This document shows, one piece after another, positions 1 through 64,000 of a stretch of 64,000 bases of DNA; position 1 is the stretch's first letter; each line of letters opens with the position of its first letter. The stretch comes from Legionella jordanis (lineage in GTDB: Bacteria > Pseudomonadota > Gammaproteobacteria > Legionellales > Legionellaceae). The translations under genes and the position numbers were made by a program. Under the pieces are notes generated by a model, which did not search any database, had not been told where the DNA came from, and saw only the letters and a list, made by a program, of their open reading frames with translations. The stretch lies in NCBI RefSeq assembly GCF_900637635.1, contig NZ_LR134383.1, forward strand, positions 2,920,001-2,984,000. Reading direction: 5' to 3'.

Positions 1-684
1 GTTGTTGTGGGTGGCGACGGCAGCTTGTTATCGGCTGCCCGCATGGCCATTAAAGTTAATGTACCGGTCATTGGCATCAACCGTGGACGACTGGGTTTTT
101 TAACCGATATTTCACCCGATAACATTGAGGAGCAACTTTCAGCCGTTTTATCAGGTAAGTACGAAGAGGAGCATCGTTTTCTACTTCACACCTGCATTCA
201 CGATGGCGAGACCATTTATTTCGAAGGAGATGCCCTTAATGATGTGGTCTTAGGCCGTGGTAATGAAACCCATCTGATTGAATTTGATGTATTCATTAAT
301 CAACGCTTTGTTAGCCGTTATCGCTCGGATGGGATGATCCTTGCCACACCTACCGGTTCCACAGCTTACGCTTTATCAGCAGGCGGGCCCATTATGCACC
401 CACAATTAAACGCCATCGTTTTAGTACCCATGTTTTCTCACAGCCTGAACTCACGCCCTTTTGTGGTCGATGGTGAAGTCAAAATTGATTTAAAAATCAG
501 CGCCCGGAACGAAAGTGATTTGCGCATCAGCTGCGATGGGCATGAGTCTCGACTGGTTAAACCAGGCCAGTTGGTTTCTATTGAAAAAAACACGCAACAA
601 CTTCGTCTATTGCATCCTCTTGATTATCATTATTATGATACATTACGCCTTAAATTAGGCTGGGAATCCAGACATCAAGGATAG
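1..684 (+). CDS. nadK: NAD kinase, 5' end missing
   Basis: Phosphorylates NAD to NADP in the cytoplasm. The reading frame is open from the first base, so the gene begins before the window. The GGDGS motif that binds the ATP phosphates lies at the very start, and the family block [21 protein letters not shown] follows around residues 109-129, with the late SCDGHE block. About 60-70 N-terminal residues of the usual ~295 are missing because of the window edge. It ends 3 bases before recN, a common gammaproteobacterial neighbour pair, suggesting co-transcription. Confidence 0.96.
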
Positions 685-687
685 AGC

Positions 688-2352
688 ATGCTAACGACCC
701 TTCGCATAGAACATTTTGCCATCGTTAAAGAGTTAGAACTTGATTTCTCTTCTGGAATGACGGCTTTTACTGGTGAAACCGGAGCTGGAAAATCCATCAT
801 GATCGATGCCTTACTCTTGGCTTTAGGTGGACGCGCTGATGTTTCAGTCATAAGGCCCGGCGAGGAAAAATGCGACATCAGTGCCAGTTTTCAAATAGAA
901 AAAGACTCAGAACCATTTCGTTGGTTGCAGGCGAATGATTTAGACTGTGAAGAAGAAACGGTTATTTTAAGACGAGTTCTTTATGTCGAAGGACGTTCTA
1001 AATCCTACATTAATGGCCATCCATTTCCTTTGCAAAAAGTGAAGGAATTGAGCGAAATGCTGGTTCATATTCATGGCCAACATGAACATCAGACCCTCAT
1101 GCAACACAGTACTCACCGAGAGCAGCTCGACCGTTATGCTGGCCATTTCGATTTACTGGCGCAAGTGCAAGGATTGCATAAATCATGTCAAAAAATTAAG
1201 CAGGAATTGGATTTTTTAACCAGCCAAGGAGAAGCCAATCACAAGATTGAGCTGTTGCAATTTCAAATTGAAGAGTTGCAAGCTGCTAATATTCAAGCCA
1301 ATGAAATGCAATTGCTGCATGAAGAACACCAATTGCTGCACCACGCACAGGATTATTTGCAGGCCGCGCAGCAAATTCATCAACTGCTTAATGACGATGA
1401 TGCGTTTAACATTGGTCAGGCATTAAATCAGATTTTGCAAATACTGCAAACGTTACCTCAGGAACAAAGCCATGTAAAAAACAGTCAGGAACTCATCAAC
1501 AATGCCATAATTCAGTGCGAAGAAGTGCTTGATGAAATTAAGCAGTTCTCCGAGCAAATACAACTGGATCCTGAGCGATTGCAAGAAGTGGAAGAACGCA
1601 TGAGTGTTTTGCATCAGCTGGGACGCAAATATCATGTGGATGCAAATTTTCTACCACAACATGTGGTGGTGCTTAAAGACGAATTGCAACAAATTAATAA
1701 TGCTGAACATAAAATTGCACAACTGCAACGCGATTATCAAGCTCAGCTTAAGCAATTTGAAGCAAGTGCTCATAAACTCAGAGAATCAAGGCAACTGCAT
1801 GCGAAGAAATTGTCCGCAGACATAACATCCATTATCCAACAACTTGGCATGCCAAAGGGCCAAGTCAGCATTGATATTACTCCTTTGGATAAGATGCAAG
1901 CCCATGGACTGGATAGGGTTGAATACAAAGTCTGCACCAACCCGGGCCAGTCACCGGACAGTTTGGCAAAAATCGCTTCCGGAGGAGAGCTTTCAAGAAT
2001 TAGCCTTGCCATTCAAATGATTACTGCGCAACGAGGCTCAACACCCACTTTATTGTTTGACGAAGTGGATGTGGGTATCGGTGGTCCAACAGCGGCATTG
2101 GTTGGCCAATTGCTTCGGAAGTTGGGTGAGCGCCTACAAGTGTTCTGCGTCACTCATCAACCGCAAGTGGCATCTTGCGCCCATCATCATTTTGTTGTTG
2201 AGAAGCACAGTGACAACCAGCACACTTATTCCCGCATCATCGCCCTGGATGAACATGAGAAGGTGAATGAGATTGCCCGTATGCTGGGTGGCTTAACCAT
2301 TACAGAACAAACTCGCTCTCATGCGAGGGAATTGCTGGCTCAACAAGCCTAA
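688..2352 (+). CDS. recN: DNA repair ATPase RecN
   Basis: SMC-like ATPase that acts in double-strand-break repair. Visible: Walker A GETGAGKS near residue 28, a long Q/E/L-rich coiled-coil middle (about residues 160-370), the ABC signature SGGELSRISLA near 430 and Walker B LLFDEVDVGIGG near 455. Length 554 matches the family. ATG start four bases after the nadK stop region, with weak SD GGATAGAGC. The intact nadK-recN pair plus the Ku gene at 13.4 kb means the cell appears to have both recombinational and end-joining components. Confidence 0.97.
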   Translation: MLTTLRIEHFAIVKELELDFSSGMTAFTGETGAGKSIMIDALLLALGGRADVSVIRPGEEKCDISASFQIEKDSEPFRWLQANDLDCEEETVILRRVLYVEGRSKSYINGHPFPLQKVKELSEMLVHIHGQHEHQTLMQHSTHREQLDRYAGHFDLLAQVQGLHKSCQKIKQELDFLTSQGEANHKIELLQFQIEELQAANIQANEMQLLHEEHQLLHHAQDYLQAAQQIHQLLNDDDAFNIGQALNQILQILQTLPQEQSHVKNSQELINNAIIQCEEVLDEIKQFSEQIQLDPERLQEVEERMSVLHQLGRKYHVDANFLPQHVVVLKDELQQINNAEHKIAQLQRDYQAQLKQFEASAHKLRESRQLHAKKLSADITSIIQQLGMPKGQVSIDITPLDKMQAHGLDRVEYKVCTNPGQSPDSLAKIASGGELSRISLAIQMITAQRGSTPTLLFDEVDVGIGGPTAALVGQLLRKLGERLQVFCVTHQPQVASCAHHHFVVEKHSDNQHTYSRIIALDEHEKVNEIARMLGGLTITEQTRSHARELLAQQA

Positions 2353-2439
2353 CAAGACAGCCAGCTGAGATAAGCAGCCACTTTGCTCAGTGATGATGGC
2401 ATCCCCTAAGCACTTAAATTCACATTTGCCGCGGTGCTG

Positions 2440-3753
2440 TTAAAAATCCTTGGCAAAACTATCATACCTGTAAATGCCAACGGCAATAGCTATCATGCAA
2501 ATATTGTAAATTATATTTATACCAATATAACAAATAATGGCCCCCTTCAATTCCAATGTAGGGATGAGTAAGGCACAAGCCATAAATTGCAACAGCAACA
2601 GAGAAATCGCTAACCGAGCCCCTATCCTGCTTCCTTCCTTTGAATACTGAATCATCTTTGACAACGGCATTGATATCGCATAGGTAAAAATATTAATCAA
2701 ACAAATATAGGTATAAGGAAGAGCATCAAGGAAACTGGATTGATACAACTTTAAAATTTCCTCGGCAAACAAACCAAGAATTAATGCAATGATACAGGCA
2801 ATGGCGGCGCAAATTGCCAAATATTTTCGCATGGTTTTCAATAAAACTTCTCGTCCATGGGCAAAGGAAGCAGAAATATCCGGCCCTATCAAAATACCGA
2901 TTGGGCTAATGGCAATGAATCCCAGAGAAATGATGGATACCACAGCTGAAAACAGCCCCACTTCATGGTCATTATGGCCAAGCCACTCAATCACTAAAAG
3001 AGGAATGGCAGTAAAAATATATTTATTGAGATTCTGTATGGTGTATCCATAAATTTTCACTCTCCAAACCTCAATAGGCATTGCAGTTTTGCCTTTTAAA
3101 TTCAGAAATATCTGCAATTTCGTGCTGCGCTGCAGGACCACCATGACCATAAGAAAAAGCATATAGCTAAGTAAAAAAGCCATGATCATGATGTGCGGAA
3201 AATAATTTGGATCATCATGAAAAATGAGAGGGTAAAGATAAAAATAAGTAACCAAGCCGCCCAGAAAATAAAAAATTGTCTGCACTAAACTCATGATGAC
3301 GGCAGTGCGCATGTAATCCACTGCCCTTAAAAATTGCAAATAGATGCTGTATAGCGAAATGGCCACTGCTCCCCAGAGAAAAAGAGCCAGTGGATGGCCA
3401 ATTTCAAAGAATTTAAGGTGTTCTAAGGAAAAACTTAATCCAATTATTCCAAGGCTTAGCAGAATGCCGCCTAAAAACAACGTTCTATAGATAGGAGTCA
3501 AAAAGTTTTTGACGGAAACGGTTAGGGCAACAATATCGTGGTATTGTTTTTTAACGTAAAATTTTGGTACATAATAGGCTATGATGGAATCAATGCCAAA
3601 GGTAATTACTGTCGCGATAAGCAACAATGCATTCGTCGCAACAGTAAAGTCGCCGAATAAAGCCGGACCCGCATTCCTGGCTACAAGCATGTTGATGATA
3701 AAGAGCATGAATTGATCGGCGATGATGATCAACAAATTAAATGCGAAATCCAT
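2440..3753 (-). CDS. Polysaccharide exporter/flippase-type membrane protein (Wzx/MATE-like)
   Basis: A 437-residue, very hydrophobic protein with about 12 predicted membrane segments and few charged loops. The N-terminus (FNLLIIIADQFMLFIINMLVARNAGPALFGDFTVA) has the pattern of Wzx/O-antigen flippases and other MOP-superfamily exporters, which move lipid-linked sugars across the inner membrane. It stands alone: no glycosyltransferases flank it, so the substrate cannot be guessed. No clear Shine-Dalgarno lies before the ATG. Could also be a drug/sodium antiporter of the MATE branch, though the N-terminal pattern favours polysaccharide export. Confidence 0.75.
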   Translation of the reverse strand: MDFAFNLLIIIADQFMLFIINMLVARNAGPALFGDFTVATNALLLIATVITFGIDSIIAYYVPKFYVKKQYHDIVALTVSVKNFLTPIYRTLFLGGILLSLGIIGLSFSLEHLKFFEIGHPLALFLWGAVAISLYSIYLQFLRAVDYMRTAVIMSLVQTIFYFLGGLVTYFYLYPLIFHDDPNYFPHIMIMAFLLSYMLFLMVMVVLQRSTKLQIFLNLKGKTAMPIEVWRVKIYGYTIQNLNKYIFTAIPLLVIEWLGHNDHEVGLFSAVVSIISLGFIAISPIGILIGPDISASFAHGREVLLKTMRKYLAICAAIACIIALILGLFAEEILKLYQSSFLDALPYTYICLINIFTYAISMPLSKMIQYSKEGSRIGARLAISLLLLQFMACALLIPTLELKGAIICYIGINIIYNICMIAIAVGIYRYDSFAKDF

Positions 3754-4072
3754 GATTGGGAACAGCTGGTTAACAAGAATACAACTATAGCGAATGACAA
3801 CCCACTCGACTAGTCAAACTGAGCAATAATTTTTAAAGCTGCTAAAATAACACAACGTCAATTTTTTGTAAGTTTGTGCAAAAACTTTCCATATGAGTTT
3901 ATACTAAAAAGAATTAAAGGAAACAATTGACGGTGTAAACTGGGGCACATTCGATAATTTGAAGAAATGGAGAACACTCGCGGGATAGCAAGCCAATTAA
4001 AAAGGTATCTTAAGCAGTTGGACTTCAGGTTATCTTGGCCCTTTGCCTCTGCAGGCGACCGGGAGCTACTGA
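3754..4072. other. Intergenic region, divergent promoters
   Basis: Separates the flippase gene from the cyclic-di-GMP gene, which are read in opposite directions, so promoters of both should lie here. I found no strong sigma-70 pair. A 48-codon ATG reading frame (3967-4113, plus strand) starts here and overlaps the first codons of the next gene in another frame; it has no convincing ribosome site and is treated as unproven. Confidence 0.4.
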
Positions 4073-6304
4073 ATGTACGACACAAAGAGCAATATAAAAG
4101 TCCTCATTATTGATGATAATCCTGCTATCCATGCGGATTTTAAAAAAATATTAGGTCCCAAGGAATCAATTGAGCATCTGAGATTAAACAGCTTGGACAG
4201 CCAGTTGTTCGATGAACCCGGCAACAGTTCAGGCTTCCCTCATTTTAAACTTGATAGTGCCATGCAGGGATATGAAGCCGTTGTTAAAGTTGATCAGGCA
4301 TTGAAGCAGAATGAGCCTTATGCAGTAGCGTTTTTGGACATTCGCATGCCTCCCGGAATCGATGGAATTGAAACAGCAAAAAAAATTTGGCAGCTCGATC
4401 CCAATATACAAATTGTGCTTTGTACGGCTTATTCTGATTACACTTGGGAAGAAACCATCCGCTATCTGGGACAAAGAGACAATTTACTCATTCTGAAAAA
4501 ACCGTTTGACCCCATTACGGTTAGGCAACTTTGCTGTGCACTTTGCCATAAATGGCAATTGCTACAAGAATCCCGCGAGTACACGGAACAACTAGAAAAC
4601 AAAGTACAGGAAAGAACCCAGTCCCTGCAGGAATTATTATCAGTAACGAGAAGCACGTTGGAATCGTCTGCCGATGGCATTCTAGTGATGAACAATCTGA
4701 ATCAGGTTATTGATTTTAATGAGAATTTGAGAAAATTATTTAAAATTCCCGATGAAGTTATTTCAAGCAAAGACGCCAATTATCTCCTCCATCATATTGC
4801 TCAGAAAATATCGCAACCAGATATATTTTTGACCTTAGCAGAAAAACTTTCGAAATCGAACAGCAAAACCAAAACAATCTCTTTAAAGTGCAAAGACAAT
4901 CATATCCTCGAAATTTACACTCAACCTTATAAAATGAAGGATAAAGTCTCAGGTCGAATCTGGTGCTTTCGCGATATTACTAAACGGGCTCAGCTGGAAG
5001 AGCAACTTCAATATCAGGCTACGCATGATTCCTTAACCGATCTGCCCAACCGTATTTTACTCACCGAGAGGTTATCGCAAATTCTCTCTCAATCAAGACG
5101 GCATGGAAATCATTTTTGTGTTTTATTTGTTGATTTAGATAGATTTAAACTTATCAATGATAGTTTTAACCACATTGCGGGTGACAAACTGCTGCAAGAT
5201 GTGGTTCGGCGTCTTCGTGCCGTGATGCGTGAAGAAGACATTCTCGCGAGATTGGGGGGAGATGAATTCATTGCTGTTCTTGATTCGTTACAAGATGAAG
5301 CACACACGGCAAACATTGCTCAAAAACTACTCGAGGTTTTTTCTGACCCATTTATTATCAATGGCCATGAAATCACAGTTACAGCCAGCATTGGCATTGC
5401 GACCTATCCTCGAGATGGCGAGAGCATCGATGAATTACTACGTAATGCCGACATCGCCATGTACAGAGCCAAAGAGCAAGGCGGCAATCAATTTCAATTT
5501 TATACACACAGTCTTGGCCAAAAGAGCCTAGCCAAACTGACACTTGAAAGTGAATTACACCGAGCAATTGAAAATGAAGAATTCATCTTATGCTATCAAC
5601 CGCAAATTGACTTAGCCACAAGGAAATTGGTTTCTGCTGAGGCGCTAATACGATGGCAACATCCCGAGAGAGGCATTATTTTGCCGATTGACTTTATACC
5701 CGTTGCCGAAGAATCCGGCCTAATTATTCCAATTGGTGAATGGGTTTTAAGAGAAGCATGTCGGCAAAATAAACGTTGGCAAGAATTAGGCTTTCCGAGG
5801 ATACGGGTGGCTGTCAATGTGGCAACCAAGCAGCTTAAGCAACGCAATTTTAAGACAGTGGTCGAAAGGATACTGACAGAAACTGGTTTAAACCCCCAAG
5901 ACCTGGAAATTGAAATTACCGAAAACATTGTGCTTACAGGAAGAGAAGCCATGTCCATTTTTAATGATTTAAAACAATTGGGCGTTAATCTGGCTTTGGA
6001 CAATTTCGGTTCAGGGTATACGATCTTGAACCATTTAAAACTATTCCCCATTGACCGCCTAAAGATTGATCCATCCTACATTACTCATATTCATTCGAGT
6101 AAAGTCGATGAAATAATCATCGAAGCCATCATCACTTTAGCTAAAAACTTAAACCTTGATGTATTGGCTGAAGGCGTTGAATCAAAAGAACAAATTGATT
6201 TTTTAAAGGATCGTCAATGCAACGGCGTCCAGGGATATTATTTTTGTAAGCCCCTTGATGTAACCGATTTCCAGCACTTTCTGCAGAATACTTTCAGTAG
6301 TTAA
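4073..6304 (+). CDS. Response regulator with PAS, GGDEF and EAL domains
   Basis: Cyclic-di-GMP signalling protein of 743 residues. Order: receiver domain (about 8-150, phospho-acceptor Asp89 in FLDIRMPPG), coiled-coil linker, PAS (about 190-305), GGDEF (395-399), EAL (523-525). The diguanylate cyclase half looks intact: RLGGDEF is present and an RxxD inhibitory site (REED) lies five residues before it. In the EAL half the EALIRW, VNVA, ITEN, LKID, AEGVES and VQGYYF blocks are present, but the usual DDFGTG reads DNFGSG (Asp643-Asn644), changing a metal-site residue. So cyclase activity is likely and phosphodiesterase activity uncertain. SD GGGAG seven bases before ATG. No partner kinase is adjacent. 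Its last four bases overlap the convergent gene downstream. Confidence 0.92.
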   Translation: MYDTKSNIKVLIIDDNPAIHADFKKILGPKESIEHLRLNSLDSQLFDEPGNSSGFPHFKLDSAMQGYEAVVKVDQALKQNEPYAVAFLDIRMPPGIDGIETAKKIWQLDPNIQIVLCTAYSDYTWEETIRYLGQRDNLLILKKPFDPITVRQLCCALCHKWQLLQESREYTEQLENKVQERTQSLQELLSVTRSTLESSADGILVMNNLNQVIDFNENLRKLFKIPDEVISSKDANYLLHHIAQKISQPDIFLTLAEKLSKSNSKTKTISLKCKDNHILEIYTQPYKMKDKVSGRIWCFRDITKRAQLEEQLQYQATHDSLTDLPNRILLTERLSQILSQSRRHGNHFCVLFVDLDRFKLINDSFNHIAGDKLLQDVVRRLRAVMREEDILARLGGDEFIAVLDSLQDEAHTANIAQKLLEVFSDPFIINGHEITVTASIGIATYPRDGESIDELLRNADIAMYRAKEQGGNQFQFYTHSLGQKSLAKLTLESELHRAIENEEFILCYQPQIDLATRKLVSAEALIRWQHPERGIILPIDFIPVAEESGLIIPIGEWVLREACRQNKRWQELGFPRIRVAVNVATKQLKQRNFKTVVERILTETGLNPQDLEIEITENIVLTGREAMSIFNDLKQLGVNLALDNFGSGYTILNHLKLFPIDRLKIDPSYITHIHSSKVDEIIIEAIITLAKNLNLDVLAEGVESKEQIDFLKDRQCNGVQGYYFCKPLDVTDFQHFLQNTFSS

Positions 6305-6579
6305 TTATTTCTGATGGGTGAAGTCAATTCCTGCTCCAGATGCTGATAAACCTTATCGTAGTCTATGGATGAGAAATCATGCTCATTGGGATAAAGAATG
6401 TATTCAGCAGCCTGATCCTTCTCATACACCAAATAATCATACCTATTGCTGGAATTAAGTTGGATAATTAGCCCCAGTTTGTTCTCATTATTCGACTTAA
6501 ACCATTCGATATCTTTCGCATCAGCAATGTCAGGTATTAAAGCTAAGGTTAAAAATTCATCCCTAGTAATTTTTATCAT
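6301..6579 (-). CDS. Conserved-looking hypothetical protein, 92 aa
   Basis: Small soluble acidic protein, no signal peptide or membrane segment, no motif I recognise. It contains many Asp/Glu/Asn/Tyr residues (for example YDYLVYEKDQ). A good SD (GAGGGA, six bases) precedes the ATG, which supports it as a real gene. Its stop overlaps the stop of the convergent cyclic-di-GMP gene by four bases, so transcription of one may interfere with the other. Function unknown. Confidence 0.7.
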   Translation of the reverse strand: MIKITRDEFLTLALIPDIADAKDIEWFKSNNENKLGLIIQLNSSNRYDYLVYEKDQAAEYILYPNEHDFSSIDYDKVYQHLEQELTSPIRNN

Positions 6580-6851
6580 TTTATTTCCCTCATCAAGTTG
6601 TGATTAATCCATAATTGCTTTTGCGAATGAGTGTAAAAAGAATAGGAAAAACCCAGGATTTTTTCAAATTTCTTTCTTAAAATAAGAGAAAATTGAGTGG
6701 GACGCTGTGTGCTGAGTCCCTCCCACTGAAATCAAGTAAAGTTTCACAAGATTGCAAAAATAAATTTTTATATGAGCTATAGTAATAAACAAGGGACTTT
6801 ATTCCGTGAAAAGGATAATTAATTTAACCAGGCTCCTGCAAGGAAGGTGAC

Positions 6852-7109
6852 ATGACTCAATATGTCTATAAGGGTTTTAAAATCTGCTACAGCATTCAAC
6901 CCTCGAGTGAAAACTCGAATTTGTACAAAGCGGATGGCTATGCCATTCGACCCACACAAAAAGAAACATCAACAGCCCCCCAAAAATTTCACACTGAACA
7001 CCCCACCAAAGAAGGGGCAAAAAACGAAATTAAAAAATTGCTTGAAGACTACATTGATTTTGAGTGGCAGGAATTTCACGAGATGCAAAAAGAGATAAGG
7101 GAAAACTGA
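6852..7109 (+). CDS. Hypothetical protein, 85 aa
   Basis: Short hydrophilic protein starting MTQYVYKGFKI, with a basic, Thr/Pro-rich centre and an acidic, helical C-terminus rich in Glu and Lys. SD AGGAAGGTGAC just before the ATG is strong. The pattern of a beta-strand start followed by a C-terminal helix is seen in small stress-associated proteins, but I cannot assign a family. The stop codon lies inside a perfect terminator stem. A second frame (6862-7098) is a shadow. Confidence 0.7.
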   Translation: MTQYVYKGFKICYSIQPSSENSNLYKADGYAIRPTQKETSTAPQKFHTEHPTKEGAKNEIKKLLEDYIDFEWQEFHEMQKEIREN

Positions 7110-7134
7110 ATAGCTTAAAGGAGCTATTCAGTTT
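7103..7134. terminator. Bidirectional intrinsic terminator
   Basis: Perfect 13-bp inverted repeat (AAACTGAATAGCT / AGCTATTCAGTTT, loop of 6) followed by TCTCTTT on the plus side and preceded by an A-rich stretch for the minus side. It sits between two convergent genes and contains the stop codon of the upstream one. Confidence 0.8.
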
Positions 7135-7153
7135 CTCTTTGAAAGGTTCAGGG

Positions 7154-7396
7154 TTAACGACGCAAAAAAGCCGCGAGCAGAATTAAACCTACGCCAGCTA
7201 TTAAACAAGTAGAAGCCACGGGTCTCTCTTGCACTTTTTTAAAGACTACTTCGGAATACTCCTTAATATTTTCACCCGCATCCATTAATCGATGTTTTCC
7301 CTCTTCATACAATTGCTCAGCGCGAGCACGACCTTCTTGCAGCAATTCATTGGCTTTTTCTTTAGTGTGGGAGTTGCCTCCGATGCGAATTTCCAT
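7154..7396 (-). CDS. ElaB/YqjD/DUF883-like membrane-anchored protein
   Basis: 80-residue protein: a charged helical N-terminus (EKANELLQEGRARAEQLYEEGKHR) and one C-terminal membrane segment (residues about 58-77) ending in Arg-Arg. This is the layout of the ElaB/YqjD family, inner-membrane proteins that bind ribosomes in stationary phase in E. coli. Strong SD AAGGAG eight bases before ATG. Its neighbours are other small stress-type genes, consistent with a stationary-phase role, which is an inference. Confidence 0.75.
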   Translation of the reverse strand: MEIRIGGNSHTKEKANELLQEGRARAEQLYEEGKHRLMDAGENIKEYSEVVFKKVQERPVASTCLIAGVGLILLAAFLRR

Positions 7397-7527
7397 TATC
7401 TATTCTCCTTCCTTAGTGGGTTAATAACATCAGTTTAAACATAGTATAGCAAATCACCTTTTGTATAATTACATTTCACCTTTGCTATACTGTAAATGAC
7501 GTAAATACCTTGCAAAGGAGTATGCAA

Positions 7528-7686
7528 ATGAGTCTCGTCATCCTATTGATTCTAATTTTAATTTTGGTCGGAGTTGCGCCAGCTTGGCCTTATAGCCGCG
7601 GATGGGGATATCGGCCGGCCGGAGGGGTAGGTCTGCTGGTTCTTATCCTGGTTATTTTACTGCTGTTAAACGTTGTGCCTAGTTAG
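7528..7686 (+). CDS. DUF3309-type small membrane protein, 52 aa
   Basis: Short gene missed by length cut-offs. The protein starts MSLVILLILILILVG, has a central PAWPYSRGWGYRPAGGVG block and a second hydrophobic stretch ending NVVPS. That plan (hydrophobic, PxWPxSRxWGYxPxGG, hydrophobic) is the signature of DUF3309, tiny membrane proteins common in stress-gene clusters. SD AAAGGAG is seven bases from this ATG; an in-frame ATG six bases earlier is too close to the SD. Function of the family is unknown. Confidence 0.85.
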   Translation: MSLVILLILILILVGVAPAWPYSRGWGYRPAGGVGLLVLILVILLLLNVVPS

Positions 7687-7727
7687 CGTGTTTAACCCAA
7701 GGCAGGTTCATCCAACCTGTCTCTGGG

Positions 7728-8576
7728 TCATTTTATCGGTCGTATACTTATTCCATGATTTTTATCCACCAATAAAAAATGATTCGCGGGAACATCCTGC
7801 CAATCTGTTTTAAAATCCGTCAATTTTTCCGAAGCAACCAAAACACATTGATGAATCTGATCGGTTGTTTCTGACGATTGATGACCAAAAGTTACGAAGC
7901 AATCGCCTAGGAAATAATGCAAACTTTCCGGTTTTATCTTTTTATGGGTGGTGTAGCGGCTAGCAACCAGCCTTTCGCCATCGGTTAGACAGATATTAAA
8001 AAATGACGAATCACTTGCACCAAAATATTTTACTAATTCGTTCACTTGGGCAAAGGTTTCTTCCAAGACGTCTGCTACCACACTTAATTGACTCAGATCT
8101 TTCCCTTTGGCCAACTGCAGAAATAAAGCAAAAAGGTGTTCAGAATCCGTCTCTCCCTGAATCCAATGATAAATATCATCATCCAATAAATGCCTTAGAT
8201 GCCTCTTAACCAGGATGAAATCAGCAATGTCACCATTATGCATGAGCATCCATGAGCCATGTGTAAAAGGATGGCAATTGTAGTTGGTTACTCCTCCCGC
8301 TCCAGCCGCACGTACATGTGCAAAAAAGCAGGGTGATTTAATCTTGGCGGTAAGTTGTAAAAGATTCCTGTCATTCCAGGCAGGGGAAATCGATGTAAAC
8401 AGCGCCGGTTCTGAGCTAATGGATGGATTATACCAGCCCAGACCAAAACCATCTCCATTCGTAGGCATGCTGGATTCCCTGGCATGCAGGCTTTGCATGA
8501 CGATGGAATTAATCGGCTTTACCAGTACATCAGCCAACAACGCTTCATGGCCCAAATAAGCGACAAAACGACACAT
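7728..8576 (-). CDS. Class II glutamine amidotransferase (YafJ/EgtC-like)
   Basis: Ntn-hydrolase-fold glutaminase. Met1 is followed by Cys2 (MCRFVAYLG), the catalytic nucleophile after Met removal, then the NGDGFGLGWY block near residue 40, the LMHNGDI block and a TDSEHLFALF block, in the usual order for stand-alone class II amidotransferases of the YafJ/EgtC group. Length 282 agrees. It lacks a synthetase domain, so it would hydrolyse a gamma-glutamyl amide itself or supply ammonia to a partner; no ergothioneine genes are nearby. SD CGGAG before ATG. Confidence 0.88.
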   Translation of the reverse strand: MCRFVAYLGHEALLADVLVKPINSIVMQSLHARESSMPTNGDGFGLGWYNPSISSEPALFTSISPAWNDRNLLQLTAKIKSPCFFAHVRAAGAGGVTNYNCHPFTHGSWMLMHNGDIADFILVKRHLRHLLDDDIYHWIQGETDSEHLFALFLQLAKGKDLSQLSVVADVLEETFAQVNELVKYFGASDSSFFNICLTDGERLVASRYTTHKKIKPESLHYFLGDCFVTFGHQSSETTDQIHQCVLVASEKLTDFKTDWQDVPANHFLLVDKNHGISIRPIK

Positions 8577-8643
8577 TAAGAACTCCGTTTTTACAGGGAA
8601 ATGTTAAAACTATAGCAATAAAATGTGGGGGGTACCTATCCAA

Positions 8644-9936
8644 TTAAGAACCCATAGATCTTTGAGCTTCGAATTTCTTTTCTGATTGCAAATGGCTGCT
8701 GTGCTGAACCGGAATGAAAAAAAACGACAAGATAGCCAATGCTGAAACAATCAGCAGATAAATAGAAGGGCTCGCTAACCACCCGCTGTAGTAAATTAGA
8801 CTAAGAGATATAAAAGGGGTTAGTCCGCCAAAAAAAGCAAATCCAAGGTTATAACTTAAGGCAATGCCTGAATAGCGTAATTGCGTTGGAAATAATTCGC
8901 TGAGTACTCGCGGAATGACACCTGCGGAAAAACCAAGCAACAAGGAGCTAGCCATCATCGCAAGATAATATAACTCTTTATAATGGACATAAATAAGAAA
9001 AATTGGATAGGCCAAAGCGGCGGTTAAGCCTATTAAAATCAACAGCAATCTTCTTGGACTAAATACATCGCTTACATAACCAAAGAAAATGCTCAGAAAC
9101 GAACCAGCACCAATTGCCAAGGTCTTTTGCCATATATAGGCATTTGCTGGCAAATGCAGTACTTCATTAAAATAGGCTGGGGTAAAAAGAAATAAAGAAG
9201 TTACTATAACTGCACATAGGGCCGTAATAAAAATGCCGGCCATTACTGCAAACAATTTCTGCCTGAACACTTCAATAATGGGGTATCGTTCAATGGAGCG
9301 TTCGATGGTCAGAAATGCTGTTGATTCGTGCAAACCACGACGCAATAAATAACTAAACAAGCCAAAAATACCGCCTAAGACAAAAGGAACGCGCCAACCG
9401 AAAGCCTGCATCTGAGAATCAGAAAGAAAGCTATTCATTAAGGCATTGACCAAAGAACCCAACACAATACCCATAGTGAGTGCAAAAAAAATTATCCCGC
9501 AACCCAATCCCTTTTGCTCTGCCAAAGCTTCACTGACGTAAGTAATGGCACCAGGTATTTCCCCACCGATGGAAAAACCTTGGAGAATTCTTAGAAGAAT
9601 TACTGCTATCGGTGCTGCCATTCCAATATGTTCGTAATCTGGGAAAATACCAATACCTAAAGTGGCCACCGCCATCATCAGAATGGAAATAGTAAAGGTT
9701 TTTTTTCGTCCGATGCGATCACCGAAATGGCCAAAAACAATTCCACCAAGCGGACGCACCAAATAGCCGATAGCAAATGTAGCAAATGCAACCATTAAAC
9801 CAGACAAGCGATTGCTTAATGGAAAAAAGGCATGAGAAATATAGCCCGCAAAAATAGCAAAAATAATGAAATCGTAAAATTCTAAAACCCCGCCAAGGCT
9901 GGAAAGAATTAATAAACGCCGCTGATCATTTTGCAT
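8644..9936 (-). CDS. MFS transporter, metabolite:H+ symporter family (ProP-like)
   Basis: 430 residues, about 12 membrane segments. The N-terminus GGVLEFYDFIIFAIFAGYIS and the loop FGHFGDRIGRKKTF are typical of the metabolite:proton symporter branch of the major facilitator superfamily (ProP, KgtP, ShiA), and RLLQGFSIGGEIPGA is the later conserved block (here RILQGFSIGGEIPGAI). Substrate (organic acid, betaine or similar) cannot be told. SD AGGAAG before the ATG. Isolated gene, transcribed away from the EEP-fold gene. Confidence 0.88.
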   Translation of the reverse strand: MQNDQRRLLILSSLGGVLEFYDFIIFAIFAGYISHAFFPLSNRLSGLMVAFATFAIGYLVRPLGGIVFGHFGDRIGRKKTFTISILMMAVATLGIGIFPDYEHIGMAAPIAVILLRILQGFSIGGEIPGAITYVSEALAEQKGLGCGIIFFALTMGIVLGSLVNALMNSFLSDSQMQAFGWRVPFVLGGIFGLFSYLLRRGLHESTAFLTIERSIERYPIIEVFRQKLFAVMAGIFITALCAVIVTSLFLFTPAYFNEVLHLPANAYIWQKTLAIGAGSFLSIFFGYVSDVFSPRRLLLILIGLTAALAYPIFLIYVHYKELYYLAMMASSLLLGFSAGVIPRVLSELFPTQLRYSGIALSYNLGFAFFGGLTPFISLSLIYYSGWLASPSIYLLIVSALAILSFFFIPVQHSSHLQSEKKFEAQRSMGS

Positions 9937-10095
9937 TTTCTTCCTGAAAATGAGGCTTTAGAAAAGGCCAGTATAGCTTTAAAAAAAAATACTGACTAGC
10001 CAGTCAACTGAGCCTTAAGCAATGGCCATAAGTCCTAGTCTATATTTAAAGGAAAGAGTCAGGGAGAATCATCTTTAGGTAGATGCTAAATAATC

Positions 10096-10848
10096 ATGCC
10101 AAAGACTGTAAGGATAACTACTTATAATATCAACTGGGGGAAAGGCTCCTGGAAGCTTACAGCTCCGCTCGCCAGCATGGAAGCGTTAAAGGCGACCCAT
10201 GCTGACGTAATTCTCTTGCAAGAAACCACTCCATTTTGGCAGGAAATTCTTGAAAAAAACTTTATGAAAAGATATCCCCATCGTTACTTTCGCCATCATG
10301 ATAATGCAGGTGGCTTGGCCATCCTGTCAAAATTTCCCTGTGAAACCCTTGAATATGGACACCCTCAGATTGGATGGCATCCCCTTTGGATTTTTAAGGC
10401 GGAAACCATTCTGGGGCCCGTACAATTTGTCAATCTTCACTTAACACCGCCATTGAAGAATGAAACCAGCATGGGCTTATTCTTTCATGCCCTATTTACT
10501 TCAGCCCCAATAAGATTAAGGGAAATTTATTACTTGAAAAGCAAATTAAATTCAGACTATCCCACAATTATTGCTGGAGATTTTAATGAAGGGGATCGAG
10601 GTCATGCTGTTAAAGATTTGCGCGCAAGCAATTACATTGATGCGCTTAAAGCCACTCAATTTAGAGGTTACACTTGGCGCTGGCGAATCGCAGTCTTATC
10701 CATTAAAGAACGTCTGGACAGAATCTTTTCCTCTCCTTCCTTAACGCCCATTCAAAGTCAGGTTATTTATGGTGGAGATTCAGATCATTTTCCACTGTCG
10801 GTGGATTTCATTAATAACAATGAAAAATCTGAGAGGAATTTCTTTTAA
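10096..10848 (+). CDS. Endonuclease/exonuclease/phosphatase (EEP) family hydrolase
   Basis: 250-residue Mg-dependent phosphodiesterase-fold protein. Seen: TYNINWG at the N-terminus, LLQETTPFW (metal-binding Glu), NLHL, IIAGDFNEGD and the C-terminal SDHFPLSVD (catalytic Asp-His). No signal peptide, so probably cytoplasmic. The substrate could be nucleic acid or a phospholipid/inositide; the short length leans toward the YafD/ElsH-like group. The ribosome site is weak. The stop codon lies inside a terminator stem loop. Confidence 0.85.
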   Translation: MPKTVRITTYNINWGKGSWKLTAPLASMEALKATHADVILLQETTPFWQEILEKNFMKRYPHRYFRHHDNAGGLAILSKFPCETLEYGHPQIGWHPLWIFKAETILGPVQFVNLHLTPPLKNETSMGLFFHALFTSAPIRLREIYYLKSKLNSDYPTIIAGDFNEGDRGHAVKDLRASNYIDALKATQFRGYTWRWRIAVLSIKERLDRIFSSPSLTPIQSQVIYGGDSDHFPLSVDFINNNEKSERNFF

Positions 10849-10865
10849 TGTAGAAATTCCTCTCA
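10830..10865 (+). terminator. Hairpin at the EEP gene end
   Basis: Perfect 13-bp inverted repeat (TGAGAGGAATTTC / GAAATTCCTCTCA) with a 10-base loop holding the stop codon. No immediate T-run on the plus side, so termination may be inefficient or the hairpin may instead protect the mRNA end. Confidence 0.55.
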
Positions 10866-10877
10866 AAGAATTAGACA

Positions 10878-11036
10878 TTAGGATTTTTTTCCACCTTTGT
10901 CCTGTTCATTTACGGTAGCCCAAGCCCGTTTTTCGGCTTCTTGTTTAGAGACGCCTTTGTCTCGATAATGTTCTTCAATGTGATGAGCTTTACGTTTTTG
11001 TTTATCCGTGTATTTGGATTTATCACCCTGTGCCAT
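10878..11036 (-). CDS. 52-aa KGG/plasmid-stabilisation-type basic protein
   Basis: Short gene read on the minus strand: starts MAQGDKSKYTDKQKRKA, then HHIEEHYRDKGVSKQEAEKR, a WATVN block and a Gly-Lys-Lys-Ser tail. This matches a widespread family of tiny basic proteins often labelled plasmid stabilisation protein; despite the label they are chromosomal and of unknown function, usually in stress-gene clusters. Strong SD (AAAGGAGG, four bases before ATG). Ends 29 bases after the convergent EEP gene. Confidence 0.85.
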   Translation of the reverse strand: MAQGDKSKYTDKQKRKAHHIEEHYRDKGVSKQEAEKRAWATVNEQDKGGKKS

Positions 11037-11056
11037 AATTCCTCCTTTCAAATCCA

Positions 11057-11920
11057 TTAACTGTTTACAATTACTCCTCCATTCGGATGGAGAACCTGTC
11101 CCGTCATATAAGATGAGTCTGCTGAAGCAAGAAATACATAGGAAGGTGCCACCTCAGAGGGCTGTCCTGCCCGGCTCATTGGTACCTGAGAGCCAAATTC
11201 CTCCACTTCATCAGCGGTAAAACTTGCCGGAATCAAGGGGGTCCAGATGGGTCCTGGAGCAACGCCATTTACTCGTATTCCTTTCGAAATTAGATTTTGC
11301 GAAAGGGAACGCGTAAAGGCGAGGATAGCCCCTTTGGTCGCTGAATAATCAATTAAATGCTCACTGCCTTTGTAAGCCGTCACCGAAGTGGTATTGATAA
11401 TGACGTCGCCTTTTTCCATATGAGGCAATAAAGACTTAACCATATAGAAATAAGCAAAAAAGTTGGTTCTAAAGGTTTGCTCTAATTGTTCAGGACTGAT
11501 TTCATCCACGCTACCCTTAGGATGTTGTTCAGCAGCATTATTAACTAAAATGTTAATATGTGAGCAAGCCTCCAGGGCTCTTTTTACGAGTTGTTCACAA
11601 ACTTCATAACTGTCCAGCGGCGATGGCAACAACCAACACTTTCTACCTGCATTTTCGATGAATTCTTTTGTTTCTTCTGCATCCTGCTGTTCTGTATTTA
11701 AATACTGGATGACGACATCAGCCCCTTCCAGTGCAAATGCACAGGCTACTGCTCGTCCTATTCCACTATCACCTCCAGTGATGAGCGCTTTTTTGCCAAG
11801 CAACTTGTCGCTTCCTTTATACTGAGGAGAGATGTATTCCGGCTTTGGGTGCATGAAGGCCTCAATGCCGGGTTGTTTGGCTTGATGTTGCGGTGGTTGC
11901 TGCTGTTTTCCATGAGGCAT
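11057..11920 (-). CDS. SDR-family oxidoreductase (YghA-like)
   Basis: NAD(P)-dependent short-chain dehydrogenase. Seen: cofactor motif TGGDSGIGRAVA, NNAAEQ, catalytic Ser-Tyr-Lys (Tyr in YSATKGA) and the family C-terminus GQVLHPNGG. The long N-terminal extension rich in His/Gln/Pro (HGKQQQPPQHQAKQPG, then MHPKPEY) marks the YghA/GsiB-like group found in general stress regulons. I chose the ATG at 11920, with SD AAGGAG five bases away; a TTG 45 bases upstream also has a possible SD, giving 302 residues. Co-directional with the PRC and BON genes. Confidence 0.9.
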   Translation of the reverse strand: MPHGKQQQPPQHQAKQPGIEAFMHPKPEYISPQYKGSDKLLGKKALITGGDSGIGRAVACAFALEGADVVIQYLNTEQQDAEETKEFIENAGRKCWLLPSPLDSYEVCEQLVKRALEACSHINILVNNAAEQHPKGSVDEISPEQLEQTFRTNFFAYFYMVKSLLPHMEKGDVIINTTSVTAYKGSEHLIDYSATKGAILAFTRSLSQNLISKGIRVNGVAPGPIWTPLIPASFTADEVEEFGSQVPMSRAGQPSEVAPSYVFLASADSSYMTGQVLHPNGGVIVNS

Positions 11921-11972
11921 AGCGACTCCTTCAGGGGGTGCCCCCCATTTATTAACTGATAACAATCACTTC

Positions 11973-12329
11973 CTAATGTCTGGCACGGTTAGGTAACGCT
12001 CCGTAATATTTGTGAATGGAAGCTCCCCAAGTTGGATTTGACATATCGGGCCAGTGATGTTTGTCAAAACCCGGGGAATTTTTCAGAGTTTCCTTATCCA
12101 CCGCAATAATGAAGCAATCTTTTTTATCGTCGTAAGTAAAAATACTCCAAGGCATTGCAAATAATTTATCCCCCATGCCTAAAAAGCCGCCAAAAGACAA
12201 TACAACATAGGACACAAAACCCTCATACTTATCTAACATCAGGGCTTCAACTTTGCCCAAATCCTCACCTTGCAAATTTTGCACTTTTACACCGACAACA
12301 TCATCGGCATTTACAATTTGACTAGGCAT
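11973..12329 (-). CDS. PRC-barrel domain protein
   Basis: 118 residues. The N-terminal half (VVGVKVQNLQGEDLGKVEAL, then YVVLSFGGFLGMGDKLFAMPW) is a PRC-barrel, a small beta-barrel found in RimM, photosynthetic reaction-centre H subunits and many stress-cluster proteins. No membrane segment. Very strong SD AAAGGAGG. Lies between the BON and SDR genes with short gaps, so the three probably form one transcript. Molecular function unknown. Confidence 0.87.
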   Translation of the reverse strand: MPSQIVNADDVVGVKVQNLQGEDLGKVEALMLDKYEGFVSYVVLSFGGFLGMGDKLFAMPWSIFTYDDKKDCFIIAVDKETLKNSPGFDKHHWPDMSNPTWGASIHKYYGALPNRARH

Positions 12330-12340
12330 AGCAACCTCCT

Positions 12341-13024
12341 TTAGTAATCGGCTGAAGTTGTATTGGTAGTACTTGTTCCGCTCACTTCCATGCGATCTTG
12401 AACCTGAACTACACCCGGTACGGATTTCACCACATTAATAATGGCTTGTTTTTCTTGTTCGGAGACAACTTGGCCAGATAAATAAACTTGACCGTTTTTT
12501 GTTTCTACTCCTATGGACCAAGCAGGTAAATCCTTGCCCATTAAATTAGCCTTAATTAATGTACCTTTTACTCGTGCGGTTAAAAAGCTATCTGTTAATG
12601 GTTGTGAGCTCCCTTTTACAGTTAAGTTATCCACATTGATGTTCCCCACACCCGGCGTGGATTGTGTTAAAGCCACAATTTTTTCATAATCAGTATCAGA
12701 ATTTAACTGCCCACTTAAATAAACAACGGAGTTTTTTACGCTCACTTTCACTTTATCTTTGTAAGCTCCCAGTGCAGCTTGCACTGAAGATTGCAAGGCG
12801 GTATCCGTTAATTGAATGGCACCAGGCCCAACGCTAGAGGGACTGGAAACATTCTGATTCAAACCAGGTTGGGCAGCATTTTGATTTTGTGTCGGGGGAG
12901 ATGGGTTAGGCTGGACCGTTAATGTGGAACTGGAACCATTATTGGTGTAAGCAGCATAGGCTCCAAAACTCAGACTGCTGCACAGTAAAATAGCCATCGT
13001 TTTTAAGGAAAATACTCTGTCCAT
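12341..13024 (-). CDS. Periplasmic protein with two BON domains (OsmY-like)
   Basis: 227 residues. An N-terminal signal sequence (FSLKTMAILLCSSLSFGAYAA) is followed by a low-complexity Asn/Pro/Gln/Ser stretch, then two BON domains (about 70-140 and 145-215), each with the VYLSGQ strand and a PGVxxVxxx end. BON proteins such as OsmY bind or stabilise the envelope under osmotic stress. First gene of the likely BON-PRC-SDR operon. ATG with SD AGGAA. Confidence 0.88.
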   Translation of the reverse strand: MDRVFSLKTMAILLCSSLSFGAYAAYTNNGSSSTLTVQPNPSPPTQNQNAAQPGLNQNVSSPSSVGPGAIQLTDTALQSSVQAALGAYKDKVKVSVKNSVVYLSGQLNSDTDYEKIVALTQSTPGVGNINVDNLTVKGSSQPLTDSFLTARVKGTLIKANLMGKDLPAWSIGVETKNGQVYLSGQVVSEQEKQAIINVVKSVPGVVQVQDRMEVSGTSTTNTTSADY

Positions 13025-13411
13025 AGTTATATTCCTGTATTCATGTTTAAAGGTTCAATTGAGACTGAGTGTAGCTTTAGCTTTTAGACTTTGATAAGCA
13101 TGGCTTAGCAAAACCAACAGTGTAGTAGAAAGATTAACCAGAACTTATTTTTAAGCTTAATCCTCCTGCCTCAATTGCAAGCCATAGCTACTGCCAATTA
13201 ATTCTAAAAAGCAGTGTTTTTCCATGGTTAATCCCTAGTATGGCTTATTTTTAATCATAGTTGAAAATGCCTAATTGCGCAAAACTTGGCAAGATTATGG
13301 GAAGGATTTCCTTAGGTTCACTATTTATCAAAGTGCCTCTTTATTCAAAAAACAATTCATTTCCTATAATCAATATAAGTAAGTGTTGCGGAAATTAAAT
13401 AAGGACAGGTT
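13025..13411. promoter_or_regulatory. Divergent intergenic region before BON gene and Ku
   Basis: 387 bases without a gene. A perfect TATAAT at 13365-13370 on the plus strand, about 40 bases upstream of the Ku ATG, is a possible -10 element; no good -35 lies at the right distance. Otherwise AT-rich sequence in which I see nothing further. Confidence 0.35.
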
Positions 13412-14272
13412 ATGGCAAGACCAGTTTGGAAGGGTTTTATTTCATTTGGCCTCGTGGCAATCCCAATTAATTTACACACCGTTGAGAAAAAAAATGAGCT
13501 TCGTTTTCATTTGCTGGACTCTCGTGATAAATCGCGCATTCATTATGAACGGGTAAACACGGAGGGAAAGGAAGTGCCTTGGGATGATGTAGTTAAAGCT
13601 TATGAATTTAAGAAAAATAATTACGTCATTTTAAAAGATGAAGACTTTGAACGGGCTGCACCTGAAGCATTTAAAACCATCGACATTGAAGAATTTGTCG
13701 ACATCAAAGATGTGGACTCCATTTATTTTGAAAAACCTTATTATGCTATTCCTGATAGTGCCAATCAAAAAGCTTACGTGCTCCTGAGAGAGGCATTAAA
13801 GAAAACCAAGAAAGTTGGAGTAGCCAAGGTCGTTCTCCGAACCAAACAATACCTGGCTATTATCATGCCTTATGAAGATGGATTGGTTCTTAACTTGCTT
13901 CGTTATTATCAGGAAATTAAGAAACCTGATGAATTTGATTTGCCCGATAAACACTTAAAGGAATATCGCATCAGCCCTCGGGAGATAGACATGGCGGTCG
14001 CCCTGGTGGATGATATGAGCGGTGAATGGAAACCGGAAAAATACCATGATGAATACCGTGAAGCCCTGATGAAATGGATTGAAAATAAAACCAGTACGCG
14101 GCAAGTTGAAACGAAAGAAAGTGAAGAAATGGCCAGAAAATCCGATGATGTGGTGGATTTTATGAGTCTATTAAAAAAGAGCCTCAAGAAAAAATCATCA
14201 AAGGGCTCAGCCGAGAAAACCAGTGCCAAAACAGGCACTAAAACCACGACTAAGAAAACCAAACGCTCTTGA
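13412..14272 (+). CDS. ku: Non-homologous end-joining protein Ku
   Basis: 286 residues, homodimeric DNA-end-binding protein. The start MARPVWKGFISFGLVAIP is the bacterial Ku hallmark; the core runs to about residue 250 and the C-terminus is a Lys/Ser/Thr-rich tail (repeated KKT/AKT) typical of Ku tails that thread along DNA. SD AAGGACAGG before ATG. No ligase LigD lies in the window, although the pair is usually linked; the partner must be elsewhere or absent. Confidence 0.96.
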   Translation: MARPVWKGFISFGLVAIPINLHTVEKKNELRFHLLDSRDKSRIHYERVNTEGKEVPWDDVVKAYEFKKNNYVILKDEDFERAAPEAFKTIDIEEFVDIKDVDSIYFEKPYYAIPDSANQKAYVLLREALKKTKKVGVAKVVLRTKQYLAIIMPYEDGLVLNLLRYYQEIKKPDEFDLPDKHLKEYRISPREIDMAVALVDDMSGEWKPEKYHDEYREALMKWIENKTSTRQVETKESEEMARKSDDVVDFMSLLKKSLKKKSSKGSAEKTSAKTGTKTTTKKTKRS

Positions 14273-14633
14273 TAAGCGTTGCCCCCTCAGAGCATACAGG
14301 AGAAATATTGATTTTCATTGGTTAACCTTTTAAAGGGAATGGAAGCCAATTAAATTTCTCAGCAACCACACGAATCATCAATGCTTGCCAGGCTAACTTT
14401 TTTAATAAACTCTCCATGCACTTGGATAGTGTTCGTTAAAGCTACCCAGCCAATTCAAAAATTACTCTCCAATACTTCTATATCCCTTGATGTAAAAAAT
14501 AGTTAGAATAATCTATCAGAATCAAACCATTATAAACAAATTCAGCTTTGTATTTAGTGTCGCCTGGCTTTGAGCAATGTTTGCCTCAGTGCCCGGCACG
14601 TTATTACTCTCACTATCTCTGTGTAAGGACACC
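14273..14633. other. Intergenic region, possible gene remnant
   Basis: About 360 bases between Ku and the repeat protein. On the minus strand a 31-codon ATG frame (about 14325-14420) reads as plausible protein (MESLLKKLAWQALMIRVVAE...), and the adjacent frame just upstream also reads sensibly, which could be a decayed gene. Nothing firm. Confidence 0.25.
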
Positions 14634-16919
14634 ATGATGAAGTTAAGCTCTTTTATTAATAAGATTATCCTTTTAATGTTAAGCAGCCTCGCTATAACAA
14701 TAGCCCATGCAGGAAGCCCTCTATGGACATTCACGGCTTTAACGGCGACCTCGCTGACAGTCCCGGTGACAGGTACTGCGTCTGTTAAGTATACGGTTAC
14801 CAACCAATCCAGCAAAGCACACACCCTGGCAATGAGGGCCATCCCCGGTATTACTCAGGTGACCACAGCAGGCAATTGCCCCAACCCCTTTATCTTGGCA
14901 GGGCACCAATCCTGCATCCTGAATTTAACTATTACAGGAAGTGCTTTGCCCGGAAACATTAGCGGCGGGCCTGTTGTATGTCAGGTAGGCAGTATTTCCC
15001 AATGCTATCAACCCAGCCCCGCTAGCAGTCTCCAAATTATTAAAGGAGATGCCCAATATACTGTAGGGGGTTCCGTCTTTGGCCTGCAAGGGACTCTGGT
15101 GTTGCAAAATAATGGGGCTGAAACAATAACAATGACTGCCGATGGCAGCTTTGTCTTTCCGGAGAGCTTCCAAAGCGGCAGTCATTATGCCGTCACCATT
15201 TTAAGCCAACCAGGGACACAAACCTGTACGGTAACCAATGGCAGTGGTGTCATTACTGATGCCAGTATCACCAATATAGTAGTTACTTGCTCGACCAACA
15301 GACGCACCATAGGTGGAACCGTGTCTGGCTTGTCAGGTACTGTCGTATTGCAAAATAATGGCACGGATGACCTAGCCATTACTAGCAATGGCTCCTTTAC
15401 CTTTCCCACTCCGCTAGCACAGGGTTCCACTTATAATGTGACCGTACTTTCCCAACCCGCGACCCAACACTGTACTGTGACCAATGCAAGCGGAACGGTT
15501 GGTGCAAGCAATGTCAGCAATGTCCAGGTTAGCTGTACTACCAATACGTTTACAATTGGTGGCACCGTATCCGGCTTAACTGGAACGGTAGTTTTGCAGA
15601 ATAACAACGGAGATAACAACAGCATCAGCAGCAACGGGCCTTTTACCTTCTCCACCCCTTTGCCTCAAGGGTCGACTTATAATGTGACTGTACTGTCTCA
15701 ACCTGCGGCCCAGCACTGTACAGTCACCAATGCTAGCGGAACGGTTGGTGCAGGCAACGTCACCAATGTCTTGGTTACCTGTGCTGCAAACACATATACT
15801 GTGGGTGGAACCGTATCCGGCTTAACCGGGACAGTAGTTTTGCAAAACAACAATGCCGATGACGAGAGCATCAGCAGCAATGGCCCATTTACCTTTTCTA
15901 CTCCTTTAGCTCAAGGCTCCCCTTACAATGTAACAGTACTCACCCAACCCGCAGGGCAAGTCTGTAATGTAAGCAATGGCAGTGGAACCATTGGAAGTGG
16001 GAATGTTACAAACGTTGCGGTAACCTGTATTGACTCCACCACCTTAACCACCAGCCTTACAGATTTGGCACTGTCAGTAAATAATACCGCTTTTAACCCC
16101 GCGTTAACCGGCAACCCGCGGATCATCACCATTACCAACGCCGGAAGCACCACAGCGACCGGTTTGACGGTCACCCCACCCACCTGGCCGAGTGGCACCA
16201 CAAGTTCTACCAATTGTGGAAGCACCCTGGGAAGTGGGAGTTCTTGCACCATTACCATTACCCCCGGCAATACGGCCACTTCCAATGGCACTACCCCTTG
16301 CACCAATGGCACCGCCCCCGTAGCAGGGGTAGTGCAGGTTTCAGCGGCTAATGCCACAGCTGTGTCGACCAACGTCGTTGTCTTAGGTTACGGCTGCGTT
16401 TATCAGGGGGGATTCTTGTTTGCCGTTAACGATGCAACAGCAAACACGGGCAGTATCGGGGGCCAGGTTGCGGCTACGACCAATGAAGGCAGCCTCTCAT
16501 GGTCAACCGTTTTCAGCATCACCGGCGTAAACAGCAATACCAATGGCGCTTCCAACACCGCCGCCCTGGCAACACCGGTAGGACAATTCCCAGCCGCCCA
16601 GGCATGCATCAATAAAACAACCCAGGGCTTTACCGACTGGTATTTACCGGCCATTTGTCAGATGGGATATGATGGGCAAAGTTTTGGCAGTGGTTGTGGT
16701 AGCTCAGGTAGCCCTTTACTTCAGAATATATATTCAAACTTAAGGGTAAACGGCAATATTGGTGGATTTGGTGTGGGCACTTTTTTCAGTTCCAGCGAAG
16801 ATACCAGTGTAAACCCAAACCTCTATGCCTGGACACAAAATTTCGCAGTTGGCTCTACCCAAGGCCAGTCGATTAAAACCAGTAACCCACAATCCATTCG
16901 ATGTGTCCGCAATTTTTAG
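14634..16919 (+). CDS. Secreted repeat protein with C-terminal DUF1566-like domain
   Basis: About 761 residues from the ATG at 14634 (SD AAGGA); a longer frame from 14577 lacks a ribosome site. A signal peptide (KLSSFINKIILLMLSSLAITIAHA) is followed by a beta-rich domain, four tandem 82-residue repeats, a Ser/Thr/Asn-rich stretch and a C-terminal domain with GFTDWYLPAICQMGYDG, typical of DUF1566/Lcl-type domains, ending SIRCVRNF. Cysteines are regularly placed in each repeat, fitting disulfides outside the cytoplasm. Likely an exported surface or adhesin-like protein; ligand unknown. Third positions are unusually GC-rich compared with neighbours. Confidence 0.82.
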   Translation: MMKLSSFINKIILLMLSSLAITIAHAGSPLWTFTALTATSLTVPVTGTASVKYTVTNQSSKAHTLAMRAIPGITQVTTAGNCPNPFILAGHQSCILNLTITGSALPGNISGGPVVCQVGSISQCYQPSPASSLQIIKGDAQYTVGGSVFGLQGTLVLQNNGAETITMTADGSFVFPESFQSGSHYAVTILSQPGTQTCTVTNGSGVITDASITNIVVTCSTNRRTIGGTVSGLSGTVVLQNNGTDDLAITSNGSFTFPTPLAQGSTYNVTVLSQPATQHCTVTNASGTVGASNVSNVQVSCTTNTFTIGGTVSGLTGTVVLQNNNGDNNSISSNGPFTFSTPLPQGSTYNVTVLSQPAAQHCTVTNASGTVGAGNVTNVLVTCAANTYTVGGTVSGLTGTVVLQNNNADDESISSNGPFTFSTPLAQGSPYNVTVLTQPAGQVCNVSNGSGTIGSGNVTNVAVTCIDSTTLTTSLTDLALSVNNTAFNPALTGNPRIITITNAGSTTATGLTVTPPTWPSGTTSSTNCGSTLGSGSSCTITITPGNTATSNGTTPCTNGTAPVAGVVQVSAANATAVSTNVVVLGYGCVYQGGFLFAVNDATANTGSIGGQVAATTNEGSLSWSTVFSITGVNSNTNGASNTAALATPVGQFPAAQACINKTTQGFTDWYLPAICQMGYDGQSFGSGCGSSGSPLLQNIYSNLRVNGNIGGFGVGTFFSSSEDTSVNPNLYAWTQNFAVGSTQGQSIKTSNPQSIRCVRNF
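15057..16040 (+). repeat. Four tandem 246-bp repeats inside the secreted protein gene
   Basis: Units begin at 15057, 15303, 15549 and 15795, each exactly 246 bp (82 codons). Each encodes TVGGTVSGLxGTVVLQNN at the start, a YNVTVLSQPA centre and a CTVTNASGTV / VTC end. Units 2-4 are closer to each other than to unit 1, suggesting recent duplication. Confidence 0.93.
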
Positions 16920-16939
16920 CGACAACTGTCTAGAATACC

Positions 16940-16973
16940 ACCAGGTCATTAATGACGGCTTTGATGGCCTGGT
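16940..16973 (+). terminator. Hairpin after the repeat-protein gene
   Basis: Inverted repeat ACCAGGTCAT / ATGGCCTGGT with one G-T pair, loop 14, about 20 bases after the stop. Only AT-rich, not a pure T-run, follows; a weak terminator candidate. Confidence 0.45.
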
Positions 16974-17135
16974 GAATAATTTAATTGCAAATTGCTCGTT
17001 TTAAATGGCAAAGTCTAATTGCTGAAGTGGCATAACCATGGCAGGAATTCAAAACCATAAATTGTTAGGAGTATCGATAAGCGATCAAAATTAACTGTCG
17101 ATTGCAGTTATGGCCAATTATTTCTTCAATTCCAT

Positions 17136-18054
17136 CTAATTGGCAAGATCAATTCCCTGATGTTTATAATAATTAATCAGTGGCTCAAAACAAGCAATTC
17201 CACCAGATTGAGCAACCCATTTCAGTGGTAATAATTATTGTTAGTGTCGCTTAGATAAGACAAAAAAATATTCTCAATTTCTGTGTCTTTCATAAGCCCT
17301 TCAATGCTTCATGCCGACCTGATTCCCATGAAATCAGACAGGTTTTCAGGTAAATTTGTTTAGAGTTTTTAATAGCCTTCGATGCCCTTCTTCTAAAAGC
17401 ACTTCCAGTGATTTAGACGATTATCCCTTGCAGCTAATTTAAGACCACCTCTGGGTTCCTGGCTCCCCAATTGAATAGCAAACGAAGTTACTCTTCATAG
17501 TTTTGCATAGCAGCCATTGCTAAAGAGTCAAAATTATTATTGTTTTGGTGAGAACCTGGTTGATTTTATCAGGATGGCTAAATACATTGACGGTAAGGGG
17601 AAGGAGCTCATCATTATTTTGAGAAAAAATCTGCGGCAATATTTTTTTAGCGAGGAGCGATTCGTTGCTAGCAATATAGATTTTACCTTGACTGGGATCA
17701 TAAACTCTAAACTCGCCATTCACCACGGGAGTCGCAATAGTATGAGTTGGGCTAGCCACTGTCATTGCAATTTCATTAGTTTTTAAATGTTTAAAGATTT
17801 GTCCCCAAACCGATGGACTGGCTACCAGTCCAAGGTCATATTGTTTAGCCATTGCCTTGGGTGGCGCAGCAGTTGCACTTTCAATTTTTAATAAAGAACC
17901 TGCATCATCCTGACAGAGTTTTTTATTAAATACCTGGGATAAAAAATGCATATAGGACTTTAGCAAAATTTCTCAAGTCACTATTTCTTGCAGACGATTC
18001 CATGGGGACGTGGCTTTTTATTTTTGCTTTAGAAATTCTAGAGGCTTCATCCAC
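17136..18054 (-). pseudogene. Decayed ankyrin-repeat protein gene, possibly an effector
   Basis: Read on the minus strand from 18054, the sequence encodes continuous protein only if frames are switched. Part 1 (VDEASRISKAKIK ... NFAKVLYAF) joins FLSQVFNKKLC if one T of the T6 run near 17941-17946 is removed. The 17520-17951 frame holds a domain with HTIATPV...EFRVYDPSQG, resembling the His/Asp part of YopT/C58 cysteine peptidases. Adding one A near 17545 continues into FDSLAMAAMQNYEE, a stop, then LRLLFNWGA, an ankyrin unit. Further frames give GGLKLAARDNRL, then SLEVLLEEGH, then LKWVAQSGGIACFEPLINYY and the final stop at 17136. So at least five lesions. The ancestor was probably about 300 residues. 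Called from reading, not alignment; no catalytic Cys is evident. Confidence 0.75.
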
Positions 18055-18288
18055 TATTATTATAATTCTGTAGTGACTTTTTAAGTGAATAAAATCGGGA
18101 AGATTCTCCTAGACTAGATGAATTTTGTTAAATTAATGATTAGCAAGACTAGGAATGAAGAAGAATTTTACCTCCTAAGGCGTCATAAACCAGGAGTGCG
18201 TTAGAAATGGGAAGCTACTGTTGCAAAGATAACCTTGCTCCTTGACCTTAGGCCTGTTTACAATCAACTATTTACGCCGGTATTTAAA

Positions 18289-18762
18289 ATGGATTTTCTG
18301 ATAAATGTTAATTCCAATCCTGGGATTTTGTATGTGATGCTTCGCTCCTTACTGTTGTTCGCCCTAAGTGTCATTTTAATACGTTATGGTAATCGCCGTT
18401 TCAACTTAAGCACAGGCTTTGATTATTTGTTGTTGGTTATCCTAGGTTCCGTCATTAGCCGTGGGATCAATGGTTCCGCCACTCTTTTAAGCAGCGCTGT
18501 AGCCACAGTCAGCCTTGTTGTTTTTCATCGGCTTATCGCGGTGGCTACTTTCTATTTTAAGAATATTGAATGTTTCTTTAAAGGAGAATCCCATCTGATT
18601 ATTAAAGATGGCAAAATTTTGTTTCATCAATTGAGAAAATATCACATTACAGAAGCGGATCTGTTCTCATCCATGCGAAGTACCATTCACAGTGATGATC
18701 CAAGAGAAATAGCCTTTGCTTACCTGGAAGGTACCGGAAAAATTTCTTTCGTAAAAAAATGA
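18289..18762 (+). CDS. DUF421/YetF-like membrane protein
   Basis: About 157 residues. Two or three membrane segments at the N-terminus (YVMLRSLLLFALSVILIRYG, then YLLLVILGSVISRG) followed by a cytoplasmic domain with LIIKDGKILFHQLRKYHITEADLFSSMR, the YetF C-terminal pattern. YetF-type proteins are membrane proteins induced by stress or during sporulation in other bacteria; the role here is unknown. I prefer the ATG at 18289; a TTG at 18235 would add 18 residues. Neither has a strong SD. Confidence 0.8.
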   Translation: MDFLINVNSNPGILYVMLRSLLLFALSVILIRYGNRRFNLSTGFDYLLLVILGSVISRGINGSATLLSSAVATVSLVVFHRLIAVATFYFKNIECFFKGESHLIIKDGKILFHQLRKYHITEADLFSSMRSTIHSDDPREIAFAYLEGTGKISFVKK

Positions 18763-18961
18763 GGCAGGGTTAGCCTTAACTACTTGTTGTAAATACGAAG
18801 ACATACCCAATTGACAAGCCGCTTGACTGTGTTAAGTTTAAAGTGAGTGTTTAATTTTTTTCAATACTTTATCAATTGGAAAGTATTTATTTTTTAGGGA
18901 GGACAATTTTACTTTCCTATCTAAACAATAACTGTATCGTTTAAGGTACTTGGAGTTAGAA

Positions 18962-19303
18962 ATGGAAGTCTCAAAAGAAACCGTACAAGCAAGTTTTGAG
19001 TTAAACCGTATCGCCGAGGAGTTAGTAGAAATTAAAATTGCGCTGTTTCAATTAGTAGGAATGCTCCATCAACAACTGCAACAAAATCAGGAAATCCCCA
19101 CCCCCCCTATGGAAGAGCCATCACTACCAGAACCCAGTGAACCTCTACCCGCTGATAGACCCGAGCCAGAACCGATTGAACGGCCGGAAACTGAACCTGG
19201 GCATCCAAATGAAAGTGAACCCATCAAGAAACCAGAACCACTGCCTGACAATTTGAAACCGGTCAGTAATTATTTTTCTCAATCTAAAATTAAGGTTATT
19301 TAA
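18962..19303 (+). CDS. Pro/Glu-rich small protein with coiled-coil start
   Basis: About 113 residues. The first 45 form an amphipathic helix (SFELNRIAEELVEIKIALFQLVGMLHQQ); the rest is a low-complexity Pro/Glu tract (repeats such as EPSEP, RPEPEP, KKPEP). No membrane segment. SD GGAG six bases before this ATG. The layout suggests an oligomerising anchor carrying a disordered acidic tail. Family not recognised. Confidence 0.7.
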   Translation: MEVSKETVQASFELNRIAEELVEIKIALFQLVGMLHQQLQQNQEIPTPPMEEPSLPEPSEPLPADRPEPEPIERPETEPGHPNESEPIKKPEPLPDNLKPVSNYFSQSKIKVI

Positions 19304-19324
19304 TTCCATTTAAAAGTCATGTAT

Positions 19325-20131
19325 TCACATAGTGTACTGATCTCTGTCTGCATGGGGCAAGGGACGCGATGAGCGTCTTTGCCAGCAGACCAAAGGAAAA
19401 GCAAATGCTAAAAATAACCATTGGCTCTGCTGTAAGTAAATGGGCCCCTGTTTGATAACAGTCAAACGAAAAACCGCTTGTAGTAGACAAGCCACAATGA
19501 GGATTAGCCCAGAAGCTATTATTTTTTTCTTTGTCGAACTTTTTAAGTAAGTGACATTAAATAGTAACTCTGCCAAATTCAGGCCTAATAAAGAATAAAA
19601 AGCCATCCAGGCATGAGCCGGAAGAGGCCACATCCACTGGCTGTATAGCAGCAATAACAATCCCACAGTCAGTACAACCCCATGCCAATGCTGTGGATAG
19701 CGAAAGGTCAGGAATTGAAATGAACAAAGGAGTAAGGTGGAAAATATTAGGGCACCTATTACATCTTGAGGACCATGATAGCCACAATAAACCAGACTAA
19801 AACCTATGCCGCTTAACAAAAACAGCAGCAATGCACGTAAAAACACATTTGAACATTGATAAATAAACCAGCCATAAAGGGCTGTCGCCAATTGCATATG
19901 ACCGCTGGGAAAGGCAAACCAATGTTTACCCAAAGAAGCAGGCAGAGGAACTTGGAAGCTTACCTTCAAAGCGATATTGAGCAGGATGGTCAGCAATACC
20001 AGGTGAATGAGTTTAAAAAATAACTCCCGGTTTAACCATATATAGCCGATGCAAAGAACAGGAATAATGATTAATGCGTGACTAAATAAAAGAAAAAAAG
20101 AAGCTATATGATCCGACATAAATCCAAGCAT
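19325..20131 (-). CDS. PAP2-superfamily membrane phosphatase-like protein
   Basis: About 268 residues, some eight hydrophobic segments. The PSGH motif (FPSGHMQLATALYGWF) and a later YCGYHGPQDVIGA, which holds the His and Asp of the second and third phosphatase motifs, mark PAP2 enzymes that act on lipid phosphates such as undecaprenyl pyrophosphate or phosphatidic acid. The usual Arg of SRxxxxxH is replaced (CGYH), so activity is less certain. The C-terminal part has extra membrane segments not seen in short PAP2 proteins. ATG at 20131 chosen over a TTG at 20146; no clear SD. Confidence 0.7.
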   Translation of the reverse strand: MLGFMSDHIASFFLLFSHALIIIPVLCIGYIWLNRELFFKLIHLVLLTILLNIALKVSFQVPLPASLGKHWFAFPSGHMQLATALYGWFIYQCSNVFLRALLLFLLSGIGFSLVYCGYHGPQDVIGALIFSTLLLCSFQFLTFRYPQHWHGVVLTVGLLLLLYSQWMWPLPAHAWMAFYSLLGLNLAELLFNVTYLKSSTKKKIIASGLILIVACLLQAVFRLTVIKQGPIYLQQSQWLFLAFAFPLVCWQRRSSRPLPHADRDQYTM

Positions 20132-20264
20132 TGGAAAAAGGTGCAAGATTATCCAAGTGGCGAATAGAAAGCAATGGATTGTCCCTGATGTAAGTCAATG
20201 GCGGAAAGGAGAACAGTAAGCTAAGGTTCGGTTTTTTCTACAATTCAAGTTAAAATTCACAAGT

Positions 20265-20393
20265 TTATCCACAGTTTCTGTGGATTATTCATTCTATCTT
20301 TTTACTTAAAGTTCTTTATTAATTTCAATAAGTTAATGGTGTACATGACTTATTTTTTTGCAGAAATTATTTTTATAAACAAAATTATCCACA
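20265..20393. promoter_or_regulatory. DnaA-box-like cluster in AT-rich spacer
   Basis: The 283-base gap between the PAP2-like gene and the large unknown gene is very AT-rich. It has two exact copies of the DnaA box TTATCCACA (20265-20273 and 20385-20393, same strand) and an inverted near-copy TGTGGATTA (20279-20287). The first and the inverted one form a perfect 8-bp hairpin ATCCACAG-TTT-CTGTGGAT (20267-20285). No dnaA or other replication gene is near. Possible DnaA titration or regulatory site; origin function not shown. Confidence 0.5.
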
Positions 20394-20429
20394 GTGTCTT
20401 TGTCAGCATTGCAAGGAACCTGCAGGAGC

Positions 20430-22067
20430 TCATTCTTTATTCAAATAAGTCCTTCTTTCATTCATGGTTTCAATGCTATTGATTACTGTTTGATAGCAAA
20501 TTTCATTCATGATAGGTATATCGCGTAAAGGCCGCCCTGAATGAATGGCATAAGCAATAAAAAGACTGTCTTGCCAAATTTTTTCCCTTCGGGTTGCTTT
20601 GGATTTTACCCATAGTGCAATCCATAGGAAATGAAACAACCATTTTTCCCTTTGTTTTTCGAATTCCTGATTAAAGACTGCATCGATTGCCTCCTCCATG
20701 GCACAGGCTTTCACACCATCAACAATGGTGCAGCAGCGGTTTACTAATTTATCAATATGTGGATTCTCGACGAACCAAGATTCGGTAAAACGCTTGTTTT
20801 TTGGCCAGAATTTGGAACGTTGAAAAGATTTGTCCATGGCCTCGGGAGTAAACGGGCTAATTTGAATGCTAAGATGCTCAATTAGATGGGGAATATCCAT
20901 AAGCTGCGGAAGAAAATGCCAGTTTAGTAATTCTTGCAGTTCAAGCAAATGCAAATCGGGCATGCCCCCTTGGGCGATCATGATAGCCAGAAAATGGCTG
21001 GTTATCATTTTAAGATAACTGGGTTCGACCTCTCGTAAAGTAACGCTCGAATCAAAAGCTTCGGAATAATATTTGGGAACTTCGCCTGCTGGAATTTCAG
21101 CAGTAACCCATGCGTCTTTAATTCCGAAATCTTGTTTAAACAACAAACCGCATAAATGATGTTTCCGATTCTTTTTTACATGGATAAAAACACCTTGAGC
21201 GCCACTGCCATCAACCTCACTGGCTTGAATGCGAATTTTAGGCGTAAATTCATCAGCATTAAATACTACCCCCCTCATTCTCTGCATTTTTATCCAATAA
21301 TCAAATTGATCATGATAAATTGAAGGATACCAATTTTTAATTGCTTGCAAACGTGATAGTGAGATGGAACTTATCGTCACGGTTTTAAATAATTGATCGA
21401 AAACCGCCATCACCACATCGCGAACTTCTTTTTTGGGATGCAGTAAAGTTAAAATTGCAATGTCCTGTCCCTCTTCTATGCTGTACAAATCCAAAATTAA
21501 ATCGGCAAAAAAATCCGCAGGCATGGCATAGCTTTGTGCGAAAAAATTTTCAGCAATGTCGAACTCAGATAAGTCGGATAAATCGTTAATCATTTCTCGG
21601 ATGGCATTCAGGTGATCAAGCTCTTCTTCGGCGGTTAGTTCTCCTTCCTGCCCTGCCAAATTGAGGTAAGCATCTTGCAACTCTGAAGACAATTCGACAT
21701 GTACCTCATAAAAAGCGTTTAAGATAGGCAACCAAAAGCTTAAGGACTGCTTGCCTTTATTGATTGCCTCGGCAATCCTAAGCATTAATTGATTAATCGT
21801 TCTCCCTGCCGTTTTATTGCCTGTCTCTGCTGCAGCCTGTAGTTGAGCAACGCAGATATCGAGGGCAAACACGCAAGCTGAATAAAAAGCCCTTTCGCTA
21901 TCCACCTCATCATCTTCAAGCGTTTCAATGAGTTTAACTATTGCAAGGGCTAGATTTGGATCTTGCAGGAAGGGAGTATAATGCTGTGGATCAGGGTCTG
22001 CATTTTGATCGATAAGCGCAGCCATGTCCCTTATCCATATTTTTAAATTATCAAAGTCTGCTGTCAT
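20430..22067 (-). CDS. Large hypothetical protein, about 545 aa
   Basis: Soluble, mostly helical protein rich in acidic and aromatic residues, without signal peptide or membrane segment. Helical repeats and Leu-rich stretches (LLTLLHPKKEVRDVVMAVFDQLF) suggest a HEAT-like or all-alpha scaffold; no catalytic motif recognised. A longer frame to 22181 would run deep into yciA, so I set the start at the ATG at 22067, overlapping yciA by 17 bases. Last gene of the tex-yciA run, so probably co-transcribed. Function unknown. Confidence 0.75.
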   Translation of the reverse strand: MTADFDNLKIWIRDMAALIDQNADPDPQHYTPFLQDPNLALAIVKLIETLEDDEVDSERAFYSACVFALDICVAQLQAAAETGNKTAGRTINQLMLRIAEAINKGKQSLSFWLPILNAFYEVHVELSSELQDAYLNLAGQEGELTAEEELDHLNAIREMINDLSDLSEFDIAENFFAQSYAMPADFFADLILDLYSIEEGQDIAILTLLHPKKEVRDVVMAVFDQLFKTVTISSISLSRLQAIKNWYPSIYHDQFDYWIKMQRMRGVVFNADEFTPKIRIQASEVDGSGAQGVFIHVKKNRKHHLCGLLFKQDFGIKDAWVTAEIPAGEVPKYYSEAFDSSVTLREVEPSYLKMITSHFLAIMIAQGGMPDLHLLELQELLNWHFLPQLMDIPHLIEHLSIQISPFTPEAMDKSFQRSKFWPKNKRFTESWFVENPHIDKLVNRCCTIVDGVKACAMEEAIDAVFNQEFEKQREKWLFHFLWIALWVKSKATRREKIWQDSLFIAYAIHSGRPLRDIPIMNEICYQTVINSIETMNERRTYLNKE

Positions 22068-22443
22068 TATTGTTGGGAACCTTTCTGGGATTTCCTTCTT
22101 CATCAACGGCGACAAACACAAAAGTTCCTTCAGTGACTTTGAATTGTCCACCTGTAGTAGCCGGCTCAGCCCATACTTCAACCGCGATGGTCATAGAGGT
22201 GTTACCTGTTTTCATTAACTCAACGTGGCAACTAACAATATCGCCAACATGAACGGGCTTTAGAAAAGTCATGCTATGAATAGCCACGGTTACAACGCGG
22301 CCATGGGCAATTTTTTTGGCTAAAACACCGGCCGCCAGATCCATTTGTGACACCAACCAACCGCCAAAAATATCGCCGTTGGCGTTGGTGTCTGCTGGCA
22401 TGGCCAGGGTTTGGATTGTTATTTCTCCACGTGGTCTGCTCAT
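22051..22443 (-). CDS. yciA: Acyl-CoA thioesterase YciA
   Basis: 130-residue hot-dog-fold thioesterase that cleaves acyl-CoA esters. The pattern GEITIQTLAMPADTNANGDIFGGWL is the YciA hallmark, containing the catalytic Asp in NANGDIFGGW; HVGDIVSCHVEL and the C-terminal FVFVAVDEEGNPR follow as in the family. Starts 4 bases after the tex stop on the same strand, so likely translated from the same mRNA. The C-terminal tail is short and Asn-rich. Confidence 0.95.
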   Translation of the reverse strand: MSRPRGEITIQTLAMPADTNANGDIFGGWLVSQMDLAAGVLAKKIAHGRVVTVAIHSMTFLKPVHVGDIVSCHVELMKTGNTSMTIAVEVWAEPATTGGQFKVTEGTFVFVAVDEEGNPRKVPNNNDSRL

Positions 22444-22447
22444 AAGC

Positions 22448-24790
22448 TTAGGAACTGCGCTTTAATTTGGCCAATGCATCCGCCATGGCTGTATTGAAAA
22501 CCGTTTTCTTAGGTTCTGCTTTCTTAGCACCCGCTTTAACTGCTGCCACTTTTTTTGGAGTCTGGCTTTTTTTATTTACCACCTGCTGCGGCTTGGATAC
22601 TTTTTTCGCTGCAGTAGACATTTTCTCTTCATTCAGCTTCATGCTGAGACCAATTCGACGACGCTCTTTATCCACCTCGATGACTTTTACCTTGATAATA
22701 TCACCTGCTTTCACCACAGAATGAGGGTCGCTAATGAAGCGATCAGTCATTGCAGAGATATGAACCAAACCATCCTGGTGCACACCAATATCAACAAAGG
22801 CTCCGAAGTTGGTGACATTAGACACAACCCCTTCCAGAATCATGCCTTCTTCCAAATCCTTTATGTCTTCGACCCCTTCTTTGAAATTAGCCGTTTTGAA
22901 TTCGGGGCGTGGATCACGGCCTGGTTTTTCCAATTCTTTGAGAATATCGCGAATAGTGGGTAACCCATAATGACCATCTGTATAATGCTCGGCATTAATG
23001 CTTTGCAACAGTTCGCGATTGCCGATTACTTGGCCAATTTCAACGTTTTTCTCAGTTAAAATTCTTTCAACTAAAGGATAAGCCTCGGGGTGTACACAAG
23101 AAGCATCCAAGGGATTATCACCGTTCATAATCCGCAAGAAACCAGCGGCTTGTTCAAACGATTTCTCCCCCATGCGCGCCACATTTTTAAGCTGCTCACG
23201 GTTTTTGAAGGCACCATGTTCATCGCGGTACTGGACGAGATTACGCGCTAAGGCCTCATTAAGGCCAGAAACTCGGGTCAATAAAGGCACTGATGCCGTA
23301 TTGACATCGACTCCCACAGCATTCACGCAATCTTCAACAACCCCATCCAAAGAGCGTGCAAGGCGAGCTTGATTCACATCATGCTGGTATTGTCCAACCC
23401 CAATGGATTTAGGTTCAATTTTGACCAATTCAGCCAAAGGATCTTGCAGCCGTCTGGCAATTGATACCGCCCCGCGCAAAGAAACATCCAAATCTGGAAA
23501 CTCATTGGCAGCCAATTCAGAAGCGGAATACACGGAAGCACCTGCTTCATTCACGACAATTTTGTTCACTTTTAGATCGGGATACATTTTCATCATATCC
23601 GCGACCAATCTCTCCGTTTCGCGAGAACCGGTACCGTTGCCAATACTAATAAGGCTCGCCCCATATTTGGCTGTAAATTTAGCCAATTCGGCAATTGCCT
23701 GGTGCCATTCATTTTGCGGGGCGAATGGAAAAACAGTGGTGTAGTCAAGCAGTTTACCAGTCCCATCTATCACCACGACTTTCACACCCGTACGGATTCC
23801 TGGATCAAGGCCAATAGTCACTTGATGCCCAGCTGGGGCTGCCAAGAGAAGATCACGCAAATTGCGCGCAAAGACGTGAATGGCTTCTTCATCAGCCATT
23901 TCGCGCAAGCGAGAAAATAATTCCAACTCCAATTTTGTGAATAATTTAATCTTCCAGGTGAGGCGAACCGTTTCCAATAACCAGGTATCTGCAGAACGTT
24001 TGCCATCGCTGATGTTAAAATAGGCGGCTGTACGTCGCTCACCGTACTCTGGTTCATTGGGCAAACTGAGACTGAGCTGCAGAATGCTTTCGCGGCGTCC
24101 GCGGAACAAGGCTAAGGCCCGATGAGAAGGAATTTTTTTAATCGGCTCAGCATACTCAAAATAATCAGCAAATTTGCTACCTGCTGCTTTCTTATCCGAA
24201 GCCACGGTTGATGTTAAAACTGCATGTTGCCATAGGTATTCACGGAGCTCATTGAGCAGCTCTGCGTCTTCAGCAAATTTCTCCATAAGAATTTGCCGAG
24301 CTCCTTCAAGAGCAGCTTTACTGTCTTCAATACCCGCTTCAACATTAATAAAATCTGCAGCGTAGCTTTCTGGTAGTAAATTGGGATCTTGCCACAAAGC
24401 CAAAGCAAGTGGCTCCAAACCGGCCTCTTTTGCTATTTGAGCTTTCGTTCGGCGTTTCGGGCGATAAGGCAAATACAAATCTTCAAGACGAGTTTTGGTA
24501 TCTGCAGCAAGAATGGCTTTTTCAAGTTCAGGCGTCAGTTTGTCCTGATCGCGAATGGATTGCAAAATCACATTTCGACGCTCACTCAATTCACGGATGT
24601 ATAGCAAGCGTTCTGCCAAATGCCGCAATTGACTGTCATCCAGTCCACCGGTGGCTTCTTTACGGTAACGCGCAATAAAGGGAACGGTTGCTCCTTCATC
24701 CAGTAAACGAATAGCCGTTTCAACTTGCGAAACTTGGACTTTAAGCTCATGAGCAATAATAGTCGCTGCCGCCAATGTCTCTTGAATCAT
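22448..24790 (-). CDS. tex: Transcription accessory protein Tex
   Basis: 780-residue nucleic-acid-binding protein. Order seen: N-terminal helical Tex domain ([25 protein letters not shown] is very characteristic), YqgF-like RNase H fold ([18 protein letters not shown] near 330), helix-hairpin-helix region with VGVDVNTAS and [13 protein letters not shown] (about 495-545), and an S1 domain ([24 protein letters not shown], about 650). A Lys/Ala-rich tail follows. Binds RNA and helps transcription; implicated in virulence gene expression in several pathogens. SD GGGATG before ATG. First gene of the tex-yciA-unknown run. Confidence 0.97.
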
Positions 24791-24928
24791 TCACATCCCC
24801 GTAAAACGTTTAAAAAAACGCAAACATTATATACCGATTAATTCAACTTTTGCGAACTTTGACGTGGGCAATTTTAATGAAATTAATTGCAATACTTGTA
24901 CAAATGGTTTTTTACAGCAAGAACAGCT

Positions 24929-25357
24929 CTAGGGAGTTAAGCTCGAATCTTGGTCATCATCTTTTGGCTCGTCTTGTTTTTGCAAATTAAAAAAGCTTGA
25001 ATACGATGGTTCCTTTGATTTTTTCTTAGTGGCTGTCCCCTCCACCTCCTCTTCTGCTTTTCTCTTGGATGGTGTATCTGGAACTTTTTGTTCAAGAGAC
25101 TTGCCTGCCAAAGAGGTTGTGGCTGGAATGCACTTGGTTATCTCCAAGCTTGCGCTTTCATCTTCAATAATATGATTAACGTAGACCGTTGTTTTCTCTT
25201 CCTCAGTCGAATACTGCGAACTTTCGCCAGCATTTGAACGGCTTGAATCGGTTAAATTTTCCCAAGCGTTATCGCTGGATTCAGAATCCGATTGTTTAAT
25301 GCGTTTTTGTTCCTCATCTGAAGAGAGTGAAGGGTTTAACGACTGGGATTTTTTCAT
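24929..25357 (-). CDS. Acidic Ser-rich unknown with bipartite NLS-like motif
   Basis: 142 residues from the ATG at 25357 (MKKSQSLNPS). No membrane segment or signal peptide. Very rich in Ser/Glu/Asp. Near the C-terminus KRK, ten residues, KKKSK forms a bipartite nuclear-localisation-type signal (SKRKAEEEVEGTATKKKSKE). The C-terminus (KQDEPKDDDQDSSLTP) is acidic and polar, as in many Dot/Icm substrates. Divergently transcribed from a second NLS-bearing gene. Candidate secreted effector by inference; no homology recognised. Confidence 0.6.
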   Translation of the reverse strand: MKKSQSLNPSLSSDEEQKRIKQSDSESSDNAWENLTDSSRSNAGESSQYSTEEEKTTVYVNHIIEDESASLEITKCIPATTSLAGKSLEQKVPDTPSKRKAEEEVEGTATKKKSKEPSYSSFFNLQKQDEPKDDDQDSSLTP

Positions 25358-25526
25358 AATAAATGCACTTAATGCTGTGTTTATAGATAAATAATAATAC
25401 ATTCCCCTGCATTAAAGAATAATTATTGTACTTTTTGTAAAAATTTATTGTCAGCTTTCCGTTAAAACATTTGAACCCAGTAGCAGGATGAATTATTGTG
25501 TGTCAGGCATCTTCATAGGAGAAAGC

Positions 25527-26759
25527 ATGTTTGGAATAAAAGGCGCAGGAAGTACAAACACCCAGCAACCTAAAATTGAGTCTGAAACAGAAAATCTGTT
25601 ATTTGATTTACCTCAGGAATTGTTTGATGCTTTTCAAAGAGAAGGTTTTTTAATAGAACCCTCTAATCCTGCATTTACTTTCCCAGAGGATGCTTCTACC
25701 TTGCAGTCTCATGGAGATGCAATGGCTGGACTAACTCTACCTTTAGTTGGGCATTTAGAATCACAAGAGAGCGGTCCCCCTCGGAAACGAAAGGCGCCAG
25801 ACAACTCTCCTCCAGAGAATACAGTCAAAAATGCATCAACCCCAACATTCTCTTCTGTTTATCGCCGCAAATGGGTCTATTTGGATTTGATGCCGAGGGC
25901 CATTCCCTTAAAGGAGAAATTCGTACCCGAATCATTCTACCCACAAAACAATGGGCATGCGCGAGTGAAACAACCCTATACATTACCGTGCGGGAGGCAA
26001 ATCATCACGCTTGGTTATTGGTATTACTTGAATTCAAAACAAAAAATAAAATATAGATTTGACAATGGTGAACCTATTCCAGCAGAACGAATAACCGATT
26101 GGGTCAAAGCCGTTAGACAATTGGATGGCCGAAAAATAATTACTGAAGAGGCATTTTTTATTAGAAAATTCCGCCTTGTGAGCACGCCTTCACAGGTTTT
26201 ACCGCGCGAGGAGGTCCGCCGCCATCTTAAATACAATCCTCATGACGGGAAATGCTATGTGAATGGTCAAGAAGTAACCTGGGGAGCTCTCAGCAGAATA
26301 CCAAAAAGCTTTCAAGAGCAACTGCTAACCACTTCGCAACTCCTGCCGTCTCCGTCCATTCCTGTCTTAACAGCACCAATGCAAGCACATCCATTTGAAA
26401 TGAATTTAAGTGTAGATAGTGGGCAATTTGGTTCAGTGGAATGCCTGGCAGAGGAGCATCAGGAATCAATACACCTTCAGTTTGGAAATAATCCTCCCCC
26501 ACAAACCAATGCCGATCTCCCAAGTCCCATTCAAGCTTCGCCCATTGATACTATCCCAATGACTCCAGAAAGACGGCAACAAATAGAGAATAAATTAAGG
26601 GAAATTCATAGCCCCTTTTATCCGGCTAGATTTTACTCCCATCTTGCCTATGGACAACAACTGCAAACTCCAACTTTTTTTGCCTCAAAAAATCAATTAG
26701 CCTTTTCAAAGCAGAACTCCGAAATGCCGGAGTCAGAATTCAGCGTGAATACGCTTTAA
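25527..26759 (+). CDS. Hypothetical protein with monopartite NLS-like motif, candidate effector
   Basis: 410 residues from the ATG at 25527 (SD GGAG, seven bases). Disordered N-terminus, then PPRKRKAPDN at about residues 96-105, a classic monopartite NLS. A folded central part (about 120-280) contains WVYLDLMPRAIPLKEKF, GYWYYLNSKQKIKYRF and VRRHLKYNPHDGKCYVNG; I do not recognise the family. The C-terminal third is Pro/Gln/Ser-rich and ends in an acidic E-block type tail (EMPESEFSVNTL), as seen in Dot/Icm substrates. Divergent from the other NLS gene across about 170 bases. Confidence 0.62.
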   Translation: MFGIKGAGSTNTQQPKIESETENLLFDLPQELFDAFQREGFLIEPSNPAFTFPEDASTLQSHGDAMAGLTLPLVGHLESQESGPPRKRKAPDNSPPENTVKNASTPTFSSVYRRKWVYLDLMPRAIPLKEKFVPESFYPQNNGHARVKQPYTLPCGRQIITLGYWYYLNSKQKIKYRFDNGEPIPAERITDWVKAVRQLDGRKIITEEAFFIRKFRLVSTPSQVLPREEVRRHLKYNPHDGKCYVNGQEVTWGALSRIPKSFQEQLLTTSQLLPSPSIPVLTAPMQAHPFEMNLSVDSGQFGSVECLAEEHQESIHLQFGNNPPPQTNADLPSPIQASPIDTIPMTPERRQQIENKLREIHSPFYPARFYSHLAYGQQLQTPTFFASKNQLAFSKQNSEMPESEFSVNTL

Positions 26760-26767
26760 TCTGCCGG

Positions 26768-26790
26768 TTTGCTGGGTTAATCCCAGCAAA
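26768..26790. terminator. Hairpin between convergent genes
   Basis: Perfect 9-bp stem TTTGCTGGG / CCCAGCAAA with a 5-base loop, 8 bases after the stop of the NLS gene. Followed by TTG and mixed sequence, not a long T-run. Confidence 0.6.
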
Positions 26791-26826
26791 TTGCCACCAT
26801 TCCCTAAGGGATTAGCTACTTGGCTG

Positions 26827-27486
26827 TCAATAATGAATAAGCCAAACACTGTCTATATACTCATCCAAGCCGCGGACCTTCAAAGCATCCTCGCCACGCA
26901 AGCTCTGTTTAGTTGCTTTCAAACAGCTCAACTGACTGGCCTGCTGATAGAGCGTTTTGATTTCACTGTGTTCTACGCTATAGGGAGGACCTTCCATGCT
27001 TCCCTGGTAACTCATCGATTTAAGGAGGATAGCTCCACCAGGCCGGAGCCATTGCAGGCAGTGCTCAACATAGGAAGGACGTACCTTCTCAGGCAAAGCA
27101 ATTAAGGCAGCCCTATCATAAATAGCGTCTACAGGGGGCACATCCATTAGGCCTAGATCAAAAACATCAGCAAGCCATATCTCAATCGCCGAAGTACAGT
27201 ATAAATCAAAGCCATGAACGCTGCGCTTGCTAAACTCCAGTTGGTTCTCTTTGGCAAACTGCTGCACAGCAGTTTCACTGAGCTCAATTCCTGTTACGTG
27301 AAACCCTTGATCGACTAACCACAGCATGTCGAGGCTTTTGCCGCATAAAGGAACGAGCACTCTGGCGTGGGGAGTCAGCTTTAAGGAAGGCCAAAACTCG
27401 ATTAAATCAGGATTAACTTCTTCCCGATGAAATGGTGTTCTGCCTTCCTGCCAAATACTTAGCCAAAACTCCTTGGCACGGTTCAC
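26827..27486 (-). CDS. tpm: Thiopurine S-methyltransferase
   Basis: 219-residue SAM-dependent methyltransferase. MNRAKEFWLSIWQEGRTPFHREEVNPDL is the bacterial TPMT start, followed by RVLVPLCGKSLDMLWLVDQG (SAM motif) and IYDRAALIALPEK. It methylates thiol or, in bacteria, selenium/tellurium compounds. The GTG start shares four bases with the glmS stop (GTGA), so translation is coupled to glmS. A GTG start here explains the lack of an in-gene ATG. Confidence 0.95.
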   Translation of the reverse strand: MNRAKEFWLSIWQEGRTPFHREEVNPDLIEFWPSLKLTPHARVLVPLCGKSLDMLWLVDQGFHVTGIELSETAVQQFAKENQLEFSKRSVHGFDLYCTSAIEIWLADVFDLGLMDVPPVDAIYDRAALIALPEKVRPSYVEHCLQWLRPGGAILLKSMSYQGSMEGPPYSVEHSEIKTLYQQASQLSCLKATKQSLRGEDALKVRGLDEYIDSVWLIHY

Positions 27487-29297
27487 TCAACTGTCACCGA
27501 TTTGGCCAAATTGCGTGGTTGATCCACATCAGTCCCTTTGGCTACTGCGACATGATAGGCTAACAATTGCAAGGGTAGGGTATAAACAATGGGGGCAATC
27601 CACTGACCACAGCCTGGCACTCGGATAAGACGTGCGCCATCGGGCTCCCAATTTTGTGAATCATCGACAAAAACGATTAATTGCCCACCACGCGCACTAA
27701 CTTCATGCAAATTGGACTTTAATTTGTCCAACAACTCATCATTGGGGGCAACTGCAACCACTGGCATGTCTTTGTCCACCAATGCCAAAGGACCGTGCTT
27801 GAGTTCCCCTGCAGGATAAGCTTCAGCATGAATATAGGAAATTTCTTTTAATTTAAGAGCGCCCTCCAAGGCAACCGGATATTGCACACCTCGGCCTAAG
27901 AAGAGTGTATGGGCCTTGTTCACAAAGAGAGAAGCCAGGTTCTTAATCTCAGCATCCATCTGCAAGACCCGTTCACAACAAGCGGGTAATTCTTCCAACT
28001 GGGTTAAGACTTGCCCTGCCCTTTTGTCTTTGCACAAAGCCGTAGCCAGCATGAGGAAAGCAGCCAATTGGGTGGTGAAAGCTTTTGTGGAAGCCACACC
28101 AATCTCCACTCCGGCACGGGTTAAAAACACGCAATCGGCTTCACGAACCAAGGTACTGGTTGCGACGTTGCAAATCGCCAGACTGCCTAAATAATTCATT
28201 GATTTGGCTTTATGAAGGGCAGCCAATGTATCGGCCGTTTCGCCAGACTGAGAGACGGTAATGAATAAGGTGTTGTCATTAACCACGACATCGCGATAGC
28301 GGTATTCACTGGCAATCTCAACCTGGGTTGGCAAGCCAGTTAAGGACTCAAGCCAGTAGCGAGCCACCAAACCTGCATGATAACTCGTTCCACAAGCAAC
28401 AATATGGATTTGTTTTACTTGAGTAAATAGAGTACTTGCTTTTTCACCAAAACTGGCCCTAAGAACTTCCTGGGAAGCAATTCGGCCCTCGAGGGTGTCA
28501 GCAAGCACTTTAGTCTGCTCATAAATTTCTTTCAGCATGAAATGCCGGTATGGCCCTTTACTCACCGCCTGGTTGTCACCATTAAGGGGATGGGAGTCTC
28601 GTTTGACGGCTTCTCCCTTTGAGTTAAACAGCGAAACCTTATCGACAGTCAAATGAGCACTGTCCCCTTCTTCCAGATAAATAACGGATTGGGCAAAAGA
28701 ACGAAGAGCCAGGGCATCGGAAGCGATAAATTGTTCGTTAATTCCTAACCCCACCACCAAAGGGCTTCCCTTGCGAATAGCCACCAATTCATTGGGTCGT
28801 TTCTGATGGATGACACCCAGAGCAAAAGCACCATGCATTTCACGAGCTGCTTGTTGAACGGCTTGCAAAAGATCTTCATGCTGCTGGTAGTAAAAATGAA
28901 TCAGGTGCGCTGCCACCTCCGTATCAGTTTCTGAGGTAAATTCATAATGACTTGCTCTAAGTTTCTCACGCAAGGCATCATGGTTTTCGATAATGCCGTT
29001 ATGAACCACAGCAATTTCATCATGTGACATATGGGGATGGGCATTTTCTTCACAAGGTTTACCGTGCGTAGCCCAACGAGTATGAGCAATACCCAAATGG
29101 CCGGTGATTGCCGTTTCCTGCATCGCATCGGCTAAACCTTGTACTTTCCCTTGAATGCGAACCCGTTTTAAAGAGCCCGTGTCGTCAATTACTGCGATTC
29201 CAGCGGAATCATAGCCTCGATATTCCAGACGTCTTAGCCCTTCCAATAAAATTTTACTGATATCACGTTGTGATGTAGCACCCATGATCCCGCACAT
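27483..29297 (-). CDS. glmS: Glucosamine-6-phosphate synthase (isomerising)
   Basis: 604 residues, makes glucosamine 6-phosphate from fructose 6-phosphate and glutamine, the first step to UDP-GlcNAc for peptidoglycan and LPS. N-terminal class II glutaminase with Cys2 (CGIMGATSQ) and HTRWATHG, then two SIS sugar-isomerase domains (TVSQSGETADTLAAL; ASTKAFTTQ), ending with LAKSVTVE, the family C-terminus. Strong SD AAGGAG. Followed by tpm with four-base overlap. No obvious glmS ribozyme in the 98-base upstream spacer, as expected for a Gram-negative. Confidence 0.98.
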   Translation of the reverse strand: MCGIMGATSQRDISKILLEGLRRLEYRGYDSAGIAVIDDTGSLKRVRIQGKVQGLADAMQETAITGHLGIAHTRWATHGKPCEENAHPHMSHDEIAVVHNGIIENHDALREKLRASHYEFTSETDTEVAAHLIHFYYQQHEDLLQAVQQAAREMHGAFALGVIHQKRPNELVAIRKGSPLVVGLGINEQFIASDALALRSFAQSVIYLEEGDSAHLTVDKVSLFNSKGEAVKRDSHPLNGDNQAVSKGPYRHFMLKEIYEQTKVLADTLEGRIASQEVLRASFGEKASTLFTQVKQIHIVACGTSYHAGLVARYWLESLTGLPTQVEIASEYRYRDVVVNDNTLFITVSQSGETADTLAALHKAKSMNYLGSLAICNVATSTLVREADCVFLTRAGVEIGVASTKAFTTQLAAFLMLATALCKDKRAGQVLTQLEELPACCERVLQMDAEIKNLASLFVNKAHTLFLGRGVQYPVALEGALKLKEISYIHAEAYPAGELKHGPLALVDKDMPVVAVAPNDELLDKLKSNLHEVSARGGQLIVFVDDSQNWEPDGARLIRVPGCGQWIAPIVYTLPLQLLAYHVAVAKGTDVDQPRNLAKSVTVE

Positions 29298-29395
29298 ACA
29301 AACTCCTTAATCTTCTTGATATCACCCGCCTTGTGAGTGGTTTGGCAGGATATCTGAAAAAAGTTGCCAAAGTATGCCACATTCAGCGAAAAAAT

Positions 29396-30700
29396 CTAAA
29401 GATTTGCTGGTTGTTGGCAGGAAGTTTCATAACCATGCTGTTTCATCGCATCACAAATTTCATTGGCCAGCAGCTGATGGGCATGGGTTGTCGGATGTAT
29501 TTCATCCCAAAACAAATAACTCTCAGGATTATCACAAAGGTGATAATTCTTTTCATTAGGTCCAAAATGGCTATCGCGATATTGCAAAACTTGCGCATAC
29601 TGCAGAACATAATTATGGGCAAACGGAGAGTTTGCAAAAGCATGAAACATGGGAAACTTAATATCAATGCAAGCATCCGTAATATTGCTAAAGCCATATT
29701 TTTGTGGCTCATTTAAGGCTTTTTGCAAATACTGTTGTAAATCAATGTACAGAAAATCAACTTCAGAATACTGTTCGCGCCACTCTGCAACTCGTTGTTG
29801 CAGACGTTGATTATGTTGCTCAACAGCCGCCGCTAACACAGGCCTGTCGGTTGTTTGCACGAATTTCGGTGTAATGCCAATATTTGGCAACCCCATCACC
29901 ACAACGTGCCGGGCTCCAGCCTTCACCAACTTGTGAACGCCTGAAGAAATGCCATCCAATACATTATCAATGTAGAAATTCATAACTGCGGGATTGTAAT
30001 TGTCTTCAAAAACCAACACATTGAGATAATCATTTGCCCCGGTTAATACAAAATAGACGGTCCTATCATCCAAAGATTCATTCATCATCAAATAAGCCTG
30101 TACCGTTAAACCAAGGCTTGGCGGTATTAATTTTCCAACGATTAAGGTTTTTAACGTAGCAAGCGGATGGCGAATAAGGTTCCAAGTGGTTACTTGATAA
30201 TCATAGGTTACAGCCCAGCTGCCTCCGAACGCTTGGTTGCTGTAGAAATGTGCATCCTCGCGATCAATGCCAATCATGGGCGCCAGGTATTCATTCCATA
30301 CCCGACCGTTGGAGAACCGGGATTGCCAATAAGGCTCACCAGGAAGGACCGGTACTTTCTTCACTTTGCTTACCAAATTGGCCAAAAATGGGCCGAATTC
30401 CGTATCAAAAAAATTGGTGACGATTTCGACACCAGCATCCAAAACCACTTGTGGGACGTAGTACTCAGTCGCGAACTCTTCCATTTTATTGAGCACAAAG
30501 ACTTTTAAAGGGCGAACAAGATAGGCAGGACTTTCGTCTTGCCGCAAACTTTTTAACAAATGGGTGGTATTTCCAATATCAGACAAACTGTCGCCGAATA
30601 CCACCATCGATTTAATGGATTTAGATGCAAAAAGAGTCATAGGCAAACAAAGAACCACTAACCCCACCCAATAGCACATCCTAGTGCAATGTGATGACAT
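29396..30700 (-). CDS. plaC: Secreted GDSL-family lysophospholipase/acyltransferase (PlaC-like)
   Basis: 434-residue exported lipase of the SGNH/GDSL family. A signal peptide (about residues 1-25, ending LFASKS) precedes the GDSL block VVFGDSLSDIGNT (nucleophile Ser), a later TGANDY block and DEIHPTTHAH (catalytic Asp-His), in family order. Four C-terminal Cys, including YHLCDN and CDAMKQHGYETSC, suggest disulfides. Length and blocks resemble Legionella PlaC, a glycerophospholipid:cholesterol acyltransferase that is activated by the protease ProA; the symbol is provisional. A perfect TTGACA (30853-30858, minus) lies about 150 bases upstream, in the gap after the NRPS. Confidence 0.8.
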   Translation of the reverse strand: MSSHCTRMCYWVGLVVLCLPMTLFASKSIKSMVVFGDSLSDIGNTTHLLKSLRQDESPAYLVRPLKVFVLNKMEEFATEYYVPQVVLDAGVEIVTNFFDTEFGPFLANLVSKVKKVPVLPGEPYWQSRFSNGRVWNEYLAPMIGIDREDAHFYSNQAFGGSWAVTYDYQVTTWNLIRHPLATLKTLIVGKLIPPSLGLTVQAYLMMNESLDDRTVYFVLTGANDYLNVLVFEDNYNPAVMNFYIDNVLDGISSGVHKLVKAGARHVVVMGLPNIGITPKFVQTTDRPVLAAAVEQHNQRLQQRVAEWREQYSEVDFLYIDLQQYLQKALNEPQKYGFSNITDACIDIKFPMFHAFANSPFAHNYVLQYAQVLQYRDSHFGPNEKNYHLCDNPESYLFWDEIHPTTHAHQLLANEICDAMKQHGYETSCQQPANL

Positions 30701-30903
30701 AATCTCTCCTTAGATTAAAAATCCCACCTGTTATTCCAACACGGAGGGGGGACTCTCCCTAGTTGACACTCAGTCAAAGCATGTTTAGGGGAGTTTTGGG
30801 GAAAGAATGCTTTCTCCAATATTCTACTAGATTAGATGCTGCATTAAATTTTTGTCAATATGGTTAGAAACAGTAAAATTAGAGCGATTCCTCTTTATCT
30901 CCT

Positions 30904-33900
30904 TTAAATTTTTGTCATTGAAAATTCGATGAATGCGGCCAGAACTTCCTCATTTATTTCAGGATTAACCGAAGGCTTCCCTTGCTCCAAAGTGGCCAAC
31001 ATATTGCTGTTGTCAATATCACGTGGAGCAACCAGGCTGTAGAAATCTCGTTCTTTTCTGGGGAAAATATCTTTCAGAGGAAAGAGGTAATTCTCTTGCC
31101 CTTCAATTTCAGGCACAGAGATTTGCTTTAACCACTCCTCATAAGGAAGGAGGTTTACTTTGCGGTATTTGCGCATGCTGCCGACAATGGTTTTAAAGGG
31201 AATGGCTTTGGAATTGAGCAAATTAAAACTGTCCCTTCCGCTTCCCAAGCGCATTTCCATTGCAACAAACTGGCTAATAAAATCAATGGGCACCAAATCC
31301 AAATTAAAATCCACATCAGGTACAGCGGCTAATTGCAAACAACCGCGAATGAATCGATAGAACAGATCATTTTCATTGCCAATCCCCGTTTGACTGTCCC
31401 CGGCAATGCGTGTTGGGCGATACACTTTAACTCTAAGACCCTGAGCCTTCGCCTCTTCTACAAGACATTCGGCCACCCATTTGGTTTGCGCATAGCCACC
31501 TTGTATAAATCCGGCTGAGTTAATGGCGCCTTCCTCAAAAAATGGTTTAGGTTTATTTCCTTCAACATCCCTCGGAACCACTGATAAGGTTGAAATATAA
31601 TGGACTGGTTTATGACGGGATAAGGCAGCGAATTTGAGAACTTCTGCAGTTCCATCCACATTCACCGCCGCAAGTTTTTGGTAATCATCTATAAAATTAA
31701 CCAGTGCGCCATTATGAACAATAACGTCAATGCGTTTAGACATTTCTAAATATTCACCAGCCTCCAGGCCAAATTGCGCTTCGGCCAAATCACCTAAAAC
31801 AGGGACAACGCGATCCAAATCAATCTTAAGCCTGTATTGCTGCGCTACTTTTTGAAGCCGTTTAAGCCCTGTTGCTGTATCGTCTGCCCTGACAAGCACA
31901 TAAATTGTGGCAGCCGGAAAGGTCTGCAATAAATCACGAAGAAGGTAAACACCTAAAAAGCCCGTCCCACCCGTCAGGAAAATAGTTTCAAAAGGCTTAT
32001 CTACACAGTCACCCAGAGGGGTTAACTGTAATTGGGGACAAATTTGCTTTAACTCTGCCGTTGATTTTCTATCTTCAAGCGACGGTTTAGTTTTTCCATG
32101 CTGCTCAATCCAGAGAGCATTATCCCGAATGGTTGGATTTTGATACAATTCTTTTACTGTAAAGTGGCAACCCAATTGTTGATTAAGATCATAAACGAGC
32201 TTTACCGCTAATAAAGAGTGTCCTCCCAAATCAAAAAAATTCTCTTGTGGAGCAATAGAGTCCATAGCAAATAGGGACTGCCAAATTGCATGGACCTTTT
32301 TCTCCGTCTCCGTTTGCATGGCTGTTGCCGAAGTGCCATTTCGCAGCCCATGATCGGGAGCAGGTAAACCCACGCGATCGACCTTACCGCTAGGTAACAG
32401 TTTCATTGCCTTAAGCGAGTAAAATAAAGAAGGAATCATATAATCGGGCAGGCGGTTTCTTAATTCTTCCTTGATTTTTTCTGCTGCAATGGCTGATACA
32501 TAATAAGCCACCAGCAGTTGTTGGCCATGACATTCCACCGCTTTGACCACCGCATTGTTCACTCCAGGTATCTGCAAAATACAAGTTTCAATTTCTTCAA
32601 GCTCGATTCGGTTTCCCCTCAGTTTAATTTGGTGATCCTTTCGCCCCACAAACTCGATGTTTCCTTCAAATGAAAGTTTGACCAGATCTCCGGATTTATA
32701 GAGTGTTTCATTGGGATTTAAGGGATTTGCAATAAATTTGCTTTCAGTTTGCCTGAGGTCATTTAAATAGCCTTTCCCTACAGCAACCCCGGCAATATGC
32801 AATTCACCGACCACTCCTTGTGGAACCACCTTTAGCTGAGAATCAAATATATAGGCTCTGGTATTTAGAATCGGACGCCCGATGGGAACATAATCTTTCT
32901 CCATGTCCTCATCACATTTGAAAACCGTCATGCTGATGGAGCATTCCGAGGGGCCATAAGTGTGATATAGGATGGCCTTGGTTTTTTGAAAAAATTGCCT
33001 ATTGATGACTTTGGACAAGCGCTCGCCCCCGCAAATAACATAACGCAAGGAATCAAGAGCGTGTTCTGGGGCCATCTCTAAAATCATACTAAGCAGTGAA
33101 GGGACAAAATAACAGACTGTAATCTGCTGTTGTTTAATGACTTTCGCCAGGCATTCGGGATTTTTATGGGCATTAGGAGGAGCCATGATTAAAGTGGCCC
33201 CGTGACAAATGGGCCAAAAAATTTCCAGAATGGAAGGGTCAAAACTCAATGTCGTTTTATGTAAGACCCGATCAGATTCGCCAATTTGACAGAGATTTTG
33301 TGACGATTGAATACGGTTTAGGACACCTCTGTGAGTATTTAATGCCCCTTTTGGTTGCCCCGTCGAACCGGAGGTAAACATGATGTAGGCTATCTCATTC
33401 TCTCTGCTTTGAAGCGCTTGGCTGTGGGAATAATCTCGACTTGCGAGTTTAGGCCATAGCTGCTCTACATTTATAGTCTGCTCAGCACAGAATAGCGGCA
33501 TGAATGATGCCTGGGTAAAAATCCTATAGGGTTTTGCATTTTCAAGAATCAATTCAATTCTTTTTTTAGGATGGTTTAAGTCCAAAGGCAAATAAACGCA
33601 GCCTGCCTTTAGAATTCCAAGCAGAATCACCAAGAGCTCAACATTTCTTTCCATGTAGACGGCAATGATTGCATTGTGAGGGACATTTTGCTCCAGGAGA
33701 TAGTTAGCCATTTGACTGGAGCGTTTATCCACTTCCTCATAAGTTAAGCATTGCCTTTCATCCTGCACACATATTCTCTTGGGAGTGGCTTGGGCTTGCT
33801 GTTGAAACTTCCCATGCAGGCTTGTATCAGACGAATAGTCCAGAACGTCTCCCTGCAGGAGGTGCAATATTTTGGTTTTTTCCTCTTCGGCTAAAAGCTC

Positions 33901-36900
33901 TATATCGGTCAACAGAGGATTTCCCTCGCTGCAAAAAGCCTCTAGCGCCCTTACAAAATGCCGTGAAAACTGTTCTATGAACTGCTCTTGGAATAACTTT
34001 TTGGAGTAACAAAAATTTAAGGCAATCTTGTTATCAAGCAAATTGATTTTCAAAGTTAAGTCCGTACGTGCCGATTCCTCAATATCCAGCCATTCAATGG
34101 AGTTGATTTGTGCCACATCAATCTTTTCTAGCGAACCGAGCTTTTGCAGGACAAGCATCACCTGAAACATGGAGTGACGGTGATTATCCTGATTTCTCGA
34201 GATGATTTTCAAAACCTCATCAAAAGGCAGGTCTTGATTTTGCAATGCTTCAAGGCAATTTTTTCGACAATGTGCAAGCCAGTCATGGGCATGAAATGTT
34301 TCATTTACTTGATGGCGCGTGATAATGGTGTTTACAAAAAAGCCAATGATCTCTTCTAAACCTTGATGGTGACGATTGGATGCTGGACTAGCTACTAAAA
34401 TATCCTTCTGATCAGAGTATTTCCAAATTAAAAACGATAACACTGTATTGAAAAAAATAAACAAAGAAACATTGTGTTGTTGCGTGGTTTTATAAATGGC
34501 TTCACAGAGCTCAGGGCTTAGATGTTGCTGAATACTGCCAACAGGGTTGCCTTTAATGAATGGGCCGGCTTGTGTTGGCAGCTGGGCTGGATTTAAATCA
34601 CTGAGTTTTTCCCGCCAAAACTGCTTTTGTCTGTCCATAGCCCCTGATTCGAAGGCTTGCTTCTGCCAAAGAGCGTAATCAATATACTCCAATTTCGGAG
34701 ATTTCAATTCCGATGAGTTCTTTTGAAGTAAATCGTCATAAATTTTAAACAATTCAGGCAAGAATATTCGATTACAAGACCAGAAATCGATGAGGATGTG
34801 ATGAAAATTAAAGAACAACAAATAGGCTTCAGGTTCATATTGATATACCAGAGCCCGAAACGCAGGGGCTCTTTGCAAGTCAAAGCTTTGTGAAAGCTGC
34901 ATCTGCATGTCCTGCAATGCCATTCCCCTGCTCATCTGCCGGCTTGTAATGGTGACTTTCAGCTGGGGTTGAATCACTTGTTGTAAGCCTTCCGCATCAA
35001 ATAGCCAAGATGTTCTAAACATGGCATGCTGTTCGATTAATACATTGAGTGAGTCTTGCAATCGCTGAATATTTAATTTCCCCTTGATATCCAAAACGAC
35101 CGGAATATTATAATTTATGGCTCCTGAGCCCTCATAATGGTGAATATAATGGAGTCTTTTTTGTGCATATGAGGCTGGGTAAATGCCTTTATCGTTGCGA
35201 GGATATGCTGTAATTTTTCCACTAAGTTGCATTCCTGTCTCGACTTCAGACTTGCTCAATTCATCCTGCTGGAATGACAATTGCGACAATAAAAAACGGG
35301 ATAATTTTCTTATGGTTGGATGGTTAAATGCCAAGGCAGGATCCAGTTGAATTCTTCCACCCAATGCCGACTGTATACCACATTGCAGTTCAACGGCACT
35401 GAGTGAATCAATCCCCAGAGTAAACAATCCGCTATCAACGTCAATCGGATGTTCCGGGGGAACATTTAATAACTGCCTACTTAATCCCACTATCAATTCA
35501 CAAAGCTTCGCCTCTCTATGCTTGGGTTTGCTTTGCTTTAAAATGCCCCACCAATCTGTTTCAATCCCCTCGTCGGTTGAAGCCGCTTGCCTGGCTTGTT
35601 CGCTGAATTTACTTTCTTCTGGTGCTGAATCATTCGATTGATAAATGTGCAAGGGCACGATGATTTTTTCTGTTATCTCTTCCTGACATTTAATTCGTTG
35701 CAACTTACCACTGGTTGTCTTGGGAATAGCTTTCGGGGGAACTAATAAAACCTGGTAAGGACTGAGATGAAATTGATTGCTGATTTCACTCAAAATGTTC
35801 TGGACAATTTCGCCGTAGGATTTACTGGCGGTACCGGCTTTGATTTCGGCAACAATATGCAAAGCTTCTTTGCCATGCACCAACTCAGAGTATGCTACCA
35901 CACAACCTTTACGGACAGCATGATGTGAATAAGCAGCGGCTTGCTCAAAATCATGAGGGTAGTAATTTTGACCATTGATAATGATTAAATTTTTTAAACG
36001 CCCGCAAACAAACAGTTCACCTTCATGCAAAAAACCCAAATCACCCGTTCGAAGATAATGCCTGTTCTCTTGCTCAGGAACTTGCGCTTTAAAAATGCTG
36101 GTGCTTTCTTCATGTTGATTATAATAACCTGTAGCAACTGAGCGGCCTGCTACCCATATTTCTCCGACTTCATCCTCTTTGCAAAGTGCGTGCGTTTTGG
36201 GATTAATCACTCGCACCAGCATTTGCGGCACTCCAGAGCTTACCAATTGCAGTCCGCCTTCCTGGTTGCTAATGCGCTCGACAATGTTGTCTTTAAGCCG
36301 GTGGGTATCAACCGTGATAATATTTTCTTCTTTGGAAAAAGGCTTGGCCGAAACCATCAGGGTGGACTCAGCCAGACCATAGCAGGGTAAAATAACTCCC
36401 CGCTTTAAGCCCGCAACCTTGAAACTGTCATAGAAAAACTGCATGGCTTTGAAAGAAATGGGCTCAGCTCCGTTGGCAATGGCTCGAATGGAACTTAAGT
36501 CTAATTTTCTAATCAAACTTTCCGGTGTTTTACGCGCACAAAGTTCAAAGGCAAAGTTAGGTGCGCCACTTATGGTGCATTGATAATCGGATAAATGTTT
36601 AACCCAACGTGAGGGTTTGCTAATGAAATCCACCGGAGACATAAGCGTTGCAACCGTTCCGGCATAAAGAGGCTCTAGAATGCAGCCAATTAACCCCATA
36701 TCGTGATAGGGTGGTAACCAGGAAAACGTATGGCTTTCGCTGGTGAAATTGACCGCTTGGTGAATAATTGCCAAGTTGCTTAATAAATTGGCATGGCTCA
36801 GCATAACTCCTCGAGGATGCCCTGTGGAGCCGGAAGTGTACTGCAGGAAAGCAATATCTTCAGGCTTAACTAACGGACAGGGAAAATGTTCTCCTGAATA

Positions 36901-37476
36901 TTCAGAGCGCACTTCGGTAGAAACAATGGGTGTTTTGCTTTTTTTAATGGCTTGGAATACAGCAGACAAGGCTTCAGAAATACCCAGATAATGTTGTATG
37001 CGGTGATGTAGGAAACGATTAGCTACCAAGCCTTTTTTCATGAGACGTGCCGTTTGAGGATCAGCCAGAATGAGTTTAGGCTTGGCATTGTTAAAAACAT
37101 GAAGAAATCTGGTCGCCATCATGGCATTTGCGGGAGGGAATATGGGAACGGCAATTGCCCCAACCCGTAAACAGGCATAGAAACTGATTATAAATTCCAA
37201 TCCAGGTTTGGCAGCAACAATAATTCTATCACCCTTCACGACGTACTTACTTAGATAATGGGCCAGCTTTTTAACCTGTCTTTGCAATTCTCGTGCAGTC
37301 AATGACTCGGCTCGGTCCTCATCAACTAAAAACCGATACACGATTTTTTCCGGTTGAAGCAGGCTTTGGTAATCGACCACGTCGTTTAAAGTTTGGTAAA
37401 TCGGATGCAGTGCTAAATTTTGCTCAAGATTACTTTGGTGAAATTCATAGGCTTCTTGTAAAAGATCAGCACTCAT
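30904..37476 (-). CDS. Lipo-initiating NRPS: FAAL-PCP-C-A-PCP-reductase
   Basis: 2190 residues. Domains in order: fatty-acyl-AMP ligase (about 1-600; YTSGSTGHPRG near 212), carrier 1 (Ser in GIDSLSAVE near 690), condensation (about 760-1190; HHILIDFW near 890), adenylation (about 1215-1710; MFTSGSTGQPKG near 1365, GRKDHQIKLRG), carrier 2 (GGHSLLAV near 1750) and a terminal reductase (about 1825-2190; GGTGFLG and YAQTK). Predicted chemistry: a fatty acid is activated, joined to one amino acid and released by NAD(P)H reduction as an N-acyl amino aldehyde or alcohol. SD AAGGAG eight bases before the ATG. No phosphopantetheinyl transferase is visible nearby. Confidence 0.93.
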   Translation of the reverse strand: MSADLLQEAYEFHQSNLEQNLALHPIYQTLNDVVDYQSLLQPEKIVYRFLVDEDRAESLTARELQRQVKKLAHYLSKYVVKGDRIIVAAKPGLEFIISFYACLRVGAIAVPIFPPANAMMATRFLHVFNNAKPKLILADPQTARLMKKGLVANRFLHHRIQHYLGISEALSAVFQAIKKSKTPIVSTEVRSEYSGEHFPCPLVKPEDIAFLQYTSGSTGHPRGVMLSHANLLSNLAIIHQAVNFTSESHTFSWLPPYHDMGLIGCILEPLYAGTVATLMSPVDFISKPSRWVKHLSDYQCTISGAPNFAFELCARKTPESLIRKLDLSSIRAIANGAEPISFKAMQFFYDSFKVAGLKRGVILPCYGLAESTLMVSAKPFSKEENIITVDTHRLKDNIVERISNQEGGLQLVSSGVPQMLVRVINPKTHALCKEDEVGEIWVAGRSVATGYYNQHEESTSIFKAQVPEQENRHYLRTGDLGFLHEGELFVCGRLKNLIIINGQNYYPHDFEQAAAYSHHAVRKGCVVAYSELVHGKEALHIVAEIKAGTASKSYGEIVQNILSEISNQFHLSPYQVLLVPPKAIPKTTSGKLQRIKCQEEITEKIIVPLHIYQSNDSAPEESKFSEQARQAASTDEGIETDWWGILKQSKPKHREAKLCELIVGLSRQLLNVPPEHPIDVDSGLFTLGIDSLSAVELQCGIQSALGGRIQLDPALAFNHPTIRKLSRFLLSQLSFQQDELSKSEVETGMQLSGKITAYPRNDKGIYPASYAQKRLHYIHHYEGSGAINYNIPVVLDIKGKLNIQRLQDSLNVLIEQHAMFRTSWLFDAEGLQQVIQPQLKVTITSRQMSRGMALQDMQMQLSQSFDLQRAPAFRALVYQYEPEAYLLFFNFHHILIDFWSCNRIFLPELFKIYDDLLQKNSSELKSPKLEYIDYALWQKQAFESGAMDRQKQFWREKLSDLNPAQLPTQAGPFIKGNPVGSIQQHLSPELCEAIYKTTQQHNVSLFIFFNTVLSFLIWKYSDQKDILVASPASNRHHQGLEEIIGFFVNTIITRHQVNETFHAHDWLAHCRKNCLEALQNQDLPFDEVLKIISRNQDNHRHSMFQVMLVLQKLGSLEKIDVAQINSIEWLDIEESARTDLTLKINLLDNKIALNFCYSKKLFQEQFIEQFSRHFVRALEAFCSEGNPLLTDIELLAEEEKTKILHLLQGDVLDYSSDTSLHGKFQQQAQATPKRICVQDERQCLTYEEVDKRSSQMANYLLEQNVPHNAIIAVYMERNVELLVILLGILKAGCVYLPLDLNHPKKRIELILENAKPYRIFTQASFMPLFCAEQTINVEQLWPKLASRDYSHSQALQSRENEIAYIMFTSGSTGQPKGALNTHRGVLNRIQSSQNLCQIGESDRVLHKTTLSFDPSILEIFWPICHGATLIMAPPNAHKNPECLAKVIKQQQITVCYFVPSLLSMILEMAPEHALDSLRYVICGGERLSKVINRQFFQKTKAILYHTYGPSECSISMTVFKCDEDMEKDYVPIGRPILNTRAYIFDSQLKVVPQGVVGELHIAGVAVGKGYLNDLRQTESKFIANPLNPNETLYKSGDLVKLSFEGNIEFVGRKDHQIKLRGNRIELEEIETCILQIPGVNNAVVKAVECHGQQLLVAYYVSAIAAEKIKEELRNRLPDYMIPSLFYSLKAMKLLPSGKVDRVGLPAPDHGLRNGTSATAMQTETEKKVHAIWQSLFAMDSIAPQENFFDLGGHSLLAVKLVYDLNQQLGCHFTVKELYQNPTIRDNALWIEQHGKTKPSLEDRKSTAELKQICPQLQLTPLGDCVDKPFETIFLTGGTGFLGVYLLRDLLQTFPAATIYVLVRADDTATGLKRLQKVAQQYRLKIDLDRVVPVLGDLAEAQFGLEAGEYLEMSKRIDVIVHNGALVNFIDDYQKLAAVNVDGTAEVLKFAALSRHKPVHYISTLSVVPRDVEGNKPKPFFEEGAINSAGFIQGGYAQTKWVAECLVEEAKAQGLRVKVYRPTRIAGDSQTGIGNENDLFYRFIRGCLQLAAVPDVDFNLDLVPIDFISQFVAMEMRLGSGRDSFNLLNSKAIPFKTIVGSMRKYRKVNLLPYEEWLKQISVPEIEGQENYLFPLKDIFPRKERDFYSLVAPRDIDNSNMLATLEQGKPSVNPEINEEVLAAFIEFSMTKI

Positions 37477-37835
37477 ACTGCATTCTCCTTATTTGTACTG
37501 CTTTGAGAATTCATGATTAGATTTTTCTCGAAAGATTTGATTCGTGGGCAGGGTGTTTTAAATATTGGATAGCAAGAAAGTCGGCAAACTAATAAAAAGG
37601 GCTGCCTCTCTGTATGTTTTTGTTCAATTTGCATGAACAAAAATTCATACCATTTCTTGATTTCTTGAAAGTATTTTGACTTGACTGCTGAGCTGAAATT
37701 GAAATGCATATCCACATTGTAAGATTACACATTCCATTTGCTAACCAACCTTTTCTCCCAGAAAAGGATTAATTATTCTCACCATCAAAATTACTCAATT
37801 CCAAGTAATTCGTCATAGACAGTCGAACTTGATTT
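37477..37835. other. Intergenic region upstream of the NRPS gene
   Basis: 359 bases. Holds the NRPS ribosome site (AAGGAG) and presumably its promoter. An 80-codon GTG frame (37473-37715) shares four bases with the NRPS start but has no SD and no protein-like features. Apart from AT-rich sequence I see nothing else. Confidence 0.4.
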
Positions 37836-38921
37836 CTAAAGTCTAGTATATTTATTTTCATTTGCTAGAAAATTTGCATTAATTGCCAATGGGGCTGAGA
37901 AAAAGTGATTCAGAGCCTTAACAATTCCTATGGATTCTTTCACAATATTTTTTGTCACCAGATCCGCATGAGCAATCATTTTAGTAATTGCCAAATGATT
38001 ATCAATTCGCCGGTGGGTCAATTCTTCAGCCAAAAGGCAGCTGTTTTCAGGTGAAAAAATGGGGTCAGTATAAGCGTGAATTAGGGTTATTTTGGATTGG
38101 ATTTTAGACAAGCAATCGTCATACTTTGATTTATTCACGATGTCATTAAAAGAGGACTGCAATTCTTCATCAATAAATCCTGTTTTTCCTAGGTTTTGAA
38201 TGAATTTTAGTAACCTTTTACTTTTGGGTGATTCTTTTGCAATAAAATTGAGTATGTGATGAGAGTCACTGGCTTCAAATTTGTTTTTAAGGCAGTAATC
38301 AATTGCTCGATTAAACAGCAAAAGCTCTTCGCCAAAATGTTTGCTCGGCTGTTGCTCAAATTCACTAAATAGCATCATTTTGAGCATGACCAATTGCGCA
38401 TAGAAGCTTCTTGGTGTCTCAAGCAATTCCCTAAAATGAGTACCTGGGTCAAAATATGGACTGATAAAACACAATGAATCAACCTTTCTTTTAAGCCCTG
38501 GATTCGCCGCTACTTTGCTCATGTATAAACAAGAAGTAGAGGGTCCAATATACGAGATATTTTTATAATTGTTGATTGTTTCGGCAAAATGATTGAGGTA
38601 ATTAGTCACAGCATCATAATCTTCTTGGCGAGGGGGGCGAAGCTCTATTTGCGCTTGCAGTTGAAGCAACAAACAATCATAGCCAATTGCCGTTAAACCA
38701 TTCACAAATCCATAATATCTTTGGTCAGCATTTCCTTGTTGATTTGCCCCATGAAACACCACCATTAAACCTTTTTTCTTTTTCCGATTGTTTGCAAAAT
38801 AATTCGCCGAACACCCTTGGAAATCAACCGTGGTGAATGATGGAGAACTCTTGGTTTGTCGGGTTAATTTGGTTAGAAATATTAAAGAATCTAATGTTTT
38901 TAAGGATTTAACTGACGACAT
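37836..38921 (-). CDS. Alpha/beta-hydrolase-like protein with GPSTS nucleophile elbow
   Basis: 361 residues, same strand as the NRPS, its upstream neighbour. An alpha/beta-hydrolase core is readable: VVFHGANQQGN (HG oxyanion strand), ISYIGPSTSCLYMS (nucleophile elbow, GxSxS instead of GxSxG), HAYTDPIFS (acid) and MIAHADLV (His). A central insert holds the lid. No signal peptide. Because it stands beside the NRPS it could be an accessory hydrolase or thioesterase, but the 359-base gap argues against a shared transcript. Function unproven. Confidence 0.6.
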   Translation of the reverse strand: MSSVKSLKTLDSLIFLTKLTRQTKSSPSFTTVDFQGCSANYFANNRKKKKGLMVVFHGANQQGNADQRYYGFVNGLTAIGYDCLLLQLQAQIELRPPRQEDYDAVTNYLNHFAETINNYKNISYIGPSTSCLYMSKVAANPGLKRKVDSLCFISPYFDPGTHFRELLETPRSFYAQLVMLKMMLFSEFEQQPSKHFGEELLLFNRAIDYCLKNKFEASDSHHILNFIAKESPKSKRLLKFIQNLGKTGFIDEELQSSFNDIVNKSKYDDCLSKIQSKITLIHAYTDPIFSPENSCLLAEELTHRRIDNHLAITKMIAHADLVTKNIVKESIGIVKALNHFFSAPLAINANFLANENKYTRL

Positions 38922-39041
38922 TTGTTGCCCACCATTGACTTAAAAATTTTTAATAACTTTAAGTATAGATTAGCCAAACAAAGTTAGAGTTTTTTTGCAT
39001 GCAGAGAATTCAGCTACACATTTCATTGGCTGAGTTTAGGC

Positions 39042-39587
39042 TTAAATTTCTGGCTTCCATTCATTCTCAAAATCAGGAGAATCGTTAACTAGAAAATAAG
39101 CAGCAGCACGCTCTTCATTATCCTTTTGAATTTTATTTTTTATCTGCTGGATTGTCTCATCGATACCAGCAAAAATAAAATCGGCGTATTTTCCTTGCGA
39201 TTGCAAGTGGTAGGCCTGAGTAAGCTCGACTACGGTGTCAGCAAGATTGATTTTGTAATAGTTGCAAGCACTGGCTCTTAGATTCAATTCCTGATTGGCT
39301 AAAAGATATTTTACTACTTTCATTTGTGGAGTAAGCACAGTAACTGCTGTTTGGCCAACTACAGAAGCCTTTCTTAATAGTACACCATGGAGCTCAGGCT
39401 TTTCTTGGACCAATTTTTCAGCCTCAACTGAATCAACTTCTTTGTAATGAGGATGATTTAAAATGTCCCAGGGTATTTCAGCGCCAGTAGGTATTGAACT
39501 TAAGCCGCTTTTATGCGCCGCAGCAATTTGTTCCGGGGTTGGTTCTTGCCATTTTTCAGATTGCAACCATTCAAATTTTTTTTTCAT
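39042..39587 (-). CDS. Hypothetical protein, about 181 aa
   Basis: Soluble, no signal peptide. Starts MKKKFEWLQSEKWQEPTPEQ; a TTG nine codons upstream is less likely. A central LHGVLLRKASVVGQTAVTVLTP and an acidic, helical C-terminus (ERAAAYFLVNDSPDFENEWKPEI) are visible. Spacing from SD GGAG is nine bases. Family not recognised. Convergent with no partner; stands alone between the hydrolase and the DUF6496-type gene. Confidence 0.65.
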   Translation of the reverse strand: MKKKFEWLQSEKWQEPTPEQIAAAHKSGLSSIPTGAEIPWDILNHPHYKEVDSVEAEKLVQEKPELHGVLLRKASVVGQTAVTVLTPQMKVVKYLLANQELNLRASACNYYKINLADTVVELTQAYHLQSQGKYADFIFAGIDETIQQIKNKIQKDNEERAAAYFLVNDSPDFENEWKPEI

Positions 39588-39733
39588 TTTGCCAAACTCC
39601 TCGATGATGTCCAAGGATAACCCAAAATGCGATTTATATCATCTTATTTCAACATTTTGCCCAAAATTAGTCATTTGTGAGCTTTTGTTATACTTAGAAA
39701 GAAGACATTGCAATGCATTTTGCAGGAGGAGGT

Positions 39734-39928
39734 ATGACAAGGAAATACAGCAAAGGTGTCCAGAAAGAAGTTGAGAAGGAAATGCACCGCTATAAAAAGG
39801 GAACTGCACACAGTGGCCCCGGTGACAAACATAAAGTACAAAGTCGAGAGCAAGCCATTGCTATTGGTTTATCCAAAGCCCGTGAAAAGGGGATGAAAGT
39901 ACCTAAACAATCTGAGAATGAAGATTAA
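39734..39928 (+). CDS. DUF6496-type small basic protein
   Basis: 64 residues from the ATG at 39734 (MTRKYSKGVQKEVEKEM); an in-frame ATG at 39713 is upstream of the GGAGGAGG SD, so unlikely. Blocks KKGTAHSGPGDKHKVQSREQAIAIGLSKAREKG fit the family of small Lys-rich proteins (KKEVEKVMHEFK ... RKQAIAIGLSEAR) of unknown role, common in stress-related or phage-derived contexts. The stop overlaps a terminator stem. Confidence 0.8.
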   Translation: MTRKYSKGVQKEVEKEMHRYKKGTAHSGPGDKHKVQSREQAIAIGLSKAREKGMKVPKQSENED

Positions 39929-39962
39929 GTAAGCAATAGCAGCTTGCTTACTTGTGTTTTTT
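39927..39962. terminator. Intrinsic terminator between convergent genes
   Basis: Perfect 9-bp stem AAGTAAGCA / TGCTTACTT (39927-39935 and 39945-39953), 9-base loop, followed on the plus side by GTGTTTTTT. Serves the small basic gene and, in mirror, smpB. Confidence 0.8.
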
Positions 39963-40415
39963 GAGCAAGCGTGCTTTATCACGTTGCCAGTCCCTGTCTT
40001 TAATCGTTTCTCGCTTGTCATGGCTTTTCTTTCCCTTGGCCAGGGCAAGTTTCATCTTCACCAGATTGCTTTTCCAATACAGTGAGAGAGGGATTAAGGT
40101 ATAACCTTGACGCTCAACGCTGCCAATCAGTTGATTAAGCTCCTTGCGGTTCAGAAGCAATTTACGAGTGCGGCTGGGATCTGGATAAAGGTGTGCAGCA
40201 GCCGTCGGTAAAGGCTGAATTTGAGCTCCCAGCAAAAAAGCTTCGCCATTCTTAATAATGACATGGGCATCAGAAAGGTTAATCTTTCCGGCGCGCAAAC
40301 TTTTAACCTCCCAACCTTCAAGAGCCAAACCCGCTTCGTACTCATTTTCTATAAAATATTCAAAATGCGCCTTTTTATTGACAACAATCGTGGCGCTTTG
40401 CTTATGGCTAGCCAT
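39948..40415 (-). CDS. smpB: SsrA-binding protein SmpB
   Basis: 155-residue partner of tmRNA in ribosome rescue. The core block [27 protein letters not shown] and the tail [17 protein letters not shown]-like end ([14 protein letters not shown]) are diagnostic, as is [12 protein letters not shown]. The tmRNA gene itself is not in the window. Near the terminator shared with the convergent basic-protein gene. Confidence 0.97.
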
Positions 40416-40524
40416 AGGACACCTAAAGGGACTAGAACTATAAAAAAGATTGATTATACACTTAATAAAAGCTATTGGTGAAATGAATTGAAGAGTGTCT
40501 GCGTTTTAACAAAGGAGAGAGTTT

Positions 40525-40992
40525 ATGCAAATCGGAGATCCAATTACCAGCCAATCATTTGTAGCGACCAGTGGGATTGAAGGACGCCTGGAGGACTTTC
40601 AGGGAAAATGGTTAATTCTTTACTTTTATCCGAAGGATTCAACCCCGGGATGCACTCAGGAGGCAGCGGATTTACGGGACCTTTATCCTAAATTCACCCA
40701 GCTGAATGCCAACATTTTTGGCATTTCGAGGGACAGTCTTAAATCTCATGAAAATTTTAAAGCCAAACAACAACTTCCTTTTGAACTCATTAGCGATAAA
40801 GAAGAAGCCTTATGTCAACAATTTGATGTGATTAAGATGAAATCCATGTATGGCAAACAAGTACGAGGCATTGAACGCAGCACCTTTCTAATTGATCCCA
40901 AAGGAATCTTGCGGCAGGAGTGGCGTAAAGTTTCGGTCAAAAACCATGCGCAAGAGTTGTTGCAGGCCTTAAGGCAACTTCAGGAATCCTAA
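40525..40992 (+). CDS. bcp: Thioredoxin-dependent peroxiredoxin (BCP family)
   Basis: 155-residue thiol peroxidase that reduces peroxides. FYPKDSTPGCTQEAADLRD carries the peroxidatic Cys43. In E. coli BCP the resolving Cys lies five residues later; here that place is Ala48, so this is a one-Cys or non-canonical form (a further Cys lies near residue 95 in EALCQQF). SD AAAGGAG before the ATG. Downstream gene phoH follows after about 120 bases. Confidence 0.93.
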   Translation: MQIGDPITSQSFVATSGIEGRLEDFQGKWLILYFYPKDSTPGCTQEAADLRDLYPKFTQLNANIFGISRDSLKSHENFKAKQQLPFELISDKEEALCQQFDVIKMKSMYGKQVRGIERSTFLIDPKGILRQEWRKVSVKNHAQELLQALRQLQES

Positions 40993-41111
40993 TGGTTTGC
41001 TTTAGCAAAATTTATATGAAGATCGCTATATAATTGATTTACTACAAGATAAATCTTGACTGCGCTTATGCCCCTCAGCACAATGAATACATTTTAGCTT
41101 GGGGTAAATCA

Positions 41112-42515
41112 ATGGAGAAAGGAAACAAAGAAACTAAACTGTTCGTGCTTGATACCAATATCATGATGCATGATCCCACAGCTATTTATCGCTTTGAAGA
41201 ACATGACATCTATTTGCCAATGGTGGTGTTGGAAGAATTGGATAGTCATAAAACCGGGCTTTCCGAGGTGGCGCGTAACGTTCGGCAAACGAACCGCATG
41301 TTGGTTGAGCTAATGAGTGGCGCAACGCACCAGGAAGTGGTTGCAGGGCTGCCAATCGCGCAGTTTTTCAAAACAGAAAAACTTAAAAGCAGTGGACGTT
41401 TGTTTTTCCAGACGGATGAATTTGAACAATTGCGTCCTACCTCCCTTCCAGGACATAAAGCAGACAATACTTTGTTAGCAACTGCCTTAGGGTTGCAGAA
41501 GAAATACCCTGGCCGACAAGTTATTATTATTTCCAAAGACATCAATTTGCGTATTAAAGCAGGCATCCTTGGTATTCCTGCTGAGGATTATTACAACGAT
41601 AAAGTCTTGGATGACGTCGATTTATTGCATAGCGGCTTACATATTTTAGACAATGATTTTTGGGATAGTCATGCGAAAAATATGGAAGCCTGGCAAGATA
41701 ATGGTAATACCTTTTATCGCATCAGTGGCCCTCTCACCGCCCAATGGAATTGCAATGATTGCATCAGTACACAGGATAACCAGTTTCAAGCCATTGTGAA
41801 GGAAGTCAGCGAGAGTGGTGCCGTGGTGCAATTGGCTCGCGATTACACCCAAGCCAAACACTCAGTCTGGGGCATCATCGCACGCAACCGCGAACAAAAT
41901 TTCGCTTTGAATTTGTTGCTGGATCCGGAAATCGATTTTGTCACTTTACAAGGTTCGGCAGGAACTGGAAAAACTCTCCTAACCATAGCGGCAGGTTTAA
42001 CACAAGTTTTGGATCAAAGTCGTTATAATGAAATTATTATGACCCGGGTCACCATCCCGGTCGGCGAAGACATCGGCTTCTTGCCAGGAACAGAGGAAGA
42101 AAAAATGACTCCCTGGATGGGCGCTTTAATGGATAATTTAGAAGTTTTGCATAGTTCCCAGGAAGGCGGTAGTTTTGGCCGGGGCGCTACTCAGGATTTA
42201 TTGCAAAACAAAATTAAAATCCGCTCGTTAAATTTCATGCGCGGTCGAACGTTTTTAAATCGCTTCATCATTATTGACGAAGCACAAAACCTGACTTCAA
42301 AGCAAATCAAGACTCTGGTTACCCGTGCTGGACCGGGCAGTAAAATTGTATGTCTAGGTGACATCAAGCAAATTGACACACCTTATCTGACAGAAACAAC
42401 CTCTGGTTTAACTTTTGCAGTCGATCGATTCAAGCATTGGCAGCATAGTGCCCATATGACCTTAACTCGGGGTGAACGATCAAGACTTGCTTATTATGCT
42501 GCTGAACATTTATAG
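41112..42515 (+). CDS. PIN-PhoH family ATPase/ribonuclease
   Basis: 467 residues from the ATG at 41112; an upstream TTG frame adds 26 poor residues. N-terminal PIN domain (KLFVLDTNIMMHDPTAIYRF, residues about 9-30; HKADNTLLATAL) with acidic nuclease residues, then a PhoH ATPase domain: Walker A GSAGTGKTLL near 282, ITRVTIPVGEDIGFLPG and Walker B IIIDEAQNLT near 390. PIN-PhoH proteins (YlaK type) act as RNA helicase/ribonucleases in toxin-antitoxin-like or RNA turnover roles. Confidence 0.93.
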   Translation: MEKGNKETKLFVLDTNIMMHDPTAIYRFEEHDIYLPMVVLEELDSHKTGLSEVARNVRQTNRMLVELMSGATHQEVVAGLPIAQFFKTEKLKSSGRLFFQTDEFEQLRPTSLPGHKADNTLLATALGLQKKYPGRQVIIISKDINLRIKAGILGIPAEDYYNDKVLDDVDLLHSGLHILDNDFWDSHAKNMEAWQDNGNTFYRISGPLTAQWNCNDCISTQDNQFQAIVKEVSESGAVVQLARDYTQAKHSVWGIIARNREQNFALNLLLDPEIDFVTLQGSAGTGKTLLTIAAGLTQVLDQSRYNEIIMTRVTIPVGEDIGFLPGTEEEKMTPWMGALMDNLEVLHSSQEGGSFGRGATQDLLQNKIKIRSLNFMRGRTFLNRFIIIDEAQNLTSKQIKTLVTRAGPGSKIVCLGDIKQIDTPYLTETTSGLTFAVDRFKHWQHSAHMTLTRGERSRLAYYAAEHL

Positions 42516-42547
42516 TACACGCTTTTGCCTAGCCAAAGAGGATTATC

Positions 42548-43561
42548 ATGAACAACCAGGCCATCACTTTTGATGATGTATTGTTGGTTCCAGCTTACAA
42601 TCATCACGAATCACGACGAGTTGTTGACATCAGCATGACCGATCGTTTAAGCAAGCTGACTCTGCAATTGCCGGTGATTAGTTCCAATATGGACACCATC
42701 ACTGAAAGCAAAATGGCCAATTTCATGCACAGCAAAGGCGCTATGGGGGCCTTACATCGTTTCCTAAGCATTGAAGACAATATTAATGAATTTAAAAAGT
42801 GCCAAGCTCCTGTGTTTGTCTCAGTGGGTTGTACGGATGCGGAGCTGCAACGCGCCGAGGCTCTTCGGGATGCCGGAGCTGATTATTTTTGCGTTGACGT
42901 AGCCCATGCTCATGCCAAATACGTCGGTAAGACTTTAAAGAGCCTACGCCAGCTGTTGGGCAGCCGCTGCATCATGGCAGGCAATGTAGCCACTTACGCT
43001 GGAGCAGATTACTTAGCTTCTTGCGGCGCTGACATCATTAAAGCAGGGATCGGCGGTGGCTCAGTCTGCAGTACCCGCATTAAAACGGGTTTTGGCATTC
43101 CCATGCTAACCTGTATTCAGGATTGTGCGCGTACGGATCGCTCCATTGTCGCCGATGGTGGTATACGTACTTCCGGGGATATTGTGAAGGCTTTAGCTTT
43201 CGGCGCTGATTTTGTCATGATAGGCGGGATGTTAGCTGGCACGGAACCTACTCCTGGAGAAGTATTTACCAAAGAAGACGGCCGTCAAGTAAAACGCTAC
43301 CGGGGAATGGCATCACGCGAAGCCCAAGAAGATTTCTTAGGTCAAATGCATGAATGGAAAACAGCAGAAGGCGTATCTGCAGAGGTTGCCTATCGCAATA
43401 ATCAAGATGCCATCATCGCTGATATCGTAGGCGGATTGCGTTCAGGCTTAACTTATGCAGGAGCGGATACCATTAGCGAATTGCAACGTAAACTGAATTA
43501 TGTTGTCGTGACCCAAGCAGGAAGACTTGAGAGTTTACCTCATAAATTGCTGGAAAATTAA
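42548..43561 (+). CDS. guaC: IMPDH/GMP reductase family enzyme without CBS domains
   Basis: 337 residues, TIM barrel. [13 protein letters not shown] opens as in IMPDH, but the CBS insert of IMPDH is missing, which points to GMP reductase. The catalytic loop reads [15 protein letters not shown] (Cys) and the flap motif [13 protein letters not shown] lies late. Both IMPDH-like ([13 protein letters not shown]) and GMPR-like (SVCSTR, TGFG) features occur, so reductase is favoured, not certain. SD AGAGGA before ATG, 32 bases after phoH. Confidence 0.8.
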
Positions 43562-43602
43562 ACGAGTGGAAGGAGGGGGCGCTGGATGCTTAATCAAGTA
43601 AA

Positions 43603-43626
43603 TAAGCAGCACTCCCTCGCTGCTTA
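43603..43626 (+). terminator. Hairpin after the GMP reductase-like gene
   Basis: Stem TAAGCAGC / GCTGCTTA (8 bp perfect), loop ACTCCCTC, about 40 bases after the stop. No T-run follows, so efficiency is uncertain. Confidence 0.45.
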
Positions 43627-43658
43627 CAGAAATTGAGACAAAGCCTTTGCTTTTTCGT

Positions 43659-44510
43659 TTAGAGAGCTGCCACAAGTTCGGGATTCTCTTCCACCACTTC
43701 AGCAACTTGACTTACATCGGGTGAACCAGAACCTTGACCCATATCTAAGGATGACGTATCACTCATGTCAGGACCAGTCATTGTGTCACTGGATGCAGAC
43801 ATTTGCATGGGCTCAGGCGCATCTGATGTTGGACTTGGCGAATTGGACATGGATGATTCCTCTTCCATGGCAGGTTCTTCCATGGAGGGACCTTCTTCAG
43901 TTAAATCCTGCCCCAGTTCCTCTTCTTCATCCGACTCTAAAGTTTCTTCCTGTTCTTCCTCGACCTCAAGTTCAGAAGATTCCTCTTCATTAGGTTCATC
44001 AGGCTCTTCTTGTTGCTCCTGTTGCATTTCTTCCATCTCAATAGCATCTTCTTCTTCACCTTGAGATTGTTGTTTCTGAGGCCCTTTTTTGTCTTTTTTC
44101 TTGTGTTGTTGCTCGTCTTCGCCCTGAGTTGGATCACTGGTTTGTTTCTGAGTTTGATCGGGATCTTCTTTGGGGTTATCGGGTTCGTCGGTTTTCCCTT
44201 TTGAGAAAGCCCCTTTTATACCCTGCTTAACCTTATCCAAACCTTCATCAATTTTATCGTATAATTTTCCATAAATGGCATTATTCAGCTCTGAAACCAT
44301 TTTCTTTAAGTCATCGAGCATTTTTTGCTGAGGATCAGCAGACGAATCTTTCTTTTCCTCATCTTTTTTATTGTTTTGAGGCTTTGGCTTAGGACCGTCG
44401 TTTTTTTTTGCTTTAGAATCAGGTCCATCATTGGCTGAACTGTCATCGACTGGCTCTCTCTCATCGAGATCAGACATGAACGATGTGAGATCGTCCGGTG
44501 AGGTACCCAT
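43659..44510 (-). CDS. Very acidic Ser/Gln/Glu-rich unknown protein
   Basis: 283 residues without membrane segment or signal peptide. Composition is extreme: long runs of Glu, Gln, Asp, Ser and Lys (for example EEDAIEMEEMQQEQQEEPDE) so it is probably intrinsically disordered; only about residues 62-105 (DDLKKMVSELNNAIYGKLYDKIDEGLDKVK) look folded, as an amphipathic helix. The C-terminus (EVVEENPELVAAL) is acidic with a hydrophobic end, as in Dot/Icm substrates. SD AGGGG before the ATG. Function unknown. Confidence 0.6.
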   Translation of the reverse strand: MGTSPDDLTSFMSDLDEREPVDDSSANDGPDSKAKKNDGPKPKPQNNKKDEEKKDSSADPQQKMLDDLKKMVSELNNAIYGKLYDKIDEGLDKVKQGIKGAFSKGKTDEPDNPKEDPDQTQKQTSDPTQGEDEQQHKKKDKKGPQKQQSQGEEEDAIEMEEMQQEQQEEPDEPNEEESSELEVEEEQEETLESDEEEELGQDLTEEGPSMEEPAMEEESSMSNSPSPTSDAPEPMQMSASSDTMTGPDMSDTSSLDMGQGSGSPDVSQVAEVVEENPELVAAL

Positions 44511-44701
44511 AGCATTCCCCTAAACTTAATCTTATTTTATAAAGATAGCACAACTACCCTCTACCGATGATGTAAATTGTGCTAAAACCCAACTATTATT
44601 ATTGATGATCATTTTTGTATTTAAATAATAACAAATCGAATTTGTTAAAGAATCATTTGGATTATTTATTTACAATAATTTTGCAAACAAGAGGGATTGG
44701 C

Positions 44702-45538
44702 ATGAACATAGATGATTTACGAGGTATGCGGCGTGGTATTCATCTCTTTGCTTTAAGCAAAGAAGATCTCCCGCTATTGGCAGCGATAGATCGTCGAAAT
44801 GGCAATAATGAGCGGGCTTTGCTCCTTTTGCATGGCTTTACCTCCACTCCAGCAGTATTTCGTGCCATGGTGCCTTCTTTTTCCTTTTATGATGCCATTG
44901 TTGGTCCGGTACTTCCAGGACATGCAGACAGTGTCGAAGCCTTTGCAAATACAAAGGCAATTTCCTGGTTAAATACCGCGGAAGAAGCCTGCAAACTTCT
45001 GCTGTCCGAATTTAAAGAAGTGGATGTGCTTGGTTTGTCTTTAGGGGGTCTACTCGCTTGTCACTTGGCGTCGCATTTTAATTTACATCATTTGTATTTG
45101 CTGGCACCCGCTCTGGATTTGCATCTATCAGCACAAAAGGCCATAAAATTGGCAAAAATTCTCAGCCGTTTGGGTTTTAAAGAGGTCCGGGGCGCTGCAG
45201 GCGACTTATTCACAGATGAGCATTGGGAAATTGCTTATCGCAAATTACCGCTTAGCTCGGTGCTGGAAATCATAAATCTCATAAACACTTTTTCCTTTTC
45301 GGCGCCAACATGCCCCACGGATGTATTTTTAGGCTGCCATGATAAAGTGGTCGATTCCCAACGAGTTGCAGAGCGCTTCAAAGATGTAGACAATGCTAAA
45401 ATTCACTGGCTTAAGAATTCAGCTCACGTCATTCCTCTAGACGGTGACACAGAAAGCATTATTGCGTGCATGAAAGAAAATCAACGGCTTGAGTCTGAGT
45501 CTTTGAACAAAGAAAGCCATTCATTGCTGACCAGCTAG
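44702..45538 (+). CDS. Alpha/beta hydrolase (carboxylesterase/lipase type)
   Basis: 278 residues from ATG 44702 (SD GAGGGA, five bases). Core: LLLHGFTSTPAVFRAM (HG motif), nucleophile VLGLSLGG, acid in GCHDKVVDSQ, His in NSAHVIPLDGD. No signal peptide. This resembles small carboxylesterases/monoacylglycerol lipases of the Est30 kind, which cleave short or medium acyl esters. Isolated gene; substrate unknown. Confidence 0.88.
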   Translation: MNIDDLRGMRRGIHLFALSKEDLPLLAAIDRRNGNNERALLLLHGFTSTPAVFRAMVPSFSFYDAIVGPVLPGHADSVEAFANTKAISWLNTAEEACKLLLSEFKEVDVLGLSLGGLLACHLASHFNLHHLYLLAPALDLHLSAQKAIKLAKILSRLGFKEVRGAAGDLFTDEHWEIAYRKLPLSSVLEIINLINTFSFSAPTCPTDVFLGCHDKVVDSQRVAERFKDVDNAKIHWLKNSAHVIPLDGDTESIIACMKENQRLESESLNKESHSLLTS

Positions 45539-45560
45539 GCTGTGACAGTTATTCCCCGTC

Positions 45561-46496
45561 TTAAGGCTTATTGTAACGAGTGTAAACACTTCTGTCCCAG
45601 GGGCTCCAATCACGCATGTCCAAAACAGAACCATTATAAGCCATGAAATCCGTCTTGATCGTTGGGACATTATAGAAATAAATGTCACTGGCATCCGTGG
45701 CTAATGTGTGCTGGTGATTGACCGCTGAAATGTCTGCCACAGAGTGATCATGGGTTTTCACAAAAGCGCGATTGGCTCGCAAATAGCGTCCGTTAAAACG
45801 CGAGCGATCGCATAATTCGACATCCAGTTTATCCACAATGCCTGCCAACTGCATAAACGATTGCCCTTTCCCTCTGACTACTAAGGCATGGCTTTTAACC
45901 CAATACATGGCAACCCAGGCCTTTTCATCCAATTCGAGGCGACTTATGTTCATCCTACCTGCCAATTGTACTTTGCTATTGATGATAGACAGCTGTAAGT
46001 ATTGACTGGAAACTCCACTCACTTGTGTGTAGCCCCCCCCTTTCACCTCCAGCTTGCGCAATACAATTTGACCACCAAGAATCGTTTGGCCCGGATTATC
46101 AATTGAAACATCCAGAAGGCTTGAATGTAAATTTTTACCAGTAACAACTCCGGAACCATGATAGGTAAACGAATTTAAATAGCGGGCTTGGATTTCAACG
46201 CTAATTGGGCCGGATTTCGGATAACCATTGCCCACTGAGACATGGAGGGTATTATTGACAACACTGGTTTGCACCTGGAGCAAGTCGAGGGGATCACCAC
46301 GTAAGAGCAAGCGGGGATGGCGAAAACCCGTTCTCAGTTTAACATTGATGTTTCCTTCAACCATAACCTGATTGAAAGCCGGCATGGGACGATTGTGCAA
46401 TGCCTTTTGACTACTTGCTGGAATCACTAGCACTTTATGGCTGCAACTTGCACTCATGAGAACAACAAATAAACATAAAAAAAACCGCATCCACAT
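45561..46496 (-). CDS. Exported DUF2807 (head GIN domain) protein
   Basis: 311 residues from ATG 46496 (a longer frame would cross the RNase gene). N-terminus MWMRFFLCLFVVLMSASCSHK is a lipoprotein-type signal with a weak lipobox (SASC). The body is a beta-helical DUF2807: VEGNINVKLRTGFRHPRLLLRG, SVVTGKN, SSLLDVSIDNPG, VKGGGYTQVSG. The family consists of bacterial cell-surface or periplasmic proteins of unknown function. Co-directional with the RNase T2 gene, about 120 bases after it. Confidence 0.78.
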   Translation of the reverse strand: MWMRFFLCLFVVLMSASCSHKVLVIPASSQKALHNRPMPAFNQVMVEGNINVKLRTGFRHPRLLLRGDPLDLLQVQTSVVNNTLHVSVGNGYPKSGPISVEIQARYLNSFTYHGSGVVTGKNLHSSLLDVSIDNPGQTILGGQIVLRKLEVKGGGYTQVSGVSSQYLQLSIINSKVQLAGRMNISRLELDEKAWVAMYWVKSHALVVRGKGQSFMQLAGIVDKLDVELCDRSRFNGRYLRANRAFVKTHDHSVADISAVNHQHTLATDASDIYFYNVPTIKTDFMAYNGSVLDMRDWSPWDRSVYTRYNKP

Positions 46497-46617
46497 AGCC
46501 AGGATTTCCCCTATTCTTAATGTCCTTACATTAGAGGAAGTTAGTATAATGCGCAAGATGATTGTAGCAATTGGATGACTGTCCATCACTCTTGCAACAA
46601 CTTGTTTACCTTCATTA

Positions 46618-47598
46618 TTACCAAGCATCTGCATTAAAATCAGAAATTCGAATATCCCGTGGACAGGACTCATTGTATTTGAAATCAGCGGATTTTTGCA
46701 TCAGGTCAAATAGTGATTCCTGTTGTGGAATAAGAGCCGGCAACTGCAACCATACATCAACCAGTAAACCATCCTTACAGCCAAAATACACTCGCTGAGC
46801 AGCAGTTTGCCCGAAAGATTGCACCACCAATTTTCTTAATTGTTCGCGTTTGACTTTATCCCCAGCATGAACACTGATGAATTCTCCTAAAGCGGAGTGG
46901 TTAAACTCATCATTTAAACGCATGGCCAAGCTGAAGTAGGCATCATTTGTCAAAATTTGACAACTGCCATGCTTATACCATTCATGGCGTTCCAGGCATG
47001 TGCCTGCTGCATAGCTTGGCATAAATTGCCTCAGACGTTCATCGACTTTGGCGCTAAAGGCAAGAGGAGGATAATCGCAGTGGTTTTTACGTGGATTTAC
47101 AGCACAGTAGCCATAATGTTCTCCACAAATTTGCTGGTTAGGCCAAAGGCCATGCAAAATCAGATGATGGGCAGAATAGGCGTTTGCCTTTAAATGCTTG
47201 CATTCGGCCTTACCAGCCTCATAACCATAGGATTGGCAAAATCCTGGATGCCAACTTAGCGCTAAAATGTAGGAATCCGCTAGATTGGGTAATTGTTCGC
47301 AACTGTTTTTGCCGTGCGCTTCGAAATAAAAAATCCCACAATCAGCATGAACCCATCTTAGTGATGGTGTGAGATTAGGAACTATGAGACGTAACCAATC
47401 TGGATTATTGGAGCGATTGACCTCTCTTATCTCGTAATTTTCCCTTAATTGAATTACGGCGCCATCCGGGTTTGTTCTTTTATTTTTAGAAACATAGAGG
47501 GGACAAATTTTTTGAGCCTCATATTTGCCATTGACTTCAATGGAGGAGAAACAAACAAGAGGGAAAGCAAGCCAGAGCCAAGCAAACAATCTTATCAT
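46618..47598 (-). CDS. Secreted T2-family ribonuclease (SrnA-like)
   Basis: 326 residues from ATG 47598, with a signal peptide (IRLFAWLWLAFPLVCFSS). RNase T2 active-site blocks are present: CAS-1 HLILHGLWPNQ and CAS-2 RHEWYKHGSC, each giving a catalytic His, plus paired Cys (GEHYGYCAVNP, GTCLERHEW). These endoribonucleases cut RNA via 2',3'-cyclic intermediates outside the cytoplasm. L. pneumophila SrnA is a secreted enzyme of this type and this may be its counterpart. ATG preferred over a TTG at 47613. Confidence 0.9.
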   Translation of the reverse strand: MIRLFAWLWLAFPLVCFSSIEVNGKYEAQKICPLYVSKNKRTNPDGAVIQLRENYEIREVNRSNNPDWLRLIVPNLTPSLRWVHADCGIFYFEAHGKNSCEQLPNLADSYILALSWHPGFCQSYGYEAGKAECKHLKANAYSAHHLILHGLWPNQQICGEHYGYCAVNPRKNHCDYPPLAFSAKVDERLRQFMPSYAAGTCLERHEWYKHGSCQILTNDAYFSLAMRLNDEFNHSALGEFISVHAGDKVKREQLRKLVVQSFGQTAAQRVYFGCKDGLLVDVWLQLPALIPQQESLFDLMQKSADFKYNESCPRDIRISDFNADAW

Positions 47599-47668
47599 CG
47601 TGCATCCCAGCAATATAAGATGCCAAGATTATAGCGATAACCATCCTGAAAGGGTATTGTCTAATGGC

Positions 47669-48457
47669 TTAAATGGATGATTGTTTTAAAAAGCTTTCGA
47701 GCACACTTAAAACTGCCCTCCTGTCTTCCCGGATTGGAGAATGGCCGACATGAGGGATTTTAATATGGTTACAACCTGGTAACCATTGTAAAACCTTGGT
47801 TAGGTCTTCATCCCGAATTAAACTTCCACGCTCGGAATTTCCTCGAATCAACAAGGTTGGACATTTTATTTTTGGGAACAAATCTTCCACTTCATAACTG
47901 TGGAATGTTGTTTCAAACTCATTGATGATTGCCGCCAGCATATCTGGGTCACATTGACTAAGGCTTTCTGGTATAAAATGATTGTTTAAACCAGGCAAAT
48001 TGAACAATTTACTAATCCGCAACCACTGGATTAATCGATTGGCCAATTCAGCTTGCGAGACGGCCAAATTGCGCAATGAGGTAATGGTTACCGGGGAGTC
48101 AATAACAACCAGTGATTGTAGCCATTGTGGATGATGGGCTGCCAGCATGATGGCAATCATTCCGCCTAGGGAATGGCCCAGAACAATAGCAGGCTCTTGT
48201 ATGCACTCCTTTATAAAAGAATAGCAATCAGTTAAATAATCTTGTAAACGATAAGCGCCGGGAGTGTGCTTGGATTTTCCATGCCCGCGAAAATCCATTG
48301 CATAAACATGCAAATACTGTGAGAGCTCTTCAATAATGGGCATAAACGATTGCCAACGTTTGGTGGCACCATGCAATAGCAAAATAGGAGGTCCATTCCT
48401 CGGCCCCTCTATATAATTGAGCATAAGATCATTAAAATGAAATGTATTTTCCTTCAT
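47669..48457 (-). CDS. Alpha/beta hydrolase
   Basis: 262-residue hydrolase: LLLHGATKRWQSF (HG strand), VYAMDFRGHGKSKH, nucleophile VLGHSLGGMIA, LLIRGNSE (acid near RGNSERGS), HVGHSP (His). Matches the MhpC/esterase-type fold; it has no signal peptide. SD ACAGGA before the ATG. Substrate cannot be told from the sequence. Confidence 0.87.
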   Translation of the reverse strand: MKENTFHFNDLMLNYIEGPRNGPPILLLHGATKRWQSFMPIIEELSQYLHVYAMDFRGHGKSKHTPGAYRLQDYLTDCYSFIKECIQEPAIVLGHSLGGMIAIMLAAHHPQWLQSLVVIDSPVTITSLRNLAVSQAELANRLIQWLRISKLFNLPGLNNHFIPESLSQCDPDMLAAIINEFETTFHSYEVEDLFPKIKCPTLLIRGNSERGSLIRDEDLTKVLQWLPGCNHIKIPHVGHSPIREDRRAVLSVLESFLKQSSI

Positions 48458-48628
48458 GCATTTTCCTGTCTGCTTCTAACATCAATAATTATGGTAATCA
48501 CCTATGCAGGGACTAAAAGCATAGTTTCAGCTTAAATAGTATAGGCCAAAAATTTCTGATGGTTTGATCTCAATAGAAACTATGAGAAAGTTGAAAATTT
48601 AATGAATCTTTTAAGATAAAGAGATTTA

Positions 48629-48666
48629 TCCCTCTTTGAGATCACAATCCGTGATCTCAATAGGGA
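48629..48666 (-). terminator. Hairpin after the cold-shock gene
   Basis: Perfect 10-bp stem TTGAGATCAC / GTGATCTCAA (48636-48645, 48651-48660), loop AATCC, extended by TCCCT/AGGGA on the outside. Just downstream of the cold-shock stop on the minus strand; no clean T-run. Confidence 0.55.
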
Positions 48667-48687
48667 AGAAAGAGAAACAGCAGAGAT

Positions 48688-48903
48688 TTAAACAGCAGTT
48701 ACATCTTCAGCTTGCAATCCTTTTGGCCCTTTCGTTACCATAAATTCAACGCGTTGGCCTTCTTTTAAGGTCTTGCGACTAGCAGTGCTATTAATTGAGC
48801 GAAAATGCACAAACACATCATCTTCACCATTATCACGACTAATGAAGCCATAACCTTTATCATCATTAAACCACTTAACGTGGCCTGTTTCTTTCGCAGA
48901 CAT
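48688..48903 (-). CDS. Cold-shock protein, CspA family
   Basis: 71 residues from ATG 48903: [34 protein letters not shown] contains RNP-1 (KGYGFI) and RNP-2 (VFVHF) RNA-binding motifs, and the end [10 protein letters not shown] is typical. A nucleic-acid chaperone that prevents mRNA structure in the cold. A longer frame to 49008 is untranslated leader, not protein. A consensus -10 element and a leader of about 159 nucleotides precede it, as in E. coli cspA. Confidence 0.95.
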
Positions 48904-49319
48904 TTCTTTTTTCCAAAATAAAATTAAACAAACACTTGATATCATTACCCGGGTTGAAAACCAATAATGGATTACCATTGTGCGCTGATTCGCTACTGAA
49001 CACTGCAAAAAGAGGGAATTTCACGAAGAACACTGCTTCCAGCCAGGGAACAAAAACCAAGTAGTTTCATTATAACCCAGACTGCAATAAATAGCGAGAA
49101 TTGCGGGAATAATTCTCAATTGCGATAAGTTGTGGTGGGGGCTCAGCATGTTCATGCATGCCGGCCTATGGACTTTGTTTTAGCTTAAAATAAAAACAAA
49201 GCGGCTTTGCACAAATTTATTTCGCCATCCAGGAAGTCATCCATTTGCCCTTGCTGCAATTAGCCTTAACTTACCATCAGCTGCCATGCAGACTAATGGC
49301 CATTAATTTAACTCTTCTT
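48904..49319 (-). promoter_or_regulatory. Promoter and long leader of the cold-shock gene; spacer to BatD
   Basis: On the minus strand TATAAT (49069-49074) is a perfect -10; 17 bases upstream the -35 is poor (TCGCTA). Transcription would start near 49062, giving a 5' leader of about 159 nucleotides, close to the cspA leader length that controls translation by temperature. The remaining 49075-49319 holds no gene; only AT-rich sequence past the BatD stop. Confidence 0.45.
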
Positions 49320-50990
49320 TTATAATTTATGCATGCCGGGTAAAGAGCTCGAATTTTCTTTATCAGAATGTTTAATTTTTTTATGGGAAAGAAAGGCTTG
49401 CCATAGCGCCGCTCCCTGCCAACGCTGCGATTCACCATACAACACTTGAGTTAAATGATGTATTTCCTTAAGAAATTCTTCCTGGTGCAGCAAGTTGGCC
49501 ACCTGCGTCAAATTTAAGATATTAGCTTTCGGCCATTCATGTCGTGCCCATTGAATCAAAGCATCACGTGCTGCATGAGGATTATTCTGAGCACAAGCTT
49601 CCTGAAGGTAATGGACATACTCTTTTGAACCTGCTGTTAGCTGTTGCCTATCCGGTTTTTTGCGAAACAATAACAGGAGGGTAACAATCCATGCCAAAGC
49701 AAATAAAGCTGCAACCCACCACCCTAAATCAGACCACTGCCCGTTCAATGCCGTCCTTTTAGGGGTATTTTGAGAAGGTGCAGATGTCTTCGCGTCTGAC
49801 GAAGATACAGTCTTGGGTGCTTTGTTTTGTGGGGCTATGGTTGCCGCTTGCGAATGGCCAGGAGCCGGGCGGACGTCAATAATATGGGCGGGTAAAATTG
49901 CCGTTTCCTCCTTCGCTGTAGTGGTATTAAACCAATGTAATTTTAACTCAGGAATAGTAATGGTTCCGGACTTGTTAAATAAATAATTTACTTTTATGAT
50001 GCTGTGGCCGACTAAATTTCCCTGGCTTAAACTGTTTCTTTGGCTAGCCTTATCAGGATAGACACTGAAGGAATGCGCATTACTGGCAAAATCAAGGCTT
50101 GGCAACAGCTGTGCCGGAATACCAACCGCCTGAAGCTGCACAGTCCGGACCAGAGTTCCTCCCTGATCTACCGTAGAAGAATTGTTGTCAAATTGTTCAC
50201 TTAACGTTACACCTTTAGCCGGCAACCAATTTGTTCCTGTATATTGGGAAGGGATTGCCTTGACTTGCACAGTAATTGGTTTTGCCCGTGCAGTCACTCG
50301 CTTAGGTGCTACATCATTATAGACAAGTGCTCGGAACAGGGGGGGCTGAATTTGTACCGCACCACTTTTCTGTGAAAAAAAAGCGTATTTTTGTTCTTCC
50401 ACCGCATACAGTGTCCCATTGATCATGGTTTGATACTGGTTTCCAGAACCTATGGGAATCAAAATACCATCTTGCAATTTCGGAGGTTGATAATCCACAT
50501 CAATTAAGCGACGGCTGGTCAATAATTTTACTGTTAGGATGGCTTGCTGGTTCACATAGGGATTTGGCTCATTAATTTCAGTAATCAGTCTAATATCCTG
50601 CTGGTTATCAATGTCACCTTTATTTTTTCCAGTGCTTTCCTGCGACACCTCTATTGTGGCAGGTTGAGTTTTCTCAGAGCCTACCTGCAGTGCAGGGATT
50701 TCGACTACACCCGTCTTCTTAGGCGTAACTAGAATTATCCATTGACTTAATGAATGCGCCTGACCATTAATGACGGTGTAATTCATGCTTCTTTCTGTCC
50801 CGTCAATGTTAAAATCCTCTTGCAGGGGAGTTAAATCGGGCACGCTATCGGCTTCATCTCCGTCCAATGTTAGAGTTATCTTAAAACTTTCTCCTTCCTG
50901 AATTTTTTTAGTCTCTACGTCCATGGACACAGTAGCCATAGCCAAATGGGACACCCACAGTAAAACCATACTTATAATTATTTGTTTCAT
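49320..50990 (-). CDS. batD: BatD-like protein (aerotolerance operon)
   Basis: 556 residues from ATG 50990, which overlaps the upstream stop (ATGA). Signal peptide (KQIIISMVLLWVSHLAMATVS), then tandem beta-sandwich domains with repeated GE/ESF-KITL, LVTPKKTGVVEIPALQVG and VQIQPPLF patterns of BatD, a predicted membrane segment near residue 425 (WWVAALFALAWIVTLLLLF) and a cytoplasmic tail. BatD is an envelope protein of the Bat system that works with MoxR; loss of Bat genes in other bacteria affects oxygen tolerance and envelope stress. Confidence 0.85.
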   Translation of the reverse strand: MKQIIISMVLLWVSHLAMATVSMDVETKKIQEGESFKITLTLDGDEADSVPDLTPLQEDFNIDGTERSMNYTVINGQAHSLSQWIILVTPKKTGVVEIPALQVGSEKTQPATIEVSQESTGKNKGDIDNQQDIRLITEINEPNPYVNQQAILTVKLLTSRRLIDVDYQPPKLQDGILIPIGSGNQYQTMINGTLYAVEEQKYAFFSQKSGAVQIQPPLFRALVYNDVAPKRVTARAKPITVQVKAIPSQYTGTNWLPAKGVTLSEQFDNNSSTVDQGGTLVRTVQLQAVGIPAQLLPSLDFASNAHSFSVYPDKASQRNSLSQGNLVGHSIIKVNYLFNKSGTITIPELKLHWFNTTTAKEETAILPAHIIDVRPAPGHSQAATIAPQNKAPKTVSSSDAKTSAPSQNTPKRTALNGQWSDLGWWVAALFALAWIVTLLLLFRKKPDRQQLTAGSKEYVHYLQEACAQNNPHAARDALIQWARHEWPKANILNLTQVANLLHQEEFLKEIHHLTQVLYGESQRWQGAALWQAFLSHKKIKHSDKENSSSLPGMHKL

Positions 50991-51889
50991 TGATACCATC
51001 CACGTTGCCTACGCATATGATCTCTTAAAAATTTCTCTCGCAATAACCCGCCTGGATCATCCGGAATTAATTTTAGCCATTGTTCTTTCGATTGTTGTTG
51101 CTGTACTTCATCAGCAGATTCAGCCGAAACACCAGCAGCTTGCCCATGTTGATTTACTTGTTTTTCTTCTTGGTTTTGCTTTGTATTTTTCTGGTTTTGG
51201 CCTTGCTGGTTCTGGCCTTGCTGGTTCTGGCCTTGCTGGTTCTGGCCTTGCTGGTTTTGGCCTTGTTGGTTTTGGCCTTGCTGGTTCTGGCCTTGCTGGT
51301 TTTGGCCTTGTTGGTTTTGGCCTTGTTGGTTTTGGCCTTGCTGGTTTTGGCCTTGCTGGTTTTGGCCTTGCTGGTTTTGGCCTTGCTGGTTTTGGCCTTG
51401 TTGGTTTTGGCCTTGTTGGTTTTGGCCTTGTTGGTTTTGGCCTTGCTGGTTTTGGCCTTGCTGGTTTTGGCCTTGCTGGTTTTGGTCTTGCTGGTTCTGG
51501 TCTTGCTGGTTTTGACTTAATAAATCTTGAATGAGTTTGCGGTTATATTCGGCGTCCCTATGCTCTGGGTTAAGGGCCAGAGCCTTATCATAAGCCTTTA
51601 TGGCCTGTTCATACTGCTTTGACATGGCTAGAGCATTGCCTTCATTGTAAAAGCCTTCGGCATTTTGCATGGCAGAGTAATATTCTGCGGCCTCCTTGTA
51701 ATTTCCTGCTCGGTAAGCAGCGGCTGCTTTCCAGGCTTGCTGCTGGAATGTTTTTTGCGCTTCCTTAAATTTTCCTTCTGCCATTAAGACCTGTCCTTGC
51801 TGATCTTTGGTTTGCCAAAGATTCTTCCAGCTAAACGAGTGGGAAGGAAATGACAGAGTCACTAAAATAAACAAAGCCATTGCTTTCAT
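50987..51889 (-). CDS. BatC/BatE-like TPR protein with Gln-rich repeat
   Basis: About 300 residues from ATG 51889, overlapping the batB stop by four bases (ATGA). Signal sequence (KAMALFILVTLSFPSHSFS), then TPR helices (LMAEGKFKEAQKTFQQQAWK; NEGNALAMSKQYEQAIKAYDKALALNPEH) and, from about residue 125, more than 20 copies of QNQQG, followed by KNTKQNQEEKQVNQ. The TPR part mediates protein interaction in the Bat complex; the Gln-rich part is likely an extended spacer. Coordinates of the long frame run to 51961, but its extra residues lack a ribosome site. Confidence 0.83.
   Translation of the reverse strand: MKAMALFILVTLSFPSHSFSWKNLWQTKDQQGQVLMAEGKFKEAQKTFQQQAWKAAAAYRAGNYKEAAEYYSAMQNAEGFYNEGNALAMSKQYEQAIKAYDKALALNPEHRDAEYNRKLIQDLLSQNQQDQNQQDQNQQGQNQQGQNQQGQNQQGQNQQGQNQQGQNQQGQNQQGQNQQGQNQQGQNQQGQNQQGQNQQGQNQQGQNQQGQNQQGQNQQGQNQQGQNQQGQNQKNTKQNQEEKQVNQHGQAAGVSAESADEVQQQQSKEQWLKLIPDDPGGLLREKFLRDHMRRQRGWYQ
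51190..51514. repeat. 15-bp coding minisatellite (QNQQG, about 21-22 copies)
   Basis: Repeats of GGCCTTGCTGGTTTT-type units (plus-strand view) encode QNQQG on the minus strand. Most copies differ only at silent third positions (GCT/GTT, TTT/TCT), and the last plus-strand copies carry GGTC/GGTT variants giving QNQQD. Near-identical copies favour slippage and copy-number change. Confidence 0.95.
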
Positions 51890-52812
51890 GCGGATAACCT
51901 CTGTAACCATCCGCGGCGAAACAGCGGGAATAAAAACAGCAAAGCCGGCAAGATAAACCACCGCCCTTCATCACGCCAGAGCGATACATTATCTTGCTGG
52001 CTGCGATGATAGTCATTGTTACTTTTGGTTAAAGACAACCATTTTGCCAGTTGTTTATCATCATTGAAATTAATGAGCTTGCCAGCACCCGCTGTCGCTA
52101 AAGTTTGGAACAGCGGTTCGGCATCATCGCTGGCTCGGATGGGCATTACCGAAGTGTAAATTTGTTTTTGCGCTAACTTCTTCGCAAGTGCTAATGATTC
52201 GTCGTTTGGGCTTTCAGCAGTCAAAACAAGAATTTGTCCATGATTAAATCCAGCTTGGCTTATTAATTGACTGGCTTGCTCAAGAGCCAAGTCCAGGCGA
52301 TTGCCTTCCACAGGCATAATGTCTGGGGTAAGCGTTGAAATTAGAGAGTCAATGGTTTTCGCATCATCTGTCAAAGGCGCTACAATGAAGGGTTCGCCAG
52401 TATAAACCAGCAAGGCAAACTGCCCAGGATGATTGTTATTTAGAATATCGTGTAGCTTGAATTTGGCACGCGTTAATCGATCCGGGGCCAAATCTTTAGC
52501 CAACATGGAATCCGACATGTCCAAGACCAAGACCCGCGGTTGTATTTGTTTATAAACAGGTACTGGCAAACGTGACCAGCTCGGCCCGGACAGGGCAATG
52601 ATCATAAAGGAAGCACACAATAACAAGAGCATAAGAGTCCCTAATTTCTTGTTCTTTCCTCTAGATTGCAATAGTTTATTTAATAAATGATGATCACATA
52701 TGGCGGCCCAAGCTTCAATTTGCGAAGGTTTGCGCCACAACATCCAAATCAAACAAAACACCGGCAGGAAAGCCAAAAGCCACCAAGGACGTAACAAATG
52801 GAATTCCGTCAT
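51886..52812 (-). CDS. batB: BatB-like von Willebrand factor A protein
   Basis: 308 residues. Two N-terminal membrane segments, a VWA domain with VLDMSDSM MIDAS motif near 95, a C-terminal membrane segment (WRDEGRWFILPALLFLFPLFRR). Overlaps the BatA stop by four bases (52809-52812) and the TPR gene start, so the three are translationally coupled. Typical BatB: periplasmic metal-dependent binding domain held by membrane anchors. Confidence 0.88.
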   Translation of the reverse strand: MTEFHLLRPWWLLAFLPVFCLIWMLWRKPSQIEAWAAICDHHLLNKLLQSRGKNKKLGTLMLLLLCASFMIIALSGPSWSRLPVPVYKQIQPRVLVLDMSDSMLAKDLAPDRLTRAKFKLHDILNNNHPGQFALLVYTGEPFIVAPLTDDAKTIDSLISTLTPDIMPVEGNRLDLALEQASQLISQAGFNHGQILVLTAESPNDESLALAKKLAQKQIYTSVMPIRASDDAEPLFQTLATAGAGKLINFNDDKQLAKWLSLTKSNNDYHRSQQDNVSLWRDEGRWFILPALLFLFPLFRRGWLQRLSA

Positions 52813-53831
52813 GATTCAGTCACCTTTTGCGGGTTTAATTTTCGTTGAGAAGAAAAATAACCGGCTCTTGCCCACAGCCAAAAACAAAAACACAAAAATC
52901 CCAAAGCGAGTGGCCAAGGATAATAATCGATTTGCGGGCGAATGCTTGCTTCCTCGTGCTGCACCGTTTCAAGTTGGTTGATGGTTTGATAAATCTCATT
53001 CAATGATTGGCTGTCCGTCGCGCGAAAATACTGCCCGTTTGTTAATTTGGCGATTTCCTGCAAAGTTTTCTCATCCAAATCGGCGGAGGCATTCACGTTA
53101 AAAAAAATATTGTTTAAAGCCCTTGGATCGGATTCGGACCCTAGACCAATGGTATATACCTTAATATGATCATTCTTGGCCAATTCAGCGGCTTTTAAAG
53201 GAGGTAAAACGCCTGAATTATTTGCCCCATCAGTCAACAAAATAATAATCCGGCCCTTTGCCGGAACATCTTGCAAACGTTTAACCGCAAGCCCTAGAGC
53301 GTCCCCGATTGAAGTCGTTTGCCCTGCTAATCCAACGGAAGCATCATCCAATCGAACCAAAACCGATTGCCTGTCGTAGGTTAGGGGAGTTTGCAAATAG
53401 GCGCGAGTTCCAAATAGAATTAATCCAATTCGATCGCCCACGCGTTGTTTAACGAATTCCTCAGCCGTTTGTTTTACAATCGTCAAGCGGCTCACCGGTT
53501 CACCATTTAGCAGCATGTCTGGCAATTCCATGCTTCCTGATAAATCCAAAGCCAGCATGATGTTTCGCCCTTCTCTTTCAACTGGCTGGGGTTCACCAAT
53601 CCAACGCGGGCCTGCAGCAGCCAAAAGCAACAAAACCCATAGCAAAATCAATAAAACATTTATCTTTTGTTCTAAGAAACCATATTTTTTTTCATCCATG
53701 CGATGAGCCAGGGCATTAAAAAATGGAATTTTAACTGCAGCAGTAAGACTAATTTGAGCTCTCGGCAAAAACAGCCACAAAAACGGAAGTGGCAGGGCGC
53801 AAAGAGCCCATGGAAAGGCTAATTCAAACAT
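52809..53831 (-). CDS. batA: BatA-like von Willebrand factor A protein
   Basis: 340 residues. Membrane segment near the start (PWALCALPLPFLWLFLP) and near 60-75, then a VWA domain with ALDLSGSM MIDAS near residue 92 and a late FWLWARAGYF end. Overlaps the DUF4381 gene by 13 bases and BatB by four. Partner of MoxR in the Bat system. Confidence 0.9.
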   Translation of the reverse strand: MFELAFPWALCALPLPFLWLFLPRAQISLTAAVKIPFFNALAHRMDEKKYGFLEQKINVLLILLWVLLLLAAAGPRWIGEPQPVEREGRNIMLALDLSGSMELPDMLLNGEPVSRLTIVKQTAEEFVKQRVGDRIGLILFGTRAYLQTPLTYDRQSVLVRLDDASVGLAGQTTSIGDALGLAVKRLQDVPAKGRIIILLTDGANNSGVLPPLKAAELAKNDHIKVYTIGLGSESDPRALNNIFFNVNASADLDEKTLQEIAKLTNGQYFRATDSQSLNEIYQTINQLETVQHEEASIRPQIDYYPWPLALGFLCFCFWLWARAGYFSSQRKLNPQKVTES

Positions 53832-54304
53832 GGTACACCTCGCTGCCTAATCCAAGCTCTTGCTAACTGAAAAAGGGGCTCAAGCTCAATGTCTTTGTTC
53901 GGTTGATAGGGCAATTCCAAGAGTAGATGGCTTACTGGATTGAAGTCCAAGTGTTTGCTGCTCGAATTTAGAAAATCAATCCAGCTTTGCCCTCGCAAGC
54001 CAGCCACTTCCTCCCTGGGATAATAAACCAAGGCTACCCGGCGCAGTAATTCTGAAATTTTCATAGACGTGAGCTGACTGTTTTTATTTTGCAGATAGTG
54101 CAAACGATAATTTTCCAAAAGACTCAAAGCCTCTCGTTTGGGACGTGAATTCCTACGCCGTTTTTGCCAGCCATACAAGCCATATCCAAGAAGAATTAGG
54201 AACAAGATGATGAGAACATACCATCCTGGGGCAAGAGGCCACCAACCGACTTGCTCAGGCAAATGGATATCGTGCAATTTCTTTAATAATTGCGCTTCAG
54301 CCAT
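53819..54304 (-). CDS. DUF4381 domain protein
   Basis: 161 residues. LKKLHDIHLPEQVGWWPLAPGWYVLIILFLILLGYG is the DUF4381 pattern: a short cytoplasmic start, one membrane segment, then a basic linker (KRRRNSRPKRE) and a helical domain with WIDFLNSS. Always found in MoxR-DUF58-BatA operons. Overlaps DUF58 by eight bases and BatA by 13. Confidence 0.88.
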   Translation of the reverse strand: MAEAQLLKKLHDIHLPEQVGWWPLAPGWYVLIILFLILLGYGLYGWQKRRRNSRPKREALSLLENYRLHYLQNKNSQLTSMKISELLRRVALVYYPREEVAGLRGQSWIDFLNSSSKHLDFNPVSHLLLELPYQPNKDIELEPLFQLARAWIRQRGVPCLN

Positions 54305-55205
54305 TTGTTCCCCGTGGAAAAGTTAATCTGATTAATTTAGGAATATTGGTTTCAGCCGTAAGCTGGATATAGGGAATTTGCAAACGTTTACAAAGATTTT
54401 GCAAGTCCTCAATTCGTTGTTGACAATAATTTTGATAAGTTGTGATCACGTCGTTACGGGTTGTATCCAGAATCATTTCCTGTTTGCCATTGGTAATGGG
54501 GTACTGCTGCGGTTTTGGCGGAGTTAACTCTAGAGGATCGCAAATGTGATAAATTAAAATGTCATTATGCGCCCTTAGGCGGCTTAAATGAGGCTCCGAC
54601 TCTGCATCCAGCTGATAAAAGTCACTGGCAATTACCAGGATGCTGCCTGGCCTGGTTACCCGTCTAAGCCGCAACAAAGCATCACTAAGAACCCGGCCCT
54701 GGCCATCATTAGCCACGTTGAGAGCAGTGTAGCGACTTAGGGCCGCTAAAAAGGGCAGTACCGCCAAATTACGACTGTGGGGTGTAAATTCATCATGCGA
54801 TTTGGACGAGTATAATAGACCGCCGACTCGATCTCCGTTTTTAATCACTGTCCAGGCTATCATCGCCGCAAGACGGGCTGCTATGACCGATTTAAAAGCT
54901 TTGCGAGTGCCAAAAAACATGGAAGGATTAAAATCGCATAGAATGACTACCGGCCGCTCACGCTCTTCCTCATACAATTTCACATGCGGCCTTCCGGTGC
55001 GGGCTGTGACCCGCCACTCCATATGCCGTATTTCATCACCCGCCTGATAATTTCGCACCTCGGCGAAATCCATCCCGCGCCCGCGCAATTTGGAATTATG
55101 ATTGCCAAAGTGATTCACTCTGGACTCAGGCCTATAATTCGCTTTTTGCGCATAGCGCTTGAAAGCGATTAATTCCTCAACAGTAGCCACTAACCCTTCG
55201 GTCAT
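54297..55205 (-). CDS. DUF58 domain protein (MoxR operon)
   Basis: 302 residues. The family core MDFAEVRNYQAGDEIRHMEWRVTARTGRPHVKLYEEER is complete, as is the later VWA-like SILVIASDFYQ. No membrane segment. SD GGGGTAAGG before ATG. Second gene of the operon, ten bases after moxR; a regulatory/structural partner of the MoxR ATPase. Confidence 0.93.
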   Translation of the reverse strand: MTEGLVATVEELIAFKRYAQKANYRPESRVNHFGNHNSKLRGRGMDFAEVRNYQAGDEIRHMEWRVTARTGRPHVKLYEEERERPVVILCDFNPSMFFGTRKAFKSVIAARLAAMIAWTVIKNGDRVGGLLYSSKSHDEFTPHSRNLAVLPFLAALSRYTALNVANDGQGRVLSDALLRLRRVTRPGSILVIASDFYQLDAESEPHLSRLRAHNDILIYHICDPLELTPPKPQQYPITNGKQEMILDTTRNDVITTYQNYCQQRIEDLQNLCKRLQIPYIQLTAETNIPKLIRLTFPRGTNG

Positions 55206-55215
55206 ACCTTACCCC

Positions 55216-56217
55216 TTAAGGGACAGCAATCAAACGCAATAATGAATCAATAAAATCATCGCTGCTTACTCCTTCAGCCTCAGCCTCAAAACTCAACAAA
55301 ATACGATGTCGAAGGACATCATGAGCAATCACGTGGATATCTTCAGGAGTAACATAATCCCGTCCTGCTAACCAGGCGTGAGCTTTAGCGCAACGATCAA
55401 GAGCAATGGTTGCTCGTGGGCTTGCGCCGAATCTTAACCAACGCTCCAATTCCTCGCTGTAAACCCCAGGATTTCGGGTTGCGACTACAAGCTGCACAAG
55501 ATAATTATCCAAAGCTTCGCTGCTATGAACCTGCAACACCTGGCGTCTTGCTTCAAATAGTGATGCTTGAGACAAAGGAGAAATGTCTGGTAAGCCATTG
55601 TTTAAATTCAAATTCCCTCTAGCTTCTGTGCGGGCCAGGGAAAGAATGTTGTGTTCAACCCCCGCCTCAGGATAATTAATTTTTACATACATGAGAAAGC
55701 GATCGAGTTGCGCTTCTGGCAGCGGATAAGTTCCCTCTTGTTCGATGGGATTTTGTGTGGCCATGACTAGAAACAATTCGGGCAGAGGATAAGTGGTGCC
55801 GCCAATCGTAACCTGACGTTCCGCCATGGCTTCCAGTAATGCCGATTGAACTTTGGCTGGTGCCCTATTGATTTCATCCGCCAAAATAAGATGGTGAAAA
55901 ATTGGGCCTGGCTGAAAAACGAAGGTACCATTTTCGGGTCGGTACACATCCGTTCCAGTTAAATCGCCCGGTAATAAATCAGGAGTAAATTGAATTCGAT
56001 GAAAATCTCCCTCCACCACCGAAGACAATTCCTTCACTGCTCGTGTTTTCGCTAAACCAGGAGCACCTTCAACCAGTAAATGACCGTCGGCGAGCAGCGC
56101 AATTAATAGTCTTGATACTAAATCTTGCTGCCCCAAAATTCTGCTATTCAGATAAGCGCTTATTTGAGCAATGCGCTCTTGGACTTTTTCTTTAGCAATA
56201 ATCTCCAATTGCTCCAT
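55216..56217 (-). CDS. moxR: MoxR-type AAA+ ATPase
   Basis: 333 residues. Walker A EGAPGLAKT near 55, Walker B LILADEINRAP near 115, sensor MATQNPIEQEGTYPLPEAQLDRF and the late GASPRATIALDRCAKAHAWL block (C-terminal lid). A chaperone-like ATPase that is thought to assemble or activate the Bat/VWA complex. First gene of the operon; the promoter should lie upstream between 56218 and 56315. Confidence 0.95.
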   Translation of the reverse strand: MEQLEIIAKEKVQERIAQISAYLNSRILGQQDLVSRLLIALLADGHLLVEGAPGLAKTRAVKELSSVVEGDFHRIQFTPDLLPGDLTGTDVYRPENGTFVFQPGPIFHHLILADEINRAPAKVQSALLEAMAERQVTIGGTTYPLPELFLVMATQNPIEQEGTYPLPEAQLDRFLMYVKINYPEAGVEHNILSLARTEARGNLNLNNGLPDISPLSQASLFEARRQVLQVHSSEALDNYLVQLVVATRNPGVYSEELERWLRFGASPRATIALDRCAKAHAWLAGRDYVTPEDIHVIAHDVLRHRILLSFEAEAEGVSSDDFIDSLLRLIAVP

Positions 56218-56315
56218 TGTGATACCTATGCAAAAATTATGATCCTAACGTGAAACCTCGTCAGTGCCAAGTTAAAGCCACAACTAAATATTGGGTCTTT
56301 TTAAGCGAATTCAAT

Positions 56316-56774
56316 TCATGCAGCAGGCAAGCGATGCTCTGGGGATTTCAGCTGATTTTCAAGGAAGAAGCTGTTGGAGCTTTCACCGGTTAAATAAGTT
56401 AACGATTGACGGATACGTTCCTGGCTTACCACTTTAGTCCAGCAAGTGTAATCATTTAACGGTTTATTGTATTTTCTAAATACGTCTTCAAAAGCATGAC
56501 GCATCGATTCAGAATCAGACCAGACAACAATAGCAATTGACGGATGTTGTTGCCAAATCATTTCGACTAGCGCAGGACCATTGCAATAAATGCCGTCGCT
56601 CGCTCCCAAATCGCCATCCATTATAACAAAAGAAGCATCATTTTCCTCTAAGTAACTCAGAGCTTGTATGCTATTTTCCACCACAATCGGTTGTATTTGC
56701 TTATTGCTAATCGTTAACAATCTGGTTAAGCAAAAAGCATTAAATGCATTATCCTCAACAATTAATACACGCAT
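56316..56774 (-). CDS. Stand-alone response-regulator receiver protein
   Basis: 152 residues: MRVLIVEDNAFNAFCLTRLL is a receiver-domain start (acidic pair Glu7-Asp8), Asp53 in IMDGDLG is the likely phospho-acceptor, and a late Lys lies in CWTKVV. No output domain follows, only a short His/Pro-rich tail, so it may act like CheY or as a phosphate sink. SD GGGAG before ATG. No histidine kinase adjacent. Phospho-pocket DGDLG differs slightly from the usual. Confidence 0.82.
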   Translation of the reverse strand: MRVLIVEDNAFNAFCLTRLLTISNKQIQPIVVENSIQALSYLEENDASFVIMDGDLGASDGIYCNGPALVEMIWQQHPSIAIVVWSDSESMRHAFEDVFRKYNKPLNDYTCWTKVVSQERIRQSLTYLTGESSNSFFLENQLKSPEHRLPAA

Positions 56775-56828
56775 GGAAACTCCCTTCTTCTGTCAAAGGG
56801 AGTATAACGAGGAAACCTTAAGAAAAGC

Positions 56829-57488
56829 TTAAGAATTCACATGAATTGTTTTAATTTCTTCGGGAGTGGCCACCAGTATGGTATTGGCCAGGCGCCTGAT
56901 AAATAAGCCATTTTCGACCACGCCCGGGATAAGTTTTATGGCTTCTTCTAATTGTTTGGCGCGACTGATCTCAAGATTATAAACATCCAGGATGATATTG
57001 CCATTATCGCTAGTGAAGCCTTCACGATACTCAGGATCTCCACCCAATTTAACCAATTCGCGGGCAACAAAACTGCGGGCAAGAGGCAGCACTTCCACCG
57101 CAACTGGGAAAGAACCGAGGCGGTGAACAAGTTTTGACTCATCCACAATGCATACAAAATGACGAGCCACACTGGCGATAATCTTTTCACGAGTGAGTGC
57201 ACCGCCACCTCCTTTTATCATATGACCTTGATCGGTAACTTCATCGGCCCCGTCAATGTAGACAGGAACGTCGTCAGCGGCATTTAAATCAATCACCGGA
57301 ATACCGAGTGATTTTAACCGTGCCTCCGTTGCTTTTGAGCTGGCCACGCAGGCATCAATGCGATTTTTAATGGTAGCAAGCTGGTCAATGAAGCAATTTA
57401 CTGTTGAACCTGTACCGATACCTACAATCATTCCATCATCAATAAAACTCAAGGCTGCCTTGGCAACGGCTTCTTTTAATCTCGTCAT
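56829..57488 (-). CDS. rpiA: Ribose-5-phosphate isomerase A
   Basis: 219 residues; interconverts ribose 5-phosphate and ribulose 5-phosphate in the pentose phosphate path. [40 protein letters not shown] (active-site Asp/Glu/Lys) and [11 protein letters not shown] are all present. SD AGGAA before ATG. Stands alone. Confidence 0.97.
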
Positions 57489-57653
57489 GTTATTTCCTGG
57501 TAATTTGGCTACGACCCGAGGGAATGGGCCCTAGGTGACCAATGTTCTCACTTCTTGGGACATTAGAACAGCATAGCTGTCAAAGCCCATGCATTAGTTT
57601 AATTTTTTAAAGCATAAACCAGACTAAATATCGGCGAAACATAGATGTATGAC

Positions 57654-58547
57654 TCATCTATAAATTTTTTGCGCCACTAACAAACCAAATAAGCCTTGAA
57701 TGGGTTTGCCCAATTCATCCTTTTTATGGAGTTGACCAACGCTTTCTTTATACTCAAGAATTGACCAGCCCTGGTCTTGGTAGTAGTGATAAAGCGCTTC
57801 TTTTTCGGGAAGAAAGGTGAAGGAAGGAGGTAAGGAAAAAGTTTCTGAGCGGATGGGGAAAACCAAAACATGAAAACCTTGCTCTGCAGTGGCCTTTTGC
57901 AACTCGAGCAATAATGATGGAATACGTTCAGGTTGTAGAAATTGTATGCTGACGGTAGAAAAAACCAGATTAAATGCCTCGTCAGGCAAATTTAAAGGCT
58001 CATTTAAATCGACCCGTTTGGTCTGCACTTCCGCAAAATTCTCATGGTTGGCAATTTGCTGAATCGTGTTCAAAGCCGACTCATTAGCATCCAACCCTGT
58101 TAGCGAGTGCCCTAACAAAGCAAAGTACAACAAATTTCTACCAGAACCGCAGCCTACATCCAGAATATTTAACTTCTTCAATTCACTCAAATAGGTTTGC
58201 CAAACGTAGAACAGGTCTTTATGCACCTCACCCAATCCATATTTTTTGCTAAAAAAACGCTGAGGTTTGCAGGAAAAGGAGAGGGTAAATTCAAATTCAG
58301 CCGATAGTGGCATGATTTTATGCCAACAAGCAGGAGGAATGGTTAATGAATGCTTTGCACTCAAGCGGTGGCGCCACAATTCTTCCTCATTGCCGTTTAA
58401 GAAGACCAATTCTATGTCACCTTTAAGTATCTTAAGAGTACCCCAGGTACCTTCTTTAGTACTGTGCTTTTTAAGAAAAAAATTGAGCTTGCTATGATGA
58501 TTAAATCGATTTTCTTGATAACAAATCAAATCAGTCTCTTTAAGCAT
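57654..58547 (-). CDS. TehB-like methyltransferase with N-terminal DUF1971 domain
   Basis: About 297 residues from ATG 58547. N-terminal about 85 residues form a DUF1971-type beta domain (GTWGTLKILKGDIELVF; TIPPACWHKIMPLS); then a class I methyltransferase with ILDVGCGSGRNLLYFALLG near 120 and GLDANESAL. This fusion is the long TehB seen in Haemophilus, linked to tellurite and oxidative stress resistance. SAM-dependent, substrate not proven. Confidence 0.87.
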   Translation of the reverse strand: MLKETDLICYQENRFNHHSKLNFFLKKHSTKEGTWGTLKILKGDIELVFLNGNEEELWRHRLSAKHSLTIPPACWHKIMPLSAEFEFTLSFSCKPQRFFSKKYGLGEVHKDLFYVWQTYLSELKKLNILDVGCGSGRNLLYFALLGHSLTGLDANESALNTIQQIANHENFAEVQTKRVDLNEPLNLPDEAFNLVFSTVSIQFLQPERIPSLLLELQKATAEQGFHVLVFPIRSETFSLPPSFTFLPEKEALYHYYQDQGWSILEYKESVGQLHKKDELGKPIQGLFGLLVAQKIYR

Positions 58548-58607
58548 AACAAAGCCCTGGCAAAAATTAGCCAATCTCAAACTGAGACTGGCTTCCTTCG
58601 ATTGGTT

Positions 58608-58976
58608 CTATTGTCCGACTGTTGGAGCCAAACTTGGAACAGATGGGGCTTCAGTAGGAACAGCAGCGCCTGTTTTCTTTACAGGTTGTGCAGGTGTTGG
58701 GTTTGAGGTGGTGCTAGCAGAAGCAGACGTCGTGCTTGAATGACTTTGTGCCGATGAAGTAGCAGCATTTGCTTTAGGTGCCATAGTTCTCGCATGACCT
58801 GGCGTGCCGCTCTGATAAATTGTTGTGCTGTGATGAGTATCACCATAACTGTAGTTTGAGCTGGTTCGATTGCTGCCAGAGTCTGTAAAGAGACCCTCAA
58901 TTCCCTGACAGCCGGAAAGTAGCGCAACACTGAATGATGATCCCAAAGCCAAAGCAATAGCTATATTCTTCTTCAT
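58608..58976 (-). CDS. Small Ser/Thr-rich lipoprotein
   Basis: 122 residues. MKKNIAIALALGSSFSVALLSGCQG gives a lipoprotein signal with lipobox LLSGC, lipidated Cys23. The rest is Ser/Thr/Ala/Pro-rich low complexity ending APTVGQ; no domain recognised. SD AGGGATGGG before ATG. Probably outer-membrane anchored; function unknown. Confidence 0.75.
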   Translation of the reverse strand: MKKNIAIALALGSSFSVALLSGCQGIEGLFTDSGSNRTSSNYSYGDTHHSTTIYQSGTPGHARTMAPKANAATSSAQSHSSTTSASASTTSNPTPAQPVKKTGAAVPTEAPSVPSLAPTVGQ

Positions 58977-59176
58977 AAACCCATCCCTGAAATATTAAAT
59001 TAAACACTAACTTAGATTCTAACTGGACTGGTATTGTTTGTAAAATGAGTTCTGCCACTGAGGAATATTTCCCTAGTGGCATGCCCCTTAGTGTGATCAG
59101 AAATACTGAGAGAGTCATTAACGCCACACCCGATTTTGCGTATACTGTTTGGTATTGTAATCAATAAGGATCCTTA

Positions 59177-60127
59177 ATGATTTATTCAAATATTCTGGAA
59201 ACCATTGGCCATACGCCAGTGGTTAAAATTAACCGTATTGCTAAGGAACTGGCTTGTGAGCTTTATGTAAAATGTGAATTTCTCAATCCAGGTGGTTCAG
59301 TAAAAGATCGCATCGGTTATGAAATGGTAAAAAACGCCGAACGCGATGGACGAATCAAACCCGGCGATACATTGATTGAACCTACCTCAGGCAATACCGG
59401 GATTGGCATTGCCCTAGCCGGAGCAGTATTGGGTTACAAGGTTGTGATTACCATGCCCAATAAAATGAGTCATGAAAAGCAAGCGGTCCTTGAGCGTTTG
59501 GGCGCCACCATTTATCGTACCCGCACCGAGGCCGCCTGGAATGACCCGGACAGTCATATTTCCCTGGCAAAGGATTTACAGCGCGAAATACCCAACTCTC
59601 ATATCCTCGATCAATATGCTAATCCCGATAATCCGAACGCACATTACCGTGGTACGGCACAAGAAATTATTGATGAATTTGCTAAAGATTTAGACATGGT
59701 AGTAGCAGGCGTCGGTACGGGAGGCACCATTACAGGAATAGCAAAACGGCTAAAGGAATACAATCCCTCCATCCGCATTATAGGAGTTGACCCCATTGGC
59801 TCCATTCTAGGTGGCGGAGACGAAGTGAAGCCCTATCACGTTGAAGGCATTGGTTATGACTTTTTTCCAGACGTATTGGACAATAATCTTATCGATCAGT
59901 ACATTAAAACCAATGATAAAGATTCATTTCATATGGCGAGACGGCTTATTCGGGAGGAAGGATTATTGGTTGGCGGATCTTCAGGGGCTGCGATGTGCGG
60001 AGCAATGCAAGCGGCTAAATCGTTGTCAGCCGGGCAAAAATGTTTAGTTATTTTGCCAGACTCCATCCGCAATTACATGTCCAAATACGCCAGCGATGAG
60101 TGGATGCAGGAACAAGGCTTCTTGTAA
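59177..60127 (+). CDS. Cystathionine beta-synthase-type PLP enzyme (catalytic core only)
   Basis: 316 residues, fold type II PLP enzyme. Lys43 in GGSVKDR binds [11 protein letters not shown] and GTGGTITGI phosphate loops follow. Many blocks match human CBS rather than bacterial Cys[34 protein letters not shown] and a GFL end. The heme domain and the CBS-pair regulatory domain of the human enzyme are absent. It could make cystathionine from serine and homocysteine or act as a cysteine synthase. SD AAGGA. No cystathionine lyase is next to it. Confidence 0.88.
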
Positions 60128-60143
60128 TCTTAGATACATCGTT

Positions 60144-60168
60144 CAAAGTAGGTCTTTGACCTACTTTG
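60144..60168. terminator. Bidirectional hairpin between convergent genes
   Basis: Perfect 10-bp stem CAAAGTAGGT / ACCTACTTTG with loop CTTTG, ending one base before the convergent OTU gene stop. Confidence 0.72.
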
Positions 60169-61266
60169 TTAAAAGCCAGGGCTTAGGTGTTGAGCTCTGT
60201 TTTGTACTTGCTCAATTTTATCAAATACCACCGCAGGCTGTAGCTGACCAATGCTGATTGCACGAGCAATAGCATGAACAAGTTGCGTAGTCACTTCTTT
60301 TTCCTGATTGCCCGTGGGCATGCGAATGATTTCCCCTTGATGGGCTTTCTGTTTTAAAGAACGGAAGAAATCCTCAGTCCCGTGTTCAACTCCCACATAA
60401 CCTCTAAAATAATCGCTCTGAGTTAAACCACTAATGTAGATATCCAGGAGCTGCTTTTTGTCAATTTCACCAGCATCTACGGCAGCCATTAATCGTCTTT
60501 TGGTACTTTCAAATTCAGTTAAAATACGGCGCTCATCCTCAGCAATGCGTTGAAGTATTTCATCCATGGACGGATCATTTTCTTCGACATGACGACGTTC
60601 TGCCGGATAACTTGCCCGAATGTGTTGAAACCGCGCCGGCTCCTGTACTCGAGGGATGTAGTGTTTATTTTGCAATTGGATAACCAGGGGTTTTGCTTGG
60701 CTGCCTGTTGCCTGATACGGCAAACTAAGGGGCAGCTCCCTCTCTTTGGCTACCACTTGCACGGTAATAGGATTTTTAATTGCCTCTGCAGCTGCTGCAA
60801 TAAACGTTTCATCAATCCAGGTTGTAGAGAGTCTCATAGCCGCGGGAGAAACAGGCATTCCTTCATCGTCTATGAAAGCCCCTCGATAACGTTCTGGATG
60901 GGCATTCATTTCGGCAACGGCCACTTGTCTAATGGTATCGGCCAGTTTATCGACTAATTCACCCATGGAAAAATGGCGAATAATAAAACGTAAGCTATCC
61001 ATCGGCGTGGCTAAACGGATGGTTGCTTTATGCTGCGGATAATACATGAAATGTCTTTGCAACAGCGCTTGCAGTTCTGGGCTGTTCTTGTTTTCAGCCA
61101 AGGCTTTGCTAATAAATGCTGCGGCTATTGCCCTAGGTCCACAATCCCCATTCCCACCCACATCAACAAAAGCAGCTTCTGCCTCTTTTTTGGGGCTGCT
61201 GGGAAATTCCCGTGGTACCCTGAAAAAACCAGTAGTTGCAGTAGGTATGGTATCTCCAATCTTCAT
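60169..61266 (-). CDS. OTU-like cysteine protease, candidate deubiquitinase effector
   Basis: 365 residues, no signal peptide. The N-terminus has VGGNGDCGPRAIAAAF: catalytic Cys42 with preceding Asp41 and downstream Gly, matching the OTU DGxC pattern (here NGDC). The candidate His202 lies in QLQNKHYIPRV, a normal OTU distance (about 160 residues) and context (HY-P). Legionella uses OTU proteins (Lot family) to cleave host ubiquitin. A long C-terminal helical half (about 215-365, with many Arg/Glu) may bind substrate or carry the secretion signal. SD GGAAG. A PmrA-like element lies about 25 bases upstream. Confidence 0.75.
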   Translation of the reverse strand: MKIGDTIPTATTGFFRVPREFPSSPKKEAEAAFVDVGGNGDCGPRAIAAAFISKALAENKNSPELQALLQRHFMYYPQHKATIRLATPMDSLRFIIRHFSMGELVDKLADTIRQVAVAEMNAHPERYRGAFIDDEGMPVSPAAMRLSTTWIDETFIAAAAEAIKNPITVQVVAKERELPLSLPYQATGSQAKPLVIQLQNKHYIPRVQEPARFQHIRASYPAERRHVEENDPSMDEILQRIAEDERRILTEFESTKRRLMAAVDAGEIDKKQLLDIYISGLTQSDYFRGYVGVEHGTEDFFRSLKQKAHQGEIIRMPTGNQEKEVTTQLVHAIARAISIGQLQPAVVFDKIEQVQNRAQHLSPGF

Positions 61267-61289
61267 TCATACTTCCATTTTAATCAACT

Positions 61290-61310
61290 TAGATTAAGGA
61301 AATATTAAAC
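61290..61310 (-). promoter_or_regulatory. PmrA-box-like tandem element upstream of the OTU gene
   Basis: On the minus strand: TTTAATATT, two bases (TC), CTTAATCTA. The Legionella PmrA consensus is cTTAATATT-N2-cTTAATATT; the match is 15 of 18 positions by eye. It ends about 24 bases before the ATG, closer than usual, so a normal -10 and leader barely fit; regulation is plausible but not secure. Confidence 0.45.
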
Positions 61311-61420
61311 TTTATCTTGCACGCTATGAAGAACTTATGTTCAGAACAGCCGAAAGTGAAGCTTAATCAATTGGAATGTAGCCTTGCCTATCATAATGGA
61401 AACAGTTAAATAAAAAATTT

Positions 61421-62230
61421 TTAAAAACAAGAAGCTCGCATGAAAGTCATCACCTTGGATGCAAAATCAAAATCCCATAAATCATTATGCCCCTTGGCTG
61501 GTAAGGACGAAAATTGCTTGGGTTGATGGGCATGCTGGAATAGCAAAAGGGCCCCTGCGTAGGGGGTAATGCTGTCTTGTTCACCATGTAAAATTAGAAG
61601 CGGCGCTCTGCTCAAATTTATACGGCTTAAGGAATCAAACTTATCCCAAGGGGGAATAAGTGCCCAAGGGTAATGGTAGCGAGCAAGAGCACTCATGGAA
61701 GTAAAGGGTGATTGAAGAACCATGGCGCAGACGGGATACTTAGCCGCTAAATAAGTTGCCACAGCTGTGCCCAATGATTCGCCATAAACCACAATGTGCT
61801 GGCTTGAAACCCCATGTTTTTCCAGATAGCTCATCGCAGCCATCCCGTCTTGATATAATCCTTGCTCGCTCGGTCGTCCAGGATTCCCACCATAGCCTCT
61901 ATACTCCAGCAACAACACCCCGAAACCTGCCGAGAGAAATTGACGCACAAGTGGCATGCGATAGCCGATATGTCCTGCATTGCCGTGTAAATACAGCAGC
62001 GTGGGATTCGGCGGGATCGCTTTTTTGTACCAAGAGTGAAGAATGAGGCCATCACTGGTCTCTATATTCACCACCTGCATGTCTTGCGCATGGAATGCAC
62101 TGGGATTTGGCACTTCTTTTGCTGGCAAATACATCAAGTGGCGCTGAAACATATAAAAAAGGCATGTTAACGCCACAAGAATAAGACAACTTGTCAGTAA
62201 TATTTGCTTTATCATGTTTTGAAAACTCAT
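61421..62230 (-). CDS. Membrane-anchored alpha/beta hydrolase (BEM46/FrsA-like)
   Basis: About 269 residues. N-terminal membrane anchor (ILLTSCLILVALTCLFYMF), then LLYLHGNAGHIGYRMP, nucleophile VYGESLGTAVA, acid in LHGEQDSITPY and His in AKGHNDLWDF. Same plan as ABHD13/BEM46 proteins, membrane-associated serine hydrolases of unknown substrate. The ATG at 62230 is chosen over a TTG at 62239. Divergent from the coiled-coil gene. Confidence 0.87.
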   Translation of the reverse strand: MSFQNMIKQILLTSCLILVALTCLFYMFQRHLMYLPAKEVPNPSAFHAQDMQVVNIETSDGLILHSWYKKAIPPNPTLLYLHGNAGHIGYRMPLVRQFLSAGFGVLLLEYRGYGGNPGRPSEQGLYQDGMAAMSYLEKHGVSSQHIVVYGESLGTAVATYLAAKYPVCAMVLQSPFTSMSALARYHYPWALIPPWDKFDSLSRINLSRAPLLILHGEQDSITPYAGALLLFQHAHQPKQFSSLPAKGHNDLWDFDFASKVMTFMRASCF

Positions 62231-62313
62231 GGGATACAACAGTATTTTTATTTGAGATTACTGGTGAATGCAAATATTCATATGAGTTTCACAAACATTT
62301 CCGAGGAGATGGG

Positions 62314-63048
62314 ATGCAACATCTGCAAGATCAGGACATTAGCAAATTGAAAGAATTGCTAAGGCATACAGGGGAATTTATTGCTTATTTTGAATTGGCC
62401 GAAACCAAGATGCTTGAGTGGCGACATGACATTGAACAGCAGGCTCAAATCCAGCAAACAAAAGCCCAACAGCAATTACAATCCTTGCATAATGAACTGG
62501 ACGCATTACAAGAAGTACTCACACAGGCAGGGCTGGCCCGTTTTCGTTTGGCTGCTGAAAAATTATTGCAGCAAGGTGAAGAGCGTGCCGAAAACTTAGA
62601 GAAACTAAGCCAGAATTTTCTGGAACAGTTCGACTACCATCAACAAGAGTTCAACAGACTTCTGGAAAAAGGGTTGGCTCAAATTGAACAGTACGCGATT
62701 CGCGCCATTGAGCGCATGGACGAACATTTTTCACAGTATGATGTGCAGCAATTTCGTCGAATTACCAGTGAAAGTTGTGAACAAATTGAGCGAGTAGCCA
62801 ATAATGCCGTACGGAAAAGCCAGGGGCTTCTTGGAAATTTTCAATGGCGTGCTGCAACTTTAGCCATTATTACGACCTTAATTACGGCTTTTGCTATTGG
62901 TTTTTACGTCAGTAATGAACTTCCATGGGAAATACATGAACACGTAAAAAATGAACGCGAGGCAGGTAAAGTATTAATCAAGGCTTGGCCTATCCTTACT
63001 CAGGAAGAAAAAGATAAAATTTTAAATAACCAAAAACCCAGAGTTTAA
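62314..63048 (+). CDS. Coiled-coil protein with one membrane segment
   Basis: 244 residues from ATG 62314 (SD GAGGAG). Residues about 30-180 are Gln/Glu/Leu-rich and form a long coiled coil; a membrane segment follows (LAIITTLITAFAIGFYVS), then a charged tail ending KDKILNNQKPRV. No family recognised; the layout resembles membrane-anchored mobilisation or scaffold proteins but that is weak. The next gene starts two bases later, so translation is coupled. Confidence 0.72.
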   Translation: MQHLQDQDISKLKELLRHTGEFIAYFELAETKMLEWRHDIEQQAQIQQTKAQQQLQSLHNELDALQEVLTQAGLARFRLAAEKLLQQGEERAENLEKLSQNFLEQFDYHQQEFNRLLEKGLAQIEQYAIRAIERMDEHFSQYDVQQFRRITSESCEQIERVANNAVRKSQGLLGNFQWRAATLAIITTLITAFAIGFYVSNELPWEIHEHVKNEREAGKVLIKAWPILTQEEKDKILNNQKPRV

Positions 63049-63049
63049 T

Positions 63050-63745
63050 ATGCTAGTTAGCCTCATGATCTTCGCAGCCTTGTTTATTTTTGCACTCTCG
63101 AGATTGATTCGCGAAAGACCCATTAAACTTTGGCATCGAAAATTAAACCTCGACAAACATTTCAAGACCTACCTAAGCCTTTATAGCAATATTGATGGCT
63201 TTGCCCTTTCCAAAGCAGCAAGAAAAGAAATCCCAGACTCCCTCGAGTACACCTATGGCGAAATTAAATTTGAACCGTTTATTGCGCTCTTGTCTTTATG
63301 TCAACCAAGCTCTTCCACAATCTTTTATGATCTAGGCAGTGGAACGGGTAGGGCCGTGATCGCTTGCGCTTTAGTGTTTAATGTCAAAAAAAGCTGCGGG
63401 ATTGAAATTTTTCCCCAGCTCCATGATTGCGCCAAACAACAACAGCAGCGCTTAAGTCAATTAGGCAGCTATCAGGATTTGGCAAAACACATTGAGTTTA
63501 AGCTTGGCAACCTGTTGGAAACACCCATTGAAGATGCGTCTCTGGTGTTTATTAATGCCACCACCTTTTTTTCAGATACCTGGCTTGCAATCAGCAAACA
63601 TCTCGAACAAATAAAGCCAGGCGCTTTAGTAATTTCAACCAGTAAATCACTGCAGTCCAATTTGTTTCAAACCGTTCGCGAAACCAGGGTAGAAATGAGC
63701 TGGGGAGTGGTTAAAGCATTCATTCAGAAGCGGCAAGCGGCTTAA
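63050..63745 (+). CDS. DOT1-like class I methyltransferase with membrane anchor
   Basis: 231 residues. An N-terminal hydrophobic segment (LVSLMIFAALFIFALSRL) anchors a SAM methyltransferase: YGEIKFEPF, IFYDLGSGTGRAVIACAL, GIEIFP and LVFINATTFF. The DLGSGxG plus acidic and ...VFIN(N)xxF pattern is that of the DOT1/lysine-methyltransferase-like fold. Starts one base after the coiled-coil gene stop. Target unknown; the histone link is only a fold resemblance. Confidence 0.75.
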   Translation: MLVSLMIFAALFIFALSRLIRERPIKLWHRKLNLDKHFKTYLSLYSNIDGFALSKAARKEIPDSLEYTYGEIKFEPFIALLSLCQPSSSTIFYDLGSGTGRAVIACALVFNVKKSCGIEIFPQLHDCAKQQQQRLSQLGSYQDLAKHIEFKLGNLLETPIEDASLVFINATTFFSDTWLAISKHLEQIKPGALVISTSKSLQSNLFQTVRETRVEMSWGVVKAFIQKRQAA

Positions 63746-63813
63746 CTAGTAGGATATTTAAACAAATAGTATTGCAAAAGATATAAAATTCTTGATACAG
63801 TTATTTGATAAAA

Positions 63814-63841
63814 TTGAATAAATTCTTTTCGAGTCTATACT
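63814..63841 (+). promoter_or_regulatory. Candidate promoter of ihfB
   Basis: TTGAAT (63814-63819), 16 bases, TATACT (63836-63841): four of six and five of six matches to sigma-70 elements. Transcription would begin near 63848, about 70 bases before the ihfB ATG. Confidence 0.5.
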
Positions 63842-63917
63842 AAAATTAAGTGCACGAGAGTCAACACCTGATGTGTCCTGGTGATGACGTTCTACAACGC
63901 GGCTAACCGAGGTGAGT

Positions 63918-64000
63918 ATGATAAAATCGCAACTCATTGCAAACCTTGCTGCCAAAATGACACATCTGCCTGAGAAGCAAGTCACAGACAGCATAAATCG
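63918..64000 (+). CDS. ihfB: Integration host factor beta subunit, 3' end outside window
   Basis: First 27 codons of an IHF/HU-type DNA-bending protein: MIKSQLIANLAAKMTHLPEK resembles the IHF-beta start (MxKSELIxxLA...LP/IPxK). SD GAGGTG eight bases before the ATG. Not preceded by rpsA, the usual enterobacterial neighbour. HU cannot be excluded fully because only the N-terminus is present. Confidence 0.8.
   Translation, partial: MIKSQLIANLAAKMTHLPEKQVTDSIN

What the first reader, a model, noticed from the sequence alone, without database searches (positions are those of the whole stretch)
30904..37476. Single-module lipo-initiating NRPS ending in a reductase
The order FAAL-PCP-C-A-PCP-reductase on one 2190-residue chain predicts a small N-acyl amino aldehyde or alcohol. 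Such a compact fatty-acid-to-aldehyde assembly line is unusual, and no tailoring, export or phosphopantetheinyl transferase genes surround it, apart from the hydrolase-like gene on its upstream side. The product could be a signal or protease inhibitor. The chemistry is inferred from domain order.
Basis: partly seen in the sequence, partly recalled or inferred. Interest (0 to 1): 0.75.

Follow-up and report, generated by a model that had tools for sequence, protein, structure and literature searches.

The report
One-protein maker of lipid-amino-acid aldehydes
A Legionella-type bacterium carries one very large enzyme that probably joins a fatty acid to one amino acid and releases it as an aldehyde or alcohol; every part is of a known type, but the whole enzyme was not found in the related genomes searched.

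Summary
Window 30904-37476 (-) is one intact 2190-codon ORF: fatty acyl-AMP ligase, carrier, condensation, adenylation, carrier, thioester reductase. The residues named in the refutation test are present: both carrier serines and the reductase T/Y/K set. Best reading: a self-contained line making an N-acyl amino aldehyde, or the alcohol if the reductase acts twice. The product is inferred. It is less exceptional than proposed: published Legionella work already predicts acylated amino aldehydes/alcohols from single-module reductase-ended synthetases, and one genome-wide PPTase. This genome has one PPTase hit, so a missing local one means nothing. The upstream gene is a weakly supported alpha/beta hydrolase whose three intact relatives have no synthetase domains nearby; the downstream gene is plaC. 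The gene sits in a variable plaC-smpB interval. No other genome gave a match across the whole protein (0 of 142 others in the family, E<=1e-150; 0 of 368 others in a class sample, E<=1e-200). Its FAAL resembles Legionellaceae FAALs (45.9-54%); its reductase is only 28-34% like the family reductases aligned. Bench tests are referred.

The parts
30904..37476 (-). whole synthetase gene, 2190 aa, FAAL-PCP-C-A-PCP-R
35671..37395 (-). fatty acyl-AMP ligase (residues 28-602), K591; FAAL-specific insertion region about residues 365-415 (36232-36384)
   Evidence: the role of the lysine and the extent of the insertion are recalled
35272..35514 (-). first carrier domain (about residues 655-735), Ser691 in LGIDSL; boundaries approximate, set by eye
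   Evidence: PP-binding, two stretches, only the other one given with coordinates; serine position
33865..35187 (-). condensation domain (residues 764-1204), HHILIDF motif with His893
32365..33807 (-). amino acid adenylation domain (residues 1224-1704), Asp1413 and Lys1698; hand-read specificity code DPLYIGTISK (provisional)
   Evidence: code read by eye on the alignment to LgrA with recalled GrsA anchor positions
32122..32298 (-). second carrier domain (residues 1727-1785), Ser1754 in LGGHSL
31054..31986 (-). terminal thioester reductase (residues 1831-2141), Rossmann TGGTGFLG, T1963, Y1995, K1999
   Evidence: best solved-structure match MxaA reductase 4u7w, E 6.3e-65
37836..38921 (-). neighbour upstream on the same strand: alpha/beta-hydrolase-like protein, 361 aa; probably not part of the pathway
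   Evidence: Pfam Abhydrolase_1 below cut-off, low-confidence fold with alpha/beta-hydrolase PDB matches, homologue contexts
29396..30700 (-). neighbour downstream on the same strand: plaC, lysophospholipase/acyltransferase; not part of the pathway
   Evidence: NF045907 848.9 bits, cut-off 700; present in 7 other genus genomes that lack the whole synthetase

Best explanation
A self-contained, single-module lipo-initiating synthetase with reductive release. The FAAL activates a free fatty acid as acyl-AMP and loads it on carrier 1. The A domain activates one alpha-amino acid and loads it on carrier 2. The C domain joins them to N-acyl-aminoacyl-S-carrier 2. The reductase releases this with NAD(P)H as an N-acyl amino aldehyde, which may be reduced again to the N-acyl amino alcohol. 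Both carriers are primed by the genome's one PPTase, encoded elsewhere. Shown here: domain order, intact frame, catalytic motifs, one PPTase-family hit. Inferred: that all domains are active, the order of transfer, the product class. Unknown: fatty acid, amino acid, aldehyde versus alcohol, biological role.
For: Domain calls and order; FAAL match to solved FAALs including the insertion region; core motifs present; A-domain Asp1413 at the position that in known A domains binds the amino group (recalled), as expected for an alpha-amino acid; reductase matches the MxaA reductase at E 6.3e-65; one PPTase hit in the genome and published evidence that a Legionella parisiensis PPTase activates a foreign NRPS. 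The genome has only one other condensation-domain hit, about 1.5 Mb away, so hand-over to further modules is unlikely. Published predictions of N-acyl amino aldehyde/alcohol products from monomodular Legionella synthetases.
Against: The condensation motif is HHxxxDF; in a motif scan of fetched loci 44 of 65 matches were HHxxxDG, and only one other ended in DF (DHxxxDF in L110). This is softened, not removed: 4 of 7 C domains that follow a FAAL in the fetched loci also lack that Gly, having Leu, but three of these four are one close clade. The C domain and reductase sit on long branches (2.06 and 1.77), so function by descent is not assured. No NCBIfam FAAL model shown passes its cut-off. I have no expression or product data.
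Confidence: 0.72

Rival explanations
1. The condensation step is dead or slow, and the enzyme releases a free amino aldehyde that dimerises to a pyrazine, as A-T-R minimal synthetases do.
For: Unusual HHxxxDF motif; an A-T-R synthetase of Xenorhabdus indica makes a pyrazine this way (PMC7586950, passages).
Against: The second His of the motif, His893, is kept; the Gly after Asp is also missing in 4 of 7 other post-FAAL C domains; an intact FAAL-carrier would then have no use.
Confidence: 0.1
2. The line takes a chain brought in trans or hands its chain on, so the product is larger than one acyl and one amino acid.
For: FAAL-started, reductase-ended lines of several modules occur in the genus, e.g. 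G013 locus L054: FAAL-C-A-PCP-C-A-PCP on one frame, then a second frame with PCP-R.
Against: Only two condensation-domain hits in this genome, the other about 1.5 Mb away in a 1093-aa frame; the reductase is fused at the end of this chain.
Confidence: 0.08
3. A non-functional or neutral relic of horizontal transfer in a variable chromosomal site.
For: No whole-protein relative in 142 other family genomes; site content varies among relatives; long branches.
Against: 2190 open codons and the catalytic motifs kept; GC 0.427 and GC3 0.411 like the conserved neighbours, so no sign of recent import.
Confidence: 0.1

Closest known systems
Monomodular reductase-ended NRPSs of Legionella (clusters C and D of Tobias et al. 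2016, PMC5126622)
   Same: one module; for cluster C a terminal reduction domain is stated, with N-formyl amino aldehyde or alcohol (and oxazoline) predicted; for cluster D an acylated amino acid with similar products (Figure 6 legend)
   Different: those clusters are given as shared by two or more species; a fused FAAL-carrier start is not mentioned in the sections read; the synthetase here was not found whole in any other family genome searched
PvdL-type start of lipopeptide synthetases
   Same: the C-A-PCP region matches PvdL structures (9lcp, residues 764-1798); that PvdL starts with an acyl ligase and carrier is recalled, its acyl-ligase part was not in the match
   Different: here the chain ends in a reductase after one module instead of passing to further modules
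MxaA reductase and other C-A-PCP-R release modules
   Same: reductase matches the MxaA reductase (4u7w, E 6.3e-65); 34-42% identity to the 80 reductase loci kept, mostly cyanobacterial with some myxobacterial and others. That MxaA reduces to the alcohol is recalled
   Different: of those 80 loci, an FAAL-like domain and the reductase shared a frame in 3 (L110, L113, L127). L113 and L127 are ligase-carrier-reductase without C or A; only L110 also has C-A-PCP, with a ketosynthase-acyltransferase module between
Fragin/valdiazen HamD-HamF of Burkholderia (PMC5878181, passages)
   Same: A-T-R protein HamD and a free starter C domain HamF; valdiazen is a quorum signal
   Different: separate proteins plus tailoring enzymes; no FAAL fusion is described in the passages read

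Membership tests
Lipo-initiating NRPS with FAAL start | FAAL rather than acyl-CoA ligase, with the FAAL-specific insertion | tested here: met
   best solved-structure matches are FAALs 3kxw/3lnv, then 7r7e-g and FadD32-type; no large gap across the insertion region. Against: FAAL-type NCBIfam models shown are below their cut-offs. Loading of a carrier and not CoA was not assayed
Lipo-initiating NRPS with FAAL start | carrier domain with phosphopantetheine serine directly after the FAAL | tested here: met
   S691 in LGIDSL; two PP-binding stretches
Canonical NRPS module (C-A-PCP) | C domain with HHxxxDG | tested here: inconclusive
   HHILIDF: both His and Asp kept, Gly replaced by Phe
Canonical NRPS module (C-A-PCP) | A domain with core motifs, Asp for the amino group and A10 Lys | tested here: met
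   TIGR01733 548.7 bits; D1413, K1698
Reductase-terminated NRPS | C-terminal thioester reductase with Rossmann motif and T/Y/K set | tested here: met
   TIGR01746 271 bits over cut-off 213.35; motifs; MxaA alignment
Reductase-terminated NRPS | two- or four-electron release | not testable with these tools
   no reliable sequence rule known to me; needs product analysis
Legionella clusters C/D (Tobias 2016) | same gene and synteny as a named cluster | not tested
   Table S3 and figures not available; no whole-protein match in 142 other family genomes argues against it being a shared cluster

The most novel reading that the evidence does not exclude
A one-gene pathway, assembled by joining a Legionellaceae FAAL-carrier cassette to an unrelated C-A-PCP-reductase module, that makes an N-acyl amino aldehyde used against host or protist proteases or as a private signal.
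Probability: 0.12. Interest if true: 0.65.

Novelty: new variant of a known kind. Interest (0 to 1): 0.36.

Why it matters
If the product is as predicted, a single gene and one genome-encoded PPTase suffice to make a reactive or signalling lipid-amino-acid molecule, which would make it an unusually clean case for linking a Legionella-type synthetase to its product. It also marks the plaC-smpB interval as a place where accessory genes come and go. It opens no new class of chemistry.

Tried and rejected
The reductase and condensation trees do not place the window's domains: long branches, no starred set holds them. I did not conclude which organism gave the C-A-PCP-R half. Substrate prediction: the hand-read code DPLYIGTISK matched no code that I recall, so I predict no amino acid; no specificity predictor was on hand. 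Promoter-like sites were at chance (22 found, 23.0 expected) and terminator-like sites little above it (15 found, 10.7 expected, sd 3.5), so no operon claim is made.

Considered and rejected: that the upstream hydrolase is a dedicated thioesterase of the pathway (relatives in 4 of 139 other family genomes, one of them interrupted by stops; around the three intact ones none of the six synthetase domains gave a tblastn match at E 0.01, added on checking). That plaC belongs with the synthetase (7 other genus genomes have plaC, and no whole-protein match to the synthetase; in print PlaC is a type II-secreted effector, one of six found in 75-86% of Legionella species, PMC6617341, passages). That a missing local PPTase or exporter is telling; for exporters I only saw that none of the 17 neighbouring ORFs scanned within about 20.4-46.7 kb, besides the synthetase, matched a transporter family over its cut-off.

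Limits of the absence claims: at most two candidates per genome were scored, and only matches at E 1e-150 and 1e-200 or better were listed; weaker or split relatives would not show. Genomes are one per species; drafts among them are incomplete.

Literature: searches listed no title or abstract start on this gene or on a single-chain FAAL-PCP-C-A-PCP-R enzyme; the library lacks most subscription journals, only the top rows were listed, and the Johnston et al. 2016 Legionella paper itself was not listed, only papers that cite its title. Papers: PMC5126622 abstract, Results and Discussion; PMC11837247, PMC7586950, PMC5878181, PMC6617341 passages only; all others listing only.
Full report
What is there. 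The window's minus strand carries one ORF at 30904-37476, 2190 aa, ATG start, no internal stop. Pfam and NCBIfam give, in order, an AMP-forming ligase, a carrier, a condensation domain, an amino acid adenylation domain, a carrier and a thioester reductase. The first ligase aligns with fatty acyl-AMP ligases of solved structure, best with 3kxw/3lnv at E 1.3e-122 (residues 28-138 and 198-615), without a large gap across the stretch where these enzymes carry their specific insertion (that the insertion marks FAALs against acyl-CoA ligases is in PMC11837247, passages). The FAAL-type NCBIfam models shown score below their own cut-offs, so the name rests on the structure matches. Motifs are present in every domain: K591, S691, H893, D1413, K1698, S1754, TGGTGFLG at 1835-1842, T1963, Y1995, K1999 (the meaning of each position is recalled). 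The reductase's best solved-structure match is that of MxaA (4u7w, E 6.3e-65).

The one oddity is the condensation motif, HHILIDF instead of HHxxxDG. In a motif scan of the fetched loci 44 of 65 matches were HHxxxDG, and only one other ended in DF, in L110. Of seven condensation domains that directly follow a FAAL in those loci, four have Leu in place of that Gly, three of these four being close relatives. So the change does not by itself argue for a dead domain, but it is not cleared either.

Genome and neighbourhood. The genome is one 3,133,723-base contig. One PPTase-family hit exists in the genome, in a 249-aa frame about 0.86 Mb away, in line with a 15-genome Legionella study that found a single PPTase in each (PMC5126622). 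Condensation-domain hits: two, this one and one in a 1093-aa frame about 1.5 Mb away. The upstream gene 37836-38921 reaches alpha/beta-hydrolase models only below cut-off; a low-confidence model (mean pLDDT 60.4, four sequences) has hydrolases and related alpha/beta-fold enzymes as its 50 listed PDB matches, with query-normalised TM-scores of 0.36-0.46, so the fold is likely but not secured. Relatives occur in 4 of 139 other family genomes searched, one of them interrupted by stops; around the three intact ones (L057, L143, L144; 16.0, 16.6 and 19.0 kb) none of the six synthetase domains gives a match at E 0.01. Downstream lie plaC and then glmS (the name glmS is read from the Pfam domains).

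The site. Among 22 genus genomes, 8 including this one have plaC at E 1e-40 or better. In six of the seven others both plaC and smpB lie in the stretch fetched; the distance between them is 807, 9496, 7581, 2583, 5218 and 5626 bases, against 9247 here, and the largest start-to-stop frame inside those intervals is 593 aa. In the seventh (G020) smpB was not found in the stretch. So the synthetase lies in an interval whose content varies between species. Its composition (GC 0.427, GC3 0.411) is that of the conserved genes around it, while the hydrolase and the next ORF are lower in GC3 (0.334 and 0.330).

Relatives. No match across the whole protein was found in 142 other family genomes (matches at E 1e-150 or better listed) or in 368 others of a class sample (E 1e-200); at most two candidates per genome were scored in these calls. 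The longest matches in those lists are parts of other synthetases at 32-35% identity. The FAAL half has 45.9-54% identity to FAALs in Legionellaceae loci from six genomes. In the three of these scanned with Pfam it starts other kinds of lines: FAAL-PCP-C in G002, FAAL-PCP-ketosynthase in G105 and G012. In the class sample no other genome reached E 1e-130 with this FAAL, but the sample shows only three other genomes of the family. The reductase is 28-34% identical to the seven reductases aligned with it, five from Legionellaceae and two from other families of the class, and 34-42% to the 80 loci of the genome scan, mostly cyanobacterial; the highest pairwise value in the tree was 43%, to Archangium, with a cyanobacterial row nearest by path. 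Those 80 loci were chosen by similarity to this reductase, and it has a long branch (1.77), so I read this only as: its reductase is not a near copy of the family reductases fetched. A joining of a family FAAL-carrier cassette with an unrelated C-A-PCP-R module is a fair inference, not a result.

How it most likely works. Fatty acid to acyl-AMP to carrier 1; amino acid to carrier 2; amide formation by the C domain; NAD(P)H release as N-acyl amino aldehyde, perhaps on to the alcohol. The order of domains and their motifs are shown; the rest follows from what these families do. Which fatty acid and amino acid, and which oxidation state, I could not read from the sequence. NRPS aldehydes are often associated with protease inhibition (PMC7586950, passages), and a product of an A-T-R synthetase can be a signal (PMC5878181, passages); neither role has support specific to this gene.

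Known or new. Monomodular synthetases predicted to give N-formyl or N-acyl amino aldehydes, alcohols or oxazolines were described for Legionella in 2016 (PMC5126622). Reductase-ended synthetases are common here: at least 10 of 21 other genus genomes have a match reaching query residue 2060 or beyond (hand count from the truncated list). Of 80 reductase loci, an FAAL-like domain and the reductase shared one frame in three (L110, L113, L127; some loci are cut at their 5' end). By Pfam L113 and L127 are ligase-carrier-reductase, and only L110, from an Anaerolineales bacterium, also has C-A-PCP, with a ketosynthase-acyltransferase module between. So the layout is a compact variant of a known kind, worth a line in a catalogue, not a new system.

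Noticed in passing
L053 (G002) 5352-16171 and L055 (G124) 8167-18535: Clusters with two FAAL-PCP proteins and a reductase protein. In L053 the three proteins are FAAL-PCP-C, PCP-R, FAAL-PCP-C with no second AMP-binding stretch by Pfam; what they would join is unclear. L055 looks alike by tblastn only.
   Followed up: partly
window 30701-39947 and L043-L048: The plaC-smpB interval varies within the genus: 0.8 to 9.5 kb in seven genomes, with differing gene content.
   Followed up: partly
window 39042-39614: 190-aa ORF beside the hydrolase with no Pfam or NCBIfam match over cut-off and low GC3 (0.330).
   Followed up: no
L050 4220-8312 (G001): The closest FAAL by identity (54%) is split over two overlapping reading frames, so it may be a broken gene or an assembly error. 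Left as it is.
   Followed up: no
window 25488-26759: 423-aa ORF with no Pfam or NCBIfam match.
   Followed up: no
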